Shown here: positions 1 to 64,000 of the stretch, in pieces
Layout of the letters: each line of letters opens with the position of its first letter
Numbering within the stretch: the stretch's first letter is position 1
DNA from: an uncultured Roseburia sp.
GTDB lineage: Bacteria > Bacillota > Clostridia > Lachnospirales > Lachnospiraceae
Assembly: GCA_947573605.1 (NCBI GenBank)
Contig: CANPGM010000003.1
Span: forward strand, 62,001 to 126,000
Length of the DNA stretch: 64,000 nucleotides
Direction of reading: 5' to 3'
Notes under the pieces: model-generated
What the model was told of the DNA's origin: nothing
The model's database searches: none
What the model saw: the letters and a program-made list of their open reading frames with translations, nothing else
Program-made: the position numbers and the translations under genes

Positions 1-675
1 TTTTTTCAGTCCAAATGCTATAAAAAATTTGAGGAATTTAAAAGTCAGGGCAGGACAATTCTATTTGTCAGCCACGATTTAAGCAGTATTGCAAAATACT
101 GCGACAGAGTGCTTTTGCTGAATAAAGGCGTACTGCTCGGCGAGGGAAGTCCGAAGGAGATGATAGACGCTTATAAACGGGTGCTGGTAGGGCAGGAGGA
201 ACAAAGCGGAGCCGCCGCAGGCGGCGTGAATCCCGACGTGCAGCAGTACGGCAACGGGAAAGCGGTGATTACCGAAATTTTCGTAGAAGACGAGACCGGG
301 CTGAAAAACAATTCTCTGCTGAAGGGAACTTTTTTTACCGTTCATATGATGGTAAGAATTGCGGAGGATATTGAATCGCCGATTTTTGCCTTTTCTATTA
401 AGGATATCAAAGGAACGGAGCTGACCGGAACCAATTCGCTTTTGGAAAAAAGCTTTTTGCGGCCCGTGAAAGCGGGGGAGGAGCTTCATATTACGTTTCG
501 TCAGCAGATGAATCTGCAGGGCGGAGAATATCTGTTGTCGTTCGGCGTGACCGGATATGAAAGCGATAATTTCTGCGTCTACCACAGACTGTACGACGCA
601 GTCAATATTACGGTCGTTTCGGATAAGAATACGGTCGGCTATTTTGATATGAATACGGTAATGGTTGTAGAATAA
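1..675 (+). CDS. wzt: Polysaccharide ABC exporter ATP-binding protein, Wzt type (5' truncated by window edge)
   Basis: The frame is open from the first base, so the gene begins before the window. What remains is the end of an ABC ATPase domain: an H-loop in the context FVSHD near residue 24, then the usual tail (RVLLLNKG, GEGSPKEMIDAYK). A separate beta-rich C-terminal domain of about 150 residues follows, of the Wzt C-terminal type (FxVHMMVRI, FAFSIKDIKG, GGEYLLSFGV). In this family the ATPase powers export of a lipid-linked glycan through Wzm, and the C-terminal domain binds the modified non-reducing end of the chain. The matching Wzm should lie just upstream. A methyltransferase-kinase gene follows 54 bases later, the arrangement expected if that enzyme makes the mark this domain recognises. 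The domain assignment is secure; the glycan is unknown. Confidence 0.9.
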   Translation, partial: FFQSKCYKKFEEFKSQGRTILFVSHDLSSIAKYCDRVLLLNKGVLLGEGSPKEMIDAYKRVLVGQEEQSGAAAGGVNPDVQQYGNGKAVITEIFVEDETGLKNNSLLKGTFFTVHMMVRIAEDIESPIFAFSIKDIKGTELTGTNSLLEKSFLRPVKAGEELHITFRQQMNLQGGEYLLSFGVTGYESDNFCVYHRLYDAVNITVVSDKNTVGYFDMNTVMVVE

Positions 676-729
676 AATAAAGGAAGAGCGCGGCAATCGG
701 CGCATGTGAAAGCGGGCAGGGAGAAGGGT

Positions 730-2757
730 ATGGAAACGGGAAAGCAGGAAAAAATCGGAAAGGTGACATTAGATTATGAGTTTTATCCGGGGGAGGATGT
801 CTACTGCGACGGAGCGATCGAAGATACGCTGTTGGAAATCGTGAAAGAGCATCCCTATGAAGAGGATTACGAAAAAATAATAACCGACATGGAAAGCTGG
901 CCGGTACTCTATCATCTTTCCGGCCTGCGCGGCAATATTGTAAGCTGGATTCCTATGGATAAAGATACAAAAGTACTGGAAGTCGGATCCGGCTGCGGAG
1001 CGATTACCGGAACGCTTGCAAAGAAAGCAGGCAGCGTGACCTGTGTGGATTTGTCGAAAAAGAGAAGTATAATTAATGCGTACCGAAACAGTACGTGTGA
1101 AAACGTGCGGATTCATGTCGGAAATTTTAAAGATATCGAACCGACGCTGGCTTTTGATTACGATTATATATTGCTGATCGGCGTATTCGAATACGGACAG
1201 TCCTATATTGGCGGCAGTCGTCCGTATCAGGAATTTTTAACGATACTGCTTCGTCATTTAAAGCAGGGCGGACGTCTGATAATCGCAATTGAAAATAAAT
1301 TCGGATTAAAATACTGGGCGGGCTGCAGAGAGGATCATCTCGGCACTTATTTTTCCGGTCTGGAAGACTACCGGGGCAAAGAAGGAGTCAGAACGTTTAC
1401 GCAGAGAGGACTTGCGCGGCTGTTAAAGCTTGCCGGAGTCCGGGACTGCACTTTTTATTATCCCTATCCGGATTATAAATTTATGAATACGCTCTATTCG
1501 GAGCGGAGGCTTCCCAAAGAAGGCGAACTGTCCGACAATCACCGCAATTTTGATATGGACCGTCTCATGCTGTTTGACGAGCAGGCTGTGTTCGATACCG
1601 TAATCCGGGAAAAAGAATTTGCGCTTTTTTCCAATTCGTATCTGGTAATGACGGGCGAGCCGTTTGACGGACAGGAACTGGAAGTCTGCTATTCGAGATT
1701 TTCAAACGAGCGTAAATCAAAGTTCTGTATTCGTACGGACATTATGGTCAGCGAGAACGGGAAAAAATTTGTATTTAAATATCCGATGACGGAACAGGCC
1801 GCGGCGCATGTTGACAGAATCGAAAAGCATTACAAACGTTTGTCCGAAGAAAATACGATGCCCTGGCTTCATTTTGTACCGTCAAAGGCTTACGGAGACT
1901 GTATGGCTTCGCCGTTTATCGAAGGAGAGTCGCTTCTTGACCTTTTGCAGCGGGAAATCGCAGAGCACAGAGAACAGGAAGCGAAGGTTATGCTTTTGGA
2001 TTTTATTGTGCGATTCCGGCAATACTATAAAGAGAGGGAAACGAAAGAGGGAGGCAGACCGCTGACCGATCTGGACTTTGTGTTTTCCAATATTCTTGTT
2101 GACGGAGACGACTGGTATATCATTGATTACGAATGGTCGTTTGAGGCGGCAGTCCCGGAGGACTATGTTTTATTCCGCGCCTTGTTCCGCGCTTCGATTG
2201 AATTGCCGCGGTGCGGCCTGACGGAACTTTCCAATTTGCTTTCTCTTGCGGGAATTACGGAGGAAGAGGGGGAAGCGTATCGCTGCATGGAAGAAAAGTT
2301 TCAGGCCTATATCGGGGGCGGCAGAGTGATGCTGCGCGATATGGCGGAACGGTTCGGGAAACAGGTGATTTATGCGGCAAGGGAGAAAAACGGCATAGAG
2401 CGCGAAGCGGAACGGATGATCAATCTGCACGGGACGGAGGCCGTAAAGCTCTTTTATTCGCTTGACCGCTGTGAGCGGATTCACGGAAGAGCCTGTATTG
2501 CGGGCTGGGCCTGTGCAAAGATACGGGGCGGCGGATTTATTCCGGTTCATATTTCGATTTTTGACGAGGACGGGAATACGATGGAACAGGCCGTAAGACG
2601 GATGGAACGTCCGGATGTTATGGAGGTTTTAAAGGCAAAGGGAAGTCCGGCTGATTGCTGCGGCTTTGAAGCGGTTTTCGGCGCGGGAGAGAAACGCAGT
2701 TACCGTATCCGTTTTTTTGCCGGAAAGTGTTTGAAAGAAGTCAATGTGCCGTTTTAA
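730..2757 (+). CDS. SAM methyltransferase-kinase fusion, WbdD-like candidate glycan chain terminator
   Basis: A 675-residue cytoplasmic-looking protein. ATG 730 is preferred because AGGGAG lies 6 bases upstream; an upstream in-frame GTG at 706 has no ribosome binding site. Residues about 50-290 form a class I SAM methyltransferase with motif I LEVGSGCGA at 83-91. Residues about 330-520 look like a protein kinase/aminoglycoside phosphotransferase fold: a catalytic-loop-like DLDFVFSNIL and a metal-binding-like IIDYEW near 445-465. The last 95 or so residues form a small beta domain with a GWA motif. In E. coli O8/O9a, WbdD methylates or phosphorylates the end of the growing mannan and so sets its length, and the Wzt C-terminal domain reads that cap. 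The same domain order next to a Wzt gene suggests the same job, which is inference. The kinase half is divergent and could be inactive. Confidence 0.7.
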   Translation: METGKQEKIGKVTLDYEFYPGEDVYCDGAIEDTLLEIVKEHPYEEDYEKIITDMESWPVLYHLSGLRGNIVSWIPMDKDTKVLEVGSGCGAITGTLAKKAGSVTCVDLSKKRSIINAYRNSTCENVRIHVGNFKDIEPTLAFDYDYILLIGVFEYGQSYIGGSRPYQEFLTILLRHLKQGGRLIIAIENKFGLKYWAGCREDHLGTYFSGLEDYRGKEGVRTFTQRGLARLLKLAGVRDCTFYYPYPDYKFMNTLYSERRLPKEGELSDNHRNFDMDRLMLFDEQAVFDTVIREKEFALFSNSYLVMTGEPFDGQELEVCYSRFSNERKSKFCIRTDIMVSENGKKFVFKYPMTEQAAAHVDRIEKHYKRLSEENTMPWLHFVPSKAYGDCMASPFIEGESLLDLLQREIAEHREQEAKVMLLDFIVRFRQYYKERETKEGGRPLTDLDFVFSNILVDGDDWYIIDYEWSFEAAVPEDYVLFRALFRASIELPRCGLTELSNLLSLAGITEEEGEAYRCMEEKFQAYIGGGRVMLRDMAERFGKQVIYAAREKNGIEREAERMINLHGTEAVKLFYSLDRCERIHGRACIAGWACAKIRGGGFIPVHISIFDEDGNTMEQAVRRMERPDVMEVLKAKGSPADCCGFEAVFGAGEKRSYRIRFFAGKCLKEVNVPF

Positions 2758-2810
2758 ATACCGGTGCGCCGACCGCAGGCAATTTGTCGGGTTTAGGATT
2801 GGTCAGCGCG

Positions 2811-2837
2811 CCAGGCGGCAGAATGCGAGGATAAATG
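2811..2837 (+). promoter_or_regulatory. Upstream-ATG leader before the DUF6077 gene
   Basis: GAATGCGAGGATAAATG places an ATG (2823) 12 bases before the start codon. It opens a three-codon frame (ATG CGA GGA TAA) ending right before the true start. GAGGA inside it is the ribosome binding site. Confidence 0.45.
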
Positions 2838-4598
2838 TCTTTTTTATCAGTAATTTATGTGTTTGGGATTTTTCCGCTGCTGCTCGGACTTCTCTGGTTG
2901 GGAAAAAAAGAGCGGGCGGGCTTTTCAAAAATATATGTCAGAGGTTTTTTCTCCATGCTGGCGCTGTTTGAAATGACTGCGGCGCCGATGGCAGTGACGG
3001 GCAGGCGTTTCGGATCGCTGCTCGAACTCTGGAGAATTTGCGCGCCTGCAACGGGAGGCGCGGCGATTCTGATTCTGTTAATTCGCAGGAAAACAGTGAT
3101 AAAATGGGGAAAGGAGCTTTTTGAAAATACAAAAATAATAAAGGAAAAGCTTTATCGCCTGGTTGTCGTCATGATTGTGGCAATGCTGTTTTCGATTGTG
3201 TTTGTGCTTCCGGCGGAGAGCGACGATACGCCGGAAACGGCGGGGATTACGGTTGAAACCGATACGATGTATGTCTATGAGCCTTATACAAAGCTGGAAA
3301 CGGGAATTACTTTTTCGGAAAAATCGACTTCGCCGCTTGAAATGCTGTATGCGGCCGGAGCCGTTCGTTCCGGGCTGGATACGACATTCTTTATTCATAT
3401 GGTTCTGCCGTTTTTTCTGCTTCCGCTGTTTTACGCGGTCTGCTGGGAATTGTCGGGAAATTTTTGGAGGGAGCTTTCCAAACGCGGATTATTTGTTCTG
3501 TTTATGATGATATTTTACTCCGCGGCCTGTTATACAAGGACGATTCCCGCTATGGGAGTGTTTCAGAATATCTGGAATGCCGCTTCTTTGTTTGCGTGCT
3601 GCGGCATTCCTGCGCTGCTTTCGCAGTGTTTTCAAATCCTGCAAAAGAGAAGTCAGGGAGCGGGTGTTTCGGTAAAAGAAGTTTTCTTCCTTATTATAAT
3701 GGCTGCTGCAAATCAGTTAATGATCGGCAGAGGCGCAATGCTTTCCGTGCTGGCTGTTTTATTGTGCGCGGGGATCCTTTTGTATCGGAAGCTGTATCGG
3801 AATGCCGAAGGACTTTTGGAACGCGGCGCCGGAAGATGGATAGCGCGTGTGCCGGGGATTTTCGGAGCGTTGTTTTGCGGTGTGATGCTGCTTTGCTGGC
3901 TGCATGAGGGAATCCGAAACAGCTGGCTTTCGTTTGGAAGGGATACCATTTATATTTCACTGCTGTTTCTTGCGGTTATTTGGATTTTTCTCTATGAAAA
4001 AAACAGAACCGAAAACAGTCTCTTTTTATATACGGTTTGTTCCGTCTTTTTGATTTTAGTTTTACAGCTTTTAAGTATGGCGGTGCTGCATCGGGATATG
4101 ATGCCGAAGACTTATTATCTGATTCCGTATGCTCCAATTGTTTCCTATGTTGGCGTCCGGCTGGCAGAACTGCCAATTTTAAGAAAAAATAAATGGATTA
4201 TTATAATCCTCTATGCTATAATCATTCAGTCGGGGATTGGGCTGGAATATCATAGCGCCAGTCTTTTTGGCAATTATAACGATAAAAAAGTCTCGCAGAC
4301 AGTGATGCGGATGGCCGGCTGCGTGAAAGAGGCGGCGGGAGAGGAAGAGCCGTTTTTGCTTGCTCCGGGGGAGATCGCGTCGCAGATTCAGGAATACGAT
4401 GTAGATATCCGCGTCGCCTATGGCGCGACCTATAATTACCCGGCGGAGCATACGGAGCTTCTTTTGGAATTGATGGGAACCTACGGAAGCAACTGCCTTA
4501 TTCTAAAAGAGGAATACGACGACGAAAAGCTTTTAAAGTCAAAAGGTTATCGGCTTGTGATTATTTTTGACGGATACAGTCTATATTATAAGAAATAA
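2835..4598 (+). CDS. DUF6077-type polytopic membrane protein, possible GT-C-like glycosyltransferase
   Basis: A 587-residue protein with about a dozen hydrophobic segments and a soluble C-terminal end (about 470-587). It resembles the split gene at 19739-21551 in layout: paired N-terminal helices, an acidic extracytoplasmic loop (SDDTPET here, YGDDKTY there), a similar YYLIPYAPIVSY/FYLLPIMTVIAY stretch and a matching C-terminal end. I recognise it as the DUF6077 group. The acidic first loop and many helices fit a GT-C enzyme using a polyprenyl-phosphate sugar, but no catalytic residue is proven. The gene is preceded by GCGAGGATAA and by an upstream ATG 12 bases earlier that opens a three-codon frame ending in TAA. 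It probably belongs to the polysaccharide operon. Confidence 0.65.
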   Translation: MSFLSVIYVFGIFPLLLGLLWLGKKERAGFSKIYVRGFFSMLALFEMTAAPMAVTGRRFGSLLELWRICAPATGGAAILILLIRRKTVIKWGKELFENTKIIKEKLYRLVVVMIVAMLFSIVFVLPAESDDTPETAGITVETDTMYVYEPYTKLETGITFSEKSTSPLEMLYAAGAVRSGLDTTFFIHMVLPFFLLPLFYAVCWELSGNFWRELSKRGLFVLFMMIFYSAACYTRTIPAMGVFQNIWNAASLFACCGIPALLSQCFQILQKRSQGAGVSVKEVFFLIIMAAANQLMIGRGAMLSVLAVLLCAGILLYRKLYRNAEGLLERGAGRWIARVPGIFGALFCGVMLLCWLHEGIRNSWLSFGRDTIYISLLFLAVIWIFLYEKNRTENSLFLYTVCSVFLILVLQLLSMAVLHRDMMPKTYYLIPYAPIVSYVGVRLAELPILRKNKWIIIILYAIIIQSGIGLEYHSASLFGNYNDKKVSQTVMRMAGCVKEAAGEEEPFLLAPGEIASQIQEYDVDIRVAYGATYNYPAEHTELLLELMGTYGSNCLILKEEYDDEKLLKSKGYRLVIIFDGYSLYYKK

Positions 4599-4616
4599 AG
4601 TTCCTTTTGATAAAAA

Positions 4617-4649
4617 GCCGTTTGAGCGGCGGAAATGCGAGGAAAAATG
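4617..4649 (+). promoter_or_regulatory. Hairpin plus upstream-ATG leader before the dehydratase gene
   Basis: GCCG-TTTGAG-CGGC is followed by GGAAATGCGAGGAAAAATG. The first ATG (4635) is in frame and 12 bases ahead of ATG 4647. Confidence 0.45.
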
Positions 4650-6527
4650 GATAAGATTAAACAATTTGAGAGAAACGTCTGGATTCGAAGATTCAGTCTT
4701 GTAGTATACGATATTCTTGCCGTTGCATTTGCCAGTATTTTAGCGCTGGCTTCCCGCTTTGAATTCGATTTGCAGTCGATACCGGTACAGTATTATGATA
4801 TTATGATGGATTCGATTCTGCCGAATATCATAATTACAATTATTGTTTTTCATATTTTCCGTCTTTACAATAGTCTGTGGTCTTATGCGGGAGCGACGGA
4901 ATTTTTCTATATGATGGCCGGATGCGTGGCGGATGCGCTTCTTGTCATGCTTTTTATACTTTTGACAAACAGGAACGTTTATTGTCCGATGCCGCGTAGT
5001 TTTTATCTGTACTATGGGCTTTTGTTATTGATTCTGACCTTTATCAGCCGTTACGCATATCGTGCCGTGCGTATGCTGATTCGTGTCCGCACCAGTAAGG
5101 CGGGGCGGAAAAATGTGCTGATCGTCGGCGCCGGCGAGGCTGGAAGCGCCATTATCAAAGAGATTGCAAACAGCAATTATATTGATATGAATGTAGTCGG
5201 AATTATTGACGATAATCGCAATAAAAAAGGCGGGTTTATTCACGGCGTAAAGGTGGTCGGGAACCGTCATGACATTCGCGCAAAAGCGGCGGAACTCGGC
5301 GTAAAGGAGATTATTATCGCGATTCCGACGGCTTCTCCGAAGGAAATGAAAGAAATCCTTGATATCTGTAAGGAAACGGGCTGCGAGTTAAAGCGTCTGC
5401 CCGGTATTTACCAGCTTGTAAACGGCGAGGTCAGCATCAGCAAGCTAAAAGAAGTGGACGTCAACGACCTTTTGGGCAGAGAGCCGATCCGCGTTGACCT
5501 TGATTCCATTATGGGCTACGTTTCGGGGAAGGTGATACTCGTTACGGGAGGCGGCGGTACGATCGGAAGCGAGCTATGCCGTCAGATTGCGTCGCATAAG
5601 CCGAAGCAGCTTATTATTTTTGATATCTATGAAAATACGACATATGATATACAGCTTGAGTTGAAGCACAATTTTCCGGAGCTGGATCTTGTGGTGGCGA
5701 TCGGTTCCATTCGGAATACCAAGCGGCTTAACTGGGTGTTTGAAACATATCATCCCGAAATCGTTTATCATGCGGCAGCGCATAAGCATGTGCCGCTGAT
5801 GGAGGACAGCCCCAACGAAGCGGTGAAGAACAACGTGCTTGGCACCTGGAAGATTGTGAAGGCGGCCGATACGTATCATGTAAAGCGTTTTGTTATGATT
5901 TCGACGGATAAGGCAGTCAATCCGACCAATATCATGGGGGCGACAAAGCGTATCTGTGAAATGATTATTCAGACCTATAACAACCATTCCAAAACGGAGT
6001 ATGTGGCGGTTCGGTTCGGGAACGTATTAGGCAGCAACGGAAGCGTGATACCGATTTTTAAGCGCCAGATTGAAGAAGGCGGACCGGTTACCGTCACGCA
6101 TCCCGATATTATCCGCTATTTTATGACAATTCCCGAAGCGGTATCACTTGTGCTGCAGGCGGGCGCGTATGCAAAGGGCGGAGAGATTTTCATTTTGGAT
6201 ATGGGAGAGCCGGTTCGGATTTTGGATCTTGCAAAGAACCTGATTTTACTCTCCGGGCATAAGCCGAACGAGGATATTAAAATTGAATTTACGGGACTTC
6301 GTCCGGGAGAAAAGCTTTATGAAGAGATGCTGATGGATGAAGAAGGAATGCAGGATACGGAAAATAAGCTGATTCATATCGGAAAACCGATTGAGATCAA
6401 TGAGGAACGTTTTTTACAGGAGCTGGAAGAACTGGCGGATTATGTAGTCGGAGAGCCTTCGGATATCCGTGAGTGGGTGCAGAGAATCGTGCCGACTTAT
6501 ACGATTCAGGAGAACGAATCGGTTTAA
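4647..6527 (+). CDS. Membrane-anchored UDP-sugar 4,6-dehydratase, CapD/EpsC/PglF family
   Basis: A 626-residue long-form nucleotide-sugar dehydratase. The first 130 or so residues hold about four membrane helices; then comes a Rossmann-like CoA-binding fold (VLIVGAGEAGSAII) and an extended short-chain dehydrogenase domain with VTGGGGTIGSELCRQ. The active-site tyrosine of ordinary family members is replaced by methionine in NIMGATK, which is the normal state in this branch (S/T-M-K triad). Such enzymes turn UDP-GlcNAc or a relative into a 4-keto-6-deoxy sugar, usually the first step toward bacillosamine-type, FucNAc or QuiNAc sugars. No aminotransferase partner is seen in the window. ATG 4647 is preferred over ATG 4635, which overlaps the ribosome binding sequence GCGAGGA. 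The phosphoglycosyl transferase follows after 25 bases. Confidence 0.9.
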   Translation: MDKIKQFERNVWIRRFSLVVYDILAVAFASILALASRFEFDLQSIPVQYYDIMMDSILPNIIITIIVFHIFRLYNSLWSYAGATEFFYMMAGCVADALLVMLFILLTNRNVYCPMPRSFYLYYGLLLLILTFISRYAYRAVRMLIRVRTSKAGRKNVLIVGAGEAGSAIIKEIANSNYIDMNVVGIIDDNRNKKGGFIHGVKVVGNRHDIRAKAAELGVKEIIIAIPTASPKEMKEILDICKETGCELKRLPGIYQLVNGEVSISKLKEVDVNDLLGREPIRVDLDSIMGYVSGKVILVTGGGGTIGSELCRQIASHKPKQLIIFDIYENTTYDIQLELKHNFPELDLVVAIGSIRNTKRLNWVFETYHPEIVYHAAAHKHVPLMEDSPNEAVKNNVLGTWKIVKAADTYHVKRFVMISTDKAVNPTNIMGATKRICEMIIQTYNNHSKTEYVAVRFGNVLGSNGSVIPIFKRQIEEGGPVTVTHPDIIRYFMTIPEAVSLVLQAGAYAKGGEIFILDMGEPVRILDLAKNLILLSGHKPNEDIKIEFTGLRPGEKLYEEMLMDEEGMQDTENKLIHIGKPIEINEERFLQELEELADYVVGEPSDIREWVQRIVPTYTIQENESV

Positions 6528-6552
6528 ATGACTATACAGGGAGGATTCATGA

Positions 6553-7164
6553 ATGATTTATCCGAAAATGAAAAGAGCCATTGATTTTTTGGTCAGCCTG
6601 CTGGGATGTATCCTATTGTCTCCCGTGCTTCTCTTTCTGTGCATTGCAATCAAAATAGACAGCAGGGGGCCGGTACTGTTTAAGCAGAAGAGGATCGGCA
6701 TTCACAAAAAGGAATTTTATATTTTAAAGTTTCGGACGATGCGGATTGATACGCCGAAGGATATGCCGACGCATATGCTTGCCAATCCGGAGCAGTACAT
6801 TACAAAAGTAGGAGGTTTTTTGCGAAAGAGCAGCCTTGACGAGCTGCCGCAGATTTTTAATATTCTGGCCGGACAGATGAGCATCGTAGGGCCGCGTCCG
6901 GCGCTTTGGAATCAGGACGATCTGATTGCGGAGCGTGAGAAATACGGAGCGAACGACGTGATGCCCGGGTTGACGGGCTGGGCGCAGATTAACGGCAGAG
7001 ACGAGCTGGAAATACCGGTCAAGGCCAGGTTAGACGGGGAGTATGTGAAACGCATGAGTTTTCTCTTTGATTTGAAATGCTTTTTTGGTACGTTTATCAG
7101 CGTAGCAAAGCATGACGGCGTTGTGGAAGGAGGAACCGGTACGTTGCACGACCGGTCAAAGTAG
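6553..7164 (+). CDS. Initiating phosphoglycosyl transferase (bacterial sugar transferase, PglC-like)
   Basis: A 203-residue monotopic enzyme. It has one N-terminal hydrophobic re-entrant segment (residues 10-35), the conserved FKQKRIG and ILKFRTMR motifs, the catalytic-type KSSLDELPQ pair (Asp-Glu) near 97-105, SIVGPRPAL, and [12 protein letters not shown]. This family transfers a phosphosugar from a UDP-sugar to undecaprenyl phosphate at the inner membrane face and starts repeat-unit assembly. The small size with no large N-terminal membrane domain matches PglC-type enzymes. Its place directly after the CapD/PglF-like dehydratase suggests the first sugar is that dehydratase's derivative. GGGAGGATT sits well placed upstream of ATG 6553. 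Confidence 0.92.
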
Positions 7165-7165
7165 G

Positions 7166-8074
7166 ATGAAAAAGGTATTGATTACGGGGTCCGGCAGCTA
7201 TGTCGGGACTTCTTTTGAACGATGGATGCAGCGTTATGCCGATTATCGGATTGATACAATTGATATGGTGGATGGGGAGTGGCGTAATAGAAGTTTTTCG
7301 GGACATTATGCCATTTTTCACGTTGCGGGGTTAGCGCATGCGGACGTCACGAATGTATCGGAAGAGGTAAAAAAGAAATATTACGCGGTCAACTGCGATA
7401 TGGCGATTGAGGCCGCGCAGAAGGCAAAAAGCGACGGGGTCAGACAGTTTATCTTTATGAGCAGTATGAGTGTGTACGGCGAGAGCGCTCCGGTCGGCAA
7501 GCAGCGGATTATTACGGCGGAAACGCCGGCTTCGCCCGCGAACTTTTACGGAGACAGCAAAGTGCAGGCGGAGAAAGGACTGCTCGAATTAATCGACGAA
7601 GAGTTTAAGGTCGTAATCTTGCGGCCGCCGATGGTATACGGAAAGGGAAGCAAGGGAAATTTCCCGATTTTGGAGAAATTTGCGCGGACGCTGCCGGTTT
7701 TTCCGGCGATTAAAAACGAACGTTCGATGATTTTTATCAACAATCTCTGCGAATTTGTCCATCTGGCGATTGAGCGGGAAGCAAGCGGTATCTTTTACCC
7801 GCAAAATTCGGACTATGTCACGACGTCAAGAATGGTGGAGAAAATTGCGGCGGAGCATCATAAGCATATCTGGGTGACGCCGCTTTTTAACTGGGCGATT
7901 TACCTGCTTTCACGAATGCCGGGGCAGTACGGAAAGCTCTGCAACAAGGCGTTCGGCAGTCTTGTCTACGATAAGGAATTAAGCAACGGTCCGATTAAGG
8001 TTTCGGAGTATCAGACCGTTTCTTTTGAAGAATCGATACGGCTGACGCGGACAGAGGATGAAATCGCCATGTAA
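7166..8074 (+). CDS. NAD-dependent sugar epimerase/dehydratase (extended SDR)
   Basis: A 302-residue extended short-chain dehydrogenase. The N-terminal nucleotide-binding loop reads TGSGSYVG rather than the usual GxxGxxG. The active-site elements are present: the SSMSVYG strand, and the Tyr-x3-Lys pair in FYGDSKVQAEKG. The protein is typical of UDP-hexose 4-epimerases or 4-keto reductases acting on nucleotide sugars. It starts one base after the phosphoglycosyl transferase stop, and its product probably feeds that enzyme or a later glycosyltransferase. The open frame extends upstream into the previous gene, but ATG 7166 begins the conserved MKKVLITG strand. Exact substrate cannot be told. Confidence 0.82.
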   Translation: MKKVLITGSGSYVGTSFERWMQRYADYRIDTIDMVDGEWRNRSFSGHYAIFHVAGLAHADVTNVSEEVKKKYYAVNCDMAIEAAQKAKSDGVRQFIFMSSMSVYGESAPVGKQRIITAETPASPANFYGDSKVQAEKGLLELIDEEFKVVILRPPMVYGKGSKGNFPILEKFARTLPVFPAIKNERSMIFINNLCEFVHLAIEREASGIFYPQNSDYVTTSRMVEKIAAEHHKHIWVTPLFNWAIYLLSRMPGQYGKLCNKAFGSLVYDKELSNGPIKVSEYQTVSFEESIRLTRTEDEIAM

Positions 8075-8092
8075 AAGACGGGGTGAAGAGGT

Positions 8093-8839
8093 ATGGAATT
8101 GGATATCATGGTAAGCATTGTAACGGTTTGCTTCAACAGTGAAAAAACAATCCGGGATACGATTGAGTCGGTGCTGCATCAGACTTATTCCAATATCGAG
8201 TATCTGATTATAGACGGAAAATCAACGGATGAAACCGTAGCAATTGCGGAAAGCTATCGCAGCGCTTTTTTAGAAAAGGGAATGAAGTATCTCGTAGTAA
8301 GCGAACCGGACCGGGGAATTTACGACGCGATGAATAAGGGAACCAGACGCGCGTGCGGACAGCTTGTCGGCATATTAAACAGTGACGACTGGTACGAAGC
8401 AAATACGGTAGAACGTGTCGTGGATACGTATCGAAAAACCGGGTTTGATCTCTTTTATGCCGATATCCGGTTAATCAAGCCGAACGGCGAAGCGATTATC
8501 AAACACGCGAGATATCGGAAATATGCTACGTCGCGGGATTGGAATCATCCAACTACATTTGTGAAGAGGGAGATTTACGACCGGTTCGAATACCAGTGTA
8601 AAGTGGTATACGACGACTGGGATTTTATTTTAAAGGTCAGGAATGCGGGATATAAAATTGTAGTCATAAACGAGGTACTTGCGAACTTCCGCATGGGCGG
8701 CGCCAGCAACGAAGGCGGCATTGGACGCGCGTTAAAAAAGGTGTCGGAGCGTTACCGGATCTACCGTCAGAACGGAATGAGCCGCTTTTATTTTCTGGAA
8801 TGTCTGGTTCACGAAACGGCGAAAGCGCTGTTAAAGTGA
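8093..8839 (+). CDS. Family 2 glycosyltransferase
   Basis: A 248-residue GT-A fold enzyme of the WcaE-like type. It has VSIVTVCFNSEKTI at the N-terminus, the YLIIDGKSTDET strand, PDRGIYDAMNKG, and the metal-binding region ILNSDDWY. The later FANFRMGG stretch is typical of this subgroup. It is soluble or peripherally membrane-bound and would transfer one sugar onto the lipid-linked glycan in the cytoplasm. It follows the epimerase by 18 bases with GAAGAGG before ATG 8093. Acceptor and donor are not identifiable. Confidence 0.88.
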   Translation: MELDIMVSIVTVCFNSEKTIRDTIESVLHQTYSNIEYLIIDGKSTDETVAIAESYRSAFLEKGMKYLVVSEPDRGIYDAMNKGTRRACGQLVGILNSDDWYEANTVERVVDTYRKTGFDLFYADIRLIKPNGEAIIKHARYRKYATSRDWNHPTTFVKREIYDRFEYQCKVVYDDWDFILKVRNAGYKIVVINEVLANFRMGGASNEGGIGRALKKVSERYRIYRQNGMSRFYFLECLVHETAKALLK

Positions 8840-8890
8840 CGGGCGCGCCGGGGCGCCGGAGATTCCGCGAAGCGTAAATATGGGGGCCAT

Positions 8891-10129
8891 ATGAAAATAT
8901 TCGAAATCAATACCGTATGTGGCGGGGGGAGCACCGGACGAATTGCGGCGGACCTTGCGCGTATGCTGGAAGAAAAAGGAGACACCTGTCGTATCGCCTT
9001 TGCGAGAGGAAGCGCGCCGGAGGATGTGAGCGCTTTTCGGTTCGGAAGCAAAGCGGAAATCGCATGGCATGGAGTGATGACCAGAATCACCGACCGCCAC
9101 GGCATGTATTCTTCTCATGCGACGAAGGATTTAATAGCGGAAATGGTGCGGTACGGACCGGATCTGATTCATCTGCACAATGTTCACGGATATTATCTGA
9201 ATATAAAACGGTTATTTGAATTTTTACGAACATACGGGAAACCGGTTTTATGGACGCTGCATGACTGCTGGACGTATACCGGCCACTGTTCCCACTATAC
9301 CGGAGTTTCGTGTGAGAAATGGAAAACACAGTGCGAAACCTGTCCGCAGAAACGGAATTATCCGGGGAGTCTTCTGATTGACGCGTCGAGACGGAACTAC
9401 AAGACGAAAAAGGCGCTGTTTTGTTCCGTGCCGGATCTGACGCTTGTAACGCCGTCAAATTGGCTGAAAAACGAAGTACAGTGTTCTTTTTTCGGACAGC
9501 CTTCCAGACTGTATCCTGCGGGCGCACGCTGCGAGGTGATTCCAAACGGACTCGATTTAAACGTATTTCGACCGCGGGAGGAAAAGAAGGAGGCGCTTTT
9601 CGGAGCGGCGGTAAAAGGAAAAAAAGTGGTATTAGGCGTGGCTAACGTGTGGACCGAACAAAAAGGCTTTGAAGATTTTATCCGTCTCGCTTCCATGCTT
9701 GGCAGCGATTATCAGCTTGTGATGGCAGGGGTCGATGAAACGAGAAAAAAACGGCTTCCCTCCAATATTCTGGCTTTCTCACATACAAAAAATATCGACG
9801 AGCTGGCGGCGTTTTATTCCGCCTCCGACGTTTATTTTAATGCAAGCATAGAAGAAACGATGGGTATGACGACGGGGGAGGCGATCTGCTGCGGAACGCC
9901 CGTAATCGTTTACCGTTCTACGGCTGTGCCGGAAAGTGTGGGAGACGGCTGCGGCTATGTGCTAAAGCCCGGAGATTTAGAAGGCGTAAAGCGGGCGGCT
10001 GCAGCCATTTGTTCGAATCAGGAGGAATACCGAAACGCCTGCCTTGCTTATCGGGACACGTTTGATAAGGAAAGAGCGCACGAAGCCTATTACCGGCTTT
10101 ACAGGGCGCTTACAGACAGAAAGGGATAA
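8891..10129 (+). CDS. Family 4 glycosyltransferase, WcaC-like
   Basis: A 412-residue GT-B enzyme. The N-terminal domain has INTVCGGGSTGR, HLHNVHGYYLN, WTLHDCWTYTGHC and a cysteine cluster (CSHYTGVSCEKW...CETCPQ) that marks the WcaC-like group and may bind a metal or stabilise the fold. The C-terminal domain has VIPNGLDLNVFRP, GVANVWTEQKGF and the retaining-type donor site around EETMGMTTGEA. A GC-rich inverted repeat (GGCGC/GCGCC, about 8842-8857) lies in the 51-base gap upstream. It probably extends the repeat unit. Confidence 0.88.
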   Translation: MKIFEINTVCGGGSTGRIAADLARMLEEKGDTCRIAFARGSAPEDVSAFRFGSKAEIAWHGVMTRITDRHGMYSSHATKDLIAEMVRYGPDLIHLHNVHGYYLNIKRLFEFLRTYGKPVLWTLHDCWTYTGHCSHYTGVSCEKWKTQCETCPQKRNYPGSLLIDASRRNYKTKKALFCSVPDLTLVTPSNWLKNEVQCSFFGQPSRLYPAGARCEVIPNGLDLNVFRPREEKKEALFGAAVKGKKVVLGVANVWTEQKGFEDFIRLASMLGSDYQLVMAGVDETRKKRLPSNILAFSHTKNIDELAAFYSASDVYFNASIEETMGMTTGEAICCGTPVIVYRSTAVPESVGDGCGYVLKPGDLEGVKRAAAAICSNQEEYRNACLAYRDTFDKERAHEAYYRLYRALTDRKG

Positions 10130-10135
10130 GGGGTT

Positions 10136-11425
10136 ATGAAGTTTAAGAATCCGCTTTCAAGGGAAAAATTTCACAGAAGAACCATAAGCGGGATGCCGGA
10201 GCTTTTTTTTGAGCTGCTTCTTTATCTGACCTGTTTCTTTCCGTTTATACAATTTGTCTGGTGGGGTTCCGATACGCAGCCCTATGCGGCTCTGACATCG
10301 GTTCTGATTATTCTGGTTTACTGGTTCCGCACGGGAACGGGTGAAAAAAAGTTTCTTGTACTGGCGCTCTGCTGTATCGGAATGGGAGCGTTTGTACTGG
10401 TGGATATCGTAATGGACGGTTTCTTAAGCGCTTTCCGCAGTTATTTTTCCTATATTTCGCTGATTTGTATTCCGCTTGCGGTATTTCTGATTCTAAAGAG
10501 ACGGGGCGGCTTAAACGAACCGCTGTTAAAATGCTGTATGTGGGTCTGGTTTGCCGTGGGATTGATTCAGCGCTATTTTATTCCGGAATTCGGCTTCCGC
10601 TTTTTATCGAGACATACGACGGGAGGAACGCGCGGCGCAATCAGCCTTGCTCCGGAGCCGTCGGCTTATGGATATATGTGCCTGTTTATGCTGCTGCTGG
10701 CGCTGCAGATGAAAAAGAACGCACAACTTTATGCGGTAATGCTGCTGATTCAGATTATTGTATTTGCCTCTTCATCGGTGACGCTTGTTTATCTGGCGTT
10801 TTATATTATCGCCTATATGTTAAACGAGCTGTTATGGCATAAGAAATTCGCGCTGTTTAAGGTGGTGGTGGTCGCGGGAGGCGGACTTCTCACACTTTTT
10901 ACCATTCGCGCCGTCGTGCCGCCTACAAATCGAATGGGAGCGCTTGTAGCTTATCTGTTTGAAGAGCCGCAGAAAATTATCGAGGACGAAAGTATCGTAA
11001 TGCGTGTCGAGGCGATTCGGTTTGGCTTTGAAAGTTTTGTCCGGAATCATTTTCTCCCGCACGGCATGTTTGATTTTAAAATTATGAGCGGGATGGGCGG
11101 ACTCTTTTATGAATGCGGCTTTGTAGCGCTCCTGATTCTGGGCGCAATCGGCGTTCTGATTTGGAAGGGGAGCCGTAAGGGCTACCGGTTTATGTATGTG
11201 TTCGGGTATATGGCGATTATGTTTTCTTCCATTCCGTTTTCCGCGCCGGTAATGTGCTTCTATCTGGGCGTCTGTCTCTATCAGGCGTGGGAAGCCGAAC
11301 GGAAGCGGGAAGAGGAAGAAGCGGACGCGTTTGAAAAAGACCTGCCGTTTGTCTGGTACCGGGGCAGGCTCTATGTACAAAAAGAAAGGCGTGAGGGTCA
11401 GGATGAAAGTATTGTGGATATGTAA
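10136..11425 (+). CDS. Wzy-like O-antigen/capsule polymerase, polytopic membrane protein
   Basis: A 429-residue protein with about ten to twelve membrane helices and a charged cytoplasmic tail from about residue 385. The loop GGTRGAISLAPEPSAYGY is the type of periplasmic loop seen in Wzy-like polymerases and O-antigen ligase-like proteins. Such proteins join lipid-linked repeat units on the outer face of the membrane. Primary sequence is poorly conserved in this group, so the call rests on topology, the loop and position among glycosyltransferases. It overlaps the next gene by 23 bases. Confidence 0.7.
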   Translation: MKFKNPLSREKFHRRTISGMPELFFELLLYLTCFFPFIQFVWWGSDTQPYAALTSVLIILVYWFRTGTGEKKFLVLALCCIGMGAFVLVDIVMDGFLSAFRSYFSYISLICIPLAVFLILKRRGGLNEPLLKCCMWVWFAVGLIQRYFIPEFGFRFLSRHTTGGTRGAISLAPEPSAYGYMCLFMLLLALQMKKNAQLYAVMLLIQIIVFASSSVTLVYLAFYIIAYMLNELLWHKKFALFKVVVVAGGGLLTLFTIRAVVPPTNRMGALVAYLFEEPQKIIEDESIVMRVEAIRFGFESFVRNHFLPHGMFDFKIMSGMGGLFYECGFVALLILGAIGVLIWKGSRKGYRFMYVFGYMAIMFSSIPFSAPVMCFYLGVCLYQAWEAERKREEEEADAFEKDLPFVWYRGRLYVQKERREGQDESIVDM

Positions 11426-12707
11426 CGTGCCGATACCGGAAGCACAGGAGGTCATGAAACAGACGGCGGAGGTCCGGGTATCCTGGCTGGTCGGAATCAG
11501 CCTTGCGCTTCGGAAAAAAACAGAACTCTATTACGCTTATCCGGCATACGGCTGTACGCAGCCGGAGGTCGGGCGCGGAGATAACATTACATTTATAGCA
11601 ATTCCCAGAAGGATAAAAGCGGCCGGAAAATACGACAAAGAGATGAAGCGGGAAATCGAAGCCGTATATGAAAAGATAAAGCCGGACGTCATTCATATTT
11701 TCGGTACGGAGTTTCCGCATACGTACAGCGCGGTTTTGGCGGCCGAGGCGGCCGGTTTTCTCGACCGGACGGTCGTTTCGATTCAGGGGCTGGTATCGGT
11801 CTGCGGAACGCATTATCTGGCGTCTCTTCCGCATCAAGCAGCGCGTTTTTATACGCTGCGGGATTTGCTGCGACGGAGCAATATATACGGCGCGCAGAAA
11901 GAATTTGCATACCGGGCGCAATTCGAGAAAAAAGCGCTGTCTCTGGCGCGCCATGTCATTGGCAGAACGGACTGGGACAAGGCGTGTACGCGCATGATGA
12001 ATCCGCAAATAAAATATCACTTTAATAATGAGATATTAAGGAACAGTTTCTATGAAAAAAAATGGAGCTATGCAAATTGCGAGCCGTACCGGATTTTTAT
12101 GAGTCAGGGCGGCGTGCCCTATAAGGGACTGCACTTTGCAGTCGAAGCGCTTGCGATGTTAAAGAAACGGTATCCGAAAATAAAACTGTACGTGACCGAG
12201 CGTGATTTTCTGCATCCGAAGGGGTACAAAGAAAAGCTTCGGTTGAACAGTTACCAGTATCTGATAAAGAAGATGATTTTAAGAGAAAATCTCGAAGAAC
12301 ACGTCTGCTTTCTCGGCACATTAAGCGAAGCGCAGATGTGCGAACAGTACCTGAAGGCGAACGTTTATATTCTGCCGTCCGCGATTGAAAATTCTCCGAA
12401 TTCACTCGGAGAGGCAATGCTGCTCGGAACGCCGGCCGTTGCGTCAGACGTCGGAGGCGTGAAAAATATGATGACGCACGGGGCGGAGGGATTTGTCTAT
12501 CCGCACGACGATCCGTATATGCTGGCGGGTTATATTGACGACATATTTCTGATGGGAGCCGATGCGGAACGGTTTTCCGATGCGGAGCGGGCGCATGCGG
12601 CACAGATTTTTGACGTTGAGAAAAATATGGAAGATTTGATAACTATTTACCGGGAGTTGTATGAGGCGTCTGAAAAACCGGTAACGGAAGGGACGGAGGG
12701 GAGATAG
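11403..12707 (+). CDS. Family 4 glycosyltransferase
   Basis: A 434-residue GT-B protein. ATG 11403 starts the conserved MKVLWICNVPIP strand, so the longer frame from 11331, which runs inside the polymerase gene, is not used. The C-terminal half has FMSQGGVPYKGLHFAVEAL, LGTLSEAQM and the donor-binding region ENSPNSLGEAMLLGTP near 330. The translational overlap with the polymerase gene suggests coupled expression. Sugar specificity unknown. Confidence 0.86.
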   Translation: MKVLWICNVPIPEAQEVMKQTAEVRVSWLVGISLALRKKTELYYAYPAYGCTQPEVGRGDNITFIAIPRRIKAAGKYDKEMKREIEAVYEKIKPDVIHIFGTEFPHTYSAVLAAEAAGFLDRTVVSIQGLVSVCGTHYLASLPHQAARFYTLRDLLRRSNIYGAQKEFAYRAQFEKKALSLARHVIGRTDWDKACTRMMNPQIKYHFNNEILRNSFYEKKWSYANCEPYRIFMSQGGVPYKGLHFAVEALAMLKKRYPKIKLYVTERDFLHPKGYKEKLRLNSYQYLIKKMILRENLEEHVCFLGTLSEAQMCEQYLKANVYILPSAIENSPNSLGEAMLLGTPAVASDVGGVKNMMTHGAEGFVYPHDDPYMLAGYIDDIFLMGADAERFSDAERAHAAQIFDVEKNMEDLITIYRELYEASEKPVTEGTEGR

Positions 12708-12710
12708 GAT

Positions 12711-13655
12711 TTGGAAGGAAAAGCATTTGCTCCGGTCGTTCTTTTTGTATATAACAGGCCGGAACACACCGCGCGGACGGTAGAAGCATTAAAGAAAAAT
12801 TACGGCGCAAAGGAAACGGAACTCTTCGTATTTTGCGATTATGCCAAAAATGAAAAGGCGCTGCCGAAAATGGAAGAAACAAGGGCATATGTAGCGCGGA
12901 TTACCGGTTTTAAGGATGTGCAGATCCGATTGCGGGAAACGAATTTCGGTCTTGCCGAATCGGTGATTTCGGGTGTGACGGAGGTGGTAAACCGCTTTGG
13001 CAGAGTGATCGTAATGGAGGACGACCTGGTTACGGGCCAATGGTTTTTAACCTATATGAACGATGCGCTGAATCGCTATGAAAACAACAAAAAAGTGTTT
13101 TCGGTTACCGGATACTCCCATTTTATCAACGGAAGCAAGGCGCTGCCGGAGTCTTATTTTTTAAAAGTGTTCTCTTCGTGGAGCTGGGCCGTCTGGAAGG
13201 ACCGTTGGGATCTGTTTGACAGGGAGGCAAAGGGCTGGGAAGAAATAAAGGAAAATCCTGCGCTTGCGAAAGCGTTTGATTATGATAACTGTCTGGACAA
13301 CTGCACGATGCTAAAAAATCAGATGGAGGATCGCAGTATCAATTCCTGGGCCATTCGGGCGTACTGGACGATGTTTCGCGCGGATATGACGACATTGTTC
13401 CCGAATATGCGGCTCTGTGAAAATATCGGAAACGACGGTTCCGGCGTGCACTGCGGCGCAGATAACGGATATGCGTCGACTGAGCCTTATAACGGCCGTA
13501 TTCTTAAGTTCCCGGAGTCGGAGGAAGAGACTGCGGCGGCGAAAAGCGCGTTTATCCGCTGCAAAAAAAAGCAGAAGCGAAGCTATCTTGCCGGCAGAAT
13601 CGGTTTTTATCTGCGTCATCCGATGCGGGCTTTTCAAAAAATCGCGCACAGATAA
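12711..13655 (+). CDS. GT-A fold glycosyltransferase (nucleotide-diphospho-sugar transferase)
   Basis: A 314-residue protein of the group beginning with PVVLFVYNRPEHT. It carries the strand VIVMEDDLV, with an acidic metal-binding motif near 100-106, and the SSWSWAVWKDRWDLFD block that is highly typical of this capsule-locus family. It starts with TTG 12711 just 3 bases after the preceding stop, with GGAGGGGAG upstream. It probably transfers one sugar onto the lipid-linked chain. Confidence 0.8.
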   Translation: MEGKAFAPVVLFVYNRPEHTARTVEALKKNYGAKETELFVFCDYAKNEKALPKMEETRAYVARITGFKDVQIRLRETNFGLAESVISGVTEVVNRFGRVIVMEDDLVTGQWFLTYMNDALNRYENNKKVFSVTGYSHFINGSKALPESYFLKVFSSWSWAVWKDRWDLFDREAKGWEEIKENPALAKAFDYDNCLDNCTMLKNQMEDRSINSWAIRAYWTMFRADMTTLFPNMRLCENIGNDGSGVHCGADNGYASTEPYNGRILKFPESEEETAAAKSAFIRCKKKQKRSYLAGRIGFYLRHPMRAFQKIAHR

Positions 13656-13730
13656 AAAGCCGCGGCGGGGGGAGCGCGAAGCATCCATTTTTCACACTGT
13701 GAAAAAACGTACGCAGAAATGAGGGGTATT

Positions 13731-14912
13731 ATGGCAAAAATCTGTCTGATCGCTTCTTCCGTATTTACGTACGGCGGGGAGCAGAGAGTAACCGCAGTCA
13801 TTGCAAATGAGCTGGCGAAAAACAATCGGATTGTTTTATATACAATGGACGGGGAAGCCGATATCGAAGCGAATCCTTACGGCCTGACCGGGGAAATCGA
13901 AATACGCTGTACGAAACAGCCAAAATTTGGTATGATAAACCGTGTCTTACGCAGACTGATTCGGGAACTGAACGAAAAGACGGGACTTTTCTATCGAAAG
14001 CGTTCCTGTTACGGCGTACTTGAATACGCCTATTTTCCGAAAGCATGGCAGAAGCAGCTTTTGTCCGAGCTAAACCGAGAACCCTATGATGTGATACTTG
14101 CCGTATCCGGAGGAAATTCCATGCGGCTCGGATTGATTGCGGACGGCCTTTCCTGCCGGACGGCGGGATGGGAGCACAACGCATACGAGGCGTATTTTGA
14201 AACGCCGGGTCTGTATTTCTGGCATATGGATCTGCTGTTTCAAAAGGCCGTAAACAGCCTTGACCACTGTATCGTCTTAAACGATTATATCAGACAAAGA
14301 TACAAAAAAGCGTTCGACGCGGACTGCGATGTAATTTATAATCCGCGAAGCTTTGTCAGTGCGGAAAAAAGCGCGCTGAAAAATAAGACATTCGTCGCAT
14401 GCGGCAGGATGATCCGCCAGAAAGGATTTGATTTACTGATTGAGGCTTTTGCCAGGTTTGCCGCACGAGACAGCGAATGGAATCTTGTGATTGTCGGCGA
14501 CGGCGAGATGCGGGGACAGATCGAGGAAGCGGTACGGTCATACGGACTTTCGGAACGTGTGGTTATTACCGGTTTTACAAATGAAGTAAAAAGATATCTT
14601 CTGGAAGCCTCCGTTTATCTGCTTTCTTCGCGCTGGGAGGGTTTTCCGATGGTACTGACGGAAGCATTTGAGATGGGACTCCCGACGGTGGCTTTTGACA
14701 TTACGGCGGTTACGCCGCTTCTTACGGACGGAGAGGAAGGGCTGCTTGCACGGCCGTTCGATACGGAGGACTTTGCAAAACGGATGTATGAAATAACGAG
14801 ACTTCCGCAAAAGGATTTAGAGGAAATGGCTCAAAAAGCGGTCCGGAAGGCGGAAAGTCTTGCGGTGGAGCGGATCATAACCGCATGGAAGGAACTTCTT
14901 GGCGCGGACTAA
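13731..14912 (+). CDS. Family 4 glycosyltransferase
   Basis: A 393-residue GT-B enzyme. ATG 13731 begins MAKICLIASS; an earlier in-frame ATG at 13719 overlaps the ribosome binding stretch ATGAGGGG. The N-terminal domain has a glycine-rich TYGGEQRVT loop. The C-terminal domain has VACGRMIRQKGFDLLIEAF, VIVGDGEMRGQI and the donor site SRWEGFPMVLTEAFEMG, as in retaining GT4 enzymes. A GC-rich stretch AAAAAGCCGCGGCGG lies after the previous stop, and the 75-base gap holds no gene. Confidence 0.88.
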   Translation: MAKICLIASSVFTYGGEQRVTAVIANELAKNNRIVLYTMDGEADIEANPYGLTGEIEIRCTKQPKFGMINRVLRRLIRELNEKTGLFYRKRSCYGVLEYAYFPKAWQKQLLSELNREPYDVILAVSGGNSMRLGLIADGLSCRTAGWEHNAYEAYFETPGLYFWHMDLLFQKAVNSLDHCIVLNDYIRQRYKKAFDADCDVIYNPRSFVSAEKSALKNKTFVACGRMIRQKGFDLLIEAFARFAARDSEWNLVIVGDGEMRGQIEEAVRSYGLSERVVITGFTNEVKRYLLEASVYLLSSRWEGFPMVLTEAFEMGLPTVAFDITAVTPLLTDGEEGLLARPFDTEDFAKRMYEITRLPQKDLEEMAQKAVRKAESLAVERIITAWKELLGAD

Positions 14913-14941
14913 GCGGGCGGCGGGAACAAAGGAGCAAAGCA

Positions 14942-15793
14942 TTGAAGACATTTATTAAAAATCATTTTCCCGGAACGGTACAGTTTTTACGGGATATCCA
15001 AACGCGTTCGGCATATCGGAAACGAAAAAAAGCCGTTACATTGCGCAACGAAAGGCTGCATGAAAGCTATCGGAAGAATCTGGAGCGGTTTCATAATATC
15101 CATAAAGGGGAACGCTGCTTTATTGTCGGGACGGGGCCCAGCCTTCGAATTGAAGATGTTGATTTATTAAAAGAAGAATATACTTTTGGAGTGAACTCCT
15201 GCCTTACCATGTACGATAAGACAGATTGGCGTGCCACCTATTACGGAATCGTCGATTCCCATACGGTAGCGATTATGGGAGATAAGCTGAAAACGGATGA
15301 AATTCCTGTCTTTTTTTATACCGATCTCGACGCCTCATACGACGGGAAAAACGGGATTGCATTTCCGAAAGACGATACGGATAATATGATGACCGACACT
15401 TTTTTTCACAGACGTTTTCCGAAGCGTTTTCCGGAAACGGATTTCAGCGGAGATATTACGAAAGTAGTGTACACGGGAAAATCCGTCGTCTATGCGATGC
15501 TGCAGATTGCGGCATATATGGGATTTACGGAAATTTATCTGCTTGGTGTGGACTGCAATTATGCGCAGCCGAAAATGTACAGCGACAATGTAACGTATAT
15601 TGATCATAAAACGAAATGGACGAAGGAAAAACTGTTAAAAAACGGAAATCAGATGCTGCCGCAGTTTGAGATTGCGGAGCAATATGCAAAGGAGCACGGG
15701 TTTGCCATCTATAACGCCACAAGGGGCGGGCAGCTTGAGGCTTTTAAACGCGTGAAGCTGGAAGATCTGTTTAGAAAGGAAGAAAAAGTATGA
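14942..15793 (+). CDS. DUF115/MptE-like domain protein, possible glycosyltransferase of a CMP-sugar
   Basis: A 283-residue protein starting at TTG 14942, with AGGAG about 8 bases upstream; the open frame before it has no good start. After a basic N-terminal helix (about 1-50) it has a Rossmann-like domain: CFIVGTGPSLRIEDVDLL near 60, FGVNSC, YYGIVDSHT and IYLLGVDCNYAQ. This pattern is that of DUF115 (6-hydroxymethylpterin diphosphokinase MptE-like) proteins, a group also found in motility and capsule loci where it seems to act in sugar-acid transfer. It overlaps the KdsB-like gene by ATGA, so the two are translationally coupled. A role as transferase of the CMP-activated product is inference only. 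Confidence 0.6.
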   Translation: MKTFIKNHFPGTVQFLRDIQTRSAYRKRKKAVTLRNERLHESYRKNLERFHNIHKGERCFIVGTGPSLRIEDVDLLKEEYTFGVNSCLTMYDKTDWRATYYGIVDSHTVAIMGDKLKTDEIPVFFYTDLDASYDGKNGIAFPKDDTDNMMTDTFFHRRFPKRFPETDFSGDITKVVYTGKSVVYAMLQIAAYMGFTEIYLLGVDCNYAQPKMYSDNVTYIDHKTKWTKEKLLKNGNQMLPQFEIAEQYAKEHGFAIYNATRGGQLEAFKRVKLEDLFRKEEKV

Positions 15794-16527
15794 AAATAAT
15801 CGGAGTAATACCGTCGCGTTACGAATCCTCGCGCTTTCCGGGAAAGCCGTTGGCTGAAATCTGCGGGAAACCGATGATTTACTGGGTATATCGGCAGGCG
15901 GTTAAGGTAAAGGAATTTGACGATGTAATTGTTGCTACAGATGACGAGAGGATTGCAGACGTCTGCAGACAGTATGAGATGAACGTGCTTATGACGTCGA
16001 AAGAGCATCCGACCGGAACCGACCGGCTTGGAGAAGTGGCGAAATTGATAGAGGCGGATTTTTACGTCAATATACAGGGTGACGAGCCTTTGATAGAGCC
16101 GGAGACGATAAAAAAGGTGGTAGACTATAAAATGGAGCGTCCGGAAACGGAAGTAATTAATACGATTACCCCGATCCGGGAGGAATTTGAGATTACATCG
16201 AATACCTGCGTCAAAGTCGTAACGAACAGCGAGGACGACGGAATCTATCTTTCCCGTTCCCCGATCCCGTATCCGAAAAAGGGACAGGAGATTACTTATT
16301 ATAAACATCTCGGACTTTACGGCCTAAGCAGGAAGGCGCTTTTATTCTACGCGTCAAAAAAGCGGACAAAGCTCGAACAGATTGAGGATATCGAAATGCT
16401 TAGGTTCGTGGAAAACCATATCAATATTAAATTTGTAACGGTAGATTCCGCTACAATCGCGGTCGACCGGGCGGAAGATATTGCAAGAGTCGAAGAAAGA
16501 TTCGCGTGCGGTATGGCGGAACATTAG
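15790..16527 (+). CDS. kdsB: CMP-sugar-acid synthetase, KdsB (3-deoxy-manno-octulosonate cytidylyltransferase) family
   Basis: A 245-residue cytidylyltransferase of near-standard KdsB length. It has the nucleotide loop IPSRYESSRFPGKPL at 7-21, VIVATDDERI, the TGTDRL motif, QGDEPLIEP at about 96-104 and YLSRSPIPY. KdsB couples a 3-deoxy-2-keto sugar acid (normally Kdo) to CMP. Kdo is a lipopolysaccharide sugar, so the enzyme in a Gram-positive capsule-type locus points to a Kdo-like ulosonic acid in the surface glycan. No KdsA, KdsC or NeuB gene is visible nearby; the following pyruvate-aldolase-like gene may fill that role. Confidence 0.85.
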   Translation: MKIIGVIPSRYESSRFPGKPLAEICGKPMIYWVYRQAVKVKEFDDVIVATDDERIADVCRQYEMNVLMTSKEHPTGTDRLGEVAKLIEADFYVNIQGDEPLIEPETIKKVVDYKMERPETEVINTITPIREEFEITSNTCVKVVTNSEDDGIYLSRSPIPYPKKGQEITYYKHLGLYGLSRKALLFYASKKRTKLEQIEDIEMLRFVENHINIKFVTVDSATIAVDRAEDIARVEERFACGMAEH

Positions 16528-16613
16528 GCGGATCGGTTCGCCTGTTCGCCCATTTGCGGCGTTGAATCAGGTCTGCTGCATATCAGGGTTGTGGAAAGGT
16601 GTGAGGGATTGCA

Positions 16614-18212
16614 TTGAAAAATATTCAGATTTTGGATTGCACGCTGCGGGACGGCGGCTGTGTCAACGATTTTAATTTCGGAAGCGATTATATGGGAAAG
16701 ATTCTTTGCGCGCTGGAAGAGTCCGGCGTCGATATGATAGAGATGGGATATATCGACGAAAAGAAAGGCTCGTCCGAAGGGCGTACGCAGTATGACAGGG
16801 AAGAAGCCATCCGCGGTTATCTGAAAGAGAAAAAGCCGGGGGTCGCCTATGTCGCGATGATCGACTACGGAAAATTTGACGCGGACAGGCTGCCGGAGCG
16901 TACGGAGACGGATGTTGACGGGATCCGGCTGGCGTTTCATAAAAAAGACCGCAAAGAAATTGTCGCCTGCGGTAAGAAGATTATGGCAAAGGGATACCGG
17001 TTTTATATTCAGCCGATGACGGTCATGCGGTATTCCGACAGCGAGTTGTTAGAGCTGATTGGAGAGGTAAACGAAAAGCTTTCCGACGCGTCTGCTTTTT
17101 ATATTGTCGACAGTTTCGGAGAAATGCGCGCGAACGATATGAACCGGATTTTGAATCTGGTGGACCATAATCTGTATCCGGGCATGACGCTTGGCTTTCA
17201 TTCCCACAATAATTTACAGCTTTCTTATTCCAACGCCATTACCTTTATTGATTTCCATACCGAAAGAGACCGTATCATCGACGTTTCGATTATGGGAATG
17301 GGAAAAGGCGCCGGCAATTTGAATACGGAGCTGTTTGCGGAGCACTTAAATCTGTATTTTGAAAAAAGCTATCGGATTGAACCTTTGCTGGAAGTGATTG
17401 ATACGGTCATTAATCAGCTTCATTCCGAGTTTTACTGGGGCTACTCCGTGGAATATTATCTTTCGTCCATACACCACTGCACGCCGAGTTATGCGGGGCA
17501 TTTTTTTAAAAAGCATATGCTTTCGATTGATCAGGTGTCGGAGCTTTTAAAGCTTTTGCCGGAGGAAAAGAAAATATCGTTTGACCGGGAATTTGCAGAT
17601 CGGCTTTATTTGGAATATAATGAGAAAAAACAAAAGCAGGACGAAGAGGAAACGCTTTCCGAGTTAAAGCGCGCGTTTTCGGGAAAGGCGGCGCTTCTAT
17701 TGGCGCCGGGCAGACGCTTAACCGAGGCGGACGGGAAAATCAAAGAATTGCTGCGGGACGACGGCGTTGTTTCGGTATCGCTGAACAATCATAAAGCGTA
17801 CGAAACCGATTACGTACTTGCGACAAAACGGGGGAGCTTTGAAGGCGCGGCCGCGAGCGGTCGTACCGTAATTGTAACTTCGAATGTCTTAAACGCGCAG
17901 GAGGAATATCCGAGGGAGCGGATTAAGACGCTGAACTATAAAAATTGGATTCGGGTGGAGAACGGCGTCAACGATTCCGCAGTGGTTGTGATCTTCGGGC
18001 TTCTTTCGGCGCTTGGCGTTAAGAAAGCGTATCTGGCGGGCTTTGACGGATTTTCTGCAAATATCAACGAAAATTATCTGGACAAGACGCTGCGCCGTCC
18101 GGTGACAGACGAACAGGCACGGGAACGAAACGAGTTTTTCAGAACATTTCTCCGCAAACAAAAAGAAACGATGGAGCTTTTTTATTTGACGGAATCGCTG
18201 TACAACAAATAG
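16614..18212 (+). CDS. DRE-TIM (HMGL-like) pyruvate aldolase fused to a Rossmann-like C-terminal domain
   Basis: A 532-residue protein starting at TTG 16614 (GGTGTGAGGG upstream). Residues 1-300 form a DRE-TIM metallolyase barrel: DCTLRDGG at 8-15 with the catalytic Arg12 and metal-ligand Asp13, and the metal site GFHSHNN with His196 and His198. Relatives include 4-hydroxy-2-oxovalerate aldolase, which adds pyruvate to aldehydes to give 4-hydroxy-2-oxo acids, the same chemistry needed for a Kdo-like acid. Residues about 350-532 form a second domain (LLLAPGRRL, AYLAGFDGFSAN) that resembles the DUF115-like neighbour's IYLLGVDCNYAQ segment. The context with KdsB suggests a joint path. The real substrates are unknown. 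Confidence 0.75.
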   Translation: MKNIQILDCTLRDGGCVNDFNFGSDYMGKILCALEESGVDMIEMGYIDEKKGSSEGRTQYDREEAIRGYLKEKKPGVAYVAMIDYGKFDADRLPERTETDVDGIRLAFHKKDRKEIVACGKKIMAKGYRFYIQPMTVMRYSDSELLELIGEVNEKLSDASAFYIVDSFGEMRANDMNRILNLVDHNLYPGMTLGFHSHNNLQLSYSNAITFIDFHTERDRIIDVSIMGMGKGAGNLNTELFAEHLNLYFEKSYRIEPLLEVIDTVINQLHSEFYWGYSVEYYLSSIHHCTPSYAGHFFKKHMLSIDQVSELLKLLPEEKKISFDREFADRLYLEYNEKKQKQDEEETLSELKRAFSGKAALLLAPGRRLTEADGKIKELLRDDGVVSVSLNNHKAYETDYVLATKRGSFEGAAASGRTVIVTSNVLNAQEEYPRERIKTLNYKNWIRVENGVNDSAVVVIFGLLSALGVKKAYLAGFDGFSANINENYLDKTLRRPVTDEQARERNEFFRTFLRKQKETMELFYLTESLYNK

Positions 18213-18229
18213 TAGTGAGGGAGAGGCAG

Positions 18230-19711
18230 ATGCAGAGGCAGAATGCATATTTTATCAAGGAAAGAGAAATTGACATAAAAACGATGCTGATAAGCTGTAT
18301 CAGGCGGTGGAGAGGAATCCTGATTGCGGCGGCGATTGGAGCGGTAATTGCGTGCGCGGTAAAGTATCAGGCGGATGTATCGGCGGCCGAAGCGGCGATC
18401 AACAATCAGATTGAGGCGGCGAATGCGCCGGAAATCACGGTGGAATATCTGGAAGAAAAGCTTGGGGAAAGCCAGGTGGCCTCCGTGCAGAATGCGCTCG
18501 ACCACTGGAGGTATATTGAACGGAAGAATGATTATATGGAGCATTCCGTCTGGTTTAATCTGAATGCCTATGCGGTGGACGCCGTATTTTTGACATATCA
18601 GGTCAGCGCGGAACATCCGGCGGCTGTTATCAACGACTGTAAACGGTTTGCGACAGGCGAAGAGATGGTGAACGGAATTACACAGGATCTGGGACTTTCG
18701 CTGGAAAGCCAGTATGTGCTGGAGCTTTTGTCGATATCGGCGTCGGATAATACGACCTGCTTTACGATTCGGGTATACGCGGAAAATGCGGAAAGCTGCG
18801 CGCTTCTTGCGGACAGCGTAGACAAGCAGATGAAAAATTATGCGGCGTCGTTTTCTGCGGACGGGACTCAGATTTCATTAAAAGAACGCGACGCGCAGGT
18901 GGTAGTCGACGCGGCGTTAGCCGGAACGCAGGCCGGACATACCGGTGAGATTAATAATATGCTGAATACCTTCAACGGCTATATGCAGGGACTTGGGGAA
19001 GAACAGCATACGCTGTTTGAGCTGCTTGTCAAAGAAAACGCAGAGACGTCGTTGTTTGCGGGGGAGAGCGGCGAAGAAGAAACTCCTGAGGGAGAGAAAG
19101 GAACTCCTGTGGAAATCGATACGACAATCCATGTAAGACCAAGCGTCAGAATGGCAGTCATCGGCTTTGCGGCGGGCGCAATTGCCGCTTATGCGGTATT
19201 TATGCTGCTTTATACGGTATCGAAAAATATTCACGGCACAGACGAGGTGAAATATTTGTTCGGCATACCGGTATTCGGAACCGTAAATACCATTACGGTA
19301 GGAAAAAAGAGATTATTTGGCAAAACGGACCTTATGTTGGACCGTCTGCTTCGCGGGAAAAAATACCTGTCTTATGAGGAAGAGCTTTCTCTGGCCGCTG
19401 AAAAAATCCGGGTTTACTGTGACAAACAGGAGAGAAAGGAAATTTATGCCTGCGGCGTTTCCGCCATAAATATTCCTGCGGACTGCCTGGATAAGCTGGC
19501 GGGGCTTCTGGCCGCCGACGGTATCGCTATGACATATGGCTCCGACGTCTGCAGGGACAAAGAGGCGATAAAGAAAGCGTCTGAAACGGGGGGCGTGCTT
19601 CTTGTGGAAGCCGACGAAAAAACAGGCTGCGGAGAAATTGCGAAAGAGCTCAATATCTGCAGGCAGAGCGGGATAGAGGTAATCGGTGTCGTACTGGCGC
19701 AGGTTTTTTAA
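18230..19711 (+). CDS. Wzz-type chain-length regulator with a vestigial tyrosine-kinase-like C-terminal domain
   Basis: A 493-residue membrane protein. ATG 18230 sits after GAGGGAGAGG; a GTG 15 bases earlier is less likely. One membrane helix lies near 30-47 and another near 305-325, with a large extracytoplasmic helical domain between, the Wzz/YveK layout. The C-terminal cytoplasmic part (about 360-493) follows the BY-kinase plan, including GVLLVEADEKT and the closing IEVIGVVLAQV, but where the Walker A loop should be (SAINIPADCLDK) there is no GKS/T. It is therefore probably a catalytically dead kinase-like platform controlling polymer length or export. No separate BY-kinase gene is seen in the window. 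Confidence 0.75.
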   Translation: MQRQNAYFIKEREIDIKTMLISCIRRWRGILIAAAIGAVIACAVKYQADVSAAEAAINNQIEAANAPEITVEYLEEKLGESQVASVQNALDHWRYIERKNDYMEHSVWFNLNAYAVDAVFLTYQVSAEHPAAVINDCKRFATGEEMVNGITQDLGLSLESQYVLELLSISASDNTTCFTIRVYAENAESCALLADSVDKQMKNYAASFSADGTQISLKERDAQVVVDAALAGTQAGHTGEINNMLNTFNGYMQGLGEEQHTLFELLVKENAETSLFAGESGEEETPEGEKGTPVEIDTTIHVRPSVRMAVIGFAAGAIAAYAVFMLLYTVSKNIHGTDEVKYLFGIPVFGTVNTITVGKKRLFGKTDLMLDRLLRGKKYLSYEEELSLAAEKIRVYCDKQERKEIYACGVSAINIPADCLDKLAGLLAADGIAMTYGSDVCRDKEAIKKASETGGVLLVEADEKTGCGEIAKELNICRQSGIEVIGVVLAQVF

Positions 19712-19738
19712 AAAGTTGGGAAAGGAATAGGTTTTTGT

Positions 19739-20842
19739 TTGGAAACGGTTAGATTAATCGCCGGGATTCCTGTATTGCTTTTAGCGCTTGGAATTGTCCC
19801 GGTATTGACGGGAGCGGCATTCTCTTTTAAGCTGAAAACGGAATATAGAAAGGGGCTTACCTTTAACTACACGGTCGGTATTTTAGTGATGCTTGCGGTG
19901 ATGCAGCTTTATTCGGTGCCGTTCACGCTCCTGCAGTGCAGTTTTACCAGTCTTGTCATTCTTTATTCGGGAACGCTCGCCCTGTTTTGCGTGTTTTCGC
20001 TTCTGCGGAGGCGGCGTTATTTGGCAAAACTGTTCCAAAATGCGGGAAGTCTCATCAAAAGAGCCGATAAAAAGTGGTTTTTGCTTGTGGCGCTGATTTA
20101 TCTTCCGGTCATTGCGCTGTCCTTTTTTACGCCGTATATTTACGGAGACGATAAGACATATCTTACAATGGTAAATGATATTGCGGCTTCCGATACGCTT
20201 TATATGATTGATACGGCTACCGGGGAGCCGATTACCTGGGTATCCGCAAAGTACGCGCTGTCCTCTTACTGGACGTTTCTTGCGTGGCTTGTAAAAATTA
20301 CGGGTATCCATACGCTGATTTTATGTAAAACAATACTTGCGTTTTTTATTGCGCCGATCAGTTATGCGGTGCAGGGGCTTTTATTTTCGTTTTTGTTTCG
20401 TTCAAACGAACGGAAAATGCTCGCCGCCATGTTTTTTTTAAATCTGCTTCAGCTTTTCGGCTGTTTTTCGATTTATTCGGTTTCGTACCGGCTCTATACG
20501 TGGATTTGGCAGAGTAAAGCGTTTTTGGCGATTATCGTCATTCCGTTTCTGTTTTATTATTGTAATCTGATATTTGAAAAAAAATGTGCGCCGCGGGAAT
20601 ATCTCTGCCTTTCGGTTTTTATTACTGCGGCGTGTTCGACGACGCTGACCGGAGCCGGACTTGCCGTATTAATGGTGATGCTGCTTTCGGTGATTTATGC
20701 GTTTCTCTGTAAACGGCCGCTTATTGTAATCGGCGCGGGGCTTGCCGGCATTCCCGCCGCTGTTTACATGCTGCTTTATCTGCGGTATGATATGTTTGTA
20801 AGCTGGCTTCGCGTACAAGGAGTATTTCGTGGAATTAGTTAA
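19739..20842 (+). CDS. DUF6077-type membrane protein, N-terminal part of an apparently frameshifted gene
   Basis: A 367-residue frame with about ten membrane helices, starting at TTG 19739 behind AAAGGAAT. It has the acidic loop YGDDKTYLTMVND after the fourth helix or so. The frame ends with VQGVFRGIS while the next frame (from 20829) supplies exactly the C-terminal half found in the uninterrupted relative at 2835-4598. Joined, the two parts would give about 604 residues against 587 there. Both frames are open only between 20802 and 20842, so a one-base insertion or two-base deletion probably lies there, either a real mutation or a sequencing error. If intact it would be a GT-C-like candidate. 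Confidence 0.65.
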   Translation: METVRLIAGIPVLLLALGIVPVLTGAAFSFKLKTEYRKGLTFNYTVGILVMLAVMQLYSVPFTLLQCSFTSLVILYSGTLALFCVFSLLRRRRYLAKLFQNAGSLIKRADKKWFLLVALIYLPVIALSFFTPYIYGDDKTYLTMVNDIAASDTLYMIDTATGEPITWVSAKYALSSYWTFLAWLVKITGIHTLILCKTILAFFIAPISYAVQGLLFSFLFRSNERKMLAAMFFLNLLQLFGCFSIYSVSYRLYTWIWQSKAFLAIIVIPFLFYYCNLIFEKKCAPREYLCLSVFITAACSTTLTGAGLAVLMVMLLSVIYAFLCKRPLIVIGAGLAGIPAAVYMLLYLRYDMFVSWLRVQGVFRGIS

Positions 20843-21551
20843 ATTTTTAAATGAGACGTTTTGGGGGGACGGCGGATATCTGCTGTTATTTGCCGTTTCC
20901 ATTCTTATTACATTGTTTCGGGAAGATATCGAAATGCGCGGAAAGCGAATGGCGCTGTACTCGGCGCTCTGCTTTGTGTTAGTCGTTTATAATCCGATAC
21001 TCGGAAAGCTTGCGGTCGAGCACTTTATGGAAGACCAGTGGGCGTATCTTCGCATTTTTTACCTGCTTCCGATTATGACCGTTATCGCTTATGCCATGTC
21101 GGAGTTCTATGTGAAAACGGCAAAAAAAACGGACCCGCGGAAGAGAAAATTATTAATTGCCGGCATTTTATCCATTTTAGTTGTATTATCCGGTCACTTT
21201 TACGGTAAAAACATGTATCTGAAGGCGGAAAATATCTATAAAATTGATAGTGAAGCGCTGGAAGTGATTCGTGTGATCGAGGAGGACAAGGAGGAGGGAC
21301 GGACGCGGATTCTTTTGCCGGAGGGAGAGGAAAACCTGATTTTCGGGCTAAGGCAGTATACGCCCGATCTTGTGATCGCAGGTTATTCGGATAAGCTTGA
21401 CGAGGAAGGCGGGCTTATGGAGGCAGAAAATAATCTTGATTATACGTATGTGATTATCGGGAAAGAGCGTACGCTTGTGGATTGTATGGAACAGGCGGGT
21501 TATACGTATCTGGTATCTACGGAATCGCATTTCATTTATAAAAAAGGATGA
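20829..21551 (+). CDS. DUF6077-type membrane protein, C-terminal part of the frameshifted gene
   Basis: A 240-residue frame beginning at a GTG inside the end of the previous one, with no clear ribosome binding site. It has four or so hydrophobic segments, then a soluble tail with ILLPEGEENLIFGLRQY and HFIYKKG at the end, parallel to FLLAPGEIAS and SLYYKK at the end of the protein at 2835-4598. The reading frame before 20829 continues open back to 20802 (AYKEYF), which favours one ancestral gene over two. The glycosyltransferase gene follows after 7 bases. Confidence 0.6.
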   Translation: MELVKFLNETFWGDGGYLLLFAVSILITLFREDIEMRGKRMALYSALCFVLVVYNPILGKLAVEHFMEDQWAYLRIFYLLPIMTVIAYAMSEFYVKTAKKTDPRKRKLLIAGILSILVVLSGHFYGKNMYLKAENIYKIDSEALEVIRVIEEDKEEGRTRILLPEGEENLIFGLRQYTPDLVIAGYSDKLDEEGGLMEAENNLDYTYVIIGKERTLVDCMEQAGYTYLVSTESHFIYKKG

Positions 21552-21558
21552 TCAGACT

Positions 21559-22752
21559 TTGGGAAAAAACGTTTTATATGTGACAAATTATTATTTAGAA
21601 GATGTGATCGCACAGCGAAGTCCGGGGGAGTGTCTTTCGCAGGCGGGGCAGAATAAGGGAACTTATATCATCGACATGCTGGAATGCGGCGGCAACCATG
21701 TGACGGTGTGGTCGAATGCCTGGACGAAAGAACGCGGCCTGCGGCGTTTTAAGGGCTTTCGTTCAAAGTTGAATCCGAACGTCTATTATTCGGACATTAT
21801 AGCGCTTCCGGTATTGAACGCATATAGCTGCCTGTATTGCAGCAGGCGCTTTTTAAAAAGGCTGGTAAAAGAACGCAGGCCCGACGTCCTTATTTTTTAC
21901 AATATGCGCCTCGAAAATTCCAGACTGGCGCTGTATGCCAAAAAGAAGTTCGGCATTCCGATTATTCTGCAGTATGAGGACGGACTGACAACGGATGAAG
22001 GGGTCGGCGGATTGAAGCGGAAAATTTACAAAAGACTGGAGCGGCAGGTTTTACATCAGCTGGACGGCGCGTTTTTAGTCAATTCCAAAATAAAAGTGCC
22101 GTGTCCGTCCGTAGTAATCCGCGGAGCCGTCCGGGAGGATGATTTTAACGGAGACACGGACAGGAAGGCGGATACGTCGTTGGGCGCGGCGGGCCGGAGC
22201 AGAACCCCCGGCTTAAAGCTTACATTTTTGTTCGCAAGTACGCTGGATGAGCAGCGCGGGACAGACGTCGTGTTAGAGGCGTTATCCTATACAAATCTGG
22301 ATTTTACACTGAAAATAACGGGGCGCGGCGAGGCGGAGGAACGGGTGAAGGCCTGCACGGACCCGCGCGTGCGTTTTCTGGGATATCTGGATTACGGCGA
22401 CTATAAAAAGGAATTGTCCGAGGCGGATATCTGTATCAACGCGCAGCTTTCCCGCCATGCTTTCGGAGGTTTTTCGTTCCCGTCGAAAATTTTTGAATAC
22501 CTCTCGGCCGGTAAGCCGGTGGTGTCTTCCGATGTAGCGGATACGAAGGAAGCGCTTAGCGACGCGTTATTTCTTTACTATGAAGACGACCCGAAGCAGC
22601 TCGCTGCAGCGATGGAACGTGCGGCGGCTGTCTGTATGGACGAAAAAGCATATGCCGGATACAGAGCGAAAATCAGCGAAGTAATTCGGGAAAATTCCAT
22701 TTCGTCCGTTGCTGAGAACGTAAACGGATTGTTTGAAAAAATCGGAGCATAA
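21559..22752 (+). CDS. Family 4 glycosyltransferase
   Basis: A 397-residue GT-B protein. The likely start is TTG 21559, which begins the strand GKNVLYVTNYYLED; the open frame upstream lies inside the previous gene. Typical elements are ILQYEDGLTTDEG, LTFLFASTLDEQRGTDVVLEAL, KITGRGEAEERV and the donor site AFGGFSFPSKIFEYLSAGKP. The usual Glu-x7-Glu is replaced by a Pro-Ser-Lys-Ile-Phe-Glu arrangement common in capsule GT4 enzymes. Role in repeat-unit elongation. Confidence 0.85.
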   Translation: MGKNVLYVTNYYLEDVIAQRSPGECLSQAGQNKGTYIIDMLECGGNHVTVWSNAWTKERGLRRFKGFRSKLNPNVYYSDIIALPVLNAYSCLYCSRRFLKRLVKERRPDVLIFYNMRLENSRLALYAKKKFGIPIILQYEDGLTTDEGVGGLKRKIYKRLERQVLHQLDGAFLVNSKIKVPCPSVVIRGAVREDDFNGDTDRKADTSLGAAGRSRTPGLKLTFLFASTLDEQRGTDVVLEALSYTNLDFTLKITGRGEAEERVKACTDPRVRFLGYLDYGDYKKELSEADICINAQLSRHAFGGFSFPSKIFEYLSAGKPVVSSDVADTKEALSDALFLYYEDDPKQLAAAMERAAAVCMDEKAYAGYRAKISEVIRENSISSVAENVNGLFEKIGA

Positions 22753-22775
22753 GCTTGAACATGAAAGGTTCAAGC
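22753..22775 (+). other. Intergenic hairpin after glycosyltransferase gene
   Basis: A perfect 8-base inverted repeat GCTTGAAC/GTTCAAGC with a 7-base loop begins directly after the TAA of the preceding gene. No T-run follows, so it is not a classic terminator. It may mark an mRNA end or a processing/stability point within the operon. Confidence 0.5.
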
Positions 22776-22849
22776 GCGGGATTTGTATCTGCGCGCAGTG
22801 TATCACAAACTCGTTATATGCAGAAAATGGCGCAGAAATGGAGAAAACT

Positions 22850-23602
22850 ATGGAATGGAATCAGGAGCTGGTGTCAATTATTACGCCAATGTACAATGCC
22901 GGGCGCTATATCGGAGAAGCCATAGAGTCGGTACAGCGTCAGACCTATCCGAATTGGGAAATGATTATTATGGACGATTTATCCGACGACGGAAGCGCAG
23001 AAATCGTACAGGAATACGCGAAAGCGGACGGACGAATCCGTTATTTTCGGGAGACGGTCAAATCCGGCGTGGCGAAGGGACGCAACGACGCAATGAAACT
23101 TGCCGGGGGAAGATACTTAGCCTTTTTGGACAGCGACGATTTATGGAAACCAAAGAAGCTGGAAAAGCAGCTTTCTTTTTTAAAAAACAGGCGATGCGCC
23201 TTTACTTATGCGGCCTGCGACGTTGTGGACGAAAACAGTGTCGCGACATCGAAAGTACGCCACGTTCCGCCTAAAATTACGTATGAAAAGCTTCTCTGGG
23301 GGAATGTGATTCCGTGTCTGACCGTTTTGCTGGACCGGGAGTTTGTCGGAGAATTTTCCATGCCGGAAATCGGGCATGAGGACTATGCCGCCTGGCTTAC
23401 CATTTTCAGGAAGATTCCGGCGGCGTACGGGATAGACGAGATACTGGGGAGTTATCGAATTAATAATCAGTCGGTCAGTGCGAACAAGCTTCGTACTATA
23501 GGATGGACCTGGAATATATACCGGAGGAATCAGAAGCTTCCGGCATATAAAAGCTTTTTTTATCTGATCGGACATTTAACACAGGCAATGAGGAAACGAT
23601 AG
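22850..23602 (+). CDS. Family 2 glycosyltransferase
   Basis: A 250-residue GT-A enzyme with VSIITPMYNAGRYIGEAIES, MIIMDDLSDDGS and the metal site AFLDSDDLWKPKKLEKQ. ATG 22850 has GGAGAAAA upstream; ATG 22838 and a longer frame to 22733 lack good signals, and the conserved fold begins just after 22850. It lies 97 bases after the previous gene, the gap holding a hairpin, and 1 base before the next gene. Confidence 0.87.
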   Translation: MEWNQELVSIITPMYNAGRYIGEAIESVQRQTYPNWEMIIMDDLSDDGSAEIVQEYAKADGRIRYFRETVKSGVAKGRNDAMKLAGGRYLAFLDSDDLWKPKKLEKQLSFLKNRRCAFTYAACDVVDENSVATSKVRHVPPKITYEKLLWGNVIPCLTVLLDREFVGEFSMPEIGHEDYAAWLTIFRKIPAAYGIDEILGSYRINNQSVSANKLRTIGWTWNIYRRNQKLPAYKSFFYLIGHLTQAMRKR

Positions 23603-23603
23603 T

Positions 23604-24737
23604 ATGATTATACTGATAGACGCGAGAACGCTCGGAGAGAAACCGAGCGGGATCGGAATTTATTTATATCATTTTGTAATAGAGTTGAACAAAAGGCCGG
23701 ACATTACGCTTGCGCTTCTTACAGATGTAGATAGAAGCGAGGAGTTTATGCGGATCAGAGAAGAGGGAATCCCAATTTGTATTTACGGAAAACCGGTAAA
23801 AAACAGTATTGGAGTTTACTCGTATTTTCGGTTCGTACAAAAGCAGATCCGATTCCGAAGACCGGATATTTTCTGGGAGGTCAATAATCTGCTTCCGGTC
23901 AGAATAAGAAACCGGCACGGAAAAATTGCGGTTACGATTCACGACCTTTTTCCGATTTCGGACCCGGATTGTTTTCCGAATTATTATGTCCCGTATTATA
24001 AATACGGAATCAAAAAAACCGTGAGGCAGACGGATTTGATTTTATACGATACGGAGACGGCGAAAAAAAGTGTGGAATGCTATGAGGAGCGGGCGGCAAA
24101 ACGGCCGAATCTGGTTTCCTATATTATTATAGACCATATGCCGAAGCTGACGGTTTCCGATCAGGGGTATTTTCTCTATATCGGAAATCTGGAGCGCAGG
24201 AAAGGAACGGACCTTCTTTTAAAGGCGTATATGCAGTATCGCAGCCTGGGCGGGACGCTTTCGCTTCATCTGGGCGGTTCGGTCAGAGAGGAAGAAATCG
24301 GGAAGCTGATCGACGAATGCGTATCCCGCTGTAAGCAGATTGTACGGCTGGGTTATCTTTCCGACGAATATAAGTGGATGGAATACGCCGGATGCAGCGC
24401 GTTTGTGTTCCCTTCGCGGGCGGAGGGATTCGGAATGCCTGCGGTTGAGGCGCTGTTTTATCGAAAGCCATTGATCTTAAGCAGACTTGACGTGTTTGAA
24501 GAAATCGTCGGCAGCGAAATTCCGTTTGTAGCGCTTCACGAGGACGAGGAATTGACGATAAAGGAGCTTGCGGATCAGATGCTTTTCATGGAGCAAAGCC
24601 TTTCTGACAGGCGGCAGGGAAACGGCGGAGAGGCAAAATGCTTTCTGCCTGACGACGAGTACTGTGAAAAAGTGACGGAACGCTATGCCGGAACGCGGCT
24701 TACCGGGCGTCTCGCCGCATTTTTTCACGGAAAATAA
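23604..24737 (+). CDS. Family 4 glycosyltransferase
   Basis: A 377-residue GT-B protein. It begins with IILIDARTLGEKPSGIGIY, the pattern of the mannosyltransferase-like GT4 group that opens with a glycine-rich acceptor loop. Later come VTIHDLFPIS, FLYIGNLERRKGTDLLLKAY and the donor site PSRAEGFGMPAVEAL with two conserved glutamates. It follows the GT2 gene almost without a gap. The sequence would fit a mannose or rhamnose transferase, but that is not certain. Confidence 0.87.
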   Translation: MIILIDARTLGEKPSGIGIYLYHFVIELNKRPDITLALLTDVDRSEEFMRIREEGIPICIYGKPVKNSIGVYSYFRFVQKQIRFRRPDIFWEVNNLLPVRIRNRHGKIAVTIHDLFPISDPDCFPNYYVPYYKYGIKKTVRQTDLILYDTETAKKSVECYEERAAKRPNLVSYIIIDHMPKLTVSDQGYFLYIGNLERRKGTDLLLKAYMQYRSLGGTLSLHLGGSVREEEIGKLIDECVSRCKQIVRLGYLSDEYKWMEYAGCSAFVFPSRAEGFGMPAVEALFYRKPLILSRLDVFEEIVGSEIPFVALHEDEELTIKELADQMLFMEQSLSDRRQGNGGEAKCFLPDDEYCEKVTERYAGTRLTGRLAAFFHGK

Positions 24738-24740
24738 AGA

Positions 24741-24773
24741 GCCGCACCGGGCGGCGGAATGAGAGGAAAGATG
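24741..24773 (+). promoter_or_regulatory. Hairpin plus upstream-ATG leader before glycosyltransferase start
   Basis: GCCGC-ACCGG-GCGGC forms a 5-base-pair stem. It is followed directly by GGAATGAGAGGAAAGATG, where the ribosome binding sequence is nested behind an in-frame ATG 12 bases before the start. This is the clearest case of an arrangement repeated at several genes in the window. Confidence 0.5.
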
Positions 24774-26030
24774 AGGGAGGATATTGACTTATCCTTAAAG
24801 GGATTATTAAAAGAGAGTATACCGAAGGAATGGGTGACGGCCTACCGCAAGACGAAGCTCTGGACGCAGACGAACGCGCTGAGACTGGTGCCGCAGCGGC
24901 AGTTTGACCGGACGGCGTTCCCGGACGGCATTAATTTAATCGGCAATATCAGGCTGAACGCGGGGCTTGGACAGAGTATGCGGCTGGTTGCGGACGAATT
25001 AAAACACAGCGGCGTGCCGTTCTGCATTTATGAGCATCATATCTCAAAAAATTTCAGTATGACGGATCACACCAAAGACGGGTTGATTTCCAACCGGCTC
25101 CTTTACAACGTAAATCTGATTCATGTGAATCCGCACGAATTTGCGAAGGCCTATTTCCAGATGGGAAAAAAGACTTTTGACAGACACTACAATATCGTAT
25201 TCTGGCTCTGGGAGCTGGAGGAATTTCCCGATCTCTGGAAGGGCTGTTTTAACGTGATAGATGAAATCTGGACGCCGGCGGAGTTTGTCAGCGAAGCAAT
25301 TCGGAAAAAGACGGACAAGCCTGTTTACACGATTCCGTATCATGTCGACGCGCCGACAGACCCCCGGTATGACCGGGCGTATTTCAATCTGCCCGAAGAT
25401 CAGTTTCTGTTTTTGACGATGTACGATTATCAGAGCATGGCGGATCGAAAAAATCCGCAGACAGCCCTGATGTCGTTTAAGAGGGCGTTTCCGCCGGAAA
25501 ATGATAAAGTCGGTTTTGTAGTAAAGCTAAACGATACGCCCAGGAATATCGTTCCGTACGTGAGAATGGTAATGGAGAAGTATTCGAATGTTTATATGAT
25601 ACCGGGAATTTTGTCAAAGGCGGAAGTAAACAGTCTGATCGGGTGCGTCGACGCGTTTGTATCTACGCACCGGGCCGAAGGATTCGGGCTTGTAATGGCG
25701 GAATCCATGTTAAACGGCGTACCGTGCATTGCGACAAACTGGTCGGCCAATACGGAATTTATGAACAGCGACGTTGCCTGTATGGTAAATTACAGAATGG
25801 TAAAACTAAAGCAGGACATCGGACCGTATGTGCGCGGCAGCCGGTGGGCGGAACCGAGTATCGCAAGTACGGCCGGCCATATGAAGCGGTTGTATGAGGA
25901 TAAGGAGTATTATAAGCGGTTAAGCGAAGACGGGAAGAAGTATCTGGAAGAGAAGCTTGGTATGGAGCGGATAGCGGGTCTGATCAGGCAGCGGATTGCC
26001 GAAATTCTTCCCGGATCTATGCAAGGATAA
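24771..26030 (+). CDS. Family 4 glycosyltransferase, mannosyl/rhamnosyl-transferase-like
   Basis: A 419-residue GT-B enzyme. ATG 24771 follows AGAGGAAAG; an in-frame ATG at 24759 overlaps that signal. The domain begins with INLIGNIRLNAGLGQSMRLVADEL, and FWLWELEEFPDLW follows, a combination typical of mannan/rhamnan chain enzymes. The C-terminal donor site is STHRAEGFGLVMAESMLNG with both glutamates present. Enzymes of this type often make homopolymeric ABC-exported glycans, consistent with the Wzm/Wzt genes 1.6 kb downstream. Confidence 0.85.
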   Translation: MREDIDLSLKGLLKESIPKEWVTAYRKTKLWTQTNALRLVPQRQFDRTAFPDGINLIGNIRLNAGLGQSMRLVADELKHSGVPFCIYEHHISKNFSMTDHTKDGLISNRLLYNVNLIHVNPHEFAKAYFQMGKKTFDRHYNIVFWLWELEEFPDLWKGCFNVIDEIWTPAEFVSEAIRKKTDKPVYTIPYHVDAPTDPRYDRAYFNLPEDQFLFLTMYDYQSMADRKNPQTALMSFKRAFPPENDKVGFVVKLNDTPRNIVPYVRMVMEKYSNVYMIPGILSKAEVNSLIGCVDAFVSTHRAEGFGLVMAESMLNGVPCIATNWSANTEFMNSDVACMVNYRMVKLKQDIGPYVRGSRWAEPSIASTAGHMKRLYEDKEYYKRLSEDGKKYLEEKLGMERIAGLIRQRIAEILPGSMQG

Positions 26031-26051
26031 CAGGAAAGGAAATATGCGGCG

Positions 26052-26495
26052 ATGGAAAGAGATATGAATATTTTAAAGGAGCAGGTGGAGGAATCGTTCA
26101 GAAAGAGGAATCTGCCCGAGGAGCTTGCGCCGTTTGATACGGTTTCCATCCATTCTGCGCGGACGGTGGAGCCGTATGACGAAGAGGTGTTCGGGGACTA
26201 TATACAGGACGTCAACGGCTACTGTACGGTTAGCGACGACTTGGGCGTCCGTCATCCGGGTTTAAAAGGCGTCATGAAACGACTCATGATTAAACTCGTG
26301 CGGTTTTACGTTTTGCCGATTGTTGAAAAGCAGAACCTGTATAATGCGACGGTGAAGGGCGCAATGAATCAGTTTGACGCATATGTCGCTTATAATGAAG
26401 CAAGAATGGAGTATTACGAAAAACAGATTGAGCGGCTGGAGAATGAACTTTCCGTGCTGCAGGGAAAAAATAAGACAGAAAGGCAGTCGTTATGA
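26052..26495 (+). CDS. Small amphipathic/coiled-coil protein of a polysaccharide locus, function unknown
   Basis: A 147-residue protein with no signal peptide or true membrane segment. The middle (about 72-105) is a basic amphipathic stretch, PGLKGVMKRLMIKLVRFYVLPIVEKQNLYN. This is broken here as PGLKGVMKRLMIKL and VRFYVLPIVEKQNLYN for clarity. A heptad-like helix follows (about 118-140, EYYEKQIERLENELSVL). This layout resembles the membrane-association and coiled-coil region that often precedes methyltransferase or glycosyltransferase domains in other surface-glycan proteins, here on its own. It overlaps the next gene by ATGA. A scaffold or membrane tether for the assembly enzymes is a reasonable guess; no enzyme motif is seen. 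Confidence 0.6.
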   Translation: MERDMNILKEQVEESFRKRNLPEELAPFDTVSIHSARTVEPYDEEVFGDYIQDVNGYCTVSDDLGVRHPGLKGVMKRLMIKLVRFYVLPIVEKQNLYNATVKGAMNQFDAYVAYNEARMEYYEKQIERLENELSVLQGKNKTERQSL

Positions 26496-27559
26496 AAATA
26501 GTACAGGTGGTTCCGACGGTGGCGTTCGGCGACGCGATCGGAAATGAAACAATTGCAATTAAAAAGATGCTGTCGGATGCGGGCTATCAGACGGAGCTTT
26601 ATGCGGACGGAGTGGATAAGAGGCTTCCTTCCGATACGGCGAAGCCGGTGCAGAAACTAAAAGTATCAAAGGATGATATTGTCATCTATCATCTTGCGAC
26701 GGGAACGCCGTTGAACTACGAAATGGGAAGACTTGACTGCAGACTGTTTATCCGGTATCACAACATTACGCCGTCGAGATTTTTTAAAGGGTACAGCACA
26801 AAGCTTGCGGCGCTTGATGAAGAAGGCTACGCCGGAGCGCGGTTTCTGGCCGATAAAGCGGATCACATTCTGGCCGTTTCCGAGTACAATCTTTCCGACC
26901 TGCGGGGGATGGGCTATCAGTGCGGCGCGGATGTCGTGCCGATTTTATTAGCGCTTGACGACTATAAAAAGAAGCCGAATGAAGAGATTATAAAAAAATA
27001 TACGAGCGACGGCTATACGAATATTCTGTTTACGGGACGAATCGTGCCGAATAAGAAACACGAAGATATCATTCGGGCGTTTTATTACTATAAAACTTAT
27101 TTTAACGAAAAATCGAGGCTGATTTTTGTCGGAAACGAATCGGGCATGGAAAAATACTACAATCGTTTGAAAGATTATATCAGTCTGACTGGCTTAAAAG
27201 ATGTGATTTTTACCGGACATATTAAATTCGATGAAATTCTGGCCTGGTACAGAGCCGCCGATTTATTTCTCTGTTTAAGCGAGCACGAGGGATTCTGCGT
27301 GCCTTTGGTGGAGGCGATGTATTTTGAAGTGCCGATTCTGGCTTATGACTGCTGCGCCGTTCCCGATACGCTTGGAGAAGGCGGGATTGTAATCGACAAT
27401 AAGGAACCGCGATATGTGGCGGAATGGATGAACCGGATTCTTACGGACGAAGCGCTTATGCAGGAGATGAAGGAAGCGGGAAAGAAACGGCTTTCTGATC
27501 TTTCGAGGGAAAAGGTAGAGCGCATGTTTTTAGATTGCTTAAAAAGGCAGTTGGCGTAG
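26492..27559 (+). CDS. Family 4 glycosyltransferase
   Basis: A 355-residue GT-B enzyme starting at the ATGA overlap with the small coiled-coil gene. It has VQVVPTVAFGDAIGNETIAIKK, the acceptor-side YHNITPSRFF, ILFTGRIVPNKKHEDIIRAF and the donor site SEHEGFCVPLVEAMYFEVP. The YHLATGTPLN stretch is typical of enzymes in ABC-exported glycan loci. It is the last glycosyltransferase before the exporter genes. Confidence 0.88.
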   Translation: MKIVQVVPTVAFGDAIGNETIAIKKMLSDAGYQTELYADGVDKRLPSDTAKPVQKLKVSKDDIVIYHLATGTPLNYEMGRLDCRLFIRYHNITPSRFFKGYSTKLAALDEEGYAGARFLADKADHILAVSEYNLSDLRGMGYQCGADVVPILLALDDYKKKPNEEIIKKYTSDGYTNILFTGRIVPNKKHEDIIRAFYYYKTYFNEKSRLIFVGNESGMEKYYNRLKDYISLTGLKDVIFTGHIKFDEILAWYRAADLFLCLSEHEGFCVPLVEAMYFEVPILAYDCCAVPDTLGEGGIVIDNKEPRYVAEWMNRILTDEALMQEMKEAGKKRLSDLSREKVERMFLDCLKRQLA

Positions 27560-27613
27560 CGTACTTACGGGATACAGGTACGGAGGTTCAATCGGAAAAG
27601 AGAAAGGGTTTAC

Positions 27614-28390
27614 ATGGGTGCAATCAGAGAATTAATTGAGTACAGACAAATGATATACAGTATGGTCCGAAAAGAAATCAGAGGCAGATATAAGGGTTCG
27701 GTTCTCGGATTTATGTGGACTTTTTTAAACCCGCTGCTTCAGCTTGTAGTATATACGCTTGTTTTTTCGGTTATCATGCGCGCGGAAATTGAAAAATATT
27801 ATCTGTTCCTTTTTGTGGCGCTGGTTCCGTGGATGTTTTTTTCAGGGGCGGTCACAAGCGGCGCCGAAAGCGTTGTGGAATCGGCGGATTTGATTAAAAA
27901 AATCTATTTTCCGCGCGAGGTTCTTACAATTGCGAAAGTGACGAGCGCGTTTGTAAATATGATTCTTACGTTTGTAGCTGTTTTTTTTGTGCTGATTGTG
28001 ACCGGGTACGGAATCAATCCGGCGGCCCTTTTATTTATGCCGATCGTTATGGCAGTCGAGTATATTTTCTGCCTCGGAATTGCGATGATCGTATCGTCTC
28101 TGACCGTTTATTTCCGGGACTTGCTCTATATTTTAAATATTGTCGTTATGGCGTGGCAGTATCTGACGCCGGTTATGTATCCCGAAAGCTGGGTGCCGGA
28201 ACAGCTTATGTTTTTATGGAGGTTAAATCCAATGACGCCGGTCATTAATGCATATCGGGATATTCTCTACTATAAGAAAACGCCGGAGCTTGCAAATCTT
28301 GCGCTGGCATGTACGATAGGCGTCGTCTTCATTCTCGTCGGCTATCTGATATTTCGCAGGCTGCAGAAAGGATTTGTGGAGGAGCTGTAA
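27614..28390 (+). CDS. wzm: Polysaccharide ABC exporter permease, Wzm type
   Basis: A 258-residue ABC-2 permease with six hydrophobic segments. The N-terminal YRQMIYSMVRKEIRGRYKGS stretch and GFMWTFLNPLLQL are standard for Wzm/TagG. It forms the membrane channel for a lipid-linked glycan, paired with the ATPase whose start overlaps its stop by one base. Because the window also starts inside another Wzt gene, the locus probably holds two such exporters. Teichoic-acid export (TagG) is the main alternative reading. Confidence 0.93.
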   Translation: MGAIRELIEYRQMIYSMVRKEIRGRYKGSVLGFMWTFLNPLLQLVVYTLVFSVIMRAEIEKYYLFLFVALVPWMFFSGAVTSGAESVVESADLIKKIYFPREVLTIAKVTSAFVNMILTFVAVFFVLIVTGYGINPAALLFMPIVMAVEYIFCLGIAMIVSSLTVYFRDLLYILNIVVMAWQYLTPVMYPESWVPEQLMFLWRLNPMTPVINAYRDILYYKKTPELANLALACTIGVVFILVGYLIFRRLQKGFVEEL

Positions 28391-29772
28391 TGAATACGGG
28401 AAACGCGGTAGAGGTCAGGGATTTAAAGAAGGTATTTAAAGTATATCACGATAAAGGAAAAAGTTTAAAAGAGCGGGTGCTTTTTTTTAAACGCAGTAAA
28501 TTTGAGCGGCGTAAGGTGCTTGACGGAATCAGCTTTGACGTAAAACAGGGCGAGGCGGTCGGCATTATCGGCCACAACGGATGCGGAAAAAGCACTACCT
28601 TAAAACTTTTATCCAAAATTATTTACCCGACCGAGGGGACGATTGAGATGCGGGGAAGGGTATCCTGTTTAATTGAGCTGGGGGCGGGCTTTCACCCCGA
28701 TATGAGCGGCAGGGAAAATATCTATATGAACGCTTCCATTTTCGGACTCGGAAAAAAAGAAATCGATAAAAGAATTGACGATATTATTACATTTTCGGAA
28801 CTGGAAAAATTTATTGACGATCCGGTAAGAACATACTCTTCCGGTATGTATATGCGCCTTGCTTTTTCGGTGGCGATTAACGTGGATGCAGACATATTAC
28901 TGATCGATGAGATTTTGGCGGTGGGCGACGCGCATTTTCAGGAGAAGTGTTTTGACCGTTTAAAGGAGATTAAAAACAACGGCACTACAATCATAATTGT
29001 ATCGCACAGTCTCGGACAAATTGAAGAAATCTGCGACAGAACGATCTGGATTGACGCGGGGAAAATCAAAGAAGAGGGAGAACCTTCCGAGGTGCACGAA
29101 TCTTATCTGAACTTTATGAATGTCAGACATGAGAGTAAAAACAAGGCAGTCAGTCCGACGCCCAAACGGAAACGGGAGAGCGATAAAACATTTGTCCGTC
29201 TCGTAACGGAACAGGCCGACGGTACGACGCAGACAATATCCGCCGAATCCTTAAAGCGTGCAAAACTTGTCTTTACGGAAGAGGACAAAACGGAAAAATC
29301 GGTCTGTTTTTCGCGGGAAGGCCAGGAAACGGTGCTCTGCCGTTTTGAGGGCCAGGATCATAAAACAGATGTGACAATAAGGGAAAGCGACGTTTTGGGA
29401 TATTTAAACGCCGTTGATAATCAGGTGGCGGAGGATGTGCTGCCCGCAATGCGGCTCAATGAGAACTGTGAGCGTACGGAAGACGCGGTGCTGATAAAGC
29501 GCAAAGGCGTCATCAGCGGCCCGTATAAGACGTTAGAGCGCGGCAGATACAGGCTCTTGCTTGAAGCCGAATTTCATGAGGATATGTTTGCCGAAGTAAA
29601 CGTTACGGCGGATGCGGGAGCGTATATTATTTCCCGATATCAGTTGAAATACGGGGAGAATGAAATTGTATTTCAATTAAAAGAGCGGATGGACAATATT
29701 GAGTTCTCGATTATCAATAATGAAAATAATATTCTTGTAAAACGTATGATTCTGCAAAGTATCATAGCCTGA
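28390..29772 (+). CDS. wzt: Polysaccharide ABC exporter ATPase, Wzt type, with an unusual C-terminal beta-sandwich domain
   Basis: A 460-residue protein with ATG 28390 after GGAGGAG. The ATPase has Walker A GHNGCGKST near 62-70, the signature YSSGMYMRLAFS, Walker B ILLIDEILAVGD and the H-loop VSHSL. Residues about 245-460 form an extra domain that is not an obvious match to the canonical Wzt C-terminal fold seen in the first Wzt. Its last 90 residues (ISGPYKTLERGRYRLLLEAEF onward) resemble the tail of the next gene's protein, which has SFYGPYFKAEPGKYEAEISF. The shared piece probably binds the same glycan. The ATPase call is firm; the ligand is unknown. Confidence 0.92.
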   Translation: MNTGNAVEVRDLKKVFKVYHDKGKSLKERVLFFKRSKFERRKVLDGISFDVKQGEAVGIIGHNGCGKSTTLKLLSKIIYPTEGTIEMRGRVSCLIELGAGFHPDMSGRENIYMNASIFGLGKKEIDKRIDDIITFSELEKFIDDPVRTYSSGMYMRLAFSVAINVDADILLIDEILAVGDAHFQEKCFDRLKEIKNNGTTIIIVSHSLGQIEEICDRTIWIDAGKIKEEGEPSEVHESYLNFMNVRHESKNKAVSPTPKRKRESDKTFVRLVTEQADGTTQTISAESLKRAKLVFTEEDKTEKSVCFSREGQETVLCRFEGQDHKTDVTIRESDVLGYLNAVDNQVAEDVLPAMRLNENCERTEDAVLIKRKGVISGPYKTLERGRYRLLLEAEFHEDMFAEVNVTADAGAYIISRYQLKYGENEIVFQLKERMDNIEFSIINNENNILVKRMILQSIIA

Positions 29773-29805
29773 TGACAGCAGGGCGGGAAGGAAGGGAGGA
29801 TGCGT

Positions 29806-32229
29806 ATGATGCCTGCGTCGATCATAGGCGCCGTTGTTTTATGCGGCGTTTTTTTCTATGGAACGTCAGTGTTTTATAAAATCTTAGTGTCCGAGGCGGA
29901 AGGGATCGAGACGGGAGAAGGAGCGGCGCTCTCTTTTGGCGTCAGTCTTGTGATGCTTGCCGCGTCCGCGACGGCGCTTGCGCTGATCAGAATTTTTTCC
30001 GTTCCTTCTCTGATTTTGTGCTATGGAGCGGCGGCGGGAACGGCTCATGTTCTGGCCTGCCGTTTTCGGAAGATTTCTCTTTTCAAAAGAGCGGAGAAAA
30101 CGGCGGAAAAAAGACATTTTTCCGACGCGCCTCTGATTTTGATTTTGCTTGCCGCGGGAAGTCTTTTTTTTCTGTTTCCCAGCAATTACATGTGGACGGG
30201 AAGAGACTACGGTATGTATATTGTAAATGCGGTACATACTGCGGAAACGGGCGGCGCCCGATATGAGACGGATTCTTTTTTAAATGAAAATTACGAAGAG
30301 ATCAAAGAGTTTGTCGAGATCGGATATCCGGCGCTTTTTTCCTCCTATGAAGATTTAATCAGCGAGCGGCCCGGCGATATCAACGCGCAGTTTCTGCCGC
30401 TGTACTGGTGTTTGCTGTCGGTCGGCTATGCCGTCGGCGGATTTTCCGTACTGATCCGTATGACGGCGGTTGTGACGTTACTTTCCATAAGCGTTTTTTA
30501 TTACTTTGTCAAGCGGTTTTTTTCGAAAAAAGCGGCCGTATTATCTGCAGCGCTGCTTGCGTTTTGTCCCGCGGAGCTCTGGGGAGCCCGGATTACGCAG
30601 TCGGAGCAGCTCATGCAGTTAATTGTACTTTTAATGTGTTTTCTCTTTGCCGTCGGATGGCGTCAGCGACGGTCTGTGTATTTACAGCTTGCGGCAGGTA
30701 TTGCCGGAATCGGATGTTTTTGCCGGATGGACCATTATATTATGGGGATCGGGCTTCTTTGCTGCTGCATTTACGCAGCGCTTTTTTGTACGGCTTTAAA
30801 GAAAAGCATGTTTCGCGTGACCGTGCATTATATGATATGGGTGCTGCTTTCGTTTTCCTACGGCTTTGCCTTTCACTATCATTATTATATAGAACACTGG
30901 GAAAACGGGGCCCTGCAGTATCTGATACTGGCGAACGCCCTTTTGTTTCTTTTCTATACGTTTTGTTATTTTATCGGCGATCATGTGGCTGCGCGTTTTA
31001 AAGAACGCAACAATTTCCTTTTTTTTCTCTGTAAAAAAAGGAAGGTTGTGACAGGCGCGGCGGCGCTTCTTTTCCTTGTGTACGGTTTCTTTTATTTAAA
31101 ACCGTATGCGCTGTTAAACGGAGAAAAAACGGCGGGCGTGCTCGCGCAGTACGCTTGGTATATCTGTCCCGTTACGCTTGCGTTCGCGCTGTACGGATTT
31201 TATAAAAAGTGTCTGGTGGAAAGCCGCAGGGAATTTGACAGTTTAGAGGCCGTGTTATTGTTTTTGATTTCAGGGCTTGGCTCGTTGCTTCTGTATTCGG
31301 CAAAACCTTCGATTTCAATGGATCATTTTTGGATGAGCAGACGGTTTCTTCCGATTAATTTTCCGCTTCTGATTTGTTTCGGAATGTATGGCGTAAGCAG
31401 CCTTGCACAGCAGAAAAAAAGGATTGCGAAAGCGGCGGCAATCGTCTCCGCCGTCTTTATTTTTCTGTATACGGGCTGGAGAGATAAGGAGATCTGGAAT
31501 ATGCGTTCTTACGCGGGTATGACGGCGGCCTATGACAGGATTTCGGAAGCGATACCGGAAGATGCATTTGTACTAACCGCAAACGAGGGAGCGGCGGCGG
31601 CGCTTCGTTATATTTATCATAAAAACGTATATATGCTGAAAAGAGACTTTGACGCCGAAAGCGTAAGCCGTTATCTGGCGTCTCATGACAATGTGTATCT
31701 TTTCGGCGGGCTGCGGGAATCGGCCGTGCCGTGGGGAATTGACGCGGAGGTGATCATAACGCAGACGATTGCGACGACGGCCCCGGAACGTACTTACGGA
31801 AGCTTTCCGGAGCGGACGGCGGAGGAAAGCAGGAACGGGGACGTCTTTCGCCTTCGCGCCGCAGAGGCGGATACGGTTGAACTCGGACCGTATTTCATCG
31901 GCGAAGGAGATTCGGAGCGGACGCCGGACGGGGCGTGGGTGTTAAACGGGATCGGAACGTCCTTTTACGGACCGTATTTTAAAGCCGAACCGGGGAAATA
32001 CGAAGCCGAGATCTCTTTTTTGCGGGAGAGCGAACCGGACGGGGCGGTCGGAACGCTTGAGATTGTCGTAGACGGGGAAGTAAACGAGCGAATGGAAATC
32101 CGGCAGGGAAAGCAAAAGCTGTGTTTTACGTTAGAAGAGACCGGCAGTTTGCTTGAATTTCGTTTTATAAAGGAAGCGGAAGGCAGAGCGGTCTGCGAAT
32201 CGATTTTGCTAAAACGCATTTCCGCCTGA
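29806..32229 (+). CDS. GT-C-like polytopic glycosyltransferase with C-terminal beta-sandwich domain
   Basis: About 807 residues. ATG 29806 or 29809 lies 6-9 bases after GGGAGG; ATG 29800 abuts that signal and is unlikely. There are roughly 12 membrane helices. The first large outer loop contains TGRDYGMYIVNAVH, with an acidic residue placed as in GT-C enzymes of the ArnT/PMT kind, and a long soluble C-terminal part begins near 560. The last 100 residues contain YGPYFKAEPGKYEAEISF, a module also present at the end of the preceding Wzt. GT-C enzymes move sugar from a polyprenyl phosphate to an acceptor on the outer membrane face, so this one may decorate the exported glycan. The donor may come from the GT2 at 35808. 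Confidence 0.72.
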   Translation: MMPASIIGAVVLCGVFFYGTSVFYKILVSEAEGIETGEGAALSFGVSLVMLAASATALALIRIFSVPSLILCYGAAAGTAHVLACRFRKISLFKRAEKTAEKRHFSDAPLILILLAAGSLFFLFPSNYMWTGRDYGMYIVNAVHTAETGGARYETDSFLNENYEEIKEFVEIGYPALFSSYEDLISERPGDINAQFLPLYWCLLSVGYAVGGFSVLIRMTAVVTLLSISVFYYFVKRFFSKKAAVLSAALLAFCPAELWGARITQSEQLMQLIVLLMCFLFAVGWRQRRSVYLQLAAGIAGIGCFCRMDHYIMGIGLLCCCIYAALFCTALKKSMFRVTVHYMIWVLLSFSYGFAFHYHYYIEHWENGALQYLILANALLFLFYTFCYFIGDHVAARFKERNNFLFFLCKKRKVVTGAAALLFLVYGFFYLKPYALLNGEKTAGVLAQYAWYICPVTLAFALYGFYKKCLVESRREFDSLEAVLLFLISGLGSLLLYSAKPSISMDHFWMSRRFLPINFPLLICFGMYGVSSLAQQKKRIAKAAAIVSAVFIFLYTGWRDKEIWNMRSYAGMTAAYDRISEAIPEDAFVLTANEGAAAALRYIYHKNVYMLKRDFDAESVSRYLASHDNVYLFGGLRESAVPWGIDAEVIITQTIATTAPERTYGSFPERTAEESRNGDVFRLRAAEADTVELGPYFIGEGDSERTPDGAWVLNGIGTSFYGPYFKAEPGKYEAEISFLRESEPDGAVGTLEIVVDGEVNERMEIRQGKQKLCFTLEETGSLLEFRFIKEAEGRAVCESILLKRISA

Positions 32230-32280
32230 ATAACGGCGGGAATTTCAGAAAAGATTAAGAATTTTGGCAGCATTTAGTTA

Positions 32281-32308
32281 TTGCAGTCGAAAGCGCTTTT
32301 TGTATAAT
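32281..32308 (+). promoter_or_regulatory. Sigma-A-type promoter for the interrupted GH25 surface-protein gene
   Basis: TTGCAG and a perfect TATAAT are separated by 16 bases, in the 133-base gap after the GT-C gene. Transcription would start about 50 bases before ATG 32363. GGAGG at 32346-32350 is the ribosome binding site. Confidence 0.7.
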
Positions 32309-32362
32309 AGAAATGTATTGTTGACGAAAATAAAGGAAAGGGAATGGAGGACAGGCTAAATT

Positions 32363-32905
32363 ATGAGAAGACTGTTAGCAAGATGTTTATCGGGTCTGCT
32401 CTGCGGCGTTTTATTGTTCAATACGCCGCTTGCACCGGCGTATGCTGCGGAATCAGGGGATACGTTTCAGTGGGAAGAAATAAGCGGAACTGAAGAAATC
32501 ACAGAGAATGAAACCGGGACGGAGAAGGATACCGAAACGGAAGGAACCGAATCGTCTGAAACGGAAGGATCTGCGCCGGCCGGGAAGGATGAGACGGAAG
32601 GAGGCTCCGATTCGACCGAAGCGGATGATCCGGAGGGGGGATCCGAATCAGACGGGACGGAAAGCACGGAGAGTTCCGACATAACATTTACGGAGGAAGA
32701 GACAGAGGAAGGAGATAATCTGCCGGAGTATCGGGAGATGACGCTGGAGGAAAAGCTTTTGGAGGATCCGATGGCATGGAGCGAGCTCAATGAGACTGCG
32801 GACGAGGGGGAAGAGGTTTCTTTGCATTCTCTATCCAATCAGAATTATGTGCATGACTCCAAATTTAACGGATATAAGATTTCGGAAGGAATCGACGTTT
32901 CCTAA
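32363..32905 (+). CDS. Secreted GH25-transglutaminase-CWBR2 protein, N-terminal fragment before an in-frame TAA
   Basis: A 180-residue product with a signal peptide (about 1-29, ending PAYAAE), then an acidic Thr/Ser/Glu-rich spacer of about 120 residues, then the first strand of a GH25 lysozyme domain, GIDVS. The catalytic Asp178 lies in that strand. The next codon is TAA, and the same frame resumes at once with TGG and continues for more than 900 codons. GH25 enzymes normally read GIDVSxW here, often with tyrosine at x, so a tyrosine codon seems to have become TAA by one base change. Alone this fragment would be a short secreted acidic peptide. It forms one interrupted gene with the next entry. 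Confidence 0.7.
   Translation: MRRLLARCLSGLLCGVLLFNTPLAPAYAAESGDTFQWEEISGTEEITENETGTEKDTETEGTESSETEGSAPAGKDETEGGSDSTEADDPEGGSESDGTESTESSDITFTEEETEEGDNLPEYREMTLEEKLLEDPMAWSELNETADEGEEVSLHSLSNQNYVHDSKFNGYKISEGIDVS
32903..32905 (+). other. In-frame TAA interrupting the GH25 domain
   Basis: The frame is identical before and after this codon, and the encoded domain is continuous across it. The stop separates the two catalytic acids of GH25 (Asp178 of the upstream part; Asp88/Glu90 of the downstream part). An ATG lies 3 bases later (32909), so restart is conceivable, though the downstream product would lack a signal peptide. Confidence 0.8.
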
Positions 32906-32908
32906 TGG

Positions 32909-35689
32909 ATGCTTGAAATCGACTGGAATAAAGTAAAAGCGGCCGGAGCGGAATTTGTTTTTATCCGTGCCTGCTACCGCGGCTATACCAGCGGTACGAT
33001 GAATATAGACGAGAATTTTGTGAAGAATATTAACGGAGCGTTGAACGCCGGCTTAAAAGTAGGAGCTTATGTATTTTCACAGGCGATTACGGAGGCCGAG
33101 GCCATACATGAAGCGGATTATATTCTTTCGCTTGTAAAGGGATATAACCTTGCGCTGCCGGTTGTTATGGACTTTGAATATGCTTCCGGCCAGAACGGCT
33201 CGACCGGAAGACTTTACAATGCAAAGCTTTCCAATCAGGCGGCGACCGGTATCTGCAATGCATTCTTAAACCGCGTTTCGAGCGCCGGTTATAAGCCGCT
33301 GCTCTACGCAAATAAGACGATGTTAGAGCAGCATTTAAATGTAGCGAGCATTGCGGACAAGCATCCCATCTGGCTTGCTCATTATACGACAAAGACGGAT
33401 TACAAGGGAGACTACAGTTTCTGGCAGTATTCCAGCAAAGGAAGCGTCAGCGGTATCAGCGGCAATGTCGATTTGAATTTCTGGTACATAAAGCCGGAGG
33501 ATAAGCCGACGCGCGTGGATATCAACAGAACGAGACGGTTTACCCGTGAGGGAGGCGTCAATACCGGTTATTATCCGGTAGAGGCTTCGAAAGCTTATAA
33601 CGGCGCGATAGAGCAGATTATTGCACAGCGTGCGACGGAGGCGTTAAACAAAGGGGAGAACAGTTTTGAAATCCGCGATTTAAACCTGAATACAGGAACG
33701 CCGAATCATCTGACGTCAATGCAAAATACGATTTTTACGCTGCTGGATACAAACTATCAGTTTTTTTATGTGGACAGTTTCGGATATCAGTATAATGCTG
33801 CAAACGGAGCGATTACACATCTTTACTTCCGCTATTTTCCGGGATACGCCAATTCGGACGGCTCGGTAAACAAAGACGCGGTAAATCGTGAGCTTGGCGT
33901 GCTGAATACGGCGCTGGATGAAGCGTACGGCTGCATAAAACCGCAGATGTCCAATGTAGAAAAGATTCTGGCGGTTCATGACTATCTTGCCACGGTCTGC
34001 GATTATGACGGTGAAAATTATATGAACCATACGGTTCCGGCAACTTCGTATACGATTCTTGGAACGCTTGCGGCGGGCTCGGCTGTCGCGCAGGGATATG
34101 CGCTGACGTTTTCTACGCTGATGCGGAGAGCGGGAATCGACAGCTATGTGGTAGCAAGCACATCTATGAATCATGTATGGAATCTGGTGTCGATAAACGG
34201 CAGCTGGTATCATGTGGATGTTACGAAGGACGATCCGGTCTGGATTTACGGTACTACTTCTTTCGGCAGGCCGAACAATGATTTTGCGGATGAAGGATAT
34301 GTCAGCCACCGCTATTTCTTAAAGAGCGACGCCGAGATGACGGAGCATTACGGTTATCAGGGCGCAGTACCTGCGGCAGGCAACAGCAATGCGTTTATCG
34401 GGTATGTGTTCTACGGCATGGATCAGAAAATGAATTATTATGATTCATACTGGTACTGCTTAAACAACAGCGGCGCCGTTTCAACCGGAGGCGTCAAAAA
34501 GGCAAAGATTGACGGAAGCAATTCCATGATCATTTCTCTGAAAAACGCTGCAAATTATGTCATTGGTATCGACAATCTCCTCTACTATGCGACGGCGGCC
34601 GGTGTTTACGCTTATAATATCGCCAGCGGCAGCGAGCAGGTAATTGCCGATATTACGCAGAAATACCCTGGTTATGAGCTTTCGGAGCTTACATTTAAAG
34701 GACAGCAGTTAAAAGGCGTGCTTTATAATAACAGCACCAGAGATTTCCTGCGCGTGACGTTCGATTCCGCAGTCCGCATCAGCGGTCTGACCAGATATGC
34801 AACGGCGATTGAAGCGGCGGAGATTATGCGAAACAGTGAGGCGGTCATAAAGAACAACGGAAAATTCCCGGCGGTTGTAGTTGCGAATGCGGATAATTTC
34901 CCGGACGCGCTTTCCGGCAGCACGCTTGCGGCGCAGAATCACGCTCCGATTCTTCTGGTAGGAAAATCGGGAGGCGGAACGCAGGAAACGCTTGATTACA
35001 TCAATAAATATGTGGATAAGGCGGGTAAAGTTTATCTGCTTGGCGGAACGGGCGCGATTCCGGAGGCGGTGGAGAAGTCGCTTCAGTACTACGGTTTCTC
35101 CAGCATCAGGCGTCTTGCCGGTATGACGCGGTATGAGACGAACCTTCAGATTATTAATGAAATGACGTTTGATGTCGGCACGGATGTAATTATTGCCAGC
35201 GGAAAGAACTACGCAGACAGCCTGTCTGTTTCCAGTATTGCAGGAATAAGGAATATGCCGATTTTCCTTGTCGGAGATACGATGGATTATGCGACGATTT
35301 TGACAATCGGAAGAATTACTCCGGCAAATATTTACATTATCGGCGGAACGGGGGCGGTAAATACTACCGTGGAAAGTCAGGCGAGAAATCTCTGTTCCAA
35401 CGTAAAACGGATTATGGGATATAACCGTTACGATACGTCGCTTGAAGTAGCAAGATTTTTCGGAATGTATAATTCGGATACGGCGATCTTTGCATACGGG
35501 GGCAATTTCCCGGACGGACTCGCCGGAGGCGTGCTTGCTGCGTCATTAAACGCGCCGGTCATTCTGGTATCCAATTATGATTATGGCGATCAGGAGAGCT
35601 TTTTAAAGAACAGCCGGATTACGCAGACCTACATTATGGGCGGAACGTCGGTAATTTCTAATAATACGTTGCAGCATTTAAAGAAATAA
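32909..35689 (+). CDS. GH25-transglutaminase-CWBR2 protein, C-terminal part of an interrupted gene
   Basis: A 926-residue frame. Residues 1-195 complete a GH25 muramidase domain (IDWNKVKAAG, VVMDFEYA with Asp88 and Glu90, FWQYSSKG). Residues about 345-455 are transglutaminase-like: the His422 (NHVWNLV) and Asp437 (HVDVTKDDP) of the triad are present but the cysteine position is Ala394 (AVAQGYA). The last 310 residues carry three CWBR2 cell-wall-binding repeats (ANADNFPDALSG, GKNYADSLSVSS, YGGNFPDGLAGG). The intact relative at 45175 keeps the cysteine. The gene thus has two separate defects. Such proteins sit on the cell wall non-covalently. Only an unexported internal restart product could be made unless the stop is suppressed or is a sequencing error. 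Confidence 0.7.
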   Translation: MLEIDWNKVKAAGAEFVFIRACYRGYTSGTMNIDENFVKNINGALNAGLKVGAYVFSQAITEAEAIHEADYILSLVKGYNLALPVVMDFEYASGQNGSTGRLYNAKLSNQAATGICNAFLNRVSSAGYKPLLYANKTMLEQHLNVASIADKHPIWLAHYTTKTDYKGDYSFWQYSSKGSVSGISGNVDLNFWYIKPEDKPTRVDINRTRRFTREGGVNTGYYPVEASKAYNGAIEQIIAQRATEALNKGENSFEIRDLNLNTGTPNHLTSMQNTIFTLLDTNYQFFYVDSFGYQYNAANGAITHLYFRYFPGYANSDGSVNKDAVNRELGVLNTALDEAYGCIKPQMSNVEKILAVHDYLATVCDYDGENYMNHTVPATSYTILGTLAAGSAVAQGYALTFSTLMRRAGIDSYVVASTSMNHVWNLVSINGSWYHVDVTKDDPVWIYGTTSFGRPNNDFADEGYVSHRYFLKSDAEMTEHYGYQGAVPAAGNSNAFIGYVFYGMDQKMNYYDSYWYCLNNSGAVSTGGVKKAKIDGSNSMIISLKNAANYVIGIDNLLYYATAAGVYAYNIASGSEQVIADITQKYPGYELSELTFKGQQLKGVLYNNSTRDFLRVTFDSAVRISGLTRYATAIEAAEIMRNSEAVIKNNGKFPAVVVANADNFPDALSGSTLAAQNHAPILLVGKSGGGTQETLDYINKYVDKAGKVYLLGGTGAIPEAVEKSLQYYGFSSIRRLAGMTRYETNLQIINEMTFDVGTDVIIASGKNYADSLSVSSIAGIRNMPIFLVGDTMDYATILTIGRITPANIYIIGGTGAVNTTVESQARNLCSNVKRIMGYNRYDTSLEVARFFGMYNSDTAIFAYGGNFPDGLAGGVLAASLNAPVILVSNYDYGDQESFLKNSRITQTYIMGGTSVISNNTLQHLKK

Positions 35690-35704
35690 AAGATTTGTTG
35701 TATG

Positions 35705-35741
35705 CACATCCGCTCCCGCAAAAATGCGGGGTGCGGATGTG
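35705..35741 (+). terminator. Hairpin at the end of the interrupted surface-protein gene
   Basis: CACATCCGC and GCGGATGTG form a 9-pair stem, extended by CCCGC/GCGGG around an AAAAAT loop. It begins 15 bases after the stop. The T-run is weak (TTGTCATGT) and overlaps the next promoter. Confidence 0.65.
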
Positions 35742-35770
35742 TTGTCATGTCAGAGCAGACGTGTTACAAT
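35742..35770 (+). promoter_or_regulatory. Sigma-A-type promoter for the second glycan module
   Basis: TTGTCA and TACAAT are separated by exactly 17 bases. It lies between the hairpin and the ribosome binding site GGAGGAAGG of the gene at 35808, so the 35.8-45 kb block can be transcribed separately from the first locus. Confidence 0.7.
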
Positions 35771-35807
35771 AGGATGCGTCAGTATCTTACAAACCGGAGG
35801 AAGGCAG

Positions 35808-36782
35808 ATGAAGCTGATTATTCAGATACCGTGTTATAATGAGGCGGAAACGTTAGAAATTGCATTAAACGATTTGCCGAAGCACATTGACGGCATTGAT
35901 GTGATTGAGTACCTGATTATCAATGATGGGAGCAGCGATCATACGGTTGAGGTTGCCAGACGCTGGGGCGTCAATTATGTTGTGAATTTTAAGAGAAATC
36001 AGGGACTGGCGAAGGGATTTATGGCAGGTCTTGACGCATGTCTTAGAAACGGCGCGGATATCATCGTAAATACGGATGCGGATAACCAGTACTGCGGCGC
36101 CGATATCGAGAAGCTGGTGCGTCCGATTCTGGAAGAAAAGACGGATATTGTAATCGGCGCGCGGCCGATTGATCAGACCGCGCACTTTTCTCCGCTTAAA
36201 AAACGGCTGCAGCATTTCGGGAGCTGGGTAGTAAGAAAGGCGTCTAAGACGGATATTCCCGACGCGCCGAGCGGTTTTCGCGCCTACAGCAGAGATGCCG
36301 CGATGCGGCTGAACGTTACAAACGAATATACCTATACGCTTGAAACGATTGTACAGGCTGGGCGGGAAAAAATTGCCATGCAGTCCGTTCCCATTCGCAC
36401 AAACGAGGAGCTGCGCCCCTCTCGATTATTCGGCAGCATGTTTGGTTATGTAAAGAAATCCATGCTTACGATTATCCGGGCATTTATGATGTACAAGCCG
36501 CTGGCGTTTTTCTCCGCTCTGGGCGGCATCGTTTTTCTGGCCGGAATTGCAATCGGCATACGGTTTCTGGTATTCTGGTTCGCAGGAAGCGGAAACGGAC
36601 ATATTCAGTCATTGATCTTAGCGAGTACGCTGCTTTTGCTGGGATTTCAGACGTTTGTAATAGGACTTTTAGCGGATATTATTGCGTCAAACCGGAAAAT
36701 CTTAGAAGATATCCAGCTGCATGTCCGAAAAATGGACTATACGAACCAAAACAACTCGAATGACGCACAAGATTCGTTATAA
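35808..36782 (+). CDS. Family 2 glycosyltransferase with two C-terminal helices, polyprenyl-phosphate sugar synthase-like
   Basis: A 324-residue enzyme. ATG 35808 sits 7-8 bases after GGAGGAAGG and begins the KLIIQIPCYNEAETLE strand. The DPM1/GtrB-like GT-A domain has IINDGSSDHT, VNTDADNQY as the metal site, and APSGFRAYSRDA. Two membrane helices follow near 235-265 and 275-300. Relatives move a sugar from a nucleotide onto polyprenyl phosphate, giving donors for GT-C enzymes that work outside. The GT-C-like proteins at 2835, 19739 and 29806 are possible users. It is the first gene after a good promoter. Confidence 0.82.
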   Translation: MKLIIQIPCYNEAETLEIALNDLPKHIDGIDVIEYLIINDGSSDHTVEVARRWGVNYVVNFKRNQGLAKGFMAGLDACLRNGADIIVNTDADNQYCGADIEKLVRPILEEKTDIVIGARPIDQTAHFSPLKKRLQHFGSWVVRKASKTDIPDAPSGFRAYSRDAAMRLNVTNEYTYTLETIVQAGREKIAMQSVPIRTNEELRPSRLFGSMFGYVKKSMLTIIRAFMMYKPLAFFSALGGIVFLAGIAIGIRFLVFWFAGSGNGHIQSLILASTLLLLGFQTFVIGLLADIIASNRKILEDIQLHVRKMDYTNQNNSNDAQDSL

Positions 36783-36804
36783 GATTGATGTAGTGGAAAG
36801 GCGT

Positions 36805-37800
36805 ATGATGTGGCTTGAGAAGGCGGTGGAAGGCAAACGGGTCTTGTTTGTAACCACAAAAAATCTGGATTATATCAGAAACACGCAGGAGATGGAGCTC
36901 CTTCGCAGACGGGCCGCGTCGCTTACGGTGATCGGTTCCAAAAAGAAAAGTTATTTTACAAGGCTGGCAAAGGTTTGGGCAGGACTGTTAGCTGCGGATA
37001 TGAAAAAATTCGACACTATTTTTGTCGGATTTGCGCCGCAGTTAATCGTGCCCTTTTTTCGTTTCAAAACAAAGAAAAAAACGATTGTGATTGATTTCTT
37101 TATTTCCATGTATGATACATTTGTGTACGATAGAAAAAAGGTTCGGGCGGGCTCGCTTCCCGCGCGGATTTTTTTAAAGCTTGACCAAAAGACGCTGAAA
37201 GCGGCGGATTATGTGATTGCCGACACAAAAGCGCATGGAGCCTGGTTTGTAAAAGCGCTTTTCTGCGATCCAAAGAAGCTGGAAGTATTGTATCTTTCGG
37301 CGGATACGTCGATTTATTGCCCGATGGAGCAAAAAAAGAAAGAACCCTGGCAGGATCGGTTTATTGTACTTTATTTCGGGAGCATTTTGCCTCTTCAGGG
37401 CGTGGACGTGGTGCTGGAAGCAATAGAGAAATTAAAAGACAAAGAAGAGCTGGCTTTTTATGTGATCGGCCCGCTCGGAGACCGAAAAAAACCGCAGGGC
37501 GAACGGATTCGCTATATTGACTGGCTGTCCCAAAAAGAACTGGCCGAAAAAATAGCGGAGGCCGATTTGTGTCTCGCAGGCCATTTTTCGGCGGATATCC
37601 AAAAGGCCGCGCGTACGATTCCCGGCAAAGCATATATCTACCGGGCAATGAAAAAGAACATGATTTTGGGAGAAAACGCTGCGAATCACGAGCTGTTTTC
37701 TTCGGATGATAAAGACGTCATGTTTGTAAAGATGGGAGACGCGGATGCGCTTGCCGCGGCGATCCTTTCGTTTTATCAAAAATCGGCGTCCGAATCCTGA
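36805..37800 (+). CDS. Family 4 glycosyltransferase
   Basis: About 331 residues. ATG 36805 or 36808 follows GGAAAGG and lies just after the previous stop; the longer frame from 36721 runs inside the previous gene. It has VLFVTTKNLDYIRNTQEME, FDTIFVGFAPQ, VLYFGSILPLQGVDVVLEAI and AEADLCLAGHF. The donor site is less standard than in neighbours. GT4-like fold is likely; the sugar is unknown. Confidence 0.75.
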   Translation: MMWLEKAVEGKRVLFVTTKNLDYIRNTQEMELLRRRAASLTVIGSKKKSYFTRLAKVWAGLLAADMKKFDTIFVGFAPQLIVPFFRFKTKKKTIVIDFFISMYDTFVYDRKKVRAGSLPARIFLKLDQKTLKAADYVIADTKAHGAWFVKALFCDPKKLEVLYLSADTSIYCPMEQKKKEPWQDRFIVLYFGSILPLQGVDVVLEAIEKLKDKEELAFYVIGPLGDRKKPQGERIRYIDWLSQKELAEKIAEADLCLAGHFSADIQKAARTIPGKAYIYRAMKKNMILGENAANHELFSSDDKDVMFVKMGDADALAAAILSFYQKSASES

Positions 37801-37825
37801 TAAATAATAAGAAGCTGCGGAAAGG

Positions 37826-37844
37826 CGGAATGAGAGGGAAAATG
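37826..37844 (+). promoter_or_regulatory. Upstream-ATG leader before the GT2 gene
   Basis: GGAATGAGAGGGAAAATG: ATG 37830 is in frame and 12 bases before the chosen start 37842, with GAGAGGG between them. Confidence 0.45.
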
Positions 37845-38891
37845 GCGGACAAACCATTCATCAGTATTATAGTACCGGTGTACAATGTGGAAAAATATCT
37901 GAGAGAGTGTCTCGACAGTCTGTGTAAACAGACGTTAAAAGAGATGGAAATCATTTTAATCGACGACGGCGCGACGGACGGTTCGGGGGCGATTTTAGAC
38001 GAATATGCCGCGCGGGACGACCGGATTAGAGTGCTTCATAAAAAAAACGCAGGCGTGGCTGCGGCGAGGAACGACGGAATCCGTCTTGCCAAAGGAGAAT
38101 GGCTTGCATTTGTGGATTCGGACGACTGGCTTTCGCCCGACATGTATGAAAAGGCGTATGCAGCCGTAAAAAATACGGATGTCGACATCCTTTATTTTGA
38201 CGCCGTAAAAAGTTTTCCGAAACGGGAGGAGGACTGGAGCCATTTTGAAACGGAATTTGAGACAGAAGAACGGGCGGCGCTTGACGCAATGCAGCGCGGC
38301 GTGCTCTATTTTCCGATGACGCCGTATCCGACAAAGGTTCCGATTGCCGCTCCGTGGGATAAGCTGTTTCGCGCCTCGCTGATTAAAGAGCATGGACTTT
38401 GCTATATCGAAGAATTGAAAACGCTTGACGATATGGTATTTAATCTGTACGCGCTGGAATATGCCGGAAAAATCAAATATATCAAAGAGGCGCTTTACCA
38501 TTACCGGATGGTGGAAGGTTCGATTACAAACGCTTATAAAAAGAACCGTCCGGAACTTGACCGTATTGTTTTTCTGCACCTGCTTCGGTTTGCAAAAGAG
38601 CGCGGTAAGGACGAAGCGTTTTATCAGGCCGTCTATGCGCGTATCATCAAATCTTTTGCGATCTGTTTCCGCCTTTGTTTTTTCCATAAGCAAAACAGGC
38701 AAAGCTTTGCGGAAAAAAAGCGAAGGATACGGGAAGTGATGGAGTCGGAGCCATATCGGGAAGCATTTGATAAGATAGAAAAAAAACATCTGGAGGGGCG
38801 GCTGCGTCCGGTGCTTTTTTGTGCGCGCCACCGCCTGTTTGCACTGATGTACTGCCTGCACCGGGGGCAGGAATTACTGCAAAAACGCTAA
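37842..38891 (+). CDS. Family 2 glycosyltransferase
   Basis: A 349-residue GT-A enzyme with ISIIVPVYNVEKYLRECLDS, IILIDDGATDGS, NAGVAAARNDGI and the metal site AFVDSDDWLSPDM. The C-terminal 130 residues are helical, typical of capsule GT2 enzymes. ATG 37842 follows GAGAGGGAAA; an in-frame ATG 12 bases earlier overlaps this signal, as at several other genes here. Confidence 0.88.
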   Translation: MADKPFISIIVPVYNVEKYLRECLDSLCKQTLKEMEIILIDDGATDGSGAILDEYAARDDRIRVLHKKNAGVAAARNDGIRLAKGEWLAFVDSDDWLSPDMYEKAYAAVKNTDVDILYFDAVKSFPKREEDWSHFETEFETEERAALDAMQRGVLYFPMTPYPTKVPIAAPWDKLFRASLIKEHGLCYIEELKTLDDMVFNLYALEYAGKIKYIKEALYHYRMVEGSITNAYKKNRPELDRIVFLHLLRFAKERGKDEAFYQAVYARIIKSFAICFRLCFFHKQNRQSFAEKKRRIREVMESEPYREAFDKIEKKHLEGRLRPVLFCARHRLFALMYCLHRGQELLQKR

Positions 38892-38895
38892 AGCG

Positions 38896-38914
38896 GGGAA
38901 TGAGAGGATAAATG
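38896..38914 (+). promoter_or_regulatory. Upstream-ATG leader before the GT4 gene
   Basis: GGGAATGAGAGGATAAATG: ATG 38900 opens Met-Arg-Gly-stop, and the stop touches start codon 38912. Confidence 0.45.
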
Positions 38915-40057
38915 ACGATTTTATATATCGGTACGGACGACCGGAAAACGGGGGCGATTCTTTCCATGCTGAATCTGGCGCGTGAAATGGCGCGCATGGG
39001 AAACCGCGTACTTGTTGTTGTTCCTGCCAAAGCTTCTGTTTCGGGAGAGGATTTGTCAGGGCTGGCAGTGCGATATGTGCGGTTCGGGCAGTGGACGCAT
39101 CCGCTTGCAGGCCGTATGGATATAAAGCGGCAGGTCAAACGCGTAATCAAATATTTTTTCAGCCTGTACGCGGAATTTCGTATTGCGCGGCTTTTGAAGA
39201 AGGAACGGGTGGATTTGGTGCATATCAATACGTCCGCCGCGGGCGTCGGCGCGAAATCGGCGAAGCGGCAGGGAAAAACATTAATCTGGCATATCCGTGA
39301 ATTTTTAGAAGAAGACCACGGATACTGGTTCAACGCGCCAAAGAAAAGCCTTCGGCTGATGGCGGAAGCCGACGCCGTGATTGCGATATCCGACGCCGTG
39401 CGCAATAAATTTTTGCCTTATTTTAAGCCGGAGCAGATAAAAATGGTCTATAACGGAATCCGGACAGGCGATTTTTTGTGTAAGAATCCGCATGCGCTCA
39501 AAAAGAACCCGGTTGTATTTCTGTGCGTCGGACGTTTTCTTGCGTCGAAAGGCCAGACGGAGGTGATTGACGCGTGCGGAGCGCTTTTAAGGAGCGGACG
39601 GGAATCGTTTGAGCTTTGGCTGCTTGGAGACGGGACGCCCAAAATGACGGAGCAAATCACAACGCGTATTGAAACAAACGGGCTGTCCGGCAAAGTCAGG
39701 CTGTTGGGTTTTCAGCAAAACGTACGGGCTTATATGGAAAAAAGCGATGTGGTTGTCGTAGCGAGCCGGGCGGAGGCGTTCGGGCGCGTGACGATTGAAG
39801 CAATGCTTTCCGGCAATCTGGTGATCGGGGCGGATACGGGAGGAACGGCGGAGCTGATTGAAGACGGCGTAACCGGCCTGTTATACCGTCAGGGCGACGG
39901 CGGCGATCTGTGCGCGGTAATGTCCCGTGTTACAGACCGTCCGGAGCGGTTTTCCGGGGTGGTTTCGGCCGGACAGGCTTTTGCTGCAGAGCATTTTTCT
40001 GTAGAAAAAAACGCGCGGGAAATCGATCAAATTTATAAACAGAGAACGAAAGGCTGA
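38912..40057 (+). CDS. Family 4 glycosyltransferase
   Basis: A 381-residue GT-B enzyme with ILYIGTDDRKTGAILSMLNLA, VHINTSAAGVGAKSA, FLCVGRFLASKGQTEVIDA, ELWLLGDGTPKM and the donor site ASRAEAFGRVTIEAMLSGN with both glutamates. It starts 20 bases after the previous stop behind GAGAGGATAA. The upstream ATG at 38900 opens a three-codon frame (ATG AGA GGA TAA) that ends just before the start codon. Confidence 0.88.
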   Translation: MTILYIGTDDRKTGAILSMLNLAREMARMGNRVLVVVPAKASVSGEDLSGLAVRYVRFGQWTHPLAGRMDIKRQVKRVIKYFFSLYAEFRIARLLKKERVDLVHINTSAAGVGAKSAKRQGKTLIWHIREFLEEDHGYWFNAPKKSLRLMAEADAVIAISDAVRNKFLPYFKPEQIKMVYNGIRTGDFLCKNPHALKKNPVVFLCVGRFLASKGQTEVIDACGALLRSGRESFELWLLGDGTPKMTEQITTRIETNGLSGKVRLLGFQQNVRAYMEKSDVVVVASRAEAFGRVTIEAMLSGNLVIGADTGGTAELIEDGVTGLLYRQGDGGDLCAVMSRVTDRPERFSGVVSAGQAFAAEHFSVEKNAREIDQIYKQRTKG

Positions 40058-40074
40058 AGGGAAGTAGTTTTTAC

Positions 40075-40992
40075 ATGGCACAGGCAAAGGTTATTTTGCG
40101 GAAAATAAAAAACAAATGTTACAGAGAATTTTGCGGCGCCAGAGCGGCCGTGCTGCGGGCGCATTATACCCGCCTGTATAAAAAAAGCATTGACGACGCC
40201 GGAAAAGAATACAGACTTGCCGATTCCCCCAGGCGGGACGGAAGAGAAAAAATCACTGTTTCTTTAACGACGATTCCTTCGCGTGCGGATACGGTCTGGC
40301 TCAGTATTGAAAGCATTTTCCGGCAGAGTCTGCCGCCGGACCGGATTGTACTCTATCTGTCAAAAGAGCAGTTTCAAGGGATTGCGCTCCCCGCAAAACT
40401 GCTGGCACAGAAGGAACGGGGACTTGTGATTCGGTATACGGAGGACGACTTACGGTCGCATAAAAAGTATTTTTATGCAATGAAGGAGTACCCGGACGAC
40501 CTGATTATTACGGTAGACGACGATATTTTTTACAGAAAAAATATGATTGCGCTTCTCGTCAATTCCTTTAAAAGGTATCCGAACGCCGTTTCCTGTATGC
40601 GGGCGCATAAAATTTTGTTTGACGGAGAAAAAATAAAACCTTACCGGCAGTGGGGCTATGAATCGCCTGGCGGCAGAACGCCTTCCGGGCTTTTGCTGGC
40701 GACGACGGGCGCGGGCACGCTTTACCCGCCGCACTGTATGCCGGCGGAAACGTTTGAGTGCGAAACGTTCCGGCGGCTGTGTTTTTCGGCGGACGATATC
40801 TGGATGAAGATTATGGAGCTGCGCGCCGGGATTCCTGTGGTAAAGGCCGTGCGGGGGCGGGGCGGAATTACGATGGTGGAACGCGGGCAGAAAGAATGCT
40901 TAAGCGCGGCAAATGTGATTACGGAAAACGATGTCTGTATACGCAGACTGACAGAATATTACGGGATAGAAAAAAAGGATTTTATGATATGA
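40075..40992 (+). CDS. GT-A fold glycosyltransferase of a capsule locus
   Basis: A 305-residue protein. A basic N-terminal helix of about 50 residues is followed by ITVSLTTIPSRADTVWLSIES, the pattern of a GT-A group found in capsule loci. The metal-binding motif is in LIITVDDDIFYRKNM (Asp-Asp-Asp, near 143-145). The later FSADDIWMKIMELRAGIP block supports the same family. It overlaps the flippase gene by ATGA. Confidence 0.78.
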   Translation: MAQAKVILRKIKNKCYREFCGARAAVLRAHYTRLYKKSIDDAGKEYRLADSPRRDGREKITVSLTTIPSRADTVWLSIESIFRQSLPPDRIVLYLSKEQFQGIALPAKLLAQKERGLVIRYTEDDLRSHKKYFYAMKEYPDDLIITVDDDIFYRKNMIALLVNSFKRYPNAVSCMRAHKILFDGEKIKPYRQWGYESPGGRTPSGLLLATTGAGTLYPPHCMPAETFECETFRRLCFSADDIWMKIMELRAGIPVVKAVRGRGGITMVERGQKECLSAANVITENDVCIRRLTEYYGIEKKDFMI

Positions 40993-42428
40993 AAGAAAGC
41001 AGATTAAAGCATTTTATCGACATATCGCTTGGGACGTTTATCAGCATGTTTATCGGACTGCTCACCACTCCGATTATTACGCGGCTGGTATCGCCCGACG
41101 AATACGGCAGGCTTTCTCTGTTTACGCTCTACGGCAGTTTTGCGCTGACGGTGATGTGTATGGGACTGGATCAGGCGCTGGTGCGTTATTTTTACAAGGA
41201 CGAATCGGAAGCGTATAAAAAAGAGCTGTTTCAAAGCTGTATTCTGCCGCCGCTGTTATCCTGGTGCGCTGTGGGAGCGGCGGCGCTTTTGATCGACGCG
41301 GCGGCGGTCCATATTTTTAAAGCGCCGTTTCGGGAAAGCATACCATTTCTTGCGCTCTTTATCATCTATGTGATAAACCTGCTTTTAAACCGGTTTATTC
41401 TGCTTTCCTTCCGGTTACAATACAAAACAAAAGAGTACGCCCTGCTCGGAATCCTGACCAAGACGGCGTATCTGGCCGCGGCGCTGTCCGGTATTTTTAT
41501 CATTCGCGGCTATTATTTTTGGATTCTGGCCGCGGCGACCGTTTTTTCCTATCTGGCGGCAAATGCGATCGCCGTATTCCGGCAGAGAAAGCTTGCGTTT
41601 GGGAGCGTGAAATCGTCCGGCCTGTTTACGGTGCGGGAACTGTTAAAATACGGTTATCCGTTTATCTTTTACAATGCGGTAACGACTTTATTTGAGGGAA
41701 TCGATAAAATCTCACTGCAGCTTTTTACGACTTACGGAGAGGTCGGGGTTTATGCGAGCGCAACTACGCTTGTTAATATTTTTGCAGTAATTCAAAGTTC
41801 GTTTTATGCGCTCTGGCAGCCGATGGCGATCGAACATTTTGAAAAGTCGCCGGAAGATAAGGAATTTTACCGGAAGGTCAATCAGTATATTACGGTACTG
41901 GTTTTTGCGCTGGGAATCGGTCTGATTTTTGTAAAGGATCTTTTTGCGCTGCTGCTGGGAGAAAAATACAGAGCCGCCGCCTGTATTCTTCCGTTTCTGA
42001 TTTTTCGGCCGATTATGTGCACCATTTCCGAGACGACCGTTTCGGGTATTTATTTTTATCAGAAAAGCAAACTTCATATCCGGATTGCCGCCGCAGCGTG
42101 CGTAGCGAATATTGCGGGAAATTTTCTGCTGATACCGTTTTTGGGCGCGCGGGGCGCGGCAATCTCGACAGGCCTGTCCTATATTGTCTTTTTTGCAATG
42201 CGGACGGTCCTTTCAAACCGGCTTTATTATGTAAACTGGCATATCAAAAAATTGTCGGCGCTTACCGCCGCGACGATTGCTTATGCGGGCTACTGTACGT
42301 TTTTTCCGTTCGGAGCAGGAAGCGCGGCAGGCTTTGCGGCCGTCATGCTTTTACTGATTCTTCTTTACCGAAGTACGATTGCGGAAATGTTTCTCTATGT
42401 CAAACAGAAGTTTTTGAAACGGAGCTGA
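40989..42428 (+). CDS. wzx: Wzx-type oligosaccharide flippase
   Basis: A 479-residue protein with 12-14 membrane helices. It begins ISLGTFISMFIGLLTTPIITRLVSPDEYG, the signature start of the polysaccharide transporter (PST/MVF) family. Later GAAISTGLSYIVFF is typical. It would flip an undecaprenyl-linked repeat unit across the membrane for polymerisation by a Wzy-type enzyme such as the one at 10136. ATG 40989 overlaps the previous stop; the longer frame to 40758 lies inside the glycosyltransferase gene. Confidence 0.88.
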   Translation: MKESRLKHFIDISLGTFISMFIGLLTTPIITRLVSPDEYGRLSLFTLYGSFALTVMCMGLDQALVRYFYKDESEAYKKELFQSCILPPLLSWCAVGAAALLIDAAAVHIFKAPFRESIPFLALFIIYVINLLLNRFILLSFRLQYKTKEYALLGILTKTAYLAAALSGIFIIRGYYFWILAAATVFSYLAANAIAVFRQRKLAFGSVKSSGLFTVRELLKYGYPFIFYNAVTTLFEGIDKISLQLFTTYGEVGVYASATTLVNIFAVIQSSFYALWQPMAIEHFEKSPEDKEFYRKVNQYITVLVFALGIGLIFVKDLFALLLGEKYRAAACILPFLIFRPIMCTISETTVSGIYFYQKSKLHIRIAAAACVANIAGNFLLIPFLGARGAAISTGLSYIVFFAMRTVLSNRLYYVNWHIKKLSALTAATIAYAGYCTFFPFGAGSAAGFAAVMLLLILLYRSTIAEMFLYVKQKFLKRS

Positions 42429-42435
42429 TGGGATA

Positions 42436-43929
42436 ATGAAAACGGATCTTATGGTGCTCGTCCCGCATGAGGACGACGAGCTGATTATTGCGGGAGCGAT
42501 GCTTTATGGCGCGGCAAAGGCGAATTTAAACGTCAAAGTAGTGTTTATCACAAACGGAGACAGCTATGATTATCTGGCTCCGATTCGGATGCGGGAAGCG
42601 GTAAATGCATTAGGCGTACTGGGTATTGGGGAATCAGACATTCTCTTCCTCGGATACTCCGACAAACCGCGGGAAGGCGGACATTTGTACAATGCAAAAG
42701 AGGGGGAAATCGTTTGTTCCAACGCAGGCAGAAAGGAAACCTTCGGTACAAACGGCATTTCCGAATATGCAATGACGCGCTTTGGCGTGCATCATGCGTA
42801 TACGCGCGAAAATTATAAATCGGATATTCGGGCGGTTTTAAAGGAATTTTTGCCGGAAATACTGATTACTGTGGATTGGGACGACCACATCGACCATATC
42901 GCATGTTCTCTGATTACGGACGAATGTCTGGGAGAGCTGTTTCAAGAGTCGGATTACCGGCCTCTGGTATTAAAAGCGCAGGCCTATACCGGAATGTGGG
43001 AGGGACCTGCAGACTATTATGAGAAAGGGAACGTTACAAAACAATTCAACAAAACGTTTGGAATAAAAAAAGAGCATCCGCTGAATCGGTGGGAGGACAG
43101 AATCCGGTTTCTGATGCCGAAGGAATGCCGTACCCGTCTGCTTTGCCGAAATCTTCTCTACCGCGCCGCGTGCGCATATCCGTCGCAGAATGCGGATATC
43201 CGCGCGATTTCGTTTATTAACCGGGACGCCGTGTATTGGAGGAGATATACCGACAGCCTGACCTACCGGGCGGACATTACGGTCAGTTCGGGAGACGGGA
43301 CTCATCTTTCCGATTTTAAATGCGCGGACTGTTCGAACCTGTCAAAGGATTACCGAAACTATGACGCGGGAATGTGGATTCCTGCCGCAGAGGATCCGAA
43401 AAAGGAGATTACGGTTACATTTGATAAGGAACGCGAAATATCAGAAATTGTTTTTTATGAAAATCCGGGAGACGGCCATATTAAAAATATGGAGCTTCTT
43501 TTTGCGGACGGGACGCGGATTGAAACGGGAGAATTGCAGAGAGACGGAAACGCGTCGAATCTGCTTTTAACAGAAAGAAAGCGTGCGTCGGAGCTGAGAA
43601 TCCGGCTTTTGGAATGGGAGGGCGCAAAGGCGGGTCTTACCGAATTGGAAATCTACGGTGAAAAGAGGCCGCTTTCGTCTTTTCCGCTTCCGCTTTCTTT
43701 GTATCGGGAGGAAGAGCGAGACGGAGAACCGAAAAGCGGAGGAATACTCTGCCGCTTTGAAAAGTTCTGTTTTCTGATAAAACGAAAGGGACGCGGGAAA
43801 CTCTGGCCGGATAAGTGGGCGCTGTTAAAAAAACATCCCGCGCTGGTAAAGAACTGTACGCCGGGACGGGTATTTTACTGCCATATGAAATATGTCAGAG
43901 AACGCATTGCAAAAAAATGGAAGCATTAG
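42436..43929 (+). CDS. PIG-L (LmbE) deacetylase with C-terminal beta domain
   Basis: A 497-residue protein. The N-terminal half is a PIG-L zinc deacetylase: LMVLVPHEDDELIIAG at 5-20 (Glu-Asp in place of the common Pro-Asp), and DDHIDHIACS near 149-158, supplying the third metal ligand. Family members remove acetyl from N-acetylglucosamine-type sugars. Residues about 270-415 look like a discoidin/F5-8-type sandwich (ITVTFDKEREISEIVFYE, LTELEIYGEKRP), which may bind the glycan. No signal peptide is seen, so it acts in the cytoplasm. A GNAT acyltransferase follows, suggesting deacetylation and new acylation of an amino sugar. Confidence 0.82.
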   Translation: MKTDLMVLVPHEDDELIIAGAMLYGAAKANLNVKVVFITNGDSYDYLAPIRMREAVNALGVLGIGESDILFLGYSDKPREGGHLYNAKEGEIVCSNAGRKETFGTNGISEYAMTRFGVHHAYTRENYKSDIRAVLKEFLPEILITVDWDDHIDHIACSLITDECLGELFQESDYRPLVLKAQAYTGMWEGPADYYEKGNVTKQFNKTFGIKKEHPLNRWEDRIRFLMPKECRTRLLCRNLLYRAACAYPSQNADIRAISFINRDAVYWRRYTDSLTYRADITVSSGDGTHLSDFKCADCSNLSKDYRNYDAGMWIPAAEDPKKEITVTFDKEREISEIVFYENPGDGHIKNMELLFADGTRIETGELQRDGNASNLLLTERKRASELRIRLLEWEGAKAGLTELEIYGEKRPLSSFPLPLSLYREEERDGEPKSGGILCRFEKFCFLIKRKGRGKLWPDKWALLKKHPALVKNCTPGRVFYCHMKYVRERIAKKWKH

Positions 43930-43954
43930 ATGTGCTGCGGTATGGAGGGAACGA

Positions 43955-44983
43955 ATGGACGAAACTGTCGTAAACCGGAAAGCGGCGAAGCTGTTTTCGG
44001 AAACATTTCAAAAGATAGACGAAAAAACTTTTTATCATAAGCATTTTGCAAATCCGAAACGGATAGAAGAGCCCGTTTACTTTCTGGAAAAGGACGGGGA
44101 AATGCGCGCGATGAACGCTTTCGACCAGACAGAGCTGATCGTCTGCGGCAGGACCGTTTTCGGCGCGCAAAGCAGCGACAGCGCAGTAAAGAAAACCTGC
44201 AGGGGACAGGGACTGTTTTATCGGATCCAATCGGAATTTTCGGAAACATATAAAGATATGGGAGGAAGTCTGGAGTTTGGGTTTCCGAACGACAATTCCT
44301 ATCCGATTTTTATAAACAAACTGGGGTGGAGCCATGTCGGAACACTGACCGAGCAAAGAAGTCCCGTCGGTTTTATGGACTGCCTGAAATCCGTCTGTTT
44401 TGGCGGCGGAAGGAAGCGCCCGAAACCACAGACAAAGAGCGGAGAAAGAAAGCGGTACGAAGAAGGGGGATTTACGGTTTGCGTTGCGAAAGATATGGAA
44501 CTGCTTACCGGAGAAGACTTATCCGTGATAAACGGAGACATGAAAGTCGGCGTAAAAAGAACGGCGGAAGATTACAGGTGGAAAATGTCGGAACAAAAAG
44601 AGGACTGGCGGCTTTTGAAGTGTGAAAAAGAAGGCAGGATTTTCGCTTATTTTCTGGTATTACGGAAAAAAAGCCGTCATTTTCTGTTTGGCGAACTGAT
44701 TGACTGGTATGTGAGTCCCGCGGCGGAGCGCAAAGAATATGCCGGATTGAAAAAGACGCTGCGGAAAGAGAGCAAGGGATGGTGCGATATTCTGGTGCTT
44801 CCGTATTTAAATCCGCAGTCGGGAGAAACGGAGACGGCGAAAAAACTGGGATTTTTTTTGAAAGGGGAGGGCAGAGAGCGTCTGATTGTAAAGTGTTTTG
44901 ACGAAGAGAACTTAAAAGAGGCGCAGAGATTTGAGAATTGGAAAGTGCGGAAGCTGGATTCGGATACGCTTTTAAACGGTTAG
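43955..44983 (+). CDS. GNAT-family acyltransferase
   Basis: A 342-residue protein. ATG 43955 follows GGAGGGA; the longer frame to 43892 runs inside the PIG-L gene. It has the GNAT-like cofactor stretch DSAVKKTCRGQGLFYRI (about 73-89), where RGQG replaces the usual RxxG/A, then SLEFGFPND. The second half is a weaker GNAT-like repeat. It may acylate the amine freed by its PIG-L neighbour; the acyl donor is unknown. It ends the second glycan block. Confidence 0.75.
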   Translation: MDETVVNRKAAKLFSETFQKIDEKTFYHKHFANPKRIEEPVYFLEKDGEMRAMNAFDQTELIVCGRTVFGAQSSDSAVKKTCRGQGLFYRIQSEFSETYKDMGGSLEFGFPNDNSYPIFINKLGWSHVGTLTEQRSPVGFMDCLKSVCFGGGRKRPKPQTKSGERKRYEEGGFTVCVAKDMELLTGEDLSVINGDMKVGVKRTAEDYRWKMSEQKEDWRLLKCEKEGRIFAYFLVLRKKSRHFLFGELIDWYVSPAAERKEYAGLKKTLRKESKGWCDILVLPYLNPQSGETETAKKLGFFLKGEGRERLIVKCFDEENLKEAQRFENWKVRKLDSDTLLNG

Positions 44984-45062
44984 CAAAAATCTGATGTTTT
45001 TTACCAATAGCAGGAGTATTTTTTTGTGAAAAACAGACTATAAATTAATTCGCAAGAGGGCT

Positions 45063-45091
45063 TGTTTTTTTCATTGCTTCCGTATTATAAT
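45063..45091 (+). promoter_or_regulatory. Sigma-A-type promoter for the transglutaminase-CWBR2 surface protein
   Basis: TTGTTT and a perfect TATAAT are 17 bases apart in an AT-rich 190-base gap. The leader would be about 75-80 bases. GGAGG at 45159-45163 and AAAAGG close to the start serve translation. Confidence 0.72.
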
Positions 45092-45174
45092 TAACTAAAT
45101 GTATAAAAATGTAAGTAAGTCTGACTTCTGTTTTTATACATCAAATATTTTATATGATGGAGGAAAAAGGTAAA

Positions 45175-47610
45175 ATGCAGAGAGCAGGAAAACAGTGGAA
45201 AAAGCTGATGGCAGCCGTGCTCGGCATGACTCTTGCAATCGGCGGCGGAGCCGGTTCGGTTTATGCGGAAGAGTACCGCTGGGCCGAGTCTGACGAGACG
45301 GTAGTGCTTGAAGAAACGGAAAGCACGGAGGTACCGGAAGTTCCGGAAGTGCAGCAGCCGGAAGCCAATGAGGCAGCGGCGGTACAGCAGCCGGAAGCGG
45401 ACCCGAATGCCGCGCCGGACGGTACGGTGTTTGTTGAGGAAGCGGAGCTTACCTTAAATGCACAGGGAGATTTATTTTCAACGTATTTTCCGACCGCGGA
45501 CCCGAATGCGGTTACAGTGGATGCGTATGATAAGCTGAAAGGCAGAGCAAAGGCTGCTCTTGATTCCTGGCAGAGAGAGTTTAACGTTTCCGATCTCGGA
45601 ATGAACATCAGCGATAAGGACGTTATCAGCATGGGTCTTTCCGAAGTATTGAACTCCAGCTATCGTTATTTTTATGTAAAATCTTATTCTTACAGCTACA
45701 GCACGAGCACCGGTCAGGTCGTGATGATTCGTTTTAATTACGGTGATCGTTATAAGAATGCGGACGACAGCTTAAACCGCGGCGCTGTAGACGAACGTCT
45801 TTCCGTTTTGGATGCGGCGTTAAATAAGGGACTTGAATGCATTGTTCCGGGCATGTCCGATGTAGAAAAGGTGCTTGCCGTTCACGATTATATTGCAACG
45901 GTCTGCGACTACGATCAGGAAGGCTATCTTGACTTTATAGAAGGCAAAACTCCGGATGAGGATACGTTCAATATGTACGGCGTACTGATTAAAAATAAAG
46001 CGGTATGTCAGGGTTATGCGGAAGCCTTCTGTGCATTTATGCAGAAGCTTGGTCTTGAGAGCTATATCGTAACGAGCGATCCGATGAATCATGCATGGAA
46101 TCTCGTGAAGCTGAACGGAAACTGGTTCCATGTGGATATTACATGGGACGATCCGGTATGGACAAGGGGAACTACATATTATGGTTTACCGAATAACGAC
46201 TATGCGGACGAAGGTTTTGTAACCCACGCCTATTTCTTAAAGAGCGACGACGAGTTTTTTGAACTGGATCATGAGGGATGGCTTACCATTATACCGGAAG
46301 CGACCGTCAGCGATGCATATACGGACTATGCGTTTTTCGGCGCGGATGCGAGAATGAGTTACTATGACGGATACTGGTATAATCTGGTAGAGACCTATGA
46401 TGAAAACGGTGAGTTTTCCGATGTCTATCTTCAGAAGGCTAAGATTGACGGAAGCTCAAGTTCAAAAATTGAGCTCCTGAACCTTGCGGATTATGCGCAC
46501 GGTCTTGGAAACAGCATTTATTACTCTTCGTTCGGAGCAAACGCGATTTGCCGTTATAACCTTGCAGCAGGCGAAGAAAGCGTTCTTGTAGACATTAACA
46601 TGGCTTATCCGGGATTTAAGATTACCGAGTTTAATATCAGAAACGGCAATATCAATGCGGTATTATGCAATACAACTACGCGCGAATTCAAACAGATCAC
46701 AGTATCGGCAAACCGCGTTGCAGGCGTAACCCGTTACGCTACGGCGCTTGAATGTGCGGAGCTTATGCGTAAGGGCGGAACGTTTACTTCCGCTGTGATT
46801 GCAAACGCAGATAATTTCCCGGATGCGCTGGCAGGCTGCCCGCTTGCTGCACAGAAAAACGCGCCGATTCTTCTTGCGGGAAGCAATGCGGAAGGAACAA
46901 AGGCAACCGTTGATTATGTAAAGAAAAATGTAGCAGTCGGCGGTACGGTTTATCTGCTTGGCGGTACGGGCGCTGTTCCGGAAAGCGTTGAGGCTGATTT
47001 AAAGAGCGGCGGTTATGTCGTAGAACGTCTTGCAGGCACGAACCGTTACGGTACAAACTTAGCAATCGTAGAAGCTATGGAACCGGCAGCAGGCTCCGAT
47101 ATCGTTGTCGTAAGCGGCAATAACTATGCGGACAGCTTATCCGTTTCCGGTATTGCAGGCGCAAAGAATATGCCGATTTTCCTTACGCCGGGCGAAATGT
47201 CTGAGGAAGTATTTGCTAAGATTAAAGAAATCAATCCTGCCAATATTTACATCATTGGAGGAACGGCTGCGGTTACCGGTTCTGTTGAGACGAAATTAAG
47301 CGGTCTTGGCGGTAAGGTAGTCAGAGTTGCAGGCGAGAACAGATACAGCACATCCGTTAAGATTGCAGAAGCATTCGGAATGCAGAATGCGGAAGCCGCA
47401 GTATTTGCATACGGCGGCAATTTCCCGGACGGTCTGACGGGCGGCGTGCTTGCAGCAGGATTAAACGCTCCGGTTCTTCTGATTTCCAACAGCAATTACA
47501 AAGAAGCGAACGAGTTTTTAAAGAAGGGCAACATTGGTATCACCGATATGTATGTAATGGGTGGAACGGCTGCCATTTCGGATGACACAGTTAGTAAACT
47601 GGGTAAATAA
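45175..47610 (+). CDS. Secreted transglutaminase-like protein with three CWBR2 cell-wall-binding repeats
   Basis: An 811-residue secreted protein. ATG 45175 begins a good signal peptide (KQWKKLMAAVLGMTLAIGG, cleavage near VYAEE). A short acidic spacer with a repeated Val-Pro-Glu/Gln-Gln-Pro-Glu-Ala pattern follows. Residues about 215-335 are transglutaminase-like with an intact triad: Cys278 (AVCQGYAEAF), His306 (NHAWNLV) and Asp321 (HVDITWDDP). The last 300 residues carry three CWBR2 repeats (ANADNFPDALAG, GNNYADSLSVSG, YGGNFPDGLTGG), which bind wall polymers without a covalent link. It could cross-link or cleave peptides in the wall. Codon use (many GCA and CTT) differs from the glycan genes and suggests strong expression. 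The broken gene at 32363 is a paralogue with an added GH25 domain. Confidence 0.85.
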   Translation: MQRAGKQWKKLMAAVLGMTLAIGGGAGSVYAEEYRWAESDETVVLEETESTEVPEVPEVQQPEANEAAAVQQPEADPNAAPDGTVFVEEAELTLNAQGDLFSTYFPTADPNAVTVDAYDKLKGRAKAALDSWQREFNVSDLGMNISDKDVISMGLSEVLNSSYRYFYVKSYSYSYSTSTGQVVMIRFNYGDRYKNADDSLNRGAVDERLSVLDAALNKGLECIVPGMSDVEKVLAVHDYIATVCDYDQEGYLDFIEGKTPDEDTFNMYGVLIKNKAVCQGYAEAFCAFMQKLGLESYIVTSDPMNHAWNLVKLNGNWFHVDITWDDPVWTRGTTYYGLPNNDYADEGFVTHAYFLKSDDEFFELDHEGWLTIIPEATVSDAYTDYAFFGADARMSYYDGYWYNLVETYDENGEFSDVYLQKAKIDGSSSSKIELLNLADYAHGLGNSIYYSSFGANAICRYNLAAGEESVLVDINMAYPGFKITEFNIRNGNINAVLCNTTTREFKQITVSANRVAGVTRYATALECAELMRKGGTFTSAVIANADNFPDALAGCPLAAQKNAPILLAGSNAEGTKATVDYVKKNVAVGGTVYLLGGTGAVPESVEADLKSGGYVVERLAGTNRYGTNLAIVEAMEPAAGSDIVVVSGNNYADSLSVSGIAGAKNMPIFLTPGEMSEEVFAKIKEINPANIYIIGGTAAVTGSVETKLSGLGGKVVRVAGENRYSTSVKIAEAFGMQNAEAAVFAYGGNFPDGLTGGVLAAGLNAPVLLISNSNYKEANEFLKKGNIGITDMYVMGGTAAISDDTVSKLGK

Positions 47611-47627
47611 AACAGAAATATGATTTT

Positions 47628-47671
47628 AAAAGAGGCATAAGAACGGAGTTTTCCGTTCTTATGCCTCTTTT
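47628..47671 (+). terminator. Strong intrinsic terminator after the surface-protein gene
   Basis: A perfect 20-base inverted repeat (from AAAAGAGGCATAAG to the matching CTTATGCCTCTTTT) with a GTTT loop. The A-run and T-run on both sides allow it to work in either direction. Confidence 0.9.
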
Positions 47672-47806
47672 ACCTTATCGGAACCGGCGAAACAAAGTGT
47701 AAAAGCCGCTCGGGTTGGAAGGAGTGAAGGGGGGATTGTCCGCGCTGTTCTCATGGATGTCCATAAACTTTAAAAAAAAATGCTGGTATTTTAGAATGTC
47801 ATATGC
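47672..47806 (+). other. Intergenic stretch between terminator and tig promoter, no gene seen
   Basis: Part of a 366-base gap between the surface-protein gene and tig. No convincing start with ribosome binding site and conserved frame, RNA gene or repeat is visible on either strand here. The rest of the gap holds the terminator, the tig promoter and a long leader. Confidence 0.6.
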
Positions 47807-47812
47807 TATAAT
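47804..47812 (+). promoter_or_regulatory. Extended -10 promoter for tig
   Basis: TGCTATAAT is an extended -10 element; the -35 region (about 47784, TGGTAT) is poor. It would give a leader of about 157 bases before ATG 47977. Confidence 0.55.
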
Positions 47813-47902
47813 CTCTAAATGACTGTAATGGGCGTATTGTGCTTATTTTTCACGACAGCTCCATATATCAGGCAGTAATGAGCGAAAAGGGTACATGTAT
47901 CA

Positions 47903-47942
47903 GCCGCGGAGGCGGCGGCGAATCCGCAAAGCGGGTATCGCC
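47903..47942 (+). promoter_or_regulatory. Structured 5' leader of tig
   Basis: Two hairpins can form: GCCGC-GGAG-GCGGC (47903-47916), and TCCGC-AAA-GCGGG (47923-47935) flanked by GGCG/CGCC. They lie just before AAGGAGG. The first has the same stem as leaders at 24741 and 55757. A regulatory role is only a guess. Confidence 0.4.
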
Positions 47943-47976
47943 ATTCCATATATGTTTAAGGAGGAAAATCGTTGTC

Positions 47977-49317
47977 ATGAATGTACAGGTTGAGAAATTG
48001 GAAAAGAATATGGTAAAGCTTACTGTTGAATTACCGGAAGAGGAGCTGGAAAAGGCGATACAGGCCGCTTACATGAAAGAGAAAAATAAAATCAGCATTC
48101 CGGGCTTCCGTAAGGGAAAAGTACCGAGGAAAATGATTGAAAAAATGTACGGCGTCGGTATTTTCTACGAAGACGCTGCAAATATGCTGATTCAGGATAA
48201 TTATGCGCAGGCGCTTGACGAGTGCGGCGAAGACATCGTTTCAAGACCGGTAATCGACATTGAACAGATTGAAGCAGGCAAGCCGTTTGTGTTTACAGCG
48301 GAAGCAGCCGTCAGACCGGACGTGAAGCTTGGAAAATACAAAGGAGTTCAGGTGACAAAGATTGATACATCCGTGTCCGACGCGGAAATCGATGCGGCGC
48401 TTGAAACGGAGAGACAGAAGAACGCAAGAACCGTTACCGTAACGGACAGAGCTGCGGCTATGGGCGATACGGTTGTGATCGACTTTGAAGGCTCGATCGA
48501 CGGCGTACCGTTTGAAGGAGGAAAGGGCGAGAATCATTCGTTAGAGCTTGGCTCTCATTCCTTTATCGATACTTTTGAGGATCAGCTGGCAGGCCATAAT
48601 CCGGGCGACGAGGTAGAGGTCAACGTAACATTCCCGGAGCCGTACCAGGCAAAAGAACTGGCCGGAAAACCGGCGTTGTTTAAAGTAAAGCTGCACGAAA
48701 TCAGAACAAAAGAGCTTCCTGAGCTGGATGACGAATTTGCACAGGACGTTTCCGAATTTGAGACATTGGCCGAGTACAGAGAAGACGTAAAGAAACGACT
48801 TTTGACGGACAAGGAAAACGAAGCGAAGCGTACAAAGGAAGACGAAGCCATTAAGAAGATTATTGAAAAATCCGAGATGGAAATTCCAGAGGCAATGCTT
48901 GAGACACAGTGTGAGAATATGGTCAATGAATTTGCACAGCGTATCTCTCAGAGCGGCCTGACAATGGAGCAGTACCTGCAGTTCTCCGGTCTTACGATAG
49001 AAAAGTTAAAGGAGCAGGTTCGTCCGGAGGCGAAGCAGCGCATTGAGAGCAGTCTCGTATTAGAGAAGATTGCGAAAGAAGAGCAGATTGAAAGCACCGA
49101 AGAAGAGATCGATGCCGAGATAGCGAAGATGGCAGCTGCGTACGGCATGGAAGCGGATAAGCTCAAAGAATATATGGGCGAGAAGGAGAAAGAATCCATT
49201 CAGAGAGACCTTGCAATCAATAAAGCGGTTGATCTGATTATGGAGAACGTAAAGGAAAGAGCGAAACCGAAGACGAAAAAGGAAAAAGAAGCAGAAGGAG
49301 AAACGACGGAAGAATAA
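47977..49317 (+). CDS. tig: Trigger factor, ribosome-bound chaperone and peptidyl-prolyl isomerase
   Basis: A 446-residue protein of usual length. The N-terminal ribosome-binding domain has the signature [17 protein letters not shown] at about 44-60. A central FKBP-type isomerase domain follows ([25 protein letters not shown], here [14 protein letters not shown] and [10 protein letters not shown]). The helical C-terminal chaperone domain ends in a charged tail ([14 protein letters not shown]). It binds nascent chains at the ribosome exit and helps them fold. ATG 47977 is chosen because conserved [12 protein letters not shown] begins there, with AAGGAGG 12 bases upstream. It heads the protein-quality cluster with clpP, clpX and lon, as in many Clostridia. 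Confidence 0.97.
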
Positions 49318-49350
49318 ACGCCTGCCGTTTATAGAAAGTAAAAAATCGTT

Positions 49351-49379
49351 ACAGACTGGCTCTAAACGGGCCGGTCTGT
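49351..49379 (+). terminator. Hairpin after tig
   Basis: ACAGACTGGC pairs with GCCGGTCTGT (one G-T pair) around a 9-base loop. The following T-run is weak (TTGAGCTTTT), so termination may be partial. Confidence 0.55.
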
Positions 49380-49477
49380 TTGAGCTTTTATGCGTAAGGG
49401 GAAAGCGTCAGGAAGCTGCGGACGCAGTATGCGCCCTGAACGCCGGCGGAGAAAAATCATTTCCCTGCCTGAGTCAG

Positions 49478-49502
49478 TCCGCAAAAGCGGAAGAAATGGA
49501 GG
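49478..49502 (+). promoter_or_regulatory. Small hairpin and ribosome binding site before clpP
   Basis: TCCGC-AAAA-GCGGA (49478-49491) is followed by GGAGG, 6 bases before ATG 49508. The stem resembles the one in the tig leader. No clear clpP promoter is seen in the 190-base gap. Confidence 0.4.
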
Positions 49503-49507
49503 AAATT

Positions 49508-50089
49508 ATGAGTTTAGTGCCTTATGTCGTAGAGCAGACCAGTAAAGGCGAGCGCAGCTACGATATTTATTCAAGACTGTTAAAAGACAGAATTATTTTT
49601 CTGGGAGAGGAAGTAAATGAGACGACGGCAAGCCTTGTCGTTGCACAGATGCTTTTCCTCGAATCCGAGGATCCGGGAAAGGACATCCACCTGTATATCA
49701 ACTCTCCGGGCGGAATTGTGACAGGCGGCCTTGCAATTTACGATACCATGCAGTATATCAAATGTGATGTAGAGACGATCTGTCTTGGAATGGCTGCGAG
49801 TATGGGAGCGTTTTTGCTTGCAGGCGGAACAAAGGGCAAGCGTTTAGCGCTGCCGAACGCCGAGATTATGATTCATCAGCCGTCGGGCGGAGCAAAGGGT
49901 CAGGCGACGGAGATTCAGATTGCGGCTGAGAATATTTTAAAGACGAAGAAAAAATTAAATGAAATTCTTGCGGAAAATACAGGGCAGCCATATGACGTCA
50001 TTGCGGCCGACACGGAAAGAGACCACTATATGTCGGCGGAAGAAGCAAAGGAATACGGGCTGATTGACACTGTTATCGTAAGACGTTAA
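49508..50089 (+). CDS. clpP: ATP-dependent Clp protease proteolytic subunit
   Basis: A 193-residue serine protease of standard length. The catalytic triad is Ser98 ([14 protein letters not shown]), His123 (IMIHQPSGG) and an Asp near 172. ClpP forms a 14-subunit barrel that degrades proteins fed by ClpX. ATG 49508 follows GGAGGAAATT; an in-frame ATG at 49496 overlaps that signal. Its partner clpX starts 15 bases later, in one operon. Confidence 0.97.
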
Positions 50090-50104
50090 TGATGGAGAAG
50101 GAAG

Positions 50105-51364
50105 ATGCCAGGAAGAAATGATGACAGATACCGCTGTTCGTTCTGCGGAAAAACACAGGAGCAGGTTCGGAAACTGATTGCCGGACCGAACGGCGCTTAT
50201 ATTTGTGATGAATGTGTTGACATTTGTACGGAAATTATTGAAGAGGAACTGGAGAACGAGGAATTCAGCATAGAAGAAAACGAGCCCTCCGAAGAAATTA
50301 ACCTGATAAAGCCGGTAGAGATGAAAGCATTTCTGGATGAATACGTCATTGGGCAGGAACAGGCGAAAAAGGTATTATCGGTTGCCGTTTATAACCATTA
50401 TAAGCGGATTCTGGCGGGCGATACGCTGGACGTGGAGCTTCAGAAAAGCAATATTTTAATGCTTGGGCCGACCGGATGCGGAAAGACGCTGCTTGCACAG
50501 ACACTGGCAAGAGTATTAAACGTTCCGTTTGCGATTGCGGATGCAACGACTTTAACGGAAGCCGGTTATGTCGGTGAAGATGTGGAAAACATTCTGTTAA
50601 AGCTGATTCAGGCGGCGGATTATGATATTGAACGTGCACAGCACGGAATTATTTATATTGACGAGATAGATAAAATATCAAAAAAATCCGAGAATGTTTC
50701 GATTACAAGAGATGTTTCCGGAGAGGGCGTACAGCAGGCGCTGTTGAAGATTTTAGAGGGGACGGTTGCTTCCGTTCCGCCGCAGGGCGGCAGAAAGCAT
50801 CCGCAGCAGGAACTGATACAGATTGATACGACAAATATTTTATTTATCTGCGGTGGAGCGTTTGACGGACTGGAGAAGATTATCGAGACGCGTCTGGACC
50901 GGAAGACAATCGGATTTAACGCCGAGGTAAAGGCGAGGGGCAGTTTTAATGTCGGCGAGGTACTTCGTCATGTACTGCCGCAGGATCTTGTAAAATTCGG
51001 GCTGATTCCGGAGTTTATCGGCCGCGTGCCGGTGACGGTCGCACTTGATTTACTCGACAAGACGGCGCTGCTTCGTATTTTAAAAGAGCCGAAAAATGCC
51101 CTGATAAAACAGTATCAGAAGCTTTTTGAGTTAGACGGCGTAGCGCTGGAGTTTGACAGCGAGGCGTTGGAAGCAATTGTGGAAAAGGCGATTGAGCAAA
51201 AGACCGGCGCGAGAGGTCTCCGTGCGATTATAGAATCGGTGACGCTTGATCTGATGTATGAGATTCCGTCGGAGGAGCTGGTCAGCAAATGCCGCATTAC
51301 GAAAGAAATGGTAGAAAAGAGTCTCGAAATAGAGATGCACGAGCAGATGCCGGAGGCAATATAA
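50105..51364 (+). CDS. clpX: ATP-dependent Clp protease ATP-binding subunit ClpX
   Basis: A 419-residue AAA+ unfoldase. The N-terminal zinc-binding domain has CSFC and CDEC cysteine pairs (first pair at Cys11 and Cys14). The ATPase has Walker A GPTGCGKT near 120-127 and Walker [11 protein letters not shown]. The IGF motif in KTIGFNAE is the loop that docks on ClpP. The sensor region TGARGLRAI is present. It unfolds tagged substrates and passes them to ClpP. The Lon start follows its stop without a gap. Confidence 0.98.
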
Positions 51365-53683
51365 ATGGATACTCTGATTTTGAGAATGCCCGCGGTCGCT
51401 CTCCGGGGAATGGTGATTCTTCCGGGGATGATTGCCCATTTTGATATCAGCCGGGAAAAATCCGTCAAGGCCGTAGAAGAGAGCATGATGGAGGAACAGA
51501 AGATTTTTCTCGTTACGCAAAAGGATGTGGAGCAGGATGAGCCTGCGGTCACGGATTTATACAAAATCGGTGTGATTGCGGAGGTAAAGCAGGTTATTAA
51601 GCTGCAGAATAATATTGTACGCATTTTGGCGGAGGGCAAAGAGCGTGCGGAATTGTCTTCCTTTCTTCCGAATCCGGATTACCTTCTGGCTGAAGTCGTC
51701 CGTTTTGACGGAGAGGCGGACGAAGGGCTTTCGGAAGAAGTAAAGGAAGGAATGCTGCGCGGCGTATTGGAGACGTTTGGCAAATATGCCGCAGTGAATC
51801 AGCGGATCGGAAAAGAGATACAGCGGCAGCTTAGCGAAATGAAAGATCTCGAGAAGCTGATGGACCAGCTTGCCAATAATCTTCCGGTACGCTTCGAGGA
51901 AAAGCAGAAGCTTTTGGAAGCGGTTTCGCTGACCGAGCGTTATGAGGTTTTAATGACGCTGCTGTTTAAAGAAATCGAGATTATTGCAATAAAAAACGAT
52001 TTCCAGAAAAAAGTAAAAGAACGTGTCGACAAGAATCAAAAGGAATATCTTCTCAGAGAGCAAATGAAAGTAATCCGGGAAGAGCTGGGAGAGGACAATA
52101 CCGCTTCCGACGCCGATGCTTTTTTGGAAGCGTTAAAGAAGCTGAAGGCGGATAAAGAAGTAAAGGAAAAGATACAAAAGGAAATCGAGCGATTTAGAAA
52201 TATATCCGGAAGTTCTTCCGAAAGCGCCGTATCCAGAGGTTATATTGAAACGCTTTTGGAACTTCCCTGGAATAAGGCTTCAAAGGACAATCGCGATATC
52301 AAAAATGCGGAACGTATTCTCAATGAGGATCATTACGGTCTTTTAAAGGTAAAAGAACGGATGCTGGAGTTTTTGGCCGTACGGAATCTGACAAGCAAGG
52401 GCGAAAGCCCGATTATCTGTCTTGTAGGGCCTCCCGGCACCGGAAAAACAAGCATTGCGCGTTCGGTTGCGAAGGCGCTCGATAAAGAATATGTTCGAAT
52501 TTGTCTCGGCGGCGTGAGAGACGAAGCAGAAATCCGCGGGCATCGCAGAACGTATGTGGGCGCGATGCCGGGACGGATTGTAAACGGCCTCCGCAGCGCC
52601 GGAGTGAAAAATCCGCTGATGCTTTTGGATGAGATTGACAAAATAAGCAGCGATTACAAAGGGGATACGGCTTCTGCATTATTAGAAGTGCTCGATTCCG
52701 AACAAAACGGCAGGTTTCGCGATCACTATATCGAGATACCGATTGATTTGTCGGAAGTGCTTTTTATTGCAACGGCAAATTCCGTGCAGGATATTCCGCG
52801 GCCGCTTCTTGACCGTATGGAAATCATTGAAGTGACCAGTTACACGGAAAATGAAAAAGCGCATATTGCGTCCGAACACCTTCTTACAAAGCAGCTTGTA
52901 CGCAACGGTTTAAAGGCCGGACAGCTTACAATCAGTTCCCGCGCCCTTGAAAAAATGATCAACGGCTACACCAGAGAAGCGGGCGTGCGGAATTTAGAGC
53001 GGAAGTTGGGAGAAATCTGCAGGAAGACAGCCCGTGAGATCTATGAAGGGGAAAAAACGGCTGTTAAAATAACGGAGCAGAATCTGGAAAAGTATCTCGG
53101 AAAAGTAAAATACGATTTCGAGAAAAAGAATGAACACGATGAAATCGGGATTGTGCGCGGATTGGCATGGACAAGTGTCGGCGGCGATACGCTGGAAATC
53201 GAAGTCAATATTGTGCCCGGAAAAGGCGAGTTCCAGTTGACAGGACAGCTTGGCGACGTTATGAAGGAATCCGCGCAGGCGGGAATCAGTTATATTCGCG
53301 CGGTAAGCGAAGAATATAAGATTCCGAAGAAGTTCTTTCAGGAAAACGACATACATATCCATATTCCGCAGGGCGCTGTGCCCAAAGACGGTCCTTCCGC
53401 CGGAATCACAATGGCGACGGCAATTCTTTCCGCCGTAATAAAAAGGCCGGTGCGCGCGGATGTGGCTATGACGGGCGAGATTACGCTCCGCGGAAGAGTT
53501 CTGCCGATCGGCGGTTTAAAGGAAAAGCTTCTGGCAGCTAAAAACGCCGGAATAAAGACGGTATTAGTGCCCGAAAAGAATAAAAGAGACGTAGAGGAAA
53601 TTTCCAGCGAAATTAAAAAAGGATTGGAAATAAAATTCGTAAGCCAAATGCAGGAAGTTCTTACTGCTGCGTTTGTATCTTGA
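51365..53683 (+). CDS. lon: ATP-dependent protease Lon (LonA)
   Basis: A 772-residue LonA protease. The N-terminal substrate-binding domain spans about 1-190, followed by a coiled-coil stretch. The AAA+ domain has Walker A GPPGTGKT at 355-362 and Walker B LMLLDEIDKIS. The C-terminal serine-lysine protease domain has Ser678 in PKDGPSAGI and a Lys near 721 in GGLKEKLLAAK. It degrades misfolded and regulatory proteins in the cytoplasm. ATG 51365 directly follows the clpX stop codon, so translation is probably coupled. Confidence 0.98.
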   Translation: MDTLILRMPAVALRGMVILPGMIAHFDISREKSVKAVEESMMEEQKIFLVTQKDVEQDEPAVTDLYKIGVIAEVKQVIKLQNNIVRILAEGKERAELSSFLPNPDYLLAEVVRFDGEADEGLSEEVKEGMLRGVLETFGKYAAVNQRIGKEIQRQLSEMKDLEKLMDQLANNLPVRFEEKQKLLEAVSLTERYEVLMTLLFKEIEIIAIKNDFQKKVKERVDKNQKEYLLREQMKVIREELGEDNTASDADAFLEALKKLKADKEVKEKIQKEIERFRNISGSSSESAVSRGYIETLLELPWNKASKDNRDIKNAERILNEDHYGLLKVKERMLEFLAVRNLTSKGESPIICLVGPPGTGKTSIARSVAKALDKEYVRICLGGVRDEAEIRGHRRTYVGAMPGRIVNGLRSAGVKNPLMLLDEIDKISSDYKGDTASALLEVLDSEQNGRFRDHYIEIPIDLSEVLFIATANSVQDIPRPLLDRMEIIEVTSYTENEKAHIASEHLLTKQLVRNGLKAGQLTISSRALEKMINGYTREAGVRNLERKLGEICRKTAREIYEGEKTAVKITEQNLEKYLGKVKYDFEKKNEHDEIGIVRGLAWTSVGGDTLEIEVNIVPGKGEFQLTGQLGDVMKESAQAGISYIRAVSEEYKIPKKFFQENDIHIHIPQGAVPKDGPSAGITMATAILSAVIKRPVRADVAMTGEITLRGRVLPIGGLKEKLLAAKNAGIKTVLVPEKNKRDVEEISSEIKKGLEIKFVSQMQEVLTAAFVS

Positions 53684-53704
53684 CGGCGGAAAGGCGGATA
53701 CGCT

Positions 53705-54313
53705 ATGGTCATTAAAAATGTCAGTCTGGAAACGGTATGCGGTGTGACAAGTAAAATGCCGGACAATCCGTATTGCGAGGTCGCGTTTGCGGGAAAATCC
53801 AATGTCGGCAAATCTTCGCTGATTAACGCGCTGATGAACCGTAAATCATTGGCAAGAACTTCTTCCCAGCCGGGAAAGACGCAGACGATTAATTTTTATA
53901 ATATCAATGACGAAATGTATCTGGTTGACCTTCCGGGATATGGCTATGCCAAAGCTTCGGAGGCTCAAAAGGAAAAATGGGGCGAGATGGTGGAACGGTA
54001 TCTGCATTCCTCAAAGCAGTTAAAGGCAGTCTTTCTCCTGGTTGATATTCGCCATGATCCCTCTGCGAATGACAAAAACATGTATGAATGGATGATGTAT
54101 CAGGGATTTTCTCCGATTATTATTGCAACGAAGCAGGATAAAATAAAACGAAGCCAGCTTGCAAAGCAGTTGAAAGCAATCAAAGAAGGACTCGGCGCAA
54201 AGCCGGGAACTCAGATTCTGCCGTTTTCCGCGGAGACAAAACAGGGCAGGGAGGAAATCTGGGAATTAATTGAAACGATTATCAAAGACGATTCTGCTGA
54301 AGGTGATTCATAA
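53705..54313 (+). CDS. ysxC: Ribosome-biogenesis GTPase YsxC/EngB
   Basis: A 202-residue GTPase of standard length. G1 is FAGKSNVGKSSL, G2/G3 are in GKTQTINFY and LVDLPGYGYA, and G4 is IATKQDKI. YsxC helps assemble the large ribosomal subunit. It lies 21 bases after lon, as in many Firmicutes, and is closed by an intrinsic terminator. Confidence 0.96.
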   Translation: MVIKNVSLETVCGVTSKMPDNPYCEVAFAGKSNVGKSSLINALMNRKSLARTSSQPGKTQTINFYNINDEMYLVDLPGYGYAKASEAQKEKWGEMVERYLHSSKQLKAVFLLVDIRHDPSANDKNMYEWMMYQGFSPIIIATKQDKIKRSQLAKQLKAIKEGLGAKPGTQILPFSAETKQGREEIWELIETIIKDDSAEGDS

Positions 54314-54327
54314 TCAGCAAACCTATG

Positions 54328-54356
54328 CCGGACGGGAGCGATTCTGTCCGGTTTTT
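54328..54356 (+). terminator. Intrinsic terminator after ysxC
   Basis: CCGGAC and GTCCGG pair around a 12-base loop, followed by TTTTT. It ends the tig-clpPX-lon-ysxC group. Confidence 0.85.
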
Positions 54357-54374
54357 CCCTTATAGGAGGGGCAA

Positions 54375-55730
54375 ATGGCGCAAAATCAGAATATGACGGA
54401 GGGAAAACCGACGCGGCTGCTCTTTCTTTTTGCTCTGCCGCTGATGTTCGGAAATGTGTTTCAGCAGCTTTACACCGTAGTGGATACGGCGATCATAGGC
54501 AGGGGCGTCGGCATGGACGCGCTTGCGGCGCTTGGAGCGGTTGACTGGCTGAACTGGATGCTGCTTGGGATTGCCCAGGGCTTTACGCAGGGGTTCTCGG
54601 TACGGATTTCACAGAAATACGGAGAGGGAGAAAAAGAGGGGTTAAAGCGTGCCGTTGGTATGTCTGCACGTCTTTCCGCTTTTATTGCGCTTTTCTGCAC
54701 GGCGCTTTGTCAGGCCTGCCTGCCGTTATTTCTGCTGTTTCTGCGCGTTCCGGAAGAATTAAAGGGTACGGCGCTTCTCTATACGCGTATTCTGTTTTTG
54801 GGATTCCCGGCAGTTGTGTTTTTCAACTATTGTTCCTCGGTCCTGCGCGCCGTCGGCGACGGCAGGACGCCCCTAAAGGCAATGGCGGTATCTTCGATTA
54901 CCAATATTGCGCTGGATATGCTGACGGTATTCGTACTGGGCTGGGGCATTGCGGGAGCCGCTGCGGCGACTGTTTTTTCTCAATGTCTGTCCGGTTTTTT
55001 GTGCGCGCTGCAAATCAGAAAGTCGAAGGAGCTGCGATTTGGGAAAGAGCATATAAAAGCCGATGCAGCGTCAGGGAAACGAATGCTTCGACTTGGAACG
55101 CCCGTCGCTTTGAAAAATATAATTATTTCAGTTGGCGGCATGACGGTTCAAACAATTGTAAACGGCTTTGGCATGAGTTTTATCGCAGGATTCACGGCGA
55201 CAAACAAGCTATACGGCTTATTGGAAATCGCCGCAATTTCGTACGGATATGCAGTGACGACATATGTGGGGCAAAATTACGGCGCATCCAAACCGGAGCG
55301 TGTGAAAAGCGGCGTCCGTTCGGCTGTTTTTCTGTCCGCGGCGACTTCCCTTGCGATCGCCGCCATCATGATATTGTTCGGCAGGCCGATTACCATGCTT
55401 TTTATCTCGTCCGAGTCGCCGCTTCTTGCGGCGAAAGCAGGAAATATTGCATATCAGTATCTGTTTACAATGAGCGCCTTTCTGCCGGTTCTGTACCTTT
55501 TATATGTTTATCAGTCGGCGTTACAGGGAATGGGCCATACGGTAGTATCTATGGTTTCAGGGATCATCGAATTTGTTTTACGCGTCGGCGTTGCCGCCGC
55601 AATCGGGGCGACCGGATACGAAACCGGTATTTTCGGAGCGGAAATAGCGGCATGGTCGGGAGCCGCGCTCTATCTGGCCGCGGCTTATTATAAAAATGTA
55701 AAAAAACTACTTGGCAATAAAGACAGGTAG
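54375..55730 (+). CDS. MATE-family multidrug/toxin efflux transporter
   Basis: A 451-residue membrane protein with 12 helices. The start LLFLFALPLMFGNVFQQLYTVVDTAIIGRGVG is the standard MATE opening (shown here as LPLMFGNVFQQLYTVVDTA). NYCSSVLRAVGDGRTPLKA and the paired repeat VALKNIIISVGGMTVQTIV fit the DinF/NorM-type fold. It should expel cationic compounds using a sodium or proton gradient. Substrate unknown. GGAGGGGCAA precedes ATG 54375, just after the ysxC terminator. Confidence 0.92.
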   Translation: MAQNQNMTEGKPTRLLFLFALPLMFGNVFQQLYTVVDTAIIGRGVGMDALAALGAVDWLNWMLLGIAQGFTQGFSVRISQKYGEGEKEGLKRAVGMSARLSAFIALFCTALCQACLPLFLLFLRVPEELKGTALLYTRILFLGFPAVVFFNYCSSVLRAVGDGRTPLKAMAVSSITNIALDMLTVFVLGWGIAGAAAATVFSQCLSGFLCALQIRKSKELRFGKEHIKADAASGKRMLRLGTPVALKNIIISVGGMTVQTIVNGFGMSFIAGFTATNKLYGLLEIAAISYGYAVTTYVGQNYGASKPERVKSGVRSAVFLSAATSLAIAAIMILFGRPITMLFISSESPLLAAKAGNIAYQYLFTMSAFLPVLYLLYVYQSALQGMGHTVVSMVSGIIEFVLRVGVAAAIGATGYETGIFGAEIAAWSGAALYLAAAYYKNVKKLLGNKDR

Positions 55731-55756
55731 GGCTATTATCATAACAGAGAGAAAAA

Positions 55757-55787
55757 GCCGCGCAGCGGCGGAACGGGAGGGAACATG
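55757..55787 (+). promoter_or_regulatory. Hairpin and ribosome binding site before pncB
   Basis: GCCGC-GCA-GCGGC is followed by GGAACGGGAGGGAACATG. It matches the arrangement at 24741, but the internal ATG is ACG here, so no upstream start codon exists. Confidence 0.45.
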
Positions 55788-57266
55788 AGACAGGAGGATA
55801 CAAGAAACCTTTCTATGGTGATGGATCTGTATGAGCTTACGATGGCCAACGGATATTTCAACGACGGAGACAGGGAAGCGCGTGTTGCGTTTGACGTTTT
55901 TTATCGAAAAAATCCGGATCGCGGCGGATTTGCGGTTTTTGCGGGACTTGAACAGATTATTGAATATATTGAGAATCTTCATTTTTCGGATGAGGATGTG
56001 GAATATCTGCGCTCTCTGCGAATTTTTACGGAGGATTTTCTTGCGTATTTGAGGGAGTTTCGTTTTCAGGGCGATGTTTATGCGTTTCCGGAAGGAACGA
56101 TTATGTATCCGAATGAACCGATTGTTACAGTTGTAGCGCCCCTTATCGATGCGCAGCTTGTTGAGACGGCCATTCTGGCGCAGATTAATCATCAGTCGCT
56201 TGTGGCGACAAAGACGGTCCGAATTGTAAAAGCGGCGGAGGGAAAAGCAGTATCCGACTTCGGCGCGCGGCGCGCGCATAATATGGACGCCGCCGTATAC
56301 GGAGCAAGGGCGGCCTATATCGGAGGTGCAGTCGGAACGGCCACGGTACTTGCGGGACAGATGTTCGGGATTCCGGTCAGCGGCACGATGGCGCATAGCT
56401 GGGTAATGTATTATAAAGATGAATTTGAAGCGTTTAAGCATTATGCGGAAAATTATCCGGATAATACGGTACTTTTGGTCGATACATACGATACGCTCAA
56501 ATCCGGGATTCCGAATGCGATACGTACGTCTAAAGAAGTGTTGGAGCCGATGGGGAAACGTCTGAAAGGAATCCGGATCGACAGCGGAGATCTTGCATAT
56601 CTGTCCGTTCGGGTTCGTAAAATGTTAGACGAGTCGGGACTTTCCGACTGTAAAATCATTGTTTCCAATAGCCTGGACGAACATACGATCAGTTCTCTTA
56701 ACAGCCAGCGCGCCGAAATTGACAGCTACGGAGTCGGAGAGCGCCTGATTACAGGGGCGTCCAGCGATTATTCGGACGATACGATTTCGCTGCTTGGAGC
56801 CGTATATAAAATTTCGGCGGTCGAAGAGAACGGAAGCTTTTCACCCCGGATTAAAATTTCCGGCAATGTAGAGAAAATAACGAATCCGGGCTTAAAAAAG
56901 GTGTATCGTGTCTACGATGCGAACGGAAAAGCAAGGGCGGATTTGATTGCGAAAGCGGAGGAAGAGGTGGATCTGTCTGATAAATTCCGCTTCGTCGACC
57001 CGGAAATGCCGTGGAAGAATCAGTATTTTTCCGGCTGTACGGCAAAGCCGCTTCAGGTAAAAATCTTTGAAAACGGAAAAAGGGTTTATGAAAAACCTGC
57101 ACTGACGGAAATCAGGGATTATGTGGCGAGACAGCTTGCAGAGGAAATCTGGGAGGAAGAGCAGCGCTTCGTAAATCCGCACAGACATTATATGGATATG
57201 ACACCGGATTATTATGATATGAAAATGAGCCTTCTTCATGACTCCCGTGAGCAGCGGGACAGGTAA
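55785..57266 (+). CDS. pncB: Nicotinate phosphoribosyltransferase
   Basis: A 493-residue enzyme of usual length. It begins MVMDLYELTMANGYF, a family hallmark. DFGARRAHNMDAAVYGARAAYIGG (shortened here to DFGARRAHNMDAA), SGTMAHSWVM and IRIDSGDLAYLS are standard motifs around the substrate and phosphoribosyl sites. It makes nicotinate mononucleotide from nicotinate and PRPP with ATP hydrolysis, in NAD salvage. The gene ends convergently with the minus-strand GGDEF gene. Confidence 0.96.
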   Translation: MRQEDTRNLSMVMDLYELTMANGYFNDGDREARVAFDVFYRKNPDRGGFAVFAGLEQIIEYIENLHFSDEDVEYLRSLRIFTEDFLAYLREFRFQGDVYAFPEGTIMYPNEPIVTVVAPLIDAQLVETAILAQINHQSLVATKTVRIVKAAEGKAVSDFGARRAHNMDAAVYGARAAYIGGAVGTATVLAGQMFGIPVSGTMAHSWVMYYKDEFEAFKHYAENYPDNTVLLVDTYDTLKSGIPNAIRTSKEVLEPMGKRLKGIRIDSGDLAYLSVRVRKMLDESGLSDCKIIVSNSLDEHTISSLNSQRAEIDSYGVGERLITGASSDYSDDTISLLGAVYKISAVEENGSFSPRIKISGNVEKITNPGLKKVYRVYDANGKARADLIAKAEEEVDLSDKFRFVDPEMPWKNQYFSGCTAKPLQVKIFENGKRVYEKPALTEIRDYVARQLAEEIWEEEQRFVNPHRHYMDMTPDYYDMKMSLLHDSREQRDR

Positions 57267-57282
57267 CGGAAGTCTGTCCCGC
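57254..57282. terminator. Inverted repeat between convergent pncB and GGDEF genes
   Basis: A perfect 9-base inverted repeat GCGGGACAG/CTGTCCCGC spans the pncB stop codon. It lies 7 bases from the end of the minus-strand gene. No long T-run is present; it may serve both directions. Confidence 0.5.
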
Positions 57283-57288
57283 ACGGAT

Positions 57289-59214
57289 CTATACGGAAGG
57301 GGGGATGTATTCGGCATAACTTCCTTTTGTCGATCGTTTGATTTGATAGAGCGCATCGTCCGCATGGCTCAGCAGTTCCGCAATATCGGTGTCCGGTTCG
57401 TCCGCAAGCGCGAAACCGGCGGAAGCGCTGATGATTTTAGACTGCGTCTCGGAAAGCCATACCGGATGTTTTGCAAGCGATTGATAAAAGAAATCCAGAA
57501 AGTTTCTGATTTCCGAGCGGTCCGCGCAGTCATAAATCATCATGCAGAATTCGTCCCCGGAACGTCTTGCAGTAAGAAAGTGCGCGTTGGGCATGGAGCG
57601 CATAACCGACGAAAAACGCTGTAAGTACTGATCCCCGGCATCATGGCCGTATGTGTCGTTGATGGATTTAAAGAAATCCAGATCCAGCATTACGACGGCG
57701 CATACGGAATTTTTCCGTACTTTTTGTAAAATCTCCGCCGCTGACTGCTTAAAATCCTGATATTTGAACAGGCCGGTCAGCGGATCGTGCGTATTTTCAT
57801 ACAGCATTTTTTTCTTTTCTAACATCACATCTGTACTATCTGTAATTACACCCAGACAGCCGTCAGAGGATTTTGACATGTGGATGCGAATATATTTCGT
57901 ATCATTGATCTGAAAAATATCAGATTCTCCTTCCGCCGGTTTGGCAGTAATCTCTTTAATGTACTGATGAAACAGCTCGGAGTTTTTACAAAGCGTCTCT
58001 GCCTTTTCCTCAGAAAGATCAAGCAATTCTCTCAGCCCTGAGGTGACGAAGACCGGTTCCGTTCCGTTTTTATATTCAAATGCCGCAAGCGGAATCCCGC
58101 TTATTTCAATAATGGAAGAAATGCGGTCGGAGAGATGGACGATACTTTTTACCATTGTATTGATTCCGCCGCTCAATTCCTCAAATTCCCGGTTTCCTCC
58201 GACCGTGACTGCGGTATCGAGATTTCCTCCCGTGATGGAAGAAAGGCGGTCTATAATCTGATGAATGCCGTCGACTACTTTTCGTTTGACCAGATAATTC
58301 AGAAGAACAATGACGACGGCTTCAACAAACAGAAGGTAGATTAACGTATTAAGCAGGTTTTTCCAGAGTTTTTTAAACAAAAGGCTTCTCGGAAGCGCCG
58401 CGCATACCATTACATTTTCATATGTTGCGCTTACGACATAGACGGATTCGCCGTGCCCGCCTTTTCGATAGGCGCCGTTTGTACAGCCGAAAAGTTCGTC
58501 AATCTGATAACACTCTCCTGAAAAGACCTGATCCATTCCTCCCGAATGACCGAGAATCTGTCCCGTGGCGCAGTCGATCGCAAACAGTTCTTCTCCCATA
58601 TCGGTCGGGAATTTAGAGAATACATAATCATAGGCATTTCGGGACTCGGCTTCTAACTGTCTGACCGGCTTGAATCCGACCTGTACCACTCCCTTTTGCT
58701 TCTTTCTTGCGACGCCTACATATTTCATGATTTTATTTTCCGCAGCATTCGGCTGCATCTCCTGTATAAGCGAGGCGTCCGGGTCGCCGCTTTCCAAAAG
58801 AGCGAGAAACGCCCGCGTCTGATCGTGATCGTCCATATCAATACCCACATACTTAGAGACGGAAGAGGCTGCGATAAAACCGTTTTCATCAATGATATGC
58901 AGTTCGTCGACGTCTAAAAGCTTTGCAAGATACTGCATTTCGGAAACGTCCATTGAGAAATCCTGCTGTCCGCTCAGCATATATTCGGCTGCTTTTGCTC
59001 TTGTCAGATAGTCTTTATCCAGATTTTCATAGATCAGGGCGAGCTCCGCCTGATTGGTTTCAAGCGTATGCCGGATCTGTTCGAGTTTTGTGTGAAACGT
59101 CTGATACTGACCCGTTTCGAGCGTATGCAGCGTAAACAGAAAATTGATCGTCAAAATAAGCAGGATGCCGGACGTAATGACGATCAGCGTATATTTAATA
59201 AAGGTTTTCTGCAT
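57289..59214 (-). CDS. Membrane sensor with HAMP, PAS-like and GGDEF (SGDEF) domains
   Basis: A 641-residue protein. One helix near 8-30, an extracytoplasmic dCache-like sensor to about 280, and a second helix near 290-310 are followed by a HAMP-like linker. A PAS-like stretch spans about 375-475. The diguanylate-cyclase domain occupies the last 165 residues (THDPLTGLFKYQDF, MLDLDFFKSINDTYGHDAGD, then RRSGDEF at 550-556). The first Gly of GGDEF is Ser, a change tolerated in some active cyclases. No RxxD inhibitory site is apparent 5 residues before it. It should make cyclic di-GMP in response to an outside signal. GGAGGAACTTT precedes its ATG, and a TATAAT -10 sequence lies at 59247-59252 on this strand. 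Confidence 0.85.
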   Translation of the reverse strand: MQKTFIKYTLIVITSGILLILTINFLFTLHTLETGQYQTFHTKLEQIRHTLETNQAELALIYENLDKDYLTRAKAAEYMLSGQQDFSMDVSEMQYLAKLLDVDELHIIDENGFIAASSVSKYVGIDMDDHDQTRAFLALLESGDPDASLIQEMQPNAAENKIMKYVGVARKKQKGVVQVGFKPVRQLEAESRNAYDYVFSKFPTDMGEELFAIDCATGQILGHSGGMDQVFSGECYQIDELFGCTNGAYRKGGHGESVYVVSATYENVMVCAALPRSLLFKKLWKNLLNTLIYLLFVEAVVIVLLNYLVKRKVVDGIHQIIDRLSSITGGNLDTAVTVGGNREFEELSGGINTMVKSIVHLSDRISSIIEISGIPLAAFEYKNGTEPVFVTSGLRELLDLSEEKAETLCKNSELFHQYIKEITAKPAEGESDIFQINDTKYIRIHMSKSSDGCLGVITDSTDVMLEKKKMLYENTHDPLTGLFKYQDFKQSAAEILQKVRKNSVCAVVMLDLDFFKSINDTYGHDAGDQYLQRFSSVMRSMPNAHFLTARRSGDEFCMMIYDCADRSEIRNFLDFFYQSLAKHPVWLSETQSKIISASAGFALADEPDTDIAELLSHADDALYQIKRSTKGSYAEYIPPSV

Positions 59215-59298
59215 GTAAAGTTCCTCCGCTTCGGATTTCTTAAATCATTATATCTCTTTGCAGCCGGATTTTTGTTTCTTTTTTTACGCAAAAACTGT

Positions 59299-60588
59299 CT
59301 AAAATTTCGCATGCAGTAAGATTGTGAAAAAACCGTTTTCACAATAGCAGCCGATGGTTCCTCCGATCCGGTTTGAAAAAGAAAGCACGCTCTGCATACC
59401 GAGTCCGTGATTTTTCCCGTTTTTGCTTTTGGGCAGCCCGGTAGCGGAATCGAAGAGGACTTCCCGGTCGCATTTGTTTTTCATATGGATTAACAGGTAT
59501 TCTTTGGTACAGTGAATTTTCGCGTCTACATATCGATTCTGTTTTTCGTATTCTTTTATACAGAGAAACGCATTTTCAAATAAATTTGCAAGTACCGCCG
59601 CAAACTCATAGCAATTGACAGGCAGTTCCTTTTCTATCCGCAGTTTAAACTTAAGCTCGACCGCAAGAGAACGCGCTTTTTCGGCCGTGTTTGCAAGAAT
59701 GGTATTAACGACTAAATTATCGCAATATGTGACGACCCTGCTCTCGTCAGCCACATCTGTAATGTGCCTGACAATATTTCTGATTTCCGCAGTTTCTCCC
59801 TGATTGAGGAGGGTATTGATTAGTTCGGCATAATGCCTCATGTCATGCCGCAGAATCTGCAGGCGCTTCTGCGACTGCTCTACCAGGGCGTATTGCCTTT
59901 CAAGACCTCGGATATAAGATTCGGAAAGCATATTTTTCCAGTACATATCGTTTCGTATCGATTCGCCTTCAACATATTGCAGAACGATTACATACGATAC
60001 AAACATGGTGAGAATAAAAACAAGGATTCCCGGAATATTGTTCGGATATTCGTAGAGCGTATAGGGAAAAAAGGCAATGAAGCAAAAGCTGCAGTAAAAA
60101 AATACCGGAATCAGGCAGAGCTTCCACGGGCCTTTCAAATGTTCGTTTTCATAGTATTTAAAACAGATTTCTCTGAGTCTGCAGTACAAAAAGATAAGAA
60201 GGAAAAGATGAACCGCAATGCTGCCGACCAGAGAAAGCGGTATGCTGCCCGTGCAAATATGCAGCACGCAGGCGGCAATACTTCCTGCGATCACATAATT
60301 GGAGGCGCTTAGGCCGATAAATAAAACCTTGCTGTTCCGTTGTTTGGAAATCAACATACCGCTTAACTGTGTTACCAGTATCTGAACGACCGTTACAATG
60401 ACATAACAGAGATTACTGTCGGGAAAAAAGTTCAGCTTGAAGCAGTCCAGGATACATAAAATAAGAAACGAAAAAAAGCAGAGGACCGCCGTTTTCCGTT
60501 TCGTATAGCGATGCATGATAAAGAAATAAAAAAATGCCATTAAAAACAGATGGCTGATCATATATGAAATGTTTTTATAATATTCCAT
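59299..60588 (-). CDS. GHKL sensor histidine kinase, AgrC/VirS-like (HPK10)
   Basis: A 429-residue protein. The first 210 residues hold about six membrane helices, as in AgrC-like peptide sensors. The phospho-acceptor His248 lies in ILRHDMRHY, the HPK10 pattern. The ATPase N-box is NLFENAF and the glycine box is NHGLGMQSV. Unlike AgrC of staphylococci, no AgrB or AgrD gene is visible nearby, so the signal is unknown. It starts 9 bases after the response-regulator stop, with GGGAG before ATG, so the two are one operon. Confidence 0.88.
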   Translation of the reverse strand: MEYYKNISYMISHLFLMAFFYFFIMHRYTKRKTAVLCFFSFLILCILDCFKLNFFPDSNLCYVIVTVVQILVTQLSGMLISKQRNSKVLFIGLSASNYVIAGSIAACVLHICTGSIPLSLVGSIAVHLFLLIFLYCRLREICFKYYENEHLKGPWKLCLIPVFFYCSFCFIAFFPYTLYEYPNNIPGILVFILTMFVSYVIVLQYVEGESIRNDMYWKNMLSESYIRGLERQYALVEQSQKRLQILRHDMRHYAELINTLLNQGETAEIRNIVRHITDVADESRVVTYCDNLVVNTILANTAEKARSLAVELKFKLRIEKELPVNCYEFAAVLANLFENAFLCIKEYEKQNRYVDAKIHCTKEYLLIHMKNKCDREVLFDSATGLPKSKNGKNHGLGMQSVLSFSNRIGGTIGCYCENGFFTILLHAKF

Positions 60589-60597
60589 TTCCGCTCC

Positions 60598-61332
60598 CTA
60601 TTCATGTTGTTTTGAAACGAACAAAAGATAGCTTTTTTTTACTTCCGCGCTCCGCCGCTTACTGACGGGAATGCATTTTCCGCTTTCCATTATCACCTGA
60701 TCCTGCGCGAGCTTTCTTACATACTTCAGATTGATCAAAAACGATTTATGAACCTGTAGAAATTCGGCGCTGTTTTTCATATCTTCGATTTCCTCGTCAA
60801 AAGACTTACGGATAAAGATGCTTTTTATGTTTTTCCGGTCCGTCAAATGGACGTCGAGCATCCGGGCGGAATTTTCAATATATTCAATTTGAGAATAGGG
60901 GACGGATACCAGACCGTCTTTTGTCTTCATCAGATAGACGGAGTGTCTTTCCGGTTTTCTTAAGGAAACGGCATAATCAAGCGCTTCAAAAAAATTTTTC
61001 TCGCTGACCGGTTTCAGCAGATACCTCGCCGCGTGTACGCCGTAGGCTTCCAAAGCGAAATCTCCGGACGACGTGATGTAAATGATTACCGACTCGCATC
61101 CGCTGTTTCGAAGCCGGGTTCCGATCTCAATACCGGTTTTTTCAGACATAATCATATCGAGAAGATAGATATCCGCCGGTTTGCGTTTTGCTATTTTATC
61201 ATAAAGGCTTGCGGCATCCGAATATTTTTCCAGTTCAAGTCTTACATCCGGGCGGGCATCCGTATATTTTACCAATAATTTTTCCAGTTTTCTTAAATCT
61301 TCAATGCTGTCGTCGCATATTACTATTTTCAT
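60598..61332 (-). CDS. LytTR-family response regulator
   Basis: A 244-residue regulator. ATG 61332 begins KIVICDDS and follows AAAGAGGTACGG; a TTG 15 bases earlier is less likely. The receiver domain has Asp7-Asp8 and the phosphorylation site Asp59 (YLLDM), then ITSSGD and LLKPVSE. The C-terminal LytTR DNA-binding domain spans about 140-244 (VHKSFLINLKYVRKL). It is partner of the downstream GHKL kinase. Targets are probably direct repeats upstream of its regulated promoters, but none was identified with confidence. Confidence 0.92.
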   Translation of the reverse strand: MKIVICDDSIEDLRKLEKLLVKYTDARPDVRLELEKYSDAASLYDKIAKRKPADIYLLDMIMSEKTGIEIGTRLRNSGCESVIIYITSSGDFALEAYGVHAARYLLKPVSEKNFFEALDYAVSLRKPERHSVYLMKTKDGLVSVPYSQIEYIENSARMLDVHLTDRKNIKSIFIRKSFDEEIEDMKNSAEFLQVHKSFLINLKYVRKLAQDQVIMESGKCIPVSKRRSAEVKKSYLLFVSKQHE

Positions 61333-61361
61333 CCGTACCTCTTTCAAAACACTCTTTTTCT

Positions 61362-61390
61362 ATCTTAGCTTTTCTTGGAGCGGTAGTCAA
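61362..61390 (-). promoter_or_regulatory. Sigma-A-type promoter for the regulator-kinase operon
   Basis: On the minus strand TTGACT (61385-61390) and TAAGAT (61362-61367) are 17 bases apart, about 30 bases before the regulator's start codon. Confidence 0.7.
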
Positions 61391-61414
61391 GTCAGTCGGG
61401 CGGGAAGATAAACG

Positions 61415-61443
61415 TTGCATAGGAAATCTGTTCATGATAGAAT
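61415..61443 (+). promoter_or_regulatory. Sigma-A-type promoter for arcC-pyk
   Basis: TTGCAT and TAGAAT are 17 bases apart, with TG one base before the -10 (extended -10). It is divergent from the regulator promoter with only 24 bases between the two -35 boxes, so the regulator could control both. Confidence 0.6.
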
Positions 61444-61504
61444 GAAAAAAGCAGGAAAGAACCGGAAAGAAGATGGAAAACAATAATGTGGAATGAGAGG
61501 AATT

Positions 61505-62437
61505 ATGAAGAAGAAAAAAATAGTGATAGCGCTTGGTCATGAAGCGCTTGGGACGACGCTGCCGGAGCAGAAGGAGGCAACGGAGCGTACCGCAAAGGCG
61601 GTTGCTTCGTTTATCCGTGAGGATTATCAGGTTGTAATTACGCACAGCAACGGCCCGCAGGTCGGGATGATTCATACCGCAATGAACGAATTCTGCAGGC
61701 TGTATCCTGAGTATACGGCGACGCCGATGTCGGTTTGTTCGGCGATGAGCCAGGGCTATATCGGATATGACCTGCAGAATGCCATTCGTGCGGAGCTTTT
61801 AAACAAAGGAATTTATAAAACGGTATCCACCATACTTACACAGGTTGTAGTAGATCCGTATGACGAGGCTTTTTATAAGCCGACAAAGATTATCGGCCGT
61901 GTGATGACGGAAGAGGAAGCGGAGGCGGAAGAGAAGAAGGGAAATCATGTCGCGAAGACAAAAGAAGGTTACAGACGTATTGTAGCCGCGCCGAAGCCGA
62001 TGGATATTGTGGAGATTGACGCCATCCGCGCGCTATCCGATGCGGACCAGATTGTTGTTGCGTGCGGCGGCGGCGGCATTCCGGTGCTGGCGCAGGACAA
62101 TCATTTAAAAGGCGCGGGAGCAGTGATTGAAAAAGACCTTGCAGCCGGTAAGCTTGCGGAGCTTCTGGACGCCGATATGCTGATTATTTTGACAAGTGTG
62201 GATAACGTCTGCCTCAATTTTGGAAAAGAGGATGAGAAGCCCTTATCTTCCATGACGGTAGCGGAAGCGGCGGAGTATATCGATCAGGGCCAGTTCGGAG
62301 AAGGAGATATGCTGCCTAAGATACAGGCCGCGGTAGATTTTATCGGAGATTCCGCGATAAAGTCCGTTTTGATTACAAGATTAAATAAAGACGGTACAAA
62401 TATTCACGGCGGAATGGGCACAATGATAACAAAATAA
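61505..62437 (+). CDS. arcC: Carbamate kinase
   Basis: A 310-residue amino-acid-kinase-fold enzyme of standard length. It starts KKKIVIALGHEALG, with His-Glu in place of the commoner Gly-Asn. VVITHSNGPQVGMI, AMSQGYIGYDLQNA, VVACGGGGIPV and DMLIILTSVDNVC are family motifs. It makes ATP and releases ammonia and CO2 from carbamoyl phosphate. No arcA or arcB gene lies in the window, so carbamoyl phosphate may come from purine or agmatine breakdown elsewhere. ATG 61505 starts the conserved strand; the in-frame ATG 12 bases upstream overlaps GAGAGG. pyk follows after 22 bases. Confidence 0.95.
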   Translation: MKKKKIVIALGHEALGTTLPEQKEATERTAKAVASFIREDYQVVITHSNGPQVGMIHTAMNEFCRLYPEYTATPMSVCSAMSQGYIGYDLQNAIRAELLNKGIYKTVSTILTQVVVDPYDEAFYKPTKIIGRVMTEEEAEAEEKKGNHVAKTKEGYRRIVAAPKPMDIVEIDAIRALSDADQIVVACGGGGIPVLAQDNHLKGAGAVIEKDLAAGKLAELLDADMLIILTSVDNVCLNFGKEDEKPLSSMTVAEAAEYIDQGQFGEGDMLPKIQAAVDFIGDSAIKSVLITRLNKDGTNIHGGMGTMITK

Positions 62438-62459
62438 AAAGGAAGGACACGTTTCTGTT

Positions 62460-64000
62460 ATGTTAAGAAAAACAAAGATTATCTGTACGTTAGGACCGTC
62501 CACCGATCAGGACGACGTCTTGAAAAGCCTGATTGAAGAGGGGATGAATGTCGCTCGTTTTAATTTTTCCCACGGAACGCACGAAGAGCAGTTAGGACGC
62601 TTGAATCGGTTAAAGGCGCTTCGTACGGAATTAAAAAAGCCGGTTGCGGCGCTTCTGGATACGAAAGGGCCGGAAATCCGTTTGAGGGAGATTATGGGCG
62701 GCCGCGCGGAGCTTAAGGACGGGCAGCTTTTTACGCTGACGACCGAGGCAATTACAGGCGATGCGGAACGCGTTTCCATTACCTATAAAAATCTGCCGAA
62801 CGATATCAAAGAAGGAAACCGCATTTTAATTGACGACGGTCTGATTGAAATGGAGGTTCTTGAGATTAAGCCGGTTTCCGGCGCTGCACCCGATAAAGAC
62901 GGACAGGTGCCGGCCGATATTATATGCCGTGTAAAAAACGGCGGTATGATTTCCAATAAAAAGGGGGTAAACGTACCGAATGTTCCGCTTTCTATGCCGT
63001 ATGTCAGCGAACAGGATTATCTGGACATCTGCTTTGGCGTGGAACAGGACTATGATTTTATTGCGGCCTCTTTTGTCCGCACGGCGGACGACGTTCTTGA
63101 AATCCGTAAAATTTTAGAAGAAAAGGGCGGAGAAGACATCGGAATTATCGCCAAAATCGAAAACATGCAGGGCGTTGATAATATCGATGAAATTATCCGG
63201 GTATCGGACGGCGTTATGGTGGCCCGCGGAGATATGGGTGTGGAAATCCCGTTGGAGGATGTGCCGGTACTTCAGAAGATGATTATTAAGAAGGTCTGCG
63301 AGGCCGGAAAAGTCGTAATTACTGCGACACAGATGCTGGATTCTATGATGAAACATCCGAGGCCGACGAGGGCGGAGGCGACAGACGTTGCAAATGCAAT
63401 TTATGACGGAACAAGCGCGATTATGCTTTCCGGCGAGACAGCGGCAGGAATGTATCCGGCGGATGCATTAAAGACGATGGTTCGGATTGCAATTCGTACG
63501 GAACAGGATATCAATTATCTGCAGCGTTTCCGTCAGCGCTATTCTTTAAGCAATCCGGATGTGACGAATGCGATTTCACACGCTACGTGTACGATGTCGG
63601 CTGATTTGAACGCAGCGGCGATTATTACGGTCAGCAAATCCGGCCGTACGGCGCGTATGGTTTCCAAATATCGTCCGTGTTCTCCGATTGTCGGAGGCTG
63701 CGTAACGGAAAAGGTTTACCGTCAGCTTGGACTTTCCTGGGGCGTAGTGCCGCTGCTTCTTGAGGAAAAGAGTCAGGCGGAAGAATTGTTTGATTATGCG
63801 GTGGATGCTGCGGAAGGGGCGGGCCTGATTTCGAAAGGCGATATCGTCGTATTAACGGCAGGCGTTCCGCTCGGCGTTTCCGGAACGACGAACCTGATTA
63901 AAGTGCAGGTGGCGGGCCATATTCTGATTAAGGGAAGAGGCGTCAATAAAAAGAAAGTTGCGGCAAACCTTTGCGTCTGCCATTCGCTGGAGGATTTAAA
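62460..64000 (+). CDS. pyk: Pyruvate kinase (3' truncated by window edge)
   Basis: The first 513 codons are present. The barrel begins RKTKIICTLGPSTD, then NVARFNFSHGTHEEQ, LDTKGPEIR, IAKIENMQGVDNIDEI, and MVARGDMGVEIP. The signature ITATQMLDSM precedes PTRAEATDVANAI. The regulatory C-domain ends near 478 (SGTTNLIKVQVAGH). The frame continues past this with KGRGVNKKKVAANLC, so the protein may carry the extra PEP-utiliser-like domain seen in many Bacillus and Clostridium enzymes; the end is not visible. It makes pyruvate and ATP from PEP and ADP. AAGGAAGGAC lies 12 bases before ATG 62460. Confidence 0.97.
   Translation, partial: MLRKTKIICTLGPSTDQDDVLKSLIEEGMNVARFNFSHGTHEEQLGRLNRLKALRTELKKPVAALLDTKGPEIRLREIMGGRAELKDGQLFTLTTEAITGDAERVSITYKNLPNDIKEGNRILIDDGLIEMEVLEIKPVSGAAPDKDGQVPADIICRVKNGGMISNKKGVNVPNVPLSMPYVSEQDYLDICFGVEQDYDFIAASFVRTADDVLEIRKILEEKGGEDIGIIAKIENMQGVDNIDEIIRVSDGVMVARGDMGVEIPLEDVPVLQKMIIKKVCEAGKVVITATQMLDSMMKHPRPTRAEATDVANAIYDGTSAIMLSGETAAGMYPADALKTMVRIAIRTEQDINYLQRFRQRYSLSNPDVTNAISHATCTMSADLNAAAIITVSKSGRTARMVSKYRPCSPIVGGCVTEKVYRQLGLSWGVVPLLLEEKSQAEELFDYAVDAAEGAGLISKGDIVVLTAGVPLGVSGTTNLIKVQVAGHILIKGRGVNKKKVAANLCVCHSLEDL

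Follow-up and report, generated by a model that had tools for sequence, protein, structure and literature searches.

PEP-dependent synthases, namely KdsA and NeuB, are generally regarded as the source of the Kdo- and sialic-type acids in bacterial glycans. Klebsiella K38 has an ulosonic acid. The 4-hydroxy-2-oxovalerate aldolases known so far function in catabolism and catalyze a reversible reaction. A search of the open-licence PMC literature gave no match for the K38 acid among the matches listed, and their titles and abstract starts held no description of a module composed of aldolase, KdsB, and DUF115 protein. On the side of sugar transfer, a paper on Maf (PMC11339370) states that its pfam01973 domain is similar to Cst-II, and that both CMP-Neu5Ac and CMP-Kdo serve as donors for a clostridial Maf.

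Here, we describe a set of three genes located in a window of 64,000 nucleotides (the whole stretch of DNA analyzed), whose probable product is an acidic, Kdo-like sugar for surface glycans, made via a pyruvate-using aldolase and not a PEP-dependent enzyme. Judged from the sequences, we consider it likely that the set represents a CMP-ulosonate module whose C-C bond-forming step, done elsewhere by KdsA or NeuB, would be performed by a DRE-TIM aldolase.

Gene layout and encoded proteins

The genes for a DUF115/MptE-like protein, a KdsB-type cytidylyltransferase, and a DRE-TIM aldolase are real and lie, adjacent on the forward strand, where the preliminary description had placed them. The first (14942-15793) and the second (15790-16527) share the ATGA overlap noted there, and 86 bp separate the latter from the aldolase ORF (16614-18212), which begins with a TTG start. 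In its longest reading, the DUF115/MptE-like ORF covers 14885-15793; the start at 14942 is a TTG downstream of AAAGGAG and agrees with where the ORF of the closest relative, L034, starts. Neither a phosphatase gene adjoining these genes nor a NeuB gene in the window was found.

The KdsB-type protein can be proposed as CMP-ulosonate synthetase. It matched PF02348 (3.1e-55) and passed the NCBIfam cut-offs of both PRK13368 (282 bits vs. 255) and TIGR00466 (178 vs. 155.2); the equivalog NF003948 was not reached (182 vs. 281). Its nearest solved chain is 1gq9, a KdsB. Furthermore, residues R10, R15, K19, D98, S155, R156, and D226, which we take to be active-site residues of KdsB, are invariant across 12 KdsB-type relatives.

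The aldolase, a candidate pyruvate-dependent ulosonate synthase, was recognized by PF00682 (1.8e-16) and carries the DRE-TIM motifs TLRDGG and GFHSHNN claimed earlier. R12, D13, H196, and H198 are invariant in 26 aligned proteins, the window's included, and align with 1nvm (DmpG); D13 together with HxH is presumably metal-binding, R12 presumably the catalytic arginine. The His after RDG, assumed here to be the acid/base residue of DmpG and 4-hydroxy-2-oxovalerate aldolase, corresponds to Cys in the window's protein and to Tyr in most relatives. Foldseek with the model (pLDDT 89.6) gave 3dxi and 4-hydroxy-2-oxovalerate aldolases as best matches, the score against TIGR03217 (4-hydroxy-2-oxovalerate aldolase) being 84.4 vs. 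an unreached cut-off of 286. A partner acylating aldehyde dehydrogenase was not found in the 19 Pfam-scanned window genes, a set leaving out those at 20829-26030. The C-terminal domain of the aldolase protein (17667-18209, forward strand) is conserved, with 23 such domains aligned, and was modelled with fair confidence. Concerning the proposed fusion of a DUF115-like domain to the aldolase, hhalign points no more than weakly to a relationship of this domain with DUF115 (E 4.4e-4, probability 33.5%).

For the DUF115/MptE-like protein (PF01973, 51.9 bits vs. a cut-off of 34.6, 9.8e-14), a function as CMP-ulosonate transferase may be postulated. A comparison with GT42-type sialyltransferases, as suggested in the preliminary description, gave a divided picture: the top PDB matches of a profile built from 23 relatives are CMP-sialyltransferases (nine sequences, E 2.5e-5 to 0.0036), whereas Foldseek with the model (pLDDT 75.8) ranked MptE first (E 1.3e-3) and gave no support for GT42, which did not occur among the 50 matches listed. 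The curated cut-off for the WaaZ Kdo III transferase was not reached (20.1 against 200).

Pairing of aldolase and cytidylyltransferase across Clostridia

The pairing of aldolase and KdsB across Clostridia is strong. KdsB-type enzymes are present in 10 of 391 Clostridia genomes, eight of which have them adjoining the aldolase, as revealed by a reverse search from KdsB. Within the follow-up set, the best 32 of 61 aldolase-matched genomes, 17 carry a cytidylyltransferase at no more than 1 kb from the aldolase, and 15 have no PF02348 gene at this distance; the neighborhood survey proposed earlier as a check thus finds both enzymes recurring together. Among 33 aldolase ORFs of more than 450 aa, 16 have a cytidylyltransferase as the preceding same-strand gene, these 33 including one artefact ORF (L073), three aldolase-cytidylyltransferase fusions, L062 (cytidylyltransferase missed by the gene caller), and L109 (cytidylyltransferase downstream of the aldolase), with the broken L064 outside the set. 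Based on the reverse search and this count, chance neighbors were rejected. Viewed from the cytidylyltransferases, 18 of 30 counted places are situated within 5 kb of the aldolase, eight of NeuB, one of KdsA, and three of none of them. The 30 were retained out of 53 PF02348 places (23 dropped) and comprise 29 at no less than 51 bits plus a 38.6-bit place in G313, counted since it adjoins the aldolase, an inclusion favoring the aldolase reading. A scan of genome contigs with a single protein yielded two near relatives, and a phage search two partial matches only.

Of the 17 pair-bearing genomes, 12 yielded no KdsA over cut-off and no NeuB above 140 bits; the listed completeness of these 12 is 91-100%. 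KdsA exceeded its cut-off in one of the 32 aldolase genomes. A hidden NeuB or KdsA was considered and rejected: NeuB matches at E 1e-5 occur in 29 of the 32 genomes, but only eight of these exceed 140 bits; the other 21 score at most 50 bits, at places to which the KdsA model likewise gives a weak match, and are probably DAHP synthases.

The preliminary description had seen no KdsA, NeuB, or KdsC, and had regarded a full Kdo or sialic acid pathway elsewhere in the genome as speaking against its proposal. On the level of the genome this absence is untrue, and such genes do exist: KdsA is encoded on another contig, together with KdsD and its own cytidylyltransferase, KdsC on contig C23, and two NeuB-type synthases elsewhere; each of the remaining three synthases has a cytidylyltransferase at 85 to 2726 bp. 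As KdsA, KdsD, and KdsC are available, the window's KdsB, the sole KdsB-type gene of its genome, could activate ordinary Kdo made there (in other carriers, a scavenged acid), with the aldolase forming an unrelated product, e.g., a substituent. We regard this as unlikely, since the KdsA cluster is equipped with a cytidylyltransferase already, the 12 pair genomes yielded neither KdsA nor NeuB, and KdsC or KdsD adjoining the aldolase points to synthesis rather than uptake. The proposed replacement of KdsA/NeuB by the aldolase is backed by the recurrent pairing and by those 12 genomes, though not by the window's own genome; the main inference of the earlier reading is partly supported and fares better than the support stated for it.

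In relatives, neighbors of the aldolase include cytidylyltransferase, KdsC, glycosyltransferases, and flippase-type genes. KdsC over cut-off follows the aldolase directly in four genomes (G347, G331, G104, and G181), is fused to it in G057, and lies three genes down in G151; KdsD follows directly in G313. None of the five genomes with KdsC directly after or fused to the aldolase, nor the one with KdsD, has KdsA over cut-off. DUF115, KdsB, aldolase, and KdsC are consecutive in G331, and the order KdsB-KdsA-KdsD-KdsC in G243, a genome with no aldolase in the class search, suggests that the aldolase occupies the place of KdsA. KdsD exceeds its cut-off in only two aldolase genomes; consequently, the acceptor would usually not be KdsD-made arabinose 5-phosphate. 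A Leisingera plasmid hosts aldolase, KdsB, and HAD hydrolase consecutively, rendering the earlier framing as a Gram-positive locus too narrow. Three other plasmid matches (L128-L130) were rejected as not being glycan clusters of the window's kind, and many of the plasmid matches listed for the aldolase are dmpG/mhpE. A reading as catabolic aldolase was likewise set aside: eight weaker solo aldolases (L068-L075), with no cytidylyltransferase among the four genes shown on each side, may be something else. Possibly, the HpaI-type aldolase of L112, flanked by two cytidylyltransferases, is an additional, independent case of such a replacement.

This gene context also bears on the direction of the reaction. 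Considering that known 4-hydroxy-2-oxovalerate aldolases work catabolically and reversibly, the enzyme might remove or recycle an ulosonic acid; such a role is extremely unlikely next to cytidylyltransferase, KdsC, glycosyltransferases, and flippase-type genes, and in 12 pair genomes without a detected PEP-dependent synthase to make any substrate for cleavage.

Clusters without a nearby PF02348 gene contain a TPP enzyme in many cases and an IspD fusion in others, showing that the aldolase family is not confined to CMP-ulosonates. One IspD-aldolase fusion (L046), preceded by a CDP-glycerol-glycerophosphotransferase-like gene, grouped with the window's clade (100/100) in a tree whose rows include the artefact ORF L073 (551 aa) and L109, unlike in make-up. 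By analogy to this branch, the window's module might make an activated acid other than a Kdo-like ulosonate, its cytidylyltransferase using a different 4-hydroxy-2-oxo acid or a phosphate as substrate. We consider this very unlikely, given that NCBIfam and the nearest solved chains both place the window's partner among the KdsB-type enzymes, and that in the nearest relatives with a cluster phosphatase (L036 and L037) this phosphatase is KdsC.

Proposed pathway and significance

For the preferred reading as a CMP-ulosonate module, the metal-dependent aldolase domain would add the pyruvate enolate to a sugar aldehyde, probably phosphorylated, yielding a 3-deoxy-2-ulosonic acid (phosphate). The phosphate would be taken off by a phosphatase; related clusters have KdsC or a different HAD hydrolase for this, beside or fused to the aldolase. 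As none was detected next to the window's genes, we assume that KdsC from contig C23 acts here or that the acceptor is unphosphorylated. KdsB would subsequently form the CMP donor, and the DUF115 protein would pass the sugar to the glycan. In a wider frame, the balance leans toward a PEP-independent third class of ulosonate synthase, with DRE-TIM pyruvate aldolases replacing KdsA/NeuB in the CMP-ulosonate pathways behind bacterial surface glycans; candidates come from Clostridia and from one plasmid of Alphaproteobacteria, accompanied by KdsB-, KdsC-, and DUF115-type partners. If true, genomes judged incapable of such sugars for want of KdsA/NeuB were misread, proteins labelled "4-hydroxy-2-oxovalerate aldolase" or "aldolase catalytic domain-containing protein" would gain a role, and DUF115 proteins a donor class.

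Comparison with known systems

With DmpG (1nvm), the aldolase shares the fold and the RD...HxH motif, but differs by a score under the cut-off, the replaced catalytic His, another C-terminal part, and KdsB as partner instead of an aldehyde dehydrogenase. In sequence as well as in structure, the aldolase domain is matched best by 3dxi, a putative aldolase from Bacteroides vulgatus which, unlike the window's protein, was solved as an N-terminal domain. Similarity to Maf/GT42 CMP-sialyltransferases is seen in the profile matches of the DUF115 protein, amounting to no family assignment; in contrast to them, the protein is short, single-domain, and located within a glycan cluster, and GT42 was absent from the Foldseek matches listed. 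As in NeuB/NeuA-type nonulosonic acid pathways, the synthase is found next to a CTP-dependent PF02348 activating enzyme, whereas the window is without NeuB, as are, above 140 bits, 12 of the 17 pair genomes. The CMP-Kdo pathway (KdsD, KdsA, KdsC, and KdsB) is matched by a KdsB over family cut-offs and, in some relatives, by KdsC or KdsD beside the aldolase, yet the place of KdsA is filled by an aldolase from another superfamily.

Gene neighborhood and ulosonate synthases elsewhere in the host genome

Within the window, the genes for the DUF115 protein (14942-15793), a KdsB passing NCBIfam cut-offs (15790-16527) and the HMGL-like aldolase (16614-18212) follow each other on the forward strand inside a surface-glycan cluster, which also includes a dehydratase of the polysaccharide type (4635-6527), an initiating sugar transferase (6553-7164) and glycosyltransferases (e.g., 13719-14912). 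The ATGA overlap of the first two genes noted in the preliminary description is present in the sequence; 86 bp separate the KdsB and aldolase genes, and a protein with weak likeness to chain-length regulators (18215-19711) comes after the aldolase. The nearest solved chain to the window KdsB is itself a KdsB (1gq9). Downstream of the glycan genes, a 926-aa protein (32909-35689) has domains of three kinds: glycosyl hydrolase 25, transglutaminase-like and CWB2 (cell-wall binding).

The reported lack of KdsA, NeuB, and KdsC holds for the window only, since ulosonate synthases are encoded elsewhere in the host genome, which spans 3.08 Mb in 71 contigs. On contig C1, a DUF115 gene is followed by a cytidylyltransferase, KdsD, a 570-aa ORF interrupting the cluster, and KdsA (TIGR01362, 403 bits; L081:4912-10346). 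The same contig encodes a NeuA-KdsC fusion together with a NeuB-like gene; PseI with PseF is found on C3 and a separate KdsC on C23. Cytidylyltransferases lie 85, 436, and 2726 bp from the three synthases (KdsA, PseI and NeuB-like), the partner of the window KdsB being the aldolase, with 192 bp between the matched stretches. KdsA, KdsD, and KdsC elsewhere in the genome count against a replacement of KdsA/NeuB by the aldolase.

Co-occurrence of aldolase, cytidylyltransferase, and further pathway genes

The aldolase was detected in 61 of 391 Clostridia genomes, the 32 best-matching of which were followed up. A PF02348 cytidylyltransferase gene was located <1 kb from the aldolase in 17 of these 32; in 12 of the 17 (listed completeness 91-100%), neither KdsA over the cut-off nor NeuB >140 bits was found. 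Across all 32 genomes, KdsA passed its cut-off solely in the window's own genome and NeuB exceeded 140 bits in eight. Of the 30 cytidylyltransferase places counted, 18 were located within 5 kb of the aldolase, eight of NeuB, one of KdsA, and three of none of these. The reverse search from KdsB (E <= 1e-25) recovered it in 10 of 391 genomes, beside the aldolase in eight, so that the anticipated co-occurrence was borne out from both directions. As for the other two, G243 carries an uninterrupted run of KdsB, KdsA, KdsD, and KdsC, whereas no query except KdsB matched on the 8.7-kb contig of G011. A Leisingera plasmid is annotated with aldolase, 3-deoxy-manno-octulosonate cytidylyltransferase, and HAD hydrolase in this order.

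The gene set described for the window is real. Mainly because no other synthase was detected in many carriers, the best-supported reading of these gene contexts is that the aldolase would act in place of KdsA/NeuB. Counting against it, 15 of the 32 genomes have no PF02348 gene <1 kb from the aldolase, many showing a TPP enzyme instead, and a search for a phosphatase next to the aldolase-KdsB pair of the window gave none. KdsC exceeded its cut-off in eight of the 32 genomes at nine places: directly after the aldolase in four (G347, G104, G181, and G331, the latter with DUF115, KdsB, aldolase, and KdsC consecutive), fused to it in G057, 2.5 kb (three genes) downstream in G151, and not near it in G313 (one) and the window's genome (two). 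HAD-IA type hydrolases follow or neighbor the aldolase in three further tested clusters (L040, L049, L044).

In G313, where the KdsA model matched nothing, the gene after a solo aldolase is KdsD (308 bits). KdsD was over the cut-off in four of 34 genomes searched, and with just two of these carrying the aldolase, a general role of KdsD-made arabinose 5-phosphate as acceptor is unlikely.

Aldolase phylogeny and the DUF115 partner

A phylogeny of 45 aldolase domains places the window aldolase with those of L034 and L035 (support 99/97), within an eight-row group (100/100) also hosting the KdsC-linked L036 and L037 and three aldolases with an N-terminal cytidylyltransferase domain (L046:8166-9905, L050:9113-10852, L052:1519-3249). 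This domain is IspD-like in L046 (PF01128, 1.3e-41), and was inferred in L050 and L052 from a profile built in the analysis and from the tree. A CDP-glycerol-glycerophosphotransferase-like gene precedes the L046 fusion gene. The cytidylyltransferase partnership (20 rows) required seven changes on the tree vs 15.0 in shuffles, being clustered and not of one origin.

A second context of the aldolase family includes a TPP enzyme (L042, L045, L047, L053-L057, L060, L063, L064, L066) or, on a Desulfobaculum plasmid (L108), a split transketolase in its place, some of these clusters having HAD hydrolase, epimerase, and RfbH-like genes. No cytidylyltransferase partner was marked beside the aldolase in these loci, L108 included. 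Their oxo acid perhaps feeds branched-sugar synthesis.

DUF115 occurred in 18 of the 391 genomes at 23 places, the next same-strand gene being a cytidylyltransferase at 13 (including L106, counted as seen in L081). The accompanying synthase varies: KdsA in L081, L117, and L124, NeuB in L121, and the aldolase adjoining in the window, L051, and L041 or further off in L038, L040, and L061. DUF115, cytidylyltransferase, an HpaI-type aldolase, and a second cytidylyltransferase are lined up in L112:5788-8740, perhaps representing another aldolase in the synthase slot. NeuB, KdsA, and aldolase models were unmatched in nine clusters (L110, L111, L113-L116, L118-L120), part of whose genes was covered by the Pfam scan.

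The proposed comparison of DUF115 with GT42-type sialyltransferases gave a divided answer. A profile of the 23 proteins matched nine sialyltransferase sequences best in the PDB (E 2.5e-5 to 0.0036), followed by 5mu5, a Maf (0.0046), and MptE (0.21). In one published study (PMC11339370), the pfam01973 domain of Maf is likened to Cst-II, and CMP-Neu5Ac and CMP-Kdo are said to be used by a clostridial Maf. Against this kinship stands the Foldseek ranking of the window model (middling pLDDT, 75.8), with MptE first (E 1.3e-3) and GT42 absent among the 50 matches listed; this outcome of the fold search also counts against the reading of a KdsA/NeuB replacement.

The aldolase compared with DmpG

The C-terminal domain of the aldolase (approximately residues 352-532) is conserved among relatives and weakly DUF115-like. 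Because solo aldolases lacking it are located in clusters of this type as well (L065, L067), it would be dispensable for the basic role.

The window aldolase model (pLDDT 89.6) matches 3dxi, a putative Bacteroides aldolase, and then 4-hydroxy-2-oxovalerate aldolases. Arg12, Asp13, His196, and His198 are invariant in an alignment of 26 proteins, the window's among them, and align with the same motif in DmpG (1nvm). In contrast, the position of the acid/base His of DmpG is occupied by Cys in the window aldolase and Tyr in most relatives, a difference counting against the replacement of KdsA/NeuB; acceptor and proton relay therefore probably differ from those of DmpG.
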